Shown: positions 1 through 34,286 of the stretch, piece after piece | Layout: every line of letters starts with the position of its first letter | Position numbering within the stretch: the first letter of the stretch is position 1 | From: Candidatus Buchananbacteria bacterium | GTDB lineage: Bacteria; Patescibacteriota; Patescibacteriia; 2-01-FULL-39-33 | Direction of reading: 5' to 3' | Assembly: GCA_903907165.1 (NCBI GenBank) | Contig: CAIVNC010000037.1 | Location: forward strand, 1 to 34,286 | Length of the DNA: 34,286 bases | Made by a program: the position numbers and the translations under genes | Notes under the pieces: generated by a model | Databases searched by the model: none | The model's input: only the letters and a program-made list of their open reading frames with translations | What the model was told of the DNA's origin: nothing

Positions 1-1
1 C

Positions 2-625
2 ATGGGTTTAATGATTGCTTTTTTATCCTACACTATTTTATACATTGTTAATCCTGATTTATTAACCATTAAAATGCCAAACATAGGTCCGATAAATCAA
101 GTTGGAACAGTGGGGCCATCTACGGCTGGGGGCGTGGGAGGATCGGCAACTGGAGCACCAACGGGAGAAAAAAACAACCCAACCACACCAACAAACCCAA
201 CCCAGACACCATACAATCCTCAGCCTACTCCCGACATGAAAAAAATACTACAAGACAATGGTATTACCATCAGCCCAGATCTGCTAGATAGCGATCTCAG
301 GAAGATTAGCATGATACAAAAAGATATTGCTGATGATCTTTATAACATTAAAGCGGCCGGCGTAAATGATATAGTGTTGACCTCTGGATGGAGAGACCAA
401 CCGGGCGATGTCCACAATGATGGTGAGGCTGTAGATTTTATGCCAAACACAAATACTAATATCTATATGAACGCCTTAATCAACGCGGGTAAAAAAATTG
501 CCGATAGTAGCTATGGACCAATATACGAGGTCACTCTAAACAATCAGCAAACAGTAAGGGTCATCAAAGAACCAACTTGCTGGCACATGGACACAGAATT
601 ACAAAGAACCACTGGCGGGAAATAA
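2..625 (+). CDS. C-terminal portion (truncated by window edge) of a membrane protein with M15-like / DD-carboxypeptidase-fold domain
   Basis: TM segment GLMIAFLSYTILYIVNPDLL, Pro/Thr/Gly-rich linker, then SGWRDQPGDVHNDGEAVDF...CWHMD, which matches the H-x(n)-D / WHxD zinc-ligand layout of peptidase M15-type domains. The ORF is open to the left edge. Confidence 0.65.
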   Translation: MGLMIAFLSYTILYIVNPDLLTIKMPNIGPINQVGTVGPSTAGGVGGSATGAPTGEKNNPTTPTNPTQTPYNPQPTPDMKKILQDNGITISPDLLDSDLRKISMIQKDIADDLYNIKAAGVNDIVLTSGWRDQPGDVHNDGEAVDFMPNTNTNIYMNALINAGKKIADSSYGPIYEVTLNNQQTVRVIKEPTCWHMDTELQRTTGGK

Positions 626-667
626 GATCCGTATCTAATTTAATTGAAGGATCCAATAACCATAGAA

Positions 668-2008
668 ATGAAACCAATAAAATCAACTACAATTTTTTCC
701 TGCACCAAATGCGGCGCCCAATATCCTAAATGGCAAGGGCGCTGTTTGGAATGTGGCTCTTGGGGTACGCTAGTCGAAGAAGCTAGTAAAGTTAGCGCTG
801 CTAAAAATTTGAAACCTGGCAAACTAGCTGACAAACCACTAAATCTAAAAGATGTTGAGATCTTAGATCAAGAACGGTTAAAAACCGGCTCTGAGGAAAT
901 AGACCGAGTTCTTGGTGGTGGCATCGTCAAAGGCTCTCTTATTTTAATTGGCGGCGATCCTGGGGTCGGCAAATCTACTCTGGCCCTGCAGATTATTAAT
1001 CATGTTCCAAATTGTCTTTATGTTTCCGGCGAAGAATCGGCTAGTCAAGTCAAAATGCGTGCAGAAAGATTAAAGACTAATTTGGACAAGCTTCATTTCT
1101 TACCTCAAACAGATATTGAGACCGTCATCGCCTCTATCCGCGAAACCAAGCCAGCCATGGTTATTATTGATTCTATCCAAACCATGAACTACGCTGAGTT
1201 GCCAGGCGGACTAGGCAGTGCCAATCAACTATCCGCTTGTACTTCTCTACTTCTTGAAGCAGCTAAAGCGACGAATATTCCAATTCTCATTATCGGCCAC
1301 GTCACTAAAGACGGCTTTGTAGCTGGACCAAAAGCCCTTGAACATCTCGTTGATGCAGTGCTTTATCTTGAACGTGACGACCAGAATTTTTATCAAATCC
1401 TCAGGAGTGTAAAAAATCGCTTCGGCGCGACTGGCGAGATCGGCCTTTTTGAAATGACCACTATTGGCTTTAGGGAAATTAAAAATCCAGCTGAAATATT
1501 TCTCTCTGGTCATGATGATAACTCATCTGGCAAAGCCACAACTGCTGTCCTGGAGGGCAGTAGAACATTCCTAGCCGAGATTCAAGCCTTAGTCAACAAA
1601 ACTGCTTTTGGTTATCCGCAACGTCGTGCCACCGGCTTTGATCTCAATCGCTTGCAGATGCTTATTGCCGTTCTGGCCAAGACCGCCAAAATAAATCTTG
1701 GTAATCACGATGTTTATCTTAATATTGCCGGTGGCCTAAAAATAAAAGATCCAGCTGCTGATCTTGCTGTTTGCTTGGCTATCGCCTCGGCTTTTTTAGA
1801 TATTCCAGTTGGTACCAAAACTTTAGCTCTTGGCGAAATTGGTTTATCGGGCGAAGTTCGCTCGGCTAGTCAAACAGAAATTAGACTTAAAGAAGCCAAA
1901 AAATTAGGCTTCAATAAAATTATTATGCCACCAGGCAAAAATAAAACCGCCTCCAGTGAAGCGGTCTTAGTTAAAAACTTAGCCGAAGCAATTAAACTTT
2001 TGAAATAA
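668..2008 (+). CDS. radA: DNA repair protein RadA/Sms
   Basis: N-terminal zinc finger CTKCGAQYPKWQGRCLECGSWGT, Walker A GGDPGVGKST, KNRFG motif, C-terminal Lon-like domain. The ATG at 668 is preferred over the TTG at 644 used in the ORF track. Confidence 0.95.
   Translation: MKPIKSTTIFSCTKCGAQYPKWQGRCLECGSWGTLVEEASKVSAAKNLKPGKLADKPLNLKDVEILDQERLKTGSEEIDRVLGGGIVKGSLILIGGDPGVGKSTLALQIINHVPNCLYVSGEESASQVKMRAERLKTNLDKLHFLPQTDIETVIASIRETKPAMVIIDSIQTMNYAELPGGLGSANQLSACTSLLLEAAKATNIPILIIGHVTKDGFVAGPKALEHLVDAVLYLERDDQNFYQILRSVKNRFGATGEIGLFEMTTIGFREIKNPAEIFLSGHDDNSSGKATTAVLEGSRTFLAEIQALVNKTAFGYPQRRATGFDLNRLQMLIAVLAKTAKINLGNHDVYLNIAGGLKIKDPAADLAVCLAIASAFLDIPVGTKTLALGEIGLSGEVRSASQTEIRLKEAKKLGFNKIIMPPGKNKTASSEAVLVKNLAEAIKLLK
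1938..1968 (-). terminator. Putative Rho-independent terminator of recG, embedded in the 3' coding end of radA
   Basis: Minus-strand RNA AAGACCGC-TTCACTGGAG-GCGGTTTT followed by ATTTTTG: stem plus U-rich tail shortly after the recG stop. Confidence 0.5.
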
Positions 2009-2009
2009 A

Positions 2010-4070
2010 TTATTCTAAGTGATCTGAAAAATCCAGATTATCAACTTTCTTTTTCAATAAAGGATAATCTTTTAAATCATTTTCCTCCACAAATTTTTCC
2101 GCGGCCTCGCGGACTTTTTTGATTAGCTCAATATCTTTCAAGTCAGCGATTTTTAAATAAAAGCCAGCCATCCCTGACTGCTGATAGCCATAAACGGCGC
2201 CCGCTCCTCGCTGTTCCAAATCTCGTTGCGCCAAAACAAAACCATCTTGAGTTTCAACTAGTGGCTGTAATCTCGTGAGAGCGTCCGGATCCATACTATC
2301 GCTAAACAGAAAACAATAAGACTGATGTTCACCTCTACCAACTCGACCACGGAATTGATGAATTTGAGCTAGGCCAAACCTCTCAGCGCCTTCAATCATC
2401 ATTACTGTAGCGTTTGGCACATCAATACCAACTTCTACCACTGAAGTCGAAACTAATAATTTAATTTTTCCATCAGAGAAATCTTTAATTACCTCTTCTT
2501 TTTCTTTGGATTTTAGTCGGCCATGCATCAAGCCGATTTTAAACTCAGAAAAAACTTCTTTTTCTAGTCTCTCAAATTCCTCCTTCGCCGATCTGACGCC
2601 AAGCTTATCAGACGGATCAATTAGAGGGCAAATTACAAAGGCTTGCCGGCCTTTTTTTATTTGTTCAGCAATAAACTGATAAGCTAAATGCCTTTTATTT
2701 GACTCAACGATTTTGGTGACAATTTTTTTGCGACCAGCTGGCATTTCTTTGATTATGGAAATATCCAAATCACCATAAACTGTCAGGGCTAACGATCTTG
2801 GAATCGGCGTTGCTGTAAGCGACAAGAAATGCGGGTGATTTTTGCTTTTTTCCTTTAAAATTTTGCGCTGTTCTACGCCAAAGCGATGCTGTTCATCAAC
2901 CACCGCCAGAGCCAAATTTTTAAACTTCAAATCTTCAGAAATCAAAGCATGAGTACCGACAATAATATCAATCTTACCAGAAGAACAAGCTTTCAAAAAT
3001 TCAGCCCGATCAACTTCATGATCGTCAATGATTTTTTGAGCACTAGTATTTAATCCGATTCGTACTCCTGATGATCCGAAAAATTTCTTAATCGTTTTAA
3101 AATGCTGATGAGCCAAAATTTCCGTCGGTGCCATTATCGCCGACTGAAATTTATTCAAAGCCACATTATACATGGCCAGAGCCGCCACCAAAGTTTTGCC
3201 AGACCCCACATCACCTTCTAGTAGTCTATTCATCGGCTGATCAGCTTGCATATTTTTCAAAATCTCCCAAGCCGATTTTTTTTGATCGCCAGTCAGATTA
3301 AACTTCAAACCATTAACGAAATTTTTAGTTTCTTCTTGAAAGAAATTAATTTTGTAAGCCGTAGCTTGTTCTAGTTTTTTTCTGAGCAATCTCGATCTGA
3401 CCTGCAAGGGAAATAACTCGTCAAAAGCCAATCGTCGACGAGCTGAAGCCAGGCTATTTTTATCTTTAGGAAAATGAATTTCTTTTACCGCCGAATTAAA
3501 ACTAGGAAATTTTTCACCAGCAAAAACTTTTTCCGGCACCTCGTCTTCAATTTTGTCAATCACCTCGAGAACTGATTTAACCAAAAGATTGATTTGCTTG
3601 CTGGTAATGCCCTGAGTCAAGGAATAAACCGGCACAATACTAGCCTGATTGCCAGTAGCCAGATCGGCTCTTTTATACTCTGGCCCATTAAAATGCAAAT
3701 CAAACATATCACCGACAACCTTGCCAGAAAAGTAATACTCTTCACCCTGCCTCAGACTACTGCTTATCCAAGGCTGATTAAACCATAAAATTTTAACTGA
3801 ACCAGTTTCATCGCTAACCAGGCCTTCGGTGAGCATGGCTCGCTTACGAGAAGTTCGTCGATTAGCCAAGAGCTCTAATCGCCCCTTAATTGTCACTGTT
3901 ATCCCCGGCTCAAGTTTTTTAATAGGCAAAAACAAGCTAAAGTCATCATAACGATAGGGATAATAAAAAATGAGATCGCGAACGGTCTCAATTTCTAATT
4001 TTCTCAAGCGAGAAATGAGAGTCTTGCTTACTCCCTTTAGTTGATTGATTTTAGTTTCCAAAGTAGTCAT
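2010..4070 (-). CDS. recG: ATP-dependent DNA helicase RecG
   Basis: N-terminal MTTLETKINQLKGVSKTLISRLRKLEIETVRDLIFYYPYRYDD, wedge domain, LLEGDVGSGKT Walker A, DEQHRFGV, SLTATPIPRSLAL, QIHQFRGRVGRG. Confidence 0.97.
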   Translation of the reverse strand: MTTLETKINQLKGVSKTLISRLRKLEIETVRDLIFYYPYRYDDFSLFLPIKKLEPGITVTIKGRLELLANRRTSRKRAMLTEGLVSDETGSVKILWFNQPWISSSLRQGEEYYFSGKVVGDMFDLHFNGPEYKRADLATGNQASIVPVYSLTQGITSKQINLLVKSVLEVIDKIEDEVPEKVFAGEKFPSFNSAVKEIHFPKDKNSLASARRRLAFDELFPLQVRSRLLRKKLEQATAYKINFFQEETKNFVNGLKFNLTGDQKKSAWEILKNMQADQPMNRLLEGDVGSGKTLVAALAMYNVALNKFQSAIMAPTEILAHQHFKTIKKFFGSSGVRIGLNTSAQKIIDDHEVDRAEFLKACSSGKIDIIVGTHALISEDLKFKNLALAVVDEQHRFGVEQRKILKEKSKNHPHFLSLTATPIPRSLALTVYGDLDISIIKEMPAGRKKIVTKIVESNKRHLAYQFIAEQIKKGRQAFVICPLIDPSDKLGVRSAKEEFERLEKEVFSEFKIGLMHGRLKSKEKEEVIKDFSDGKIKLLVSTSVVEVGIDVPNATVMMIEGAERFGLAQIHQFRGRVGRGEHQSYCFLFSDSMDPDALTRLQPLVETQDGFVLAQRDLEQRGAGAVYGYQQSGMAGFYLKIADLKDIELIKKVREAAEKFVEENDLKDYPLLKKKVDNLDFSDHLE

Positions 4071-4083
4071 TTTGGAGGGAATC

Positions 4084-4200
4084 TAGTGTGTGACCAGCAG
4101 GAATTGAACCTGCGTTCCTCGGCAGCGCCAAATACTCCTAGTCGTCGCATCTGTCGGACACTCGCCTGGGTCGGCTCGTTCCTGCCGTCGCAGAAGTGAT
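4084..4200 (-). repeat. tRNA-Arg 3' fragment (31 nt) joined to repeat unit E1
   Basis: 4084-4114 is identical to 4239-4269 (3' part of tRNA-Arg plus flank). 4115-4195 carries CTCGGCAGCGCC...ATACTCCTAGTCGTCGCATC, partly shared with the unit at 5000-5091. Confidence 0.6.
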
Positions 4201-4243
4201 TTTCAAGATTACGCGAGAAAAACAAATCCGTAATAGCTTAGTG

Positions 4244-4317
4244 TGTGACCAGCAGGAATTGAACCTGCGACCTTCAGCTCCGCAAGCTGACGCTCTATCC
4301 AGCTGAGCTATGGCCAC
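4244..4317 (-). tRNA. tRNA-Arg(GCG)
   Basis: Reverse complement GTGGCCATAGCTCAGCTGGATAGAGCGTCAGCTTGCGGAGCTGAAGGTCGCAGGTTCAATTCCTGCTGGTCACA folds into a cloverleaf. Anticodon loop TTGCGGA. No encoded CCA. Confidence 0.93.
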
Positions 4318-4333
4318 ATGTAATACTTAATTT

Positions 4334-4852
4334 CTAGAATTTCAACCTACGACGAATCATTTCAGTCAATGGTTCATCTTCTCGATCTAAATTTTCTTTT
4401 AAGAACTTTAGCAAGTACTGTCTTATTTCTAAAACATCTTGCCGATCGCCAAGCGGAATAGTTAATCTACCTCTTAATGGATTTCTAAATTCGAAATACA
4501 AATTTTTTGTTCCACCGTCCTGATAAATCATAAAAAAATTAAGCATCTCATCATAGCGATAAAATCTATTAATGTCTTTTATGCCATCGGGCGTGATGTA
4601 AAAATCAACCGTTTGCGGTTCACGGTAATCATACAATAGAATAACTAAAAAGAAAATAACCAGAAAGATGATAAAAAGATAATTTTTTCCACCCATCAGC
4701 GGTCCGTCACCTAACGACCACCAAATTGCAATGGCTAACAATAAGATAGCTCCAACATACCAATATGGTGTCTTTTTATATTTTTCAAATTCCTTGTACT
4801 TCCAAGAAAAAATCACTTCACTTAATTGCTGTTCCCGTTTCGAACTAGCCAT
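4334..4852 (-). CDS. Uncharacterised membrane protein, two TM segments near the N terminus
   Basis: Hydrophobic TPYWYVGAILLLAIAIWWSL and YLFIIFLVIFFLVILLY, then a soluble domain. Complete ORF. Confidence 0.75.
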   Translation of the reverse strand: MASSKREQQLSEVIFSWKYKEFEKYKKTPYWYVGAILLLAIAIWWSLGDGPLMGGKNYLFIIFLVIFFLVILLYDYREPQTVDFYITPDGIKDINRFYRYDEMLNFFMIYQDGGTKNLYFEFRNPLRGRLTIPLGDRQDVLEIRQYLLKFLKENLDREDEPLTEMIRRRLKF

Positions 4853-4902
4853 ATTTTTAAATTATAATGTAATAATTTTAAACTATACTTAAGCTCCGCT
4901 TG

Positions 4903-4993
4903 CGGAGAGACAGGGATTCGAACCCTGGGTAAGCCCCTAAAGACCTACAACGGTTTAGCAAACCGCCGCCTTCAGCCACTCGGCCATCTCTCC
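4903..4993 (-). tRNA. tRNA-Ser(GCT)
   Basis: Reverse complement GGAGAGATGGCCGAGTGGCTGAAGGCGGCGGTTTGCTAAACCG...GGGTTCGAATCCCTGTCTCTCCG; long variable arm typical of tRNA-Ser; anticodon loop TTGCTAA. Confidence 0.95.
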
Positions 4994-4999
4994 ATATGT

Positions 5000-5111
5000 T
5001 CTCGGCAAAGCCTCAATCAAAAATCTGAGGCCGACTGTCTGCCAGGGTCGCCTTTGCGACCCATGCAATACTCCTATTCGTCGTATCGCATCCACTCGGC
5101 CATCTCTCCAT
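5000..5111 (-). repeat. tRNA-Ser 5' fragment (20 nt) joined to repeat unit E2
   Basis: 5092-5111 is identical to 4976-4995 (5' end of tRNA-Ser(GCT)). The adjoining unit carries a GGGTCGC-CTTT-GCGACCC hairpin (5045-5062) and ATACTCCTATTCGTCGTATCGCATC, partly shared with E1. Confidence 0.6.
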
Positions 5112-5153
5112 GCATCCTAAGTTAAATCTCCAGGCATTTTTAATTTAGCCTTG

Positions 5154-5240
5154 CGGAGAGGGCGAGATTCGAACTCGCGATCCTTTTAAGGGGATTTCAG
5201 TTTTCAAGACTGACGCATTCAACCGCTCTGCCACCTCTCC
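5154..5240 (-). tRNA. tRNA-Ser(TGA)
   Basis: Reverse complement GGAGAGGTGGCAGAGCGGTTGAATGCGTCAGTCTTGAAAACTGAAATCCCC...GCGAGTTCGAATCTCGCCCTCTCCG; long variable arm; anticodon loop CTTGAAA. Confidence 0.95.
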
Positions 5241-5321
5241 TTAACTTAGTACTTAGCCTAAATATATTAACAAAAAAACAACTATTTGTAAATACCTCAA
5301 ATTCCCTAAAATAAGAGAGTT

Positions 5322-6053
5322 TTATGTGCCCCTAGCCAGGACCAGGGCGGTAATTTGTTTAAATCCCGCCCTTTTTAATATTCCGGCACATTCGCCCATT
5401 GTGGCTCCCGTAGTATAAACATCATCAACTAAAACTATTTCTCGATCCAATAGACCGCATTTGAATTCATTAACCTTAAAGATACCCCTGACATTATTTT
5501 GCCGATCAGCCGAATTAAGCTTTGCTTGTGGCTGACTATTAATAATCCTAGAAATAATTCCCGACTCAATCTCATTACCGAAAACCCGATTAAGCGATTG
5601 GCAGATTAATTGCGCCTGATTAAATCCTCTATTTAAAAATCTCTTTCTATGTAAAGGCACTGGCACTAAGACAGCATTATGTTGCCAATCATTTTTATTC
5701 CCAAAATAATTCTTAAACAGATCATCAAGATAGCTACTCAAATCTTCAACAAATTCATATTTTATAGCACTAATAATTTTCTGAATCAGTTCATTATCAT
5801 AGCTAGCCACTATCCATAAACCATTTAAAATAATTTTATCCCTACAAGATTCGCAAGGACTACAATCGTCTTTTATTCTTTTGCAAACCGGACAAAATCT
5901 ATTTTTATGACAATCAATAGCCGATCGACAAGAAACACACAGCCACTCACCTTCTCTCCCACAATTCAAGCAACTAACAGGGAAAAATAAATCTTCAAGC
6001 CATTTTTTCGCTAGTAAAAAATAACAATTATAATTATTATTCCCATTTAGCAT
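5322..6053 (-). CDS. comF: ComF family protein (amidophosphoribosyltransferase-like)
   Basis: N-terminal zinc-finger cysteines (CLNCGREGEWLCVSCR...CPVCKR), VPVPLHRKRFLNRGFNQAQ, PRPP motif VLVDDVYTTGAT. The internal ATG (MLNGNNNYN, 6053) is preferred over the track start 6134. Confidence 0.85.
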   Translation of the reverse strand: MLNGNNNYNCYFLLAKKWLEDLFFPVSCLNCGREGEWLCVSCRSAIDCHKNRFCPVCKRIKDDCSPCESCRDKIILNGLWIVASYDNELIQKIISAIKYEFVEDLSSYLDDLFKNYFGNKNDWQHNAVLVPVPLHRKRFLNRGFNQAQLICQSLNRVFGNEIESGIISRIINSQPQAKLNSADRQNNVRGIFKVNEFKCGLLDREIVLVDDVYTTGATMGECAGILKRAGFKQITALVLARGT

Positions 6054-6603
6054 AATCCACCTTCCAATCACTACCGTCTTTTTTAAACTGCAATAATAAA
6101 TTTTGATATACAGCCTCCGAGGTTTTACTAACATTATAATAGCGACGTTGAGTTTTAACTTCTATTTGAGCATCGCCTGTTGACTGATCTAATTTTAAGA
6201 CATTAGCAAGAATAGCCTTAGTATCATAACCCTGATAAGTTGTAGTGGCAACCCCCTTAATTAGATATGTTTCAACGTAATCAATCATTTTTTGAGTCAT
6301 TTGTGGCTCTAGATCAAGAATATTTTTGGAATCGGCTTGATTAGAATAACTTCCATAGCGCTCAGCAAAAGACATGGCTAATTGCTTTAAACCCAAAGGA
6401 TAAGTTTTTTCTTTAGCCAGAGCCAAATCGTCGGCTGGCGGTAACTGATTCATTTGTTTTACAACCGTATTGCTTACCGTAGTCGTAGTATTTAGGTTAA
6501 CCACCTGATGCGGTTTAGCCTTTGGGCGGAAAATTAGCCATAAAATCAAAGCTAAAATCAACAGAGCAACCACAGCAATAATAATTTTTTTTCTTTTATC
6601 CAT
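6037..6603 (-). CDS. Single-pass membrane-anchored protein of unknown function
   Basis: Starts MDKRKKIIIAVVALLILALILWLIF, followed by a soluble domain. Sits in the T4SS-like operon. Confidence 0.75.
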   Translation of the reverse strand: MDKRKKIIIAVVALLILALILWLIFRPKAKPHQVVNLNTTTTVSNTVVKQMNQLPPADDLALAKEKTYPLGLKQLAMSFAERYGSYSNQADSKNILDLEPQMTQKMIDYVETYLIKGVATTTYQGYDTKAILANVLKLDQSTGDAQIEVKTQRRYYNVSKTSEAVYQNLLLQFKKDGSDWKVDYAKWE

Positions 6604-6622
6604 AATAAAATTAATTAATAAA

Positions 6623-8524
6623 CTATTGTGCTTGACCCTCAATTAGACTAGCCTCAAAATCTTTTTTGGCCTGCTCAATCTCCAGTAACTGTCTAGGATC
6701 GGAAGTAATCAGCTGATCTTCTGAATAAGAAGCTACAACCTTGATCGCCGCATGCTTAGCTCCAGCAAAAAATATACCTTCACCAACGCCGCACTCTAAC
6801 AATAAATATTTTTCACCCTCAGTCAATAAGAAAGTTTTTTGAACTAGGTTGACCCCGGCCGGCGATTGTTTCATTAGCAATTGCAAAGAAGAATTATTAA
6901 CAATTGCCTGACCATAAGGTGAAGTTAAAAAGTCATTAACATCTTGAGTGATTGTCGTTACGCCCAAATAATATTTACGGCATCTTTTAACTAGCGCGAA
7001 AATAAATTTAGCTGAATCTTCGCGTTGCATCAGCCACCAAGCCTCATCCACCACCAAAATTCTCTTTTTTATCTCGCTTCTGACAATATTCCAAACATGA
7101 TTAACAATCGTATAAATAGCTAATGGCTTTAATTCATCTTCCAGGTCTCTAACACTAAAAACCACTAACTGATTTTTCATTACTACGTTGGTCGGATTGT
7201 TAAGCAAGCCAGAAAAAGTACCTTCGGTATATTTCTTTAATCTCAAGGCAATGCTCTCGGAGCCTTCCATGCCTTCCAAAATTTGCTGTAAATCACTTAA
7301 AATCGGCGGTTCTATTTTGGATAAATCAGATTCAGCAGTAATGTCCTTTTTAGCATAAGTCTCAAGCAAAGCTCGATCAATAACCGAATCTTCTTCATAG
7401 GTAACATCGCCAATCATTAATCTAATTAAACCTTTAACCGTGATTACGGCATTACGAATAATGTCTTCTACTTTTGAATCGCCACCAATCGCTCTTGGTA
7501 AATCAAAGGGATTAATTTTACTTTCAGAATTCAGTGAAACATCAATATAAGTTCCACCCACCGATTCGCATAAGTATTTGTATTCTCGTTCAGGATCAAT
7601 AATAATAACTTCCGTACCAAACATTAAGCTACGCAAAACTTCCAATTTAATAGTGTAAGATTTACCGGCACCAGAAGTAGCGAATACCACTTCATTGGCA
7701 TTTTGCAAAGAAAAGCGATCGAATAGGATCAAGCTATTATTGTGACGATTAATTCCATAAAGTACTCCGCGATCCGAAGTCAGATCAGATGACACAAAAG
7801 GAAAAGAACTCGCAGCTGGTGAAGTATTAATATTAACCAAAATTTCTAATTCATCGTCAGCCAACGGCAAAGTAGAAGTAAATCCCTGTTCCGCCTGATA
7901 AAATACCCTTCTGGAATAAACCATTGTGGAGCCAAAAACATTCTCCACTTTATTGGAAACCGTATCCAATTCCTCTAGTGTTTTACCGTAAACAGTAATA
8001 TAAACAGCTGTCTGAAAAAAATGCTCCGTGCCTTGAGTTAGAGAATCGCGTAATTGCTCCATATCACGAAATGCTGTTTCCATTAAAGGATTTCTAGGCG
8101 CTCCCTTTTCAGCATCGCTAACTAGTCCCGCCTCAATAATGCCTACCTTTTTCTTAAGCTGCTTTAGAATAACTGAGGCCTTAACTGGATAGAAATACAA
8201 AGCAATGTCAGCCGTGATGTCCATATTAATAATCGGAGAAAACCAACCAACATTAATATATCTTGGATATTCTATAACAAATAAAGTTCGCGCAAAAAGA
8301 TCTCCCAATTTTATATAAGAGCTTTGAACTTCAAAAGAAGTTGGGGAAATTAAGTCCTTAATCGAAACAACGCCTCGACGATAAATCATCTCCTCTTCCA
8401 AAGTATCCTTGGCCGTAGCCAATTCTTTAACTTCTATCTCTTTAACTGGCAAAACTGGCTCGGCATTTTGGCCGGGCATAATCACGGGCTGATAATTTTG
8501 TTCTAAATCTTTTGGTTCAAACAT
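6623..8524 (-). CDS. VirB4/TraC-type ATPase, C-terminal ATPase part
   Basis: GINRHNNSLILFDRF, Walker A FATSGAGKSYT, VIIIDPEREYKYL, Walker B RILVVDEAWWLMQ, TITQDVNDFL. Confidence 0.9.
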   Translation of the reverse strand: MFEPKDLEQNYQPVIMPGQNAEPVLPVKEIEVKELATAKDTLEEEMIYRRGVVSIKDLISPTSFEVQSSYIKLGDLFARTLFVIEYPRYINVGWFSPIINMDITADIALYFYPVKASVILKQLKKKVGIIEAGLVSDAEKGAPRNPLMETAFRDMEQLRDSLTQGTEHFFQTAVYITVYGKTLEELDTVSNKVENVFGSTMVYSRRVFYQAEQGFTSTLPLADDELEILVNINTSPAASSFPFVSSDLTSDRGVLYGINRHNNSLILFDRFSLQNANEVVFATSGAGKSYTIKLEVLRSLMFGTEVIIIDPEREYKYLCESVGGTYIDVSLNSESKINPFDLPRAIGGDSKVEDIIRNAVITVKGLIRLMIGDVTYEEDSVIDRALLETYAKKDITAESDLSKIEPPILSDLQQILEGMEGSESIALRLKKYTEGTFSGLLNNPTNVVMKNQLVVFSVRDLEDELKPLAIYTIVNHVWNIVRSEIKKRILVVDEAWWLMQREDSAKFIFALVKRCRKYYLGVTTITQDVNDFLTSPYGQAIVNNSSLQLLMKQSPAGVNLVQKTFLLTEGEKYLLLECGVGEGIFFAGAKHAAIKVVASYSEDQLITSDPRQLLEIEQAKKDFEASLIEGQAQ

Positions 8525-8526
8525 AT

Positions 8527-9213
8527 CTAAACATTATTATTTTCTTCTAAACGCAATTTACCAACATCTACCATTTTTTCTCTGCGAGAGACCGTCGGAT
8601 TATATGTATTATAATACAACTCAATCAAGGCTTGGGTATCAAGAAGAGACGCTCTAAGACCCATACTACCCAAACCGGAAAAAATTTTATCTACTCTGGT
8701 CATTAGCCCGTCTTTTCTTTTCAAAAACTCTTTTTGACTTAAATCAATACTGGCCGTTGGAGAAACCGCATCGCCAATTTTGCCCCAAAAAGATCTTTTT
8801 TTATCAGAAGACGGATTATATTGAACAACAACATAAAATCTTTTGGTCATAATATCTCCCAGTTCTACCAACTCTGTAATATATTTTCGATACTCGGTCG
8901 TCTGAAGCTTTAATAAATCATTGGTTTGTTCTTTTTCTATTTGCTTTAAAGACTCGATGTATTCATCTAGATCCAATTGACGGGATTGAACGACAATTTG
9001 CAAAGAAGAATCTAGAGAATTCAAAAAAGTAACATAACCAGAAACAATAGCATTTTGTTCATCGTCAGATTTCAAAGCAAAATTAATACTAGAAACCAAA
9101 AGTACGGCTCGTAAAGTGCCGTCGTTTAAAACCACGATATCATCTCTAATTTCAGCTATTCTTAAATATTTTTGAGTTGACGGTGTTGATTTGTTAGCTT
9201 GTCTCACTGCCAT
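8527..9213 (-). CDS. VirB4/TraC N-terminal-domain-like protein (separate ORF)
   Basis: KYLRIAEIRDDIVVLNDGTLRAVLLVSSINFALKSDDEQNAIVSGYVTFLNSLDSSLQIVVQSR resembles N-terminal domains of conjugative ATPases. It lies immediately upstream of the VirB4 ATPase ORF. Confidence 0.7.
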   Translation of the reverse strand: MAVRQANKSTPSTQKYLRIAEIRDDIVVLNDGTLRAVLLVSSINFALKSDDEQNAIVSGYVTFLNSLDSSLQIVVQSRQLDLDEYIESLKQIEKEQTNDLLKLQTTEYRKYITELVELGDIMTKRFYVVVQYNPSSDKKRSFWGKIGDAVSPTASIDLSQKEFLKRKDGLMTRVDKIFSGLGSMGLRASLLDTQALIELYYNTYNPTVSRREKMVDVGKLRLEENNNV

Positions 9214-9219
9214 ATTTAT

Positions 9220-9663
9220 CTAGTTTAAATTTAAATCCTTTAATAAATCTTCTTCTCCGCGATAGAATCCACCCGTATCTACAATTAAAGAAAGTTCTGA
9301 CAATTTAGAGGAAGTGACCATCGTTCTTTGCTTCTTAAGTTGAATGATTGGCACTATTTTAACTTCTTTTATCTTAAATATCTTTTCCTTCTTCCAAACT
9401 TTTAATTTGGGGTTTTTCAAAGTAATAATCACATTAAGTAAAAAAACATGAAATAATTGACCCTGGATTTTAACGAAAGCAAAAAGAACAGTCAAAAGAA
9501 AAACAACTATTCCAGATAGAAGAAATAAGGAAAAATCACAAGTTTTATATAAGATAAAAATAATACCGCCGCCAACCAGCATTTCCAAAAACTGCCTGAC
9601 GGTTATTTCTCCAATAATCCTATCCTCTGTGTCCAAAAATTGTGGTACTGTTATCTGATCCAT
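9220..9663 (-). CDS. PrgI family protein (VirB3-like small membrane protein)
   Basis: MDQITVPQFLDTEDRIIGEITVRQFLEMLVGGGIIFILY matches the PrgI-type N terminus followed by two TM segments. Adjacent to VirB4. Confidence 0.8.
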   Translation of the reverse strand: MDQITVPQFLDTEDRIIGEITVRQFLEMLVGGGIIFILYKTCDFSLFLLSGIVVFLLTVLFAFVKIQGQLFHVFLLNVIITLKNPKLKVWKKEKIFKIKEVKIVPIIQLKKQRTMVTSSKLSELSLIVDTGGFYRGEEDLLKDLNLN

Positions 9664-9672
9664 GGTTCAAAT

Positions 9673-11157
9673 TTAATATCTCAACTCTCTATTCAATTCC
9701 ATTATAGCATGAAACTCGTCAAGAGAGAGAGTGGGCTTACCTTCTTTTAATCTCTCATTTATAATATCTTCAACACTTTTACTTTCCTCAATGCTTTTTT
9801 GTCCAAGTAGTCGATAAAATCTATTAACTTCATTTTTCTTCCAAGCTTCTACGCCCTTAAATTTATTACCATACGACTGGCTCTCTAAAAGATTTATTCT
9901 ATCTCTAATTTTATCAATACAACCAACCGGATTAACGGCCAATCTTCTAAAATCAATCAGGGTCATCATTTCTAATTCCTCTATTGGACCAATTAATTTC
10001 TTAACCACTTTAATGTCATCCATCTGAGGCTTGCGAACACTCTGATTACTTAAAGATTTTGGTGGAACATAACTATTCTTAGTTAATTCAACGACTGGTC
10101 TAGCGGCAGGCAAAGGCTCATTGGGATTTAGCTTCTTTTCTTGGGATTTAACCATCAAATCCCCTGGCAGTTTTACTACCGGCAAACCGCCTTCCATTTT
10201 TATTTCCGGCTTTATTTCGCGATCAATCTCTTTGATATTTTCCTTATCAAATGAGGTGTCAATCAAAGATCTATTGTTCCAGCCGTTTTGAATTTTTCCC
10301 AATAAATCTATAGGCTGATCTGGCGTTGGCACAACGATAAGATTATTATCAGCTAGATTATTTTCCTCAGCCTGACCAGTGAAAATTTTATCTTCGTTAG
10401 TATTTTTCATCAACTGACTACTCGTCCACAATTTTTCCTTTAACGAAATTGGCTGGGAAGACGACTGATTAGCATTTTCTTTTTTAACAGGAAAAACTAT
10501 CTTTGACTCAGTCAATTTTGCCGATACAATTTTATGCTGATTTTTCTCGCTTTCAATAACATCTAAAAGTCTAGAAATTTGCTCATCACTAAAATCCATT
10601 CCCCCAACCTTCTCGCTTTTTTTCAATGAATCGGAAGTTTCCAAATCATCTCTGACATCACGAAGCTTGGCTATAATGATATTTTTTAAACGTTTAACTT
10701 TTATTTCATCTCTATCTTCATAGCCAAATCGATCAATGATTATTTGAGCTAAGTTATCATAATTATCTATTTTTTCATCACTCAAATCAGAATTTTTTAG
10801 ACTTTTAATTTCATCCTCATCAGCTCGATCAATAACAAAATTAGCTTTCATTCCAGCATTGGCCGTTGACCTAGATACCCGATTAAACTCTGACTGCGCC
10901 TTACGAAATCTGACTAATAACTCAGAAAATTTGACCATAATATCAGATACAACCTCAGGTGCTACGCCAGAGTTAGCCAAATCCATAGCAAAATCAGTAA
11001 TTACCAAATCAGCCACGACTAATTTAATAAACGGCAAAGCCAACTTTAAATTATATTTAGCTTCTAGACTATCTATAACGCTCAAAAACTCTGACGTCGA
11101 CATTTTATCGCGCAGTTCTTTGGGCAAGCTGTTAAATTTTTGTAAGCTAATATCCAT
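9673..11157 (-). CDS. Uncharacterised charged, probably cytoplasmic protein in the T4SS-like operon
   Basis: Complete 494-aa ORF, no TM segment visible, charged with Pro-rich middle region, near-contiguous with neighbours. Confidence 0.7.
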   Translation of the reverse strand: MDISLQKFNSLPKELRDKMSTSEFLSVIDSLEAKYNLKLALPFIKLVVADLVITDFAMDLANSGVAPEVVSDIMVKFSELLVRFRKAQSEFNRVSRSTANAGMKANFVIDRADEDEIKSLKNSDLSDEKIDNYDNLAQIIIDRFGYEDRDEIKVKRLKNIIIAKLRDVRDDLETSDSLKKSEKVGGMDFSDEQISRLLDVIESEKNQHKIVSAKLTESKIVFPVKKENANQSSSQPISLKEKLWTSSQLMKNTNEDKIFTGQAEENNLADNNLIVVPTPDQPIDLLGKIQNGWNNRSLIDTSFDKENIKEIDREIKPEIKMEGGLPVVKLPGDLMVKSQEKKLNPNEPLPAARPVVELTKNSYVPPKSLSNQSVRKPQMDDIKVVKKLIGPIEELEMMTLIDFRRLAVNPVGCIDKIRDRINLLESQSYGNKFKGVEAWKKNEVNRFYRLLGQKSIEESKSVEDIINERLKEGKPTLSLDEFHAIMELNRELRY

Positions 11158-11168
11158 GATTAATAGTT

Positions 11169-12173
11169 TTAAATTTCTTTAGCCGCTCTCTTTTCTAATT
11201 CGGTCATCTCCCCTAGTTGGACTTCCTCATAATCTTGCGTTGGTGTTTTTGACCTTATTCTTTCTTTACCATCACCCATCTCCACATTATCCATAGGAAT
11301 TATTTCTCTCTGCCCTATAGACACATCGCCAAACACCTGAGTAAAAAATTTTAAATTACGATACAATTTTAATAATCTAGATAAAGATATTTTTTCTTCG
11401 GCTGACAGCTTCTTTGCATTTGTAGAATTAACTGAATATTCAGCCAAAACCACATTATCAAAATAAGCTGATCCAACCCTTACAATAAAATCTCTAAGCC
11501 AATTTGCAATTGTCGGCTCAAGACTCTTATCACCAACGAGTAAAGCTTCTTTACCCAATCTACCCTGATTATCTACAATCTCTGACAACAAAGCATCTTT
11601 GATTTTTTCATCATTAGCCAATAAATAATTCAAACCCTGATTGAGAGAAAAAATTGATTCCCGATCTTGATCGGCCAATATTACTAGTAAACTTTCATTA
11701 AACAAACTAATCATCTCCTCAGCTTCCTCTTTCGGATCAATCAATTTATCGAATTTATTTGTCAACTCTTCAACTAAACCCAATTGATAATCCTCAATAG
11801 CATCATTAAATCTTTGGATATAGTTTTGATAATCAGCTAATTTTCCACCAAGATCAACTATCTCTTGATTAATCTTTTTACCAGGCAAATATTCGCTAAT
11901 TGGCAACAAAAGCATTCCCCAAAAATCAGTTGCAATTTTTTTGGCTTGTTGCTCATCGGGACCGAACTTAGATTTTATTTCTGGCAAAACGTCAAAATCA
12001 AAACCAGAGATAACCACTTCATCTTCCAAATCTCCAAAAAAATCATCGTTAACCTGATATTTTTGGTTTAATTCTTTAAGTAGCTCTCCAGACAAATCCA
12101 TTTCAAAATAAAGCCTAGCTTCCTCTGAAAGATTATCTACGGCCATTAAAAATTGTCTAACGTTATCCGACAT
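11169..12173 (-). CDS. Uncharacterised helical, acidic protein in the T4SS-like operon
   Basis: Complete 334-aa ORF, no TM segment, highly acidic, 8-11 nt gaps to neighbours. Confidence 0.7.
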   Translation of the reverse strand: MSDNVRQFLMAVDNLSEEARLYFEMDLSGELLKELNQKYQVNDDFFGDLEDEVVISGFDFDVLPEIKSKFGPDEQQAKKIATDFWGMLLLPISEYLPGKKINQEIVDLGGKLADYQNYIQRFNDAIEDYQLGLVEELTNKFDKLIDPKEEAEEMISLFNESLLVILADQDRESIFSLNQGLNYLLANDEKIKDALLSEIVDNQGRLGKEALLVGDKSLEPTIANWLRDFIVRVGSAYFDNVVLAEYSVNSTNAKKLSAEEKISLSRLLKLYRNLKFFTQVFGDVSIGQREIIPMDNVEMGDGKERIRSKTPTQDYEEVQLGEMTELEKRAAKEI

Positions 12174-12181
12174 AATTTAAA

Positions 12182-15100
12182 TTAAGTTGTTTCTTCTTCA
12201 TCATCGACATTATCCCTTTCTGCGCCACCGCTTCTGCTACCTCCAGCTGGCGGTTCAGGGACTCCCAAAAACTTTCTTATATTAGCAGCGCTTCTGCCGG
12301 CATTCTCTGCAATAGTCTTTGGTAAATATTCCGGCTTCCCGCCAACTGCCACTTTTAGAGAATTTTGTTGTTCTTCGTTGCCATTATTAATAATCTCCGT
12401 GTACTGCTTAGCACTCATTTTCTTCAAGTACTCCTTTAATTCCAAATTACCACTAGCCGATGCTCCCTTGCCAAAAGCTCGCTCAATACTTCTAACCGCT
12501 GCCAATTTTTCTCTAGACTCCTTGGTTCCATTTTTATCCAAAGCCTTGACAATCGCATCCTGTTTAGCTGCTGAAAAATCAGCAAATTGCTTACTAAACG
12601 CCCCCGTCTTCATACCTTGAGCTATCTCACCAATACTTCTAGCAATGGCATCATTATTCATATCCTTCATGCTATAAGTTCCATCAGCAAATCCTTCCTT
12701 GATTTCCTTTTGAGCTTTTGCTTTTTTCTCAACGGCTTCTTTGTATTCCTTACTGTCTTCAGTTAGCTTTTTATCTTTCAATAGTTTCTCTAGATCAACA
12801 TTAGCATCTCGGAAAATCTTGGTCTGTTCTGGATAATTCTTTTCCAAAAGAGCCTCGGCCTTACCAGAAACCTTTTTATTAATATAATCATTACCCCTTA
12901 CTCCATCTTTCTTGAAGGTTTCATTGACCAATCTGTCTCTTATCTGACCGGCTTGACTAGAGGAAACTAGTTTTCGACTAACAGCCTCAAGAGCCGCTGC
13001 CGCTTTAGTAAACTTATCCTTACTTTCATCATCCATCGTTGCCAAAACTTCATCATTACTCAAATCTTTGGTTCTATCTTGGGCCTCCTTCAATTGTTTC
13101 TCCTCATACTTACCGGCCAATTTCAAATCACCCTTGCCAGTTTCTTTTACGGCATCAGCCGCTCCTGGAACCATCTTATAGCCAGCATATCCTCCAACGG
13201 CGGCTGCACCCAATCCGACCCAGCTAACACCTCCAGTGGCAAGGCCAGATACCGCTCCAGCAGCAACCAAGGCTCCCTTGCCAAGACCATTAAACACTTT
13301 TTGCCTTCTATCAGCTTTCTTCTTAGCTTCTTCTTTAGCCTTAACTTCATTATCAAGAGTCGAAATTTCACTATTAATGATTTGGCTATTAACTCCACCT
13401 AATTTTTCCGTCAATTCATTTTCTTTCATCATTTCAATAACTCCAGTCTTTTGATCTGTAGCCCGCCATTCAGCTCTAGCGCCATCATACTGATAATCTT
13501 TACCACCATCACTAAAGTCTGATTTATACGCAATACGATTAACATTACTTCCGGTTGACATGATATTAATCAAATCATCCTGATTAATCTTCTCTGGCTT
13601 AATCTCTCCTTTTTCATTTTTAGCCTGCCATCTTTCTACGCCGTCATCGTCCTTACTTCGAGTATAAGTAACATTATCGTGTATGAACACTTCTCCTTTT
13701 TCAATATTATTCAAGTGTTCAACCTTGCTAAACTTATTATCCTTCTCTTCCTTCTTTGTTTCTAGAGTTTCCTTGCTCTTAGCAATTTCTTTCTGTAATT
13801 TATCAGCTGTAGCCTTGCCGTTTACTTTATTCCAAGCAGAGCTAGCCCCACTGCCAATTTTATTTGGCGCCCAAGCAACAACTTGCTTTGCCTTGCCAGT
13901 AAACTGCTTCAAACCAGCTGTCGCCCCCTCTATCTTTTCCTGTCTTAGTTCTTGCTTTTGAGTAGATCTTTGTTTTAAATACTGACTAGCGACTCCCTTG
14001 GCCGTACTAAAACCTGTAACATCTGAAACCTTGCCAGCCCCCCAACTTTTCATTTTATTTAAGGCGCCCAATCCCTTACTAGCCACTCCAGCTCCCGCTC
14101 CAGCAAATTGCTGGCTCATAGTCAATGAACCAACCAAAAGACCTAGAACAACTAGAAAATTAAAAACACCAACGGGAGTAGCCGTCTGAGAAAGACCACT
14201 TAGATCACCGGCATTAGCTCCATTTAAGGCATTACCATTAGCGTCTCTGGCTGTAGCTGTGAGATCGGCGGATGGCAAACCACTACTGGGCGTACTGGGA
14301 GTAGTTCCACCTGTACCGGCCATTATCATAAAAGAAAGGTAAAGGAAGAATAGCATAACTGGACCAAGAATCAGATTTTGATTCAATTTAGTCCACCATT
14401 GACTAACTATGCCCTTAGTACTATCAAGGATTGATCCGGCAAAAGCTATGGGCGATAGAATAATTAAGAACATCAAAGTGACTAGGCGATAAACTAAAAT
14501 AATAGTAATGCAAAAAATAACAACTGTCGCCGAGACAGAAACAATCACTGCAAAAACCATAGCTGTCATAACATCCCAAACACTAACACCGTTGGTATTT
14601 TTAATCGCATTAGCAACATTATCAGCATTCATCTTGAAAAAACCAGTTAATCCGACCGCCTGCAAAATAATCGCCTGACCTTGTAAGCTATTAATCTGAG
14701 AAGCGAAGGTTAACATAATAATCTGAGAAAGATCAATCAAAAGATCGGTCATCAACTTGGAAAAATTGATCATGACCGCCATCGCCAAAAGCCGAGGTAA
14801 AATGTTTTTATAGCTATAGCTAGTTCTCTGCAAAACCGTTCCCACTGCTGAGATCAGCAAAATAACAATAAAAAAGTTATTACAAAGATCTCGCACCATT
14901 ACCCAGCCAGTTTCTACTGCTGGTATGGTAAATGCTTTCCCATAATTAGCCACATAAACCATCACGGTAATCATCAAATCCAAAATCGAACCAAAAGCCC
15001 AGGCAATAAAATACAAAATATATGAGAGGAAGCTAGCAATAGTGCTGCCAGTAGTTGCAACAGATTTGTCTTTCCCGGGGGGCGGGGTCTGTACAGTGCG

Positions 15101-15274
15101 AGTAGCTCCGGCACTAGTGTCAACTGGTCTTTGACTACTACCACTACCAGCCGGATCTCCTCCTGGTTGCACTGCTTGTGCAAATACCCTCGGCATAAAC
15201 GCCCAAAATGCCAACACTAAGCAAAGAATTGCCAAGATCTGACGATATTTAAATTTTGAAGAGAAAAATTTCAT
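12182..15274 (-). CDS. VirB6/TrbL-like polytopic membrane protein with long cytoplasmic-type C-terminal extension
   Basis: Signal-like N terminus ending RVFAQA, multiple TM helices, then a ~600-aa charged region (KSKETLETKKEEKDNKFS...). Confidence 0.8.
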   Translation of the reverse strand: MKFFSSKFKYRQILAILCLVLAFWAFMPRVFAQAVQPGGDPAGSGSSQRPVDTSAGATRTVQTPPPGKDKSVATTGSTIASFLSYILYFIAWAFGSILDLMITVMVYVANYGKAFTIPAVETGWVMVRDLCNNFFIVILLISAVGTVLQRTSYSYKNILPRLLAMAVMINFSKLMTDLLIDLSQIIMLTFASQINSLQGQAIILQAVGLTGFFKMNADNVANAIKNTNGVSVWDVMTAMVFAVIVSVSATVVIFCITIILVYRLVTLMFLIILSPIAFAGSILDSTKGIVSQWWTKLNQNLILGPVMLFFLYLSFMIMAGTGGTTPSTPSSGLPSADLTATARDANGNALNGANAGDLSGLSQTATPVGVFNFLVVLGLLVGSLTMSQQFAGAGAGVASKGLGALNKMKSWGAGKVSDVTGFSTAKGVASQYLKQRSTQKQELRQEKIEGATAGLKQFTGKAKQVVAWAPNKIGSGASSAWNKVNGKATADKLQKEIAKSKETLETKKEEKDNKFSKVEHLNNIEKGEVFIHDNVTYTRSKDDDGVERWQAKNEKGEIKPEKINQDDLINIMSTGSNVNRIAYKSDFSDGGKDYQYDGARAEWRATDQKTGVIEMMKENELTEKLGGVNSQIINSEISTLDNEVKAKEEAKKKADRRQKVFNGLGKGALVAAGAVSGLATGGVSWVGLGAAAVGGYAGYKMVPGAADAVKETGKGDLKLAGKYEEKQLKEAQDRTKDLSNDEVLATMDDESKDKFTKAAAALEAVSRKLVSSSQAGQIRDRLVNETFKKDGVRGNDYINKKVSGKAEALLEKNYPEQTKIFRDANVDLEKLLKDKKLTEDSKEYKEAVEKKAKAQKEIKEGFADGTYSMKDMNNDAIARSIGEIAQGMKTGAFSKQFADFSAAKQDAIVKALDKNGTKESREKLAAVRSIERAFGKGASASGNLELKEYLKKMSAKQYTEIINNGNEEQQNSLKVAVGGKPEYLPKTIAENAGRSAANIRKFLGVPEPPAGGSRSGGAERDNVDDEEETT

Positions 15275-15280
15275 TTTGTA

Positions 15281-18200
15281 TTATTTATCCTCATAAATAG
15301 TGAATAGAGCGCTGGCCGAGCCAGTGGCACCCCAATTGTCAACCACATTAACGACCGCGTTTACTTTGCAATAGTTGCCAAAAGAATCCCTATCACAACA
15401 AGTTCCGTTCATCACCGGAGGGCAACTGTTAACGTTGGCGCCAGTTGCCGTCGATTGGACTTTCCAATAATCGTAGAAGTGATACATCTCGACCGGAGTA
15501 CTAGTATCTGATTTGTCGGAGAGACTGGCATTATTTTCACTATTGAATCCATCACCCCAATCAATAGTATATTTCTTGAGCGGCAATTGTTCGGGGCTGT
15601 CAATTACATTGAAGCTGAACATGACCGTGCTCCTGCCGACAGTAGAGGTCGTATTAATAAAAGCTGAGGCATTGCCGTTAACATTGTAATTATTGAATTG
15701 CACGCTTGTCACTATCGGCGAAACAACAGCGTAATTGGTTGGTGTTATAGCAGAAGCAACAGGATTTCTAATATATTCCGAGTCTCTCCAAGTCCACCAA
15801 CCGTAATCCTTAGCAAAAAGATTGCCAAGAGTGGTAGTGCCATTATTAGTGGGCTTACCACTTGCATCATAAGCACACGTACTGTTAGTAAAATACTGTT
15901 GGAAGTCGGCTTTGGACTCGGCTGGAGTTGGTTTCACAACACATTGATCATTTTTAGAACAAACCATACTCGGATAATTATCAAGACTACACATATAGCC
16001 ACTGACCGCACAAAAACCCATTCTCATGCCGCTATCTATTAAACCGGAAATAATATTAAGATTACTAGCAGAATCAACGGCCGAATAACAACCGTACATC
16101 ATTCCTGATCTTACCTGATACGGTTTGGGAAAATTATAATCTGGAATACTTGCGATCAATGGCTGACTACCTTCTTTATTAACATTAGAATCTATTGTTT
16201 CTGGCTGGTCGTTAAAAACAGCCGTACCATATGGATCATAATCAGTACCATATCTATACCCATTTGGCAAAACATATGGTGATCCTTCTATTAACCTGCT
16301 AAAGAATGGTGTTCCTTGGCCAAATTCATCAACTGCCTTAACTATTGTCTGACAAGAACTGTTATCGCCCTTAGTGATATAATTCTGCCATTGCAAACCA
16401 GTTAAATCACATTCTGGCGAACCTTCATAACCATCCTCCTTTGTACAAACAACCTTAAAAGCATTAGCCACGAACGGTTGACCATTAGTAAAATCAACTG
16501 TGGCCATAAAGAAGAATGGCGGTTGCGTAATACGATCACCGTGATTTGGCATCATTAGATGCCAATTACCTGTAATAGCATCTCTACCATAAACTTCATA
16601 TTTTGAACCGCCACCGCCGCCTTCAAAATATGCCAGATTGGCTTGCGTCCAACAATCATTCATATTCGTTCCAGCAACTGAATCATTGATAATGAAATCC
16701 TTGCCGTGATAATCACGAGTTAAATACTCACAGCTAGAAGTGGTATTGTAAGGATAATCGCAATTACCAGAATACTTACTCATACAATCCGGGCTATCAC
16801 TACCGCCGTTTATGAAACAAGCTTCGTCCCCAACTGAAAGAGGATCTAAGACTTTTGGCGTCCAAACAAATCTATTTGTTCCAAACCTAGGAATTTCTAG
16901 GCCAAGACCATGAGGAATAAATCCAGTAATCTTATTTCCAATGTAACATTCTCCACCTGGATTTACGAACTTTGCCTGACAAGTAGCATCGCAAGTGAAC
17001 ACCTTATTGGTAAATTCAGCTACTAATTCTTGACCGGTTTTCAAAAGAAAAGTATTACTTGGTCTCTGGTAACCAACGACTATATCACTATCATTATTCG
17101 GATAAGTCAATTTAACACCGTCATCATTCCCAGGAAGCATCCATTTATGTATATTATTAAACCAAGTCGGACTAGGCTCGGCGCCCTTATTAATTGGCTC
17201 GTTGCCAAAATAAATCTTACTAAACATGCTTTGCTTTCCATCATTAATACAATAATATAAAGGTGCTTGACCCTGATAAGTTTGAACCTCATCGGTATTG
17301 TCTCCTCTTACTTGATCAATTGGCCACCATTGCAAGCAATTTTGAGGATTTAACGGATCTTTCATTACGCAATAGCCATACCAGCTACTATAAAAATTAC
17401 CAGAGGAGATATAATTGCAAGATAAAGCATTATCAGTAGGATAAAGCCGACAGCTTCTACTAACTAGATTATCATCACTAATCGGCTGATTAGTAGTCGC
17501 TAGTCTGGGGCTTATTTCTACGCTATCAATCATAGAATAGCCTCCAGTTGCGCCGACATTTTTCATTCTAATTACAGTCTGGACACCACCGCCAGTAACA
17601 TGCAAGATAATCGATCTCCTTTGCCAGCCCTTTCCGCTCGCAACAACAGTATCATTACCGGCAAATATGGAGCCACGATATGGATCTGCGGTGATAATAA
17701 AATTGGCAGTACCATCTTGAGGCAAAAGATTTTGAGTATTGACTGCATAGGTCAAAGTGTAATCAATATTTTCTGGTAAATTTACAACTGTGGAAATAAC
17801 CGTATTATTTCCATTAAGTCTTAAATAAGCTACATCCCCATAGGCCTGATTTGGATTAACAACCACTGAGAAATATTCCGGCTTCCATTGAGCTGCTTTT
17901 AGAGGATCTTGACTGCTATCAGAATACCAACCAACAGGCTGATCTCCGTCATTCTTCTCATCAAAAGATTCAAAACCGCCATTAGGAACAAAGGCGCTGG
18001 TTCCTATCTGATACATTGATTGGAAGGGCAATAAACCATCAATACCCAAGCTATAACTGCCAAGTTTAGCATAACCTGATTTATTGACATCCATTAGTCC
18101 TCTATAATAAACATTGAGATCTTTTTCTGAATTGAAATTAAGGCAATTACCCTTTTCATCGATGGCTCGACACAGCCCTAAATCAAGGCATTTATCATTT

Positions 18201-21200
18201 CTGTTAAAAGCTAGGGCGGTTTGGGCGTCAGACAAGGCGACTGATGGCTTGGAATAGCTGGCGCAATAAAGCCAAGCAGCACATTTGCGATCTGGGGTAA
18301 CTCTTAATATAGAGTTGGAATCATTGCCAGAAACTGGCGATGCCGGCTGGACAACAATGTCTGTTTGTTGAGCGCCAAATTTTAGATAGTCATAATTCCT
18401 AGTACTGCTAGCAACAGCATAATCAACCGCATTTCTTTCATTGAATAGAACGCAGCCATTTTTATAATCAACTTGTCCATTGCAATCAGTTCTATTAACC
18501 GTGCCTGATTGGTAATAATAAACTCCTGTCTTGACTAGTTTAACCAACTCTTCAGCGCCCTGATATCTAACACCACTGCCATTCGCCTGAATAGCGCATT
18601 TTGTCTGTCTCTTATTAGAACTAGCGGGAGCAACTAAATAGAATCTAGTGGAAGCTTCGGAAGTAACTCCATTAGTTCTCGGTAAGGTTATTATGGTTTG
18701 CGATGTCGTAGTACTAATGACTGCGCTATTATCTGGAGACCAGAAACTGACCTCAGTACTGCTACACATCAACTTAATCACATAGCTGTTTCTAGCGAAT
18801 AATGTATACAAAGTATCCAAATCTAACTTTACCGTTTGGCTAATCGTACTAGAAGTCACATTTGATGGATCGTCTAATGTCCAACCGTCTGGAGGATATT
18901 GTTTCCCTAGGACATTTTGCTGAAAATTTCCGTCATATACCAGAGTGGTATACATATTAGCCAAAGGATCAATATATTCAGTACAACCATTGCTATCTGA
19001 ACTGCATGATCCCACCCAGCCATTATAATTGGCATCAGTCGTGTTATTAAAATTATCAAAAACTCCCAACGGTTGCAGTTTTTCTTTAGCTACCCCATAA
19101 CCAATAGTCTGATATGGAGTTGAAGAGCAAATTTCATTTGAATCCGTTTTATACCAATTATAAACATTATTTATCGCTTTATACTGGCAAAGTTTTCCTC
19201 TCGGATTTTTGAAATAAGAAGTTGATCTGTCTGATGTGAACTCATCACACCACAATTCTTCATCTTTGCACAAATCAGTTGAATACCTGTCGGGATTATT
19301 TTTTAGATAAACATTATCATAACCAACCACTTCGTCGCGAGTAGTAATTTTTGGCAAGCCATAACTGGTGCAACCTTTGTTATCAGCAGAACACTGGTAT
19401 TGTCCATCATTAACCAAGTAGGCCATGGAATCGGTGGCCACCGTTACTTCGGCAGCGTTTCCGGAATTAAAGGTCTGAGCTACCGGAGAGTTGGAATTAT
19501 GGGTATCAATCATAGCCTCGCAACCGACTGCTTTTGGCCGACAAAGATTGGAAAAAGATTTCAAATTAAATTCAGCATCAGATCTATCTTTGTAGGCTTC
19601 ACAACCGATCATCCAACCAGGCAGGCATCGCCTGAGGTTGGAGGGATCGCCAGCGGTCGCACAATAAGGAGATACGTTGGCAGAATAGGCATTTTGGCCA
19701 CTTGGATCCATAAGGTCGTTATCACAACTAAACGGCGTGAACCAAGTATTTTCTATGGCAAAAATATCATCCTTAACTTCTTTAAGCAAGACATTATCCA
19801 AGAAAACAACATCTGTATCGCTTTCCAACTGGAATTTTAACTTATACGAACCCTTGTCAATATTTGTCACAAAAATCGGGCCTAGCTCATAGTAGCGCCA
19901 TTCGCCGTCAACCTTAACCGTGGGGTAAGTTGAAGATTCATCAATATTAGAAAAGTAATTTATAGTACTGCTTCCCGCAAGTCCGATTGACTTAAAATTA
20001 AAACCACTAGTTGAACTGGATTTTGCCCAAAAACTCAGAATATAGGATTTATTTTTTTCAATCAAGCTATTGCCACCACTATCAGCAAGTAAACGAGATA
20101 TTGAACCGCCCGTACCCTTAAATGATTCTCCTCCGGGATAATTGGATTCAGTACTCAAAATACCTCCATCCCAATAACTTTCATTGGACCAAACTGAATT
20201 AGCCACCTCAAAATCATCAAAGGAAATATTGGCCACGTTATTGGCTTTATTGCCAGAAAATTCACGGCAGCCAACCGCGTCTTTGGAGCAGATTGTGCCC
20301 TCTCCCGGAATCGCCATATAAACACATTCATTGCTCGTTCTTGCCGTATTAGCCACGTTACTACCAGTCCACCAGCCATGATTTACTTGGCAATCAGACA
20401 TGGCCATGTAATCATTATTTTGAGTTTTGGTTCGACGATACGGATGGCAATCGTCAGAGACCGTAACCGCATCTGATATTAACTTATAGCTAATATCGCC
20501 ATTAACATCATAAAATTCTTTACAATTAGGATTCTGACTAATGGAAACGAAATCCACCGTGGTGACGACTGCGATTGTTCCAGGACTAATAACGACAGTA
20601 CTAGTCGTATAAGTCGTGGTTGCATAACCTCTTATTTCTTGCTTCAAGCAAATGCCATAATTATGCAAAGCGTTGGCAATGGGCTGATTTAATATCGTAC
20701 TACTTGTTATCGTTTCATTGTTTTGAAGATAACTCAAATATCCGCTTAAACCTGGCTGATGCGTGGCATTAAGAGCCGGCTGTAAAATATTATTCAAATC
20801 ACCAGGAGTACTTGTAACATCGCCACAATAATTACTGCCATCATCATGATAATACAAATTAGTACAGGGAGCATGAGGATTTAAACTGTCACTCTGGCTA
20901 ATTTTTAAATTATAAACCTTTAGCTGATAACCTTTAGTGTCACTGCCCTCCCAAGTATAGAAAACTCCATCAGTAACTCCGTCTGACTTTTGACAAGCCT
21001 TAAGACTGGTATAATATTCTCTTTGTTCGCCACCACTACTAACATTATCTAAATTAGTAAACTCATCGCAACCAGCTTCTTGAGCAGAGCAGTATTTTAA
21101 CTTATTATCAGCAATAAAACGGACATATCTGGAAGAAATAAAATCTGTCGGTTCTTGTTTATAAACTTGATATCCTATGCATTCAGAAGGACAAATATCG

Positions 21201-24200
21201 CTTTGTCTGGCAATACCGGGAATTGTCGGATCACCATTTTCTGGTGTATAAGCCTCGCAACCGACTTCATCTGAACTGCAAACTGGAGTATATTTTAAAC
21301 ACTCTGGACTGGAACTGCTCTGATTTAAAACTTTTAACAAGCTGGCTTGATCAACCGGCCAATCTCCATAACTATCCGTATAGCAATGATAATAGTCTGG
21401 CGCTTTTTTCAAATAAGTCACTTGGGAAGATAAATCAAGTGATCCGCCATAGGTCGTAGAAACAACACCATTACGTTGACTCGGATCGTATGAACTATAA
21501 CTAGATAAAAGAGTTGGCAAAGTAGCATTGTAAGGCACTTCTTCCAATTTAAGAGAGTCTAGGTAAAAATAATTTTGAGGGCTTGGCACATTAGAACCAT
21601 CATAGGTTTGAAATGCGATTTGAACATAAAAGGCGTCGCCCGTGGTTTTAAAAGTTGACTGGAATTGTTGGAAATTTTGTCCCAGAGTGGCATTCCAATA
21701 ACCAACAGCTAGATAATTATCACTATACCACGGACCAGATAGTCCATCATTGTAATTTAATTTATTGGTATATGAAACATTGTGTTGGCCATTATAAAAC
21801 ATGGACTCCATGGATGATGAACTAAGCTCATCTCCGCTGGCATCAAAAAATCTAAACGAAATTGAAGTAGTGGCAATAGAAGAAACCCCAGACCACTCTC
21901 CGCTCAAAATATAATTAGCATCTGGCCTAATTGCTATCTTGGGAGTGGCAATACCATTAACTTTACCCAGTCCATTACCAATCATCGCCGAGCCCTGTCC
22001 CTCACTACTGACAGACGACCTTGAAACAGTTGAACTATTTACTGGCATATTCCAATTTTTCCAAGAAACATTAGTCCAACCGACAGGCAAACCATTAGCC
22101 CAATCTTCAAATCCGCCATTTGGAATTAAATCGCTACTTAATCCAGCCTTGGTGCGAATAAACTGGCTACAACCGGCATCTTGAGCATCACATGTTGCGG
22201 CATCTCTATCCAAATCAATCCTTTGATTATTGTTTGGATCAACCGATCCATAGCCAAGGCTCAGCCAGACGGGATTAGCGGTGCAATTTTGATCAATCTG
22301 TTCCAATTTGAAATCGTCAAACAAAACATTGGCGGAAGTTTGATCTAAAGAAGTTATTTTGATAATGCCGGTAAGATCATTTTGATTTTGAAAAGTAAAA
22401 GAATACTGTTGCCAATAATCGTTGACATTGGTCGTGTCTAATACAACGGAACCAAGTGATGAGCCCGTAAAATTATTGCCGGATACAACCTCAACTTTTA
22501 CTCCACCCAATCCGCCGAGATTTCCTTTGGTATAAAAACTTAATTTGTAATTGGTACCAGTAGCCATTCCAATGCCCTTTAAGTCAGCGAAGAATTCAGA
22601 ATTATTAGCGGAAGAAAGTAACCGAAAAGCATTATTGGTTCTACCCTGACCGACAGTGCAAGAAAAGTTATTATTCAAATTATAACTATGAGAGCCATCT
22701 TCATCCCATGTGGCGGCATCCCAGCTTTTACTTCCACTTCCGCAAGATTTGAAATCTCCATTCATGCCGGTTAAAATATCTTCATTGTTGCAACCGTCTA
22801 TCCTGCATCTAATTCCCATAAATGGCACCGTACAAGTAGCATCATTAAAGTGACAACCATTGGGTTCATTGCAAGGCTTATCCATAGTAATGTAGCCGTA
22901 ATCACTAACACTATTCCATTGCTCTACTATACTATCGTGAATCGTACCCACTTGACATCCATCAGGAGAGACGCATTCAGTCAACTCAGTGGAAGTAGCA
23001 CTGTGCTCCCAGTAGTTGTCAACCGTGTTGTACGCTGTACTGTACCAAGAACAGCCGACATTGCCCGCATTACAGTAACGATAATCAAGGGTATTGGCTA
23101 AATAAGACTGAACCTGACCTTGTCGGCTTTGAAAAGTCGTACAAGTATTATATCTTGGCTGGCATTTCTGGCCGCCAAAATTAAAAATTCTAGCCTCTTC
23201 TGTGCAGTAACCATACGATAAACAATTACCTTTATCATCTTCTTCCAAACATTGCTGGGGATCAGCGCAATAACCATCTTTTCTAACTATTTGATCTCCA
23301 TTGCTAGCATTAGGGCCATAACCAACTCGGCGGCAAAATACATCTGGAGATTTTAATACCCAATACGGATCAACAAGATTTATCAAATTAGCATCACCAT
23401 TAAAATTTGGGACTGAAGCATCAAAGGAATTAATAAGATCTCCCAAGGTATAAACCCTGTCTTGCTTGGAAAGATACTCAGCAGCAATTTCCCAGCCAAC
23501 CGGCACGATTCTATACTGGCGCAAAATTATAACGCTACGCAAAGATATTTCTGTATTTAAGCTATTGACATTATTAATCTTTGGCGCAAATTTTCTATTT
23601 TTAATATTATCAGGCAAATCACTGACCAATTTATGACTACTAATAGCATTATATAATTCAGCATCAATAACGCAATCCGTTGGTCCAGGATTTGTAACGT
23701 CTTGACATTGAGATAACTTGATTAAAATATCATCACGACTGCCGACCTTACCATTATCCTTGAAGTATTTCAAAGAATTTTCTTGAGCGGCCTGTTCATT
23801 ATTATTTTCAGGTGAAGCCTGGGAATTTAGAATTACGTTACTATTACTCCTAACAGCAACCCCGGAGCCACTAGAATTTGAACTATTAGAATTAGACGGA
23901 TGGAACATGCCATTGGCATAGTATGAAACGGTCTGAGAAATAAAGGTGCTCAAAAATATACCCAAGGCATTGTAAACATCGGCGCCAGTTCCGGTAAAAA
24001 CTTTTTCAGTATAAGATTTTGTGGCAGCATCGCCTATTTTATTAGCTTTATCTTGATTTACCGGAGCCGGAGTTAAAATTTCTTTTGCATAATTTTGAAT
24101 TGGTTTAAAACCAGCCGCCAATCCATAATTTATGGTATCATTAATCTTCTTTTGTGAAACGTACTGATTAAGTTCGGAATTCTTGACCAAAAAATAACCC

Positions 24201-25045
24201 ATTTCAGTGTTGTTGACACTAAGGGAAGAATTATAGTCAAAGGAAAAATTAGCATTTTTTGATGCCGTTTTCCAATTATTAAACATTTTTAAAGCCGTAC
24301 ATTTTGGCTTAGGGGCTTTTTGAGCCAAGCCAAGAGAAATACCGACCTGAACGTTGAAATCTGGACTACAAAGATCTACTTTTATATCTTTACTTACCGA
24401 ATCAATGAAAGCTCCAACGGCAGCATCGCCAGTATTGATAAGCAACTGCTCTATGCCTTCGGTGTAGTATAATGGTTTCTGTCCAGTTGCTGCCGAAGCC
24501 AAGTAGGTTGCTGACTTTTCAGCAAAAGTTAAAAACAACTGAGTTTTCATTTTATTGAAGGCCGTAGCGGTAATATCCTCCCAAGTTTCTTTTTCGGAAG
24601 TTGTCAAAGCCTTTTTATAATCAGACTCCTTGGTAGTATAAGCGTTCATCGCAGCAGTATATTTTGCTGCTTCTGTCTGACAGTTCATACTAGCATCAGC
24701 TTTAGCATTATCCTGCATCATCTGAATAGCATTTTTTGTTCCAGCCATGTCAACGCCAGTTCCCAAAAAATATTTATCTACGATTGTCGATTCCTGTACT
24801 TGATCTGCTATGCCCTGAAAATCAGACTCTGATTCGAAAGTCTTACAATCCATTAAGGCCGCAAAGGCCTTAGTTAAGTCAGTATACGAAGACTCCATGT
24901 CCCATTTGGCTTGAACAGTCGAAAACCAAGCCGGAGTTAACACTGCCGCTTCAGCACCTTTAACAAAAAATAAATTAACAAAACTAAAAATAAAAAATCC
25001 GGAGATGAGAGCAATGTATATATTTTTAGTAAACAATTTTTTCAT
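15281..25045 (-). CDS. Giant (3254 aa) exported/surface protein with repeated Cys motifs, CBM-like modules and a C-terminal PKD-like segment
   Basis: N-terminal signal/TM (YIALISGFFIFSFVNLFFVKGAEA); about ten C-x5-6-GC-x2-[YFW]-type motifs (CSSDEVGCEAY, CSAQEAGCDEF, CSADNKGCTSY etc.); NGGFE...PVGW modules; C-terminal YTIDWGDGFNSE...YHFYDYW. Confidence 0.85.
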   Translation of the reverse strand: MKKLFTKNIYIALISGFFIFSFVNLFFVKGAEAAVLTPAWFSTVQAKWDMESSYTDLTKAFAALMDCKTFESESDFQGIADQVQESTIVDKYFLGTGVDMAGTKNAIQMMQDNAKADASMNCQTEAAKYTAAMNAYTTKESDYKKALTTSEKETWEDITATAFNKMKTQLFLTFAEKSATYLASAATGQKPLYYTEGIEQLLINTGDAAVGAFIDSVSKDIKVDLCSPDFNVQVGISLGLAQKAPKPKCTALKMFNNWKTASKNANFSFDYNSSLSVNNTEMGYFLVKNSELNQYVSQKKINDTINYGLAAGFKPIQNYAKEILTPAPVNQDKANKIGDAATKSYTEKVFTGTGADVYNALGIFLSTFISQTVSYYANGMFHPSNSNSSNSSGSGVAVRSNSNVILNSQASPENNNEQAAQENSLKYFKDNGKVGSRDDILIKLSQCQDVTNPGPTDCVIDAELYNAISSHKLVSDLPDNIKNRKFAPKINNVNSLNTEISLRSVIILRQYRIVPVGWEIAAEYLSKQDRVYTLGDLINSFDASVPNFNGDANLINLVDPYWVLKSPDVFCRRVGYGPNASNGDQIVRKDGYCADPQQCLEEDDKGNCLSYGYCTEEARIFNFGGQKCQPRYNTCTTFQSRQGQVQSYLANTLDYRYCNAGNVGCSWYSTAYNTVDNYWEHSATSTELTECVSPDGCQVGTIHDSIVEQWNSVSDYGYITMDKPCNEPNGCHFNDATCTVPFMGIRCRIDGCNNEDILTGMNGDFKSCGSGSKSWDAATWDEDGSHSYNLNNNFSCTVGQGRTNNAFRLLSSANNSEFFADLKGIGMATGTNYKLSFYTKGNLGGLGGVKVEVVSGNNFTGSSLGSVVLDTTNVNDYWQQYSFTFQNQNDLTGIIKITSLDQTSANVLFDDFKLEQIDQNCTANPVWLSLGYGSVDPNNNQRIDLDRDAATCDAQDAGCSQFIRTKAGLSSDLIPNGGFEDWANGLPVGWTNVSWKNWNMPVNSSTVSRSSVSSEGQGSAMIGNGLGKVNGIATPKIAIRPDANYILSGEWSGVSSIATTSISFRFFDASGDELSSSSMESMFYNGQHNVSYTNKLNYNDGLSGPWYSDNYLAVGYWNATLGQNFQQFQSTFKTTGDAFYVQIAFQTYDGSNVPSPQNYFYLDSLKLEEVPYNATLPTLLSSYSSYDPSQRNGVVSTTYGGSLDLSSQVTYLKKAPDYYHCYTDSYGDWPVDQASLLKVLNQSSSSPECLKYTPVCSSDEVGCEAYTPENGDPTIPGIARQSDICPSECIGYQVYKQEPTDFISSRYVRFIADNKLKYCSAQEAGCDEFTNLDNVSSGGEQREYYTSLKACQKSDGVTDGVFYTWEGSDTKGYQLKVYNLKISQSDSLNPHAPCTNLYYHDDGSNYCGDVTSTPGDLNNILQPALNATHQPGLSGYLSYLQNNETITSSTILNQPIANALHNYGICLKQEIRGYATTTYTTSTVVISPGTIAVVTTVDFVSISQNPNCKEFYDVNGDISYKLISDAVTVSDDCHPYRRTKTQNNDYMAMSDCQVNHGWWTGSNVANTARTSNECVYMAIPGEGTICSKDAVGCREFSGNKANNVANISFDDFEVANSVWSNESYWDGGILSTESNYPGGESFKGTGGSISRLLADSGGNSLIEKNKSYILSFWAKSSSTSGFNFKSIGLAGSSTINYFSNIDESSTYPTVKVDGEWRYYELGPIFVTNIDKGSYKLKFQLESDTDVVFLDNVLLKEVKDDIFAIENTWFTPFSCDNDLMDPSGQNAYSANVSPYCATAGDPSNLRRCLPGWMIGCEAYKDRSDAEFNLKSFSNLCRPKAVGCEAMIDTHNSNSPVAQTFNSGNAAEVTVATDSMAYLVNDGQYQCSADNKGCTSYGLPKITTRDEVVGYDNVYLKNNPDRYSTDLCKDEELWCDEFTSDRSTSYFKNPRGKLCQYKAINNVYNWYKTDSNEICSSTPYQTIGYGVAKEKLQPLGVFDNFNNTTDANYNGWVGSCSSDSNGCTEYIDPLANMYTTLVYDGNFQQNVLGKQYPPDGWTLDDPSNVTSSTISQTVKLDLDTLYTLFARNSYVIKLMCSSTEVSFWSPDNSAVISTTTSQTIITLPRTNGVTSEASTRFYLVAPASSNKRQTKCAIQANGSGVRYQGAEELVKLVKTGVYYYQSGTVNRTDCNGQVDYKNGCVLFNERNAVDYAVASSTRNYDYLKFGAQQTDIVVQPASPVSGNDSNSILRVTPDRKCAAWLYCASYSKPSVALSDAQTALAFNRNDKCLDLGLCRAIDEKGNCLNFNSEKDLNVYYRGLMDVNKSGYAKLGSYSLGIDGLLPFQSMYQIGTSAFVPNGGFESFDEKNDGDQPVGWYSDSSQDPLKAAQWKPEYFSVVVNPNQAYGDVAYLRLNGNNTVISTVVNLPENIDYTLTYAVNTQNLLPQDGTANFIITADPYRGSIFAGNDTVVASGKGWQRRSIILHVTGGGVQTVIRMKNVGATGGYSMIDSVEISPRLATTNQPISDDNLVSRSCRLYPTDNALSCNYISSGNFYSSWYGYCVMKDPLNPQNCLQWWPIDQVRGDNTDEVQTYQGQAPLYYCINDGKQSMFSKIYFGNEPINKGAEPSPTWFNNIHKWMLPGNDDGVKLTYPNNDSDIVVGYQRPSNTFLLKTGQELVAEFTNKVFTCDATCQAKFVNPGGECYIGNKITGFIPHGLGLEIPRFGTNRFVWTPKVLDPLSVGDEACFINGGSDSPDCMSKYSGNCDYPYNTTSSCEYLTRDYHGKDFIINDSVAGTNMNDCWTQANLAYFEGGGGGSKYEVYGRDAITGNWHLMMPNHGDRITQPPFFFMATVDFTNGQPFVANAFKVVCTKEDGYEGSPECDLTGLQWQNYITKGDNSSCQTIVKAVDEFGQGTPFFSRLIEGSPYVLPNGYRYGTDYDPYGTAVFNDQPETIDSNVNKEGSQPLIASIPDYNFPKPYQVRSGMMYGCYSAVDSASNLNIISGLIDSGMRMGFCAVSGYMCSLDNYPSMVCSKNDQCVVKPTPAESKADFQQYFTNSTCAYDASGKPTNNGTTTLGNLFAKDYGWWTWRDSEYIRNPVASAITPTNYAVVSPIVTSVQFNNYNVNGNASAFINTTSTVGRSTVMFSFNVIDSPEQLPLKKYTIDWGDGFNSENNASLSDKSDTSTPVEMYHFYDYWKVQSTATGANVNSCPPVMNGTCCDRDSFGNYCKVNAVVNVVDNWGATGSASALFTIYEDK

Positions 25046-25076
25046 ACTTATAAGTAAAATCTAATGTCTGTTTTAA

Positions 25077-26006
25077 TTATTTTTTTGTACTACTAGCATT
25101 GCTCAACTGCTGATCAAGCATCTGCTTCAACTGCTCATCGCTAATTTGATCCAACGTAGCCTTTGGCATGCCATTGGTCAGAAGTAATTGACGAAAATCA
25201 GCCATGGAGATATTTTTCAAATCATTTAAGGCAGATGTATTGGGAGCTGCTACTACTGAGGTTGACGAATTAGAAATATTTGAATTCGGCACGGCGATAT
25301 TGGTGGTAGTCGATAATGATTGCAACTCTTGAATCGTCTGATCTATGTCACTGGCACTTGGTGCCACGCCATCTGGCTGACTAACTGCCTTTTGATACAA
25401 GACAATTATCTGTTGATCATTGAGCATATCCACCTCTTCTTTTGCAATACCCGAACTAATTAGCATTTCACGTAATTGAGCTGGTGTGAAAGAAATATTT
25501 TGACTATCGTCTTGTCCTAATTTTGGCACAGAATTAATTGAGGTGGAAGAAACATCTACTGGCAACAAGCCGCAGTTATCTCCGATACAACTCGGATCCT
25601 TCCCCGCCAAAACTTCTTGCTTATCATTAATGCCATTACTATTACTATCAGCTAAATAAGGACTAGAACGATAAACATATGTCTCATCATAATCAGATAA
25701 CCCATCACCATCTGTGTCTTTATTTTTTAAAGCTTGCACCTCAGCCAAATCCTGGCTATCACTGACACTAGCATTATCCATTCTCAACCAAGTTGGATAA
25801 AAAATATTATCACTAAACGATTTTGCGCCAAAAAAAATAGCTAAAATACCCACGACAATCAAAACACTGATTATTATTTTTTCATTGCGATGTCGAGGTG
25901 GATTTTCCGCACTAGAATTTGATTTATTAACAAAAAAAACACTGGCGTTGCCGTCATTTTCTTCTTCTACTGAGCTATCCTTCTGAGATTTGCGCTCACC
26001 TTCCAT
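25077..26006 (-). CDS. Membrane-anchored protein with thrombospondin type-3-like Ca-binding repeat
   Basis: TM IIISVLIVVGILAIFFGA, then NKDTDGDGLSDYDETYVYRSSPYLADSNSNGINDKQEVLAGKDP. The internal ATG MEGERK (26006) is preferred over the track start. Confidence 0.8.
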   Translation of the reverse strand: MEGERKSQKDSSVEEENDGNASVFFVNKSNSSAENPPRHRNEKIIISVLIVVGILAIFFGAKSFSDNIFYPTWLRMDNASVSDSQDLAEVQALKNKDTDGDGLSDYDETYVYRSSPYLADSNSNGINDKQEVLAGKDPSCIGDNCGLLPVDVSSTSINSVPKLGQDDSQNISFTPAQLREMLISSGIAKEEVDMLNDQQIIVLYQKAVSQPDGVAPSASDIDQTIQELQSLSTTTNIAVPNSNISNSSTSVVAAPNTSALNDLKNISMADFRQLLLTNGMPKATLDQISDEQLKQMLDQQLSNASSTKK

Positions 26007-26039
26007 GAAATTTAACTTTGTGGATAAATTATTAATTAA

Positions 26040-26068
26040 ATTATAGCACAAAATAGCCAAACTAACAA
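26040..26068 (-). promoter_or_regulatory. Putative sigma70-type promoter of the TSP3/giant/T4SS-like operon
   Basis: Minus strand TTGTTA - 17 nt - TATAAT, 34 nt upstream of ATG 26006. Confidence 0.5.
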
Positions 26069-26128
26069 AATAAAAAAACAAAAGTTATCCACTATATTAA
26101 AACAGAAATTGGCTAAAAATTAAAAACA

Positions 26129-26156
26129 AAAAATCAGGCTTCGTGGCCTGATTTTT
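26129..26156. terminator. Bidirectional-type intrinsic terminator downstream of rsmA
   Basis: AAAAATCAGGC-TTCGTG-GCCTGATTTTT perfect hairpin with A/T tracts on both sides. Confidence 0.8.
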
Positions 26157-26171
26157 GATCCTCAAAAATAT

Positions 26172-27002
26172 TTAATCTGTCAAATTTTTTACTAACTTCA
26201 CCCAATCCTCTACTCCCAACTCCTGAGCTCTAACTTTTTCGTCAAATCCCATATCCGTCAAAATCTTTTTGGTAGTTGTGGCTGGCAAATGCAAACCATT
26301 GGATAAATTATTGTGAAGCTGTTTGCGCTTGGCTGCAAAACCTATTTTTACTATTCTGAAGAAATTTTTAATATCAATTGCTGGCAAATCTTTCTTTAAT
26401 TCTAGCCGAATAACTGACGAATCCACCTTTGGCGATGGCCAAAAGCTATCTTTCGGCACTTCAAGTACTACGCTCGCCTTAGCGTAAAATTGAGCCATTA
26501 CAGCCAGTACGCTCATCTCTCCAGTCGTTGCCACAATACGTTCAGCCACCTCCTTTTGGATCATTAAAACCATTTCTTTTGGCTTATTTTGGCTATTTTC
26601 TAGGAAAAGTCGTAAGAAAAATGAGGTAATGTTGTATGGCAAGTTGGCAATAACCTTATACTCGCCATTTTTTAGGCCAATTTCGTTTAAATTTAGTTGT
26701 AAAATATCAGCTTCGATTAGCTCAAGATTAGTAACATTAACATATTTTTGTTTCAGAAATTGAAGGATTTTTTTGTCTAATTCTACAGCAATCACTCGAC
26801 CAGCGCGACTAATCAGCTCGTCAGTCAAAACTCCCAAGCCAGGACCAACTTCCAAAACCGTGTCTTTTGAGGTTAATTCTCCAGCCTCAGCAATCTTTTG
26901 TAGCGCACTATCGTTAATTAAAAAATTTTGTCCACGGGATTTAGCCGGGACAATGCCATAAGCAGCACAAAGTTCTTGGATTTTTAGAGAATTTAGGGGC
27001 AT
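26172..27002 (-). CDS. rsmA: 16S rRNA dimethyladenosine transferase
   Basis: PAKSRGQNFLINDSALQKI, VLEVGPGLGVLTDEL, VIANLPYNITS, KSFWPSPKVDS-like (KDSFWPSPKVDSSV). Confidence 0.95.
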   Translation of the reverse strand: MPLNSLKIQELCAAYGIVPAKSRGQNFLINDSALQKIAEAGELTSKDTVLEVGPGLGVLTDELISRAGRVIAVELDKKILQFLKQKYVNVTNLELIEADILQLNLNEIGLKNGEYKVIANLPYNITSFFLRLFLENSQNKPKEMVLMIQKEVAERIVATTGEMSVLAVMAQFYAKASVVLEVPKDSFWPSPKVDSSVIRLELKKDLPAIDIKNFFRIVKIGFAAKRKQLHNNLSNGLHLPATTTKKILTDMGFDEKVRAQELGVEDWVKLVKNLTD

Positions 27003-27055
27003 TGGGGTAATTTCTAATTTTTAATTTATTGTATTTGTATTTGAATTTGCATCCC

Positions 27056-27227
27056 GCAAGCATTAAAAAATATTGTGCTGATTTTGGGCGGGAACGAACG
27101 GCCGTAGGTAAATCGCCCAGGAGCTACTGCGACTTTGGCGATTTAGTGAGTGAAGCCTAAAATTCAGCCATGATTTTTTAGCTTGCAAGTTTTTTGGTGC
27201 CGGCTTTTTTTGAAAAAAGCGGCGAAA
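27056..27227. repeat. Palindromic repeat R1 (MITE/REP-like), copy 1
   Basis: 27061-27227 matches 28560-28727 with about three differences. Outer arms GCAAGCATTAAAAAATATTGTGCTGATTTTGGGC / GCCTAAAATTCAGCCATGATTTTTTAGCTTGC are imperfect inverted repeats; inner arm AAATCGCC/GGCGATTT. Confidence 0.85.
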
Positions 27228-27242
27228 AGATGGAAGTTAATC

Positions 27243-27310
27243 TGGATCCCCGCGTTCGCGAGGATGACACGAATACGGAATTTGGATCCTGGATCAAGTC
27301 CAGGATGACA
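27243..27310. repeat. Two tandem hairpin units of GGATCC...GGATGACA type
   Basis: GGATCCCCGCGTTCGCGAGGATGACA and GGATCCTGGATCAAGTCCAGGATGACA; each contains an ATCC..GGAT stem. Confidence 0.75.
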
Positions 27311-27317
27311 AATTTAC

Positions 27318-28499
27318 TTAGAACTTGAGATATAACAAAGACATTACGCCAGCCAGAATAAACAAAGCATTCCAGCCTGGAACAAAAATATTCAATAGCG
27401 CAATAGAAAGTAGCATAGCCAAAATCTTGCCAATTGTCAATGCCATCTCAAAGAAGACTACCGTGCCCATGACCGACTCCTCTTTCGCCTCTTGGTAGAC
27501 ATCAGACATCATCGGAATGACGACCGCCTGCTTGGTGATGCGCGAATAAGAGTCAATCATAAATATTCCCATGACAGTTCTAGCAAGTAACCTAAACAAC
27601 CAGCCGAAGAAATAAAAAATCGAACCAGCTCGCAAAACTACTCGGCGATCATGTTTGTCACTAATATGGCCAATATATAAATACACGGCCGTCGCTAAAA
27701 TAATTGAAAAACCAGAAATCAAACCCAGACCGAGAAAATCTCCGACAACTAAATATATGAAAATCGGCCAGATAACCATAGCAATCAACTCTTCGCCAAA
27801 ACCGAGATACGCCCAAAAATAACGGCGACGCTCTTTGCTAAACAACCTTTTATACGCTTCAAAATATGGGAACGGCTTGGGCTGAACTTTTTCTTTGGTA
27901 ATCAGCATTGGAATATTAGACAAGAAAATCAAAACTGAAGCCAGAATAAATAGAATTTTAAAATCGTAAAACTTCAAAATAAAGCCGGCGCCAAGAGGTC
28001 CGATAACTTCGACGGCCGAATTCAAAACTGTTAGGTTGCTAATTTCTCGACCGCGTTCGCCGTTATTGGAAAAGCGAGCAAAGTCGGCGTGATAAGCTGG
28101 CCAATAAAGCGCCTTGTCGATGGCGTAAACAACAGCTGCAATCCACAAGGTCAAAGGATGAAACTGACCCGCAAAAAGACAGGCATAATAAATGACCATA
28201 AACACCGTGCTGAGCGCAATGGTGTGTTCATAACCAAAACCCTTAGCAATCTTGGCGCCAAGTGGCAGCAGGACGAAATACAAAGCGTAAACAACAAGAT
28301 AAAAATACAAAACCAACTGCAATGATCCAGCTAGATCATGAGTTTTGATAAAAATCAAATACAAAAAAACCGGCTCGAATAAACTTATGGCCATGGCGGC
28401 AAAGTTTAAAATCAAAGTCGAAGAGTAAAGCTCCTTAACCTGTTGAGCCAGACTGCTGGCAAAAAAACCACCAAAGAAAATTTTTAATTTACCAAGCAT
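27318..28499 (-). CDS. MFS-type transporter
   Basis: 393 aa, about 11-12 hydrophobic helices; GHISDKHDRRVVLRAG resembles the MFS loop motif. Confidence 0.75.
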   Translation of the reverse strand: MLGKLKIFFGGFFASSLAQQVKELYSSTLILNFAAMAISLFEPVFLYLIFIKTHDLAGSLQLVLYFYLVVYALYFVLLPLGAKIAKGFGYEHTIALSTVFMVIYYACLFAGQFHPLTLWIAAVVYAIDKALYWPAYHADFARFSNNGERGREISNLTVLNSAVEVIGPLGAGFILKFYDFKILFILASVLIFLSNIPMLITKEKVQPKPFPYFEAYKRLFSKERRRYFWAYLGFGEELIAMVIWPIFIYLVVGDFLGLGLISGFSIILATAVYLYIGHISDKHDRRVVLRAGSIFYFFGWLFRLLARTVMGIFMIDSYSRITKQAVVIPMMSDVYQEAKEESVMGTVVFFEMALTIGKILAMLLSIALLNIFVPGWNALFILAGVMSLLYLKF

Positions 28500-28554
28500 C
28501 TAAATGTATGAATGTTATTTGTATTTTGATTCCGCATTTGAATTCCGCATCCTA

Positions 28555-28727
28555 GCAAACATTAAAAAATATTGTGCTGATTTTAGGCGGGAACGAACGG
28601 CCGTAGGCAAATCACCCCAGGAGCTACTGCGACTTTGGCGATTTAGTGAGTGAAGCCTAAAATTCAGCCATGATTTTTTAGCTTGCAAGTTTTTTGGTGC
28701 CGGCTTTTTTTGAAAAAAGCGGCGAAA
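28555..28727. repeat. Palindromic repeat R2 (MITE/REP-like), copy 2
   Basis: See copy 1; same orientation, 5 nt short of the stop end of the FemAB-like gene. Confidence 0.85.
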
Positions 28728-28732
28728 GAACT

Positions 28733-29713
28733 TTATTTAATTCGTCTGTAAATATTATACCAAAAATTTCGATAACTCTCATCCCAAGCGCCGACATATT
28801 CGGTTAGATTTTTTTCTGGCGCAAAACCGACTTTAAATCTTGTGACTCCTGGCCACTTTTTTTCATCAACGCCCCAAAAATCATAACTGATGCAACCAAG
28901 CTTTTTGGCCAACAGAATCCCCTGCCACTGAAGCAGATATGGCGCCATTTTATCACGCAAATTATAATCGGAAGCGCCATGAAGATACACTGCCCAATGC
29001 CCGAAGAAGCTAGCAATCATCGCGGCGGCAACTTTGTCGCCATCTTTGACCACAAGTAAATCAACGAGGCCAAATTTGCCAAGAACTTTTACTAATTTTT
29101 CGTAATATTTTTTACTGTGCGCCGAAAATTCATCGCGATCGGAAGTTTGCTCCATCAAGCGCCAAAAATCTTCAAAATATTCCTCCCCTTCTGCCAATTT
29201 CAAACCGTGTTTTTGCGCGACTTTAATATTGTAGCGAGTTTTGGCTTTCATTTGCTTGAGCAAATCTTCTTCGCTTAAATTTAAATCTAAAATCAAAGTT
29301 TTCTTGGGCTGGACTTGGCCGACACTGATTAATTTTCTTGATTTTAATTCTTCTAAGTTTTCAATTGGCCAAGCCGGATCGAAACGTAAGAAAATTGCCT
29401 TCTCTTTTTCAGCGATTTTTTTTATTTCAACAAATAAAAAATCTAGGGTCTCTTTGTCTTTAAGATCTTTAACAATTGGACCACGAGGAAGATAAAAATA
29501 ATTAAATTTTAAAGGTAGTGGCTGCTTAATCACCTGCGCCACCGCTTTAATTTCATTATTATCTTCTACAGCCAAACGAAAAATTTGTTTGCCTTGCGAG
29601 ATTTGTAATTCACCCCAACCCCAAGATTGAAGCAAGCCACCATCAGCGGATTGTTCAGAAACAAAACCATCCCATTTTTCTTGGCCGAGAGTTTGGCCGT
29701 TAATTATTTTCAT
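28733..29713 (-). CDS. FemAB-like peptidoglycan bridge / aminoacyltransferase (GNAT fold)
   Basis: LLQSWGWGELQISQGKQIFRLAV, YLPRGPIVKD, FLRFDPAWP, MKAKTRYNIKVAQKHGL, YLHGASDYNLRDKMAPYLLQWQGI. Confidence 0.85.
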   Translation of the reverse strand: MKIINGQTLGQEKWDGFVSEQSADGGLLQSWGWGELQISQGKQIFRLAVEDNNEIKAVAQVIKQPLPLKFNYFYLPRGPIVKDLKDKETLDFLFVEIKKIAEKEKAIFLRFDPAWPIENLEELKSRKLISVGQVQPKKTLILDLNLSEEDLLKQMKAKTRYNIKVAQKHGLKLAEGEEYFEDFWRLMEQTSDRDEFSAHSKKYYEKLVKVLGKFGLVDLLVVKDGDKVAAAMIASFFGHWAVYLHGASDYNLRDKMAPYLLQWQGILLAKKLGCISYDFWGVDEKKWPGVTRFKVGFAPEKNLTEYVGAWDESYRNFWYNIYRRIK

Positions 29714-32700
29714 TTAGATAACAAAGCTAATCATCTTACCTTTAACAAAAATTACCTTTTTAATTTCTTGGCCTTCCAAATATTTTGCCACATTAACATC
29801 AGCCTTGGCAGTTGCAACCGCTTCGTCTTCACCGACATCAACAGCTAGAGATAATTTTCCTCTCAATTTTCCATTAACTTGAACGGCGTAATCAACTGTT
29901 GTTTCTTTGATTAGCTCTTCATTGTAAGTTGGCCAAGTTGATTTGAAAATACTGTCCTTGTGGCCAAGTTGTTGCCATAATTCCTCGGACAAGTGCGGAG
30001 CAAATGGCGACAAGATAACCAAAAATCTCTGCCAAAAATCATTGTCGGCTGATTTAATTTCAACAATTTTATTAACCAAAATCATGATAGCGGCAATGGC
30101 GGTATTAAATCTTAAGCTTTCGATATCTTCGCCAACTTTTTTGATCGTTTTGTGTAACAAAGTTTCCAGTTCCTCATTTTTGGCACCATCTTTTCTGTTT
30201 TCAAACTGATTAGAAATCTTTTCTAGTAATCTGGAAAGTCCAATGATGTTTTTGGTGCTCCAAGGCTTCACATCTTCAAGTGGTCCCATAAACATTTCAT
30301 ACATGCGGAAAGCATCAGCTCCCCATTCTTTGATAATGTCATCGGGATTAACCACATTGCCACGAGACTTGGACATTTTTTCACCATCTTCGCCGAGAAT
30401 AAGTCCTTGATTAACAAGTTTAGTAAAAGGTTCGGCCTGCGGCACAATACCAAGATCAAATAAAACCATATTCCAAAAACGAGCATACAATAAATGAAGC
30501 ACAGCGTGTTCTGCACCGCCAAGGTACAGATCAACCGGCAACCAATATTTCATTTTTTCTTGATCGGCGATGGCCGAATCGTTATTTGGATCCAAATATC
30601 TTAACCAATACCAAGAACTGCCAGCCCATTGAGGCATGGTATTAGTTTCACGCTTAGCCTTTCCGCCACAATTTGGACAAGTGGTATTTACCCAGTCTTC
30701 AATTAGTACCAATGGCGATTCGCCAGTGCCGGTCGGTTCATATTTTTCTACTTCTGGCAAAGTTAAAGGCAGATTTTCCCAAGCGACGATGCCAGGAATA
30801 ACCGCTTCTACCTCCCAAGCCACAATACCATTTTTATTTATCCGTTCAACATAATCGGAAGCATAATCATAATCAGTTGTTATTTGCTCCAAAGTTTCAG
30901 GAATTGGTTTTGGCGCATAGCATTTTTTCAAAACTTCTTTGTCCTTAAAAAATTCAGCCAAATCTTTGTATTGCCAAACATTTTTGACCTCAAAATATTT
31001 TTCTTCTTTGGTAATTTTATTGACCGCCTTGAGATTGTCTCCCGATTTTACATTACCAAAATATCTTTCTGCATCTTCTGGATTAAGAGCTCGGCTTTCT
31101 ACCGTTTTCATACCGCTAGCAAGACGATTCCAAGTTTCTTGTTCGTAAAAATTAATCGTCAAAGAATTATTGATGATTCTTTCTTTACAATTGTCACAAT
31201 GAACAAGCGGAATCGGTTCGCCCCAATATCTCTGACGAGAAAAAACCCAATCACGAAGTTTGTAATTGACAGCTTTTTTACCAAGACCTTTTTCTTCAAG
31301 CCAAGCGGTCATTTTTTTGATCGCTTCAGCTGGCACCAGGTCATTCAAAAATTCTGAGTTTATCATTCCTCCAATTTCAACATTAATATCACATTTAAGC
31401 TCAACATCTAGTTGCTCTTCAGGAATACCCTTTTCTTTTCCGTAATTTTTAAAATCCTCAATTACTGAAGATTTACTAACATCAAAAATTTTATCTTTCA
31501 TGACGATAAAATTTGTTGTACCCATAGAATCAGCATACCAAGAGCCACCATCTTTACTTAATCCAAGTAAATTAGCGCTCAAAAAATCTAACAATTTTTC
31601 CTCTTCCGAATTATCGACAAAAACTTCCAAAAACTCGCCCCAACTATCACTAACTTTTTGAATTTTATTGTTGGAAAATTTTTCTTTTAGCTCTTGATAT
31701 TTTTCTGGACTCAGGCTTTTTTGAACAATCAAATATTTCCCCTGGCTTGGCTTAATAACATATTTAATTTCAATGCCAAATTTATTAGCAAACTCAAAAT
31801 CTCTTTCATCATGAGCCGGCACGGCCATAATTGCGCCTGTGCCATAAGAAGCCAAAACGTAATCAGAAATCCAAATTGGAATTTCTTGATTATTCACCGG
31901 ATTAATCGCCTTAATGCCTTTGAGTTCGACGCCAGTTTTTTCTTTGGCCAGTTCAGTACGTTCGAGATCGGATTTATTTTTAGCTTTTTCAATATAACCA
32001 TTTACTTCAGAAATATTTTCTATCTTGTCTGCCAATTCTGTAACTAAAGCGTGCTCTGGCGCCAAAACCATATAAGTTGCGCCAAACAAAGTATCAGGAC
32101 GAGTCGTGTAAACTGTAATTTCTCGATCTTGACCGGCGATTTTAAATTTAACCTCAGCACCTTCACTGCGACCAATCCAATTTCTCTGCAAAGCCTTGAT
32201 TGAATCCGGCCAATCCAAACTTTCAATACCAGAAAGCAAACGATCAGCGTACACCGTGATCTTTAACATCCATTGGCGCATATCGCGACGTTCAACTTTA
32301 CTGCCACAACGATCGCATTTACCCTCTTTGACCTCTTCATTGGATAGTCCAGTCTTGCACCCAGGGCACCAGTTGATCGGCACCGTCGCTTCATAAGCTA
32401 GGCCTTTTTTAAACAATTGTAAAAAGATCCATTGAGTCCATTTGTAATATTTTGGATCAGTGGTGTTAATTTCGCGAGACCAATCATAAGAAAAACCCAG
32501 TGACTTGATCTGTCTTTTGAAAGTTGCAATATTCTGAGTAGTGGTAATGCTTGGCTGAGTACCGGTTTTGATAGCATAGTTTTCCGCCGGCAAACCAAAA
32601 GCGTCCCAACCCATCGGATGAAGAACATTAAAGCCTCTTAGTCGGAAGTAGCGAGAATAGATATCAGTAGCCGTATAGCCCTCAGGATGGCCAACATGAA

Positions 32701-32851
32701 GCCCAGCTCCTGATGGATAAGGAAACATATCTAACACATATTTCTTCGGCTTGGCGCCAAAATCTTCAGCCCGGTCGATCTCAGATTTCTCCCACTCGTC
32801 CTGCCACTTCTTTTCCCCGCCAGAGCTCAAAAATTCTCGATAATTAAACAT
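29714..32851 (-). CDS. leuS: Leucyl-tRNA synthetase with inserted domains
   Basis: [64 protein letters not shown]; 1045 aa with non-canonical insertions. Confidence 0.95.
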
Positions 32852-32919
32852 AAATTTAGGTTAAATTTGATATTCTTATACTACAATAAATCGCGTTTTT
32901 TTTCAACCCAAAAATAAAA

Positions 32920-32969
32920 AACCCTCAAGCCGCATCAACGTGTGGGTAACGTGATGCGACTTGAGGGTT
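32920..32969 (-). terminator. Strong intrinsic terminator of the tandem-paralog operon
   Basis: Minus-strand AACCCTCAAGTCGCATCACGTTACCCACACGTTGATGCGGCTTGAGGGTT followed by TTTTATTTTT. Confidence 0.85.
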
Positions 32970-33001
32970 GAAGGTTCGAAGATCAATGAGAATCAAGTGG
33001 T

Positions 33002-33481
33002 CTATGATTGCGGGACGATAAAGCTCCGGCCATAGAAACCAAGCCACAGATTATCACAGTCGAGGTAGTGAACTTCTACACGGAGTGAGTTGTCAGAGCC
33101 CAAACTGACACTAGCCACACTATCAAGATCAAGTAGGAAATGAACGGTACCTCTCAGCCTCTCAAGGTTATTAGCCAGAAAGTGCGTTACTTCCTTACCA
33201 CAGATCAGTTCTTCTGGGTCGGAAGAAAGAGAATCGATCATTCCAGAATAAGAATAATTACCCGTCAGATCATAAACGGCAAAGTTGCCCGATCCACTTC
33301 TTGGACTCCCAAACTCGACGCCAGCGGAATTCTCATGATGATCTGCTGATCGAAAAGCCTTTCTCACTCTTGAAAGGACCTCCTCGTCTTCGCACGGTCC
33401 TTGCTTGAACTCGCTCGGATCAATAAGTCGAAGACAGACCGTCTCTTCCGGCAATCCACCAACTTTATTCTCGGTGTTCAT
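33002..33481 (-). CDS. Uncharacterised small protein, paralog B of tandem pair
   Basis: 159 aa; SD GGAGAAGGATC-ATG; clear similarity to the upstream ORF (FKQG.CEDE..L.RVR..FR.A; SYS.M..SLSSD; HFLANNL; IVPQ). Confidence 0.8.
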   Translation of the reverse strand: MNTENKVGGLPEETVCLRLIDPSEFKQGPCEDEEVLSRVRKAFRSADHHENSAGVEFGSPRSGSGNFAVYDLTGNYSYSGMIDSLSSDPEELICGKEVTHFLANNLERLRGTVHFLLDLDSVASVSLGSDNSLRVEVHYLDCDNLWLGFYGRSFIVPQS

Positions 33482-33496
33482 GATCCTTCTCCATTT

Positions 33497-33988
33497 CTAT
33501 ATCTTCTTTGGATCAGCGGTCAGCGGTTGTGGGACGATGAGATGATAGTGATAGTCGCCCCACCAGGAACGATCGCTCTTGACGTCATCGACAGATACAT
33601 GAAACACTCCGTTATTATACACAAAGACAAGAGCCACATTATCATCACAGCCAAACAGGAAATAAATGACGCAATTTACCAATTCCACGAGGTTGTTCGC
33701 CAAGAAATGCGCAAAGCCTTCATCACAAACCAAGATTCCCCTATCAGAAGAAAGGGAATTGAACATTTTGGAATAAGACGCATACCGCGTCGGATCATAA
33801 ACGACAAGGGTACTCAACTCTCCCCTCTTTGACTCCTCGAACTTGATGCCGGCCAATCGGAAAGACTCTCTTACTCTTGCAAGAGTCACCTCATCTTCGC
33901 ACAATCCTTGCTTAAACCGGCTCAGATCAATGCATTGAAGGCAATCGGTCTTTTCTGGCAATTTACTGACTTTTTTCTTAGCGCTCAT
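33497..33988 (-). CDS. Uncharacterised small protein, paralog A of tandem pair
   Basis: 163 aa; SD GGGAGAAAGATC-ATG; similarity to paralog B. Confidence 0.8.
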   Translation of the reverse strand: MSAKKKVSKLPEKTDCLQCIDLSRFKQGLCEDEVTLARVRESFRLAGIKFEESKRGELSTLVVYDPTRYASYSKMFNSLSSDRGILVCDEGFAHFLANNLVELVNCVIYFLFGCDDNVALVFVYNNGVFHVSVDDVKSDRSWWGDYHYHLIVPQPLTADPKKI

Positions 33989-34030
33989 GATCTTTCTCCC
34001 ATTCTATGTTTTTTGATTTTTTTATTGTGT

Positions 34031-34077
34031 TACTGCCCAATAATAAAGTTAATGATTAACTCAAGCACTGGGCAGTA
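34031..34077. promoter_or_regulatory. Nested dyad in the 5'UTR of the tandem-paralog operon (operator or leader hairpin)
   Basis: Outer TACTGCCCA...TGGGCAGTA, inner GTTAATGATTAAC. Confidence 0.6.
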
Positions 34078-34109
34078 CCACAAACTCATTTTGAAAAGAA
34101 CTTAAAACT

Positions 34110-34138
34110 AGCCTAGCACATTTTTCGCTTTTTGTCAA
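34110..34138 (-). promoter_or_regulatory. Putative sigma70-type promoter of the tandem-paralog operon
   Basis: Minus strand TTGACA - 17 nt - TAGGCT. Confidence 0.55.
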
Positions 34139-34286
34139 TACTTTGGGGTAATGTGTACACACATATGGCGGTTTTCCAAGCAATATGCCAAGATACAGCC
34201 CTATGTGTACCAAATTACCAAGTGACGCCCTAGGAGAGCGTTTGAGATGGGTTTTACCCATTATTACTAAACAGATAAGGCTTAAG

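Follow-up and report, generated by a model that had tools for sequence, protein, structure and literature searches.

The 34,286 nucleotides analysed here (the window; contig C37 of a draft genome of 755 kb in 57 contigs) encode a giant secreted protein of 3254 amino acids with 94 cysteines, which on balance is probably a T4SS-associated adhesive stalk, or probing arm, of the T4SS locus of the class ABY1; in this reading we infer adhesion, disulfide bonding and docking. ABY1 Patescibacteria are ultra-small, probably host-dependent bacteria, and the giant is a concrete class-wide candidate for the means by which uncultured Patescibacteria hold on to their partners and for what their near-universal, relaxase-poor T4SS touches. 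Its modules are defined, its origin can be traced to a short T4SS-slot protein, and its variable domains could confer host specificity. Giant and Cys-rich exported proteins are already known in Patescibacteria; one that belongs to the T4SS locus throughout a class is not described in the open-licence papers searched.

A class-wide giant with an export signal

The gene of the giant starts with ATG and takes up 28% of the window (15281..25045, minus strand). The first-pass annotation had placed a 3254-aa frame at exactly these coordinates and put it at more than a quarter of the window, both of which hold; the strand is to be read as minus, the plus strand of the same interval carrying many stops. 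Residues 1-33 (24947..25045, minus strand) form a signal peptide, judged by eye and by hydropathy, with cleavage at ...VKGAEA/AV, and in 35 homologues this is the sole recurrent hydrophobic segment. An LPxTG motif was sought in the C-terminal 120 residues of 35 homologues and found in none; the giant has no wall or membrane anchor beyond the signal peptide, which counts against a cell-bound reading.

Our alignments comprised 35 full or near-full giants and 80 from a genome collection, two sets that partly overlap through genomes in common. Full-length homologues span 2,358-3,923 aa. In a Falkowbacteria contig (L132, with 10-kb flanks) the homologous frame is at least 5250 aa long and runs past the fetched stretch, so some members of the family may far exceed 3-4 kaa.

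A 177-position profile of the N-terminal Cys module found the giant in 131 of 144 ABY1 genomes that are at least 90% complete, and a longer protein query found it in 56 of 57 ABY1 genomes. It is thus class-wide, and usually a single gene. Among 380 genomes drawn from the phylum there were 34 matches, every one in ABY1; the long region of the giant, sought outside ABY1 in this draw, was not found there. VirB4 was present in 73 of 77 genomes of the phylum. The giant profile had no match among plasmids and viral contigs. The nearest named homologues come from Candidatus Buchananbacteria, with further ones in Uhrbacteria, Magasanikbacteria, Falkowbacteria, Kuenenbacteria and Komeilibacteria, all of which, like Buchananbacteria, we take to belong to ABY1.

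The giant lies in a conserved T4SS locus

Across many ABY1 families the gene order orf334b-GIANT-VirB6-(orf334a)-orf494-PrgI-TrsD-VirB4 is kept, which places the giant in a conserved order near virB4 within an MPF_FATA-like patescibacterial T4SS locus. In the window all of these genes are on the minus strand. The conserved downstream neighbour is a VirB6-like polytopic membrane protein of 1030 aa (12182..15274), matched by the NCBIfam models CD3337/EF1877 and Mbov_0396 ICE membrane protein at E 3e-5 and 0.007, below their curated cut-offs. It is followed by T4SS-locus proteins of 334 aa (11169..12173), conserved in position in some loci, and of 494 aa (9673..11157), conserved in position; a PrgI/VirB3-like protein (9220..9663; Pfam PrgI E 4.7e-5, below cut-off); a TrsD-like protein or N-terminal part of VirB4 (8527..9213; NCBIfam TrsD E 1.8e-8, below cut-off); and the VirB4 ATPase (6623..8524; Pfam TraG P-loop E 1.4e-28). 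The upstream neighbour is orf334b (25077..26081), assigned by family matches and conserved position as a membrane-anchored TSP3-repeat protein. In ABY1 this apparently membrane-anchored protein directly precedes the giant, and in some other classes it adjoins KsgA; it may be the partner or the anchor of the giant. From their translations we also recognise neighbours in the window that we take to be comF, recG and radA, as fits published ABY1 T4SS loci. These three genes are known in ABY1 T4SS loci (PMC12102498).

Both the giant and VirB4 were found in 124 genomes, in 59 of which, mostly draft assemblies, they are split over different contigs. Of the 65 genomes with both on one contig, 63 have the giant 10-41 kb upstream of VirB4 and in the same orientation. 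The first-pass annotation had proposed checking whether homologues always neighbour VirB4/VirB6 and would have given up its reading had they lain mainly away from T4SS-like genes; they do not, and the coupling to VirB4 is overwhelming, if not absolute. The exceptions are one genome, G428, and family f23 (G357, G138 and G031), where orf334b and the giant stay together but apart from VirB6-VirB4. Two candidates for a giant without VirB4, G038 and G439, were dismissed, as their contigs end inside the operon and no real separation exists.

Some individual loci have peculiarities of their own. In the single-contig genome G484 (C1), orf334b, the giant and the VirB6-like gene are present and VirB4 was matched nowhere, which may reflect loss, divergence or an assembly gap. 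In G042 (C2:645682-694864) the giant and VirB4 occur twice in an inverted duplicate, with the VirB4 copies about 8 kb apart at its centre; the duplication may be genuine or may stem from the assembly. In G018, G449 and G471 (family f10) the VirB4 frame is about 1250-1300 aa long and is matched in two parts with roughly 2 kb between them, suggesting that VirB4 of this family holds a large insertion.

Invariant cysteine pairs in short, related modules

The strict motif C-x5,6-GC-x2-[YF] occurs 8 times in the giant, where 500 shuffled sequences average 0.042 and reach at most 2; the looser GC-x2-[YFM] occurs 10 times against 0.84. All ten motif strings reported by the first-pass annotation are found in the giant; its formula strictly describes eight of them, CRPKAVGCEAM and CKDEELWCDEF being near-variants only, and the cluster that it had placed at 18.4-23.1 kb measures 18974-23074. 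In order along the protein, all on the minus strand, these copies are CNAGNVGCSWY (23042..23074), CDAQDAGCSQF (22160..22192), CSSDEVGCEAY (21248..21280), CSAQEAGCDEF (21059..21091), CSKDAVGCREF (20258..20290), CLPGWMIGCEAY, whose loop is one residue longer (19592..19627), CRPKAVGCEAM (19511..19543), CSADNKGCTSY (19361..19393), CKDEELWCDEF (19238..19270) and CSSDSNGCTEY (18974..19006). They were identified by motif scan (CKDEELWCDEF from the translation), profile comparison and, for all except the long-loop copy, conservation of the cysteines. An eleventh copy absent from the earlier list, CQPRYNTCTTF (23132..23164, minus strand), begins at residue 628; it matches the motif profiles in register, and both of its cysteines are kept in 107 of 107 rows.

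The motif Cys columns are among the most conserved of the whole alignment. Both cysteines of ten pairs (628/635, 658/665, 952/959, 1256/1263, 1319/1326, 1586/1593, 1835/1842, 1885/1892, 1926/1933 and 2014/2021) are kept in all 107-115 homologous rows, the exception being one row that lacks 658/665. Pair 1807/1815 is misaligned owing to its longer loop, its second Cys being kept in 60 of 60 rows. Since the cysteines barely vary, co-variation analysis gives no pairing signal.

Profile-profile comparison of narrow 31-residue windows gave a probability above 50, nearly always in register, in 74% of 54 motif-motif comparisons, against 3% for motif-control and 1% for control-control comparisons; the motif windows were chosen for similarity and have the C-x6-C spacing in common, which raises their scores. 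A further candidate copy at residue 2188 was ruled out by the same comparison. The unit common to the motifs comprises ~17-20 residues: it opens with the first Cys and a short helical turn, after which come Gly-Cys and the beginning of a strand. The AF2 model (pTM 0.71, pLDDT 78) is beta-rich, and most motif sites in it are a short helix turn followed by a strand. On sequence grounds, then, the copies are best described as related micro-modules, short hairpins rather than whole repeated domains. The idea of repeated disulfide-locked modules, put forward in the first-pass annotation, survives in that the Cys pairs can be aligned, in register and invariant, within homologous modules, as in a stapled repeat protein; an alignment in which the pairs fell outside such modules, which would have spoken against it, was not obtained. 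What repeats is a short hairpin and not a whole domain. PDB sequence searches with the Cys modules gave no match.

Oxidative folding of the giant is plausible from the gene content of its relatives. DsbA-like Thioredoxin_4 genes are present in the genomes of 57 of 57 relatives, and 15 of the 57 have one no more than ~10.5 kb from VirB4, where about 3 would be expected when kinship among the genomes is ignored. VKOR is the usual partner of DsbA in many bacteria. Here it passed in 20 of the 57 genomes and not in the window's own family, a patchy occurrence on which VKOR was rejected as an obligatory partner.

Carbohydrate-binding-type domains between the Cys modules

After the signal peptide comes a mostly helical N-terminal domain (residues ~130-480; 23606..24658, minus strand, as are all segments below), with a conserved C226...C249 pair, defined by hmmsearch homologues and by a helical model of low confidence. 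Residues 440-560 (23366..23728) carry an LRxYRIVPVGWE motif and are modelled confidently, with pLDDT mostly above 90. The first Cys module (residues 565-690; 22976..23353) has 9 cysteines kept in all members and ends with the motifs at 628 and 658. The second (residues 1245-1390; 20876..21313), delimited by alignment and model, holds CSSDEVGCEAY and CSAQEAGCDEF, and the third (residues 1800-2025; 18971..19648), from motif scan, alignment and profile comparison, five motif copies. Profile comparison also aligns the larger Cys modules at 1245-1390 and 1800-2000 with one another (probability 93).

Between the Cys modules, identity to the window protein falls to about 10%. These variable stretches include CBM_4_9-type jelly-rolls, predicted by profile and model for at least two domains. 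One (residues ~760-925; 22271..22768) matches Pfam PF02018 (CBM_4_9) over residues 795-891 with a whole-protein E of 7.8e-7, above the cut-off, and matches the third jelly-roll as a profile. Another (residues ~1598-1770; 19736..20254) has Pfam CBM_4_9 matches in 24 of 29 homologous segments, and the model that holds it retrieves CBM16, CBM4 and CBM22 domains in Foldseek at target TM 0.60-0.75. A jelly-roll-like beta domain between these two (residues ~965-1195; 21461..22153) has a beta-rich model and a weak profile match to the other jelly-rolls, and three or more further inter-module stretches are probably jelly-rolls too, on weaker profile likeness. The assignment to CBM_4_9 rests on the profile match and the predicted fold; glycan binding is putative. 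In Pfam and NCBIfam searches the giant had no catalytic domain, CBM_4_9 being the only Pfam family to pass. The protein ends in a beta-type domain with WGDG (residues 3080-3254; 15284..15808). Its PKD-like appearance is by eye only, and a PKD identity was set aside after Pfam matched in 0 of 32 members.

Relation to a short slot protein of other classes

In 20 T4SS loci of other patescibacterial classes the operon is largely alike and lacks the giant. In 4 of the 20, which are among those nearest by VirB4, hmmsearch found a homologue of the N-domain in the equivalent slot, before VirB6; in the other 16 none was detected. The E values of the N-domain search range from 5.6e-14 to 1e-4 and include 1.6e-12 for L185, 3e-12 for L188, 4.6e-5 for L186 and 8.1e-5 for L187. 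The slot homologues are exported and cover residues ~130-480 of the giant, including the LC...PxC pair; the complete proteins have 286, 344 and 361 aa, while that of L185 is a homologous part of ~285 aa in a longer, partly masked open frame. From this homology to short slot proteins we read the giant as a slot protein plus an extension: it looks like an ordinary T4SS-locus protein to which ~2,700 aa of Cys-stapled, CBM-bearing sequence were added. Alternatively, the extension may have been lost outside ABY1 rather than gained within it.

Possible roles of the giant

We favour, as stated at the outset, a secreted adhesive arm of the T4SS. The giant would be exported by Sec to the cell surface, where the N-domain, as the ancestral T4SS-associated part, presumably holds it at the secretion apparatus beside VirB6. 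The ABY1-specific remainder of ~2,700 residues would form a beta-rich chain in which the invariant C-x6-C hairpins staple variable domains of jelly-roll carbohydrate-binding type into a stable, extended stalk. Contact of this stalk with glycans of the partner cell, possibly its host, would then let the secretion machine engage the partner. In a saccharibacterium, the T4SS is essential for epibiotic growth (PMC12102498). Of the first-pass annotation's proposal of an adhesin or T4SS surface appendage, the appendage part gains from the linkage to T4SS genes in 63 of 65 genomes and from the signal peptide, while the adhesive part is the one we would word as a suggestion. More tentatively, the giant could itself belong to the structure of the T4SS, as a tip or base component like VirB5, docked on VirB6 and extended into a disulfide-stapled, glycan-binding arm; attachment and secretion would then be done by one machine component.

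It is rather unlikely that the giant is an envelope or S-layer-like coat protein, simply co-expressed with the T4SS close to a busy stretch of the chromosome and without a role in secretion or attachment. A rigid coat associated with glycans would fit the many cysteines and the CBM-type domains, family f23 keeps the giant apart from the T4SS, and anchoring of the giant by the T4SS is our supposition; however, many ABY1 families share its place within the T4SS gene order, and other classes have the N-domain as a protein of the T4SS slot. Very improbable is a secreted effector, delivered into the partner cell, whose CBM-type and Cys modules act on the partner envelope. Some components of binary toxins and some phage tail proteins do figure in the Foldseek list, but the long alignments there (over ~300 columns) have an rmsd of roughly 17-62 Å and a query TM of about 0.1, a likeness of beta-sandwiches only, and on these figures the matches to toxin components and to ELAPOR1 were rejected. 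A Sec-type signal, 94 cysteines and the lack of any Pfam or NCBIfam catalytic domain also argue against an effector, and so does a class-wide, usually single gene, unlike variable cargo. Least probable of all is a nutritional scaffold unrelated to a host, in which the jelly-rolls capture polysaccharide outside the cell, to be degraded on the spot and taken up: CBM_4_9-type domains are present, yet Pfam finds no glycoside hydrolase domain in the giant, and its neighbours are T4SS genes.

Comparison with known systems

As we suppose of the giant, PrgB of a Gram-positive conjugative T4SS (pCF10) is a large surface adhesin from a T4SS locus, and it has been proposed to keep partner cells together (PMC12857230). 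PrgB, however, has an LPxTG anchor and a polymer adhesin domain, whereas the giant has neither (35 homologues; Pfam), and the N-domain of the giant belongs to a family of its own. A survey of T4SS in Patescibacteria looked for PrgB homologues and known adhesins and did not find them (PMC12102498). The pilus-tip protein VirB5/TrwJ resembles the giant in being exported, with a mainly helical N-domain, and encoded beside virB6; VirB5, which docks on VirB6, has been linked to adhesion (PMC12857230). The giant differs in having no VirB5 match by sequence and more than 2,500 extra residues. The VirB5 model PF07996 had no match at E<=1 in its own genome, Pfam searches of 62 N-terminal segments gave no match for the N-domain, VirB5 not being listed, and the low-confidence model of residues 1-440 had no match among PDB folds at E<=0.001. 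On sequence, a VirB5 identity of the N-domain was therefore set aside, and VirB5, like PrgB, is kept as a working analogy.

The large Cys-rich extracellular proteins of Peribacteria are, like the giant, exported and proposed to serve attachment (PMC4736985). As described, they include a cluster of 14 genes, with 7.2% Cys and a weak resemblance to Cys-rich repeats of Myxococcus, and the passages on these proteins note no T4SS link; our comparison with the giant is by description (PMC4736985). The ABY1 member Patescibacterium danicum has exported giants of 5-6 kaa, likewise proposed adhesins, with FhaB/DUF2341 domains and described without full-length homologues (PMC11809585), whereas the present giant is conserved in nearly all ABY1 and lies within the T4SS locus. 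With Pfam CBM_4_9 (PF02018), the likeness is limited to sub-domains of the giant, whose ligands are putative.

In patescibacterial T4SS, relaxases are rare and VirB2-like pilins occur (PMC12102498, PMC12857230). The genome studied here (G000) has three T4SS_pilin matches elsewhere, at C49:20917-24505, C32:4708-5244 and C2:10343-10540, two of them inside long frames of 1134 and 619 aa, that is, as pilin-like domains within large proteins. Near the end of the window (33002-33988, minus strand), two neighbouring genes, for proteins of 159 and 163 aa, form a tandem pair of paralogues with 43% identity.
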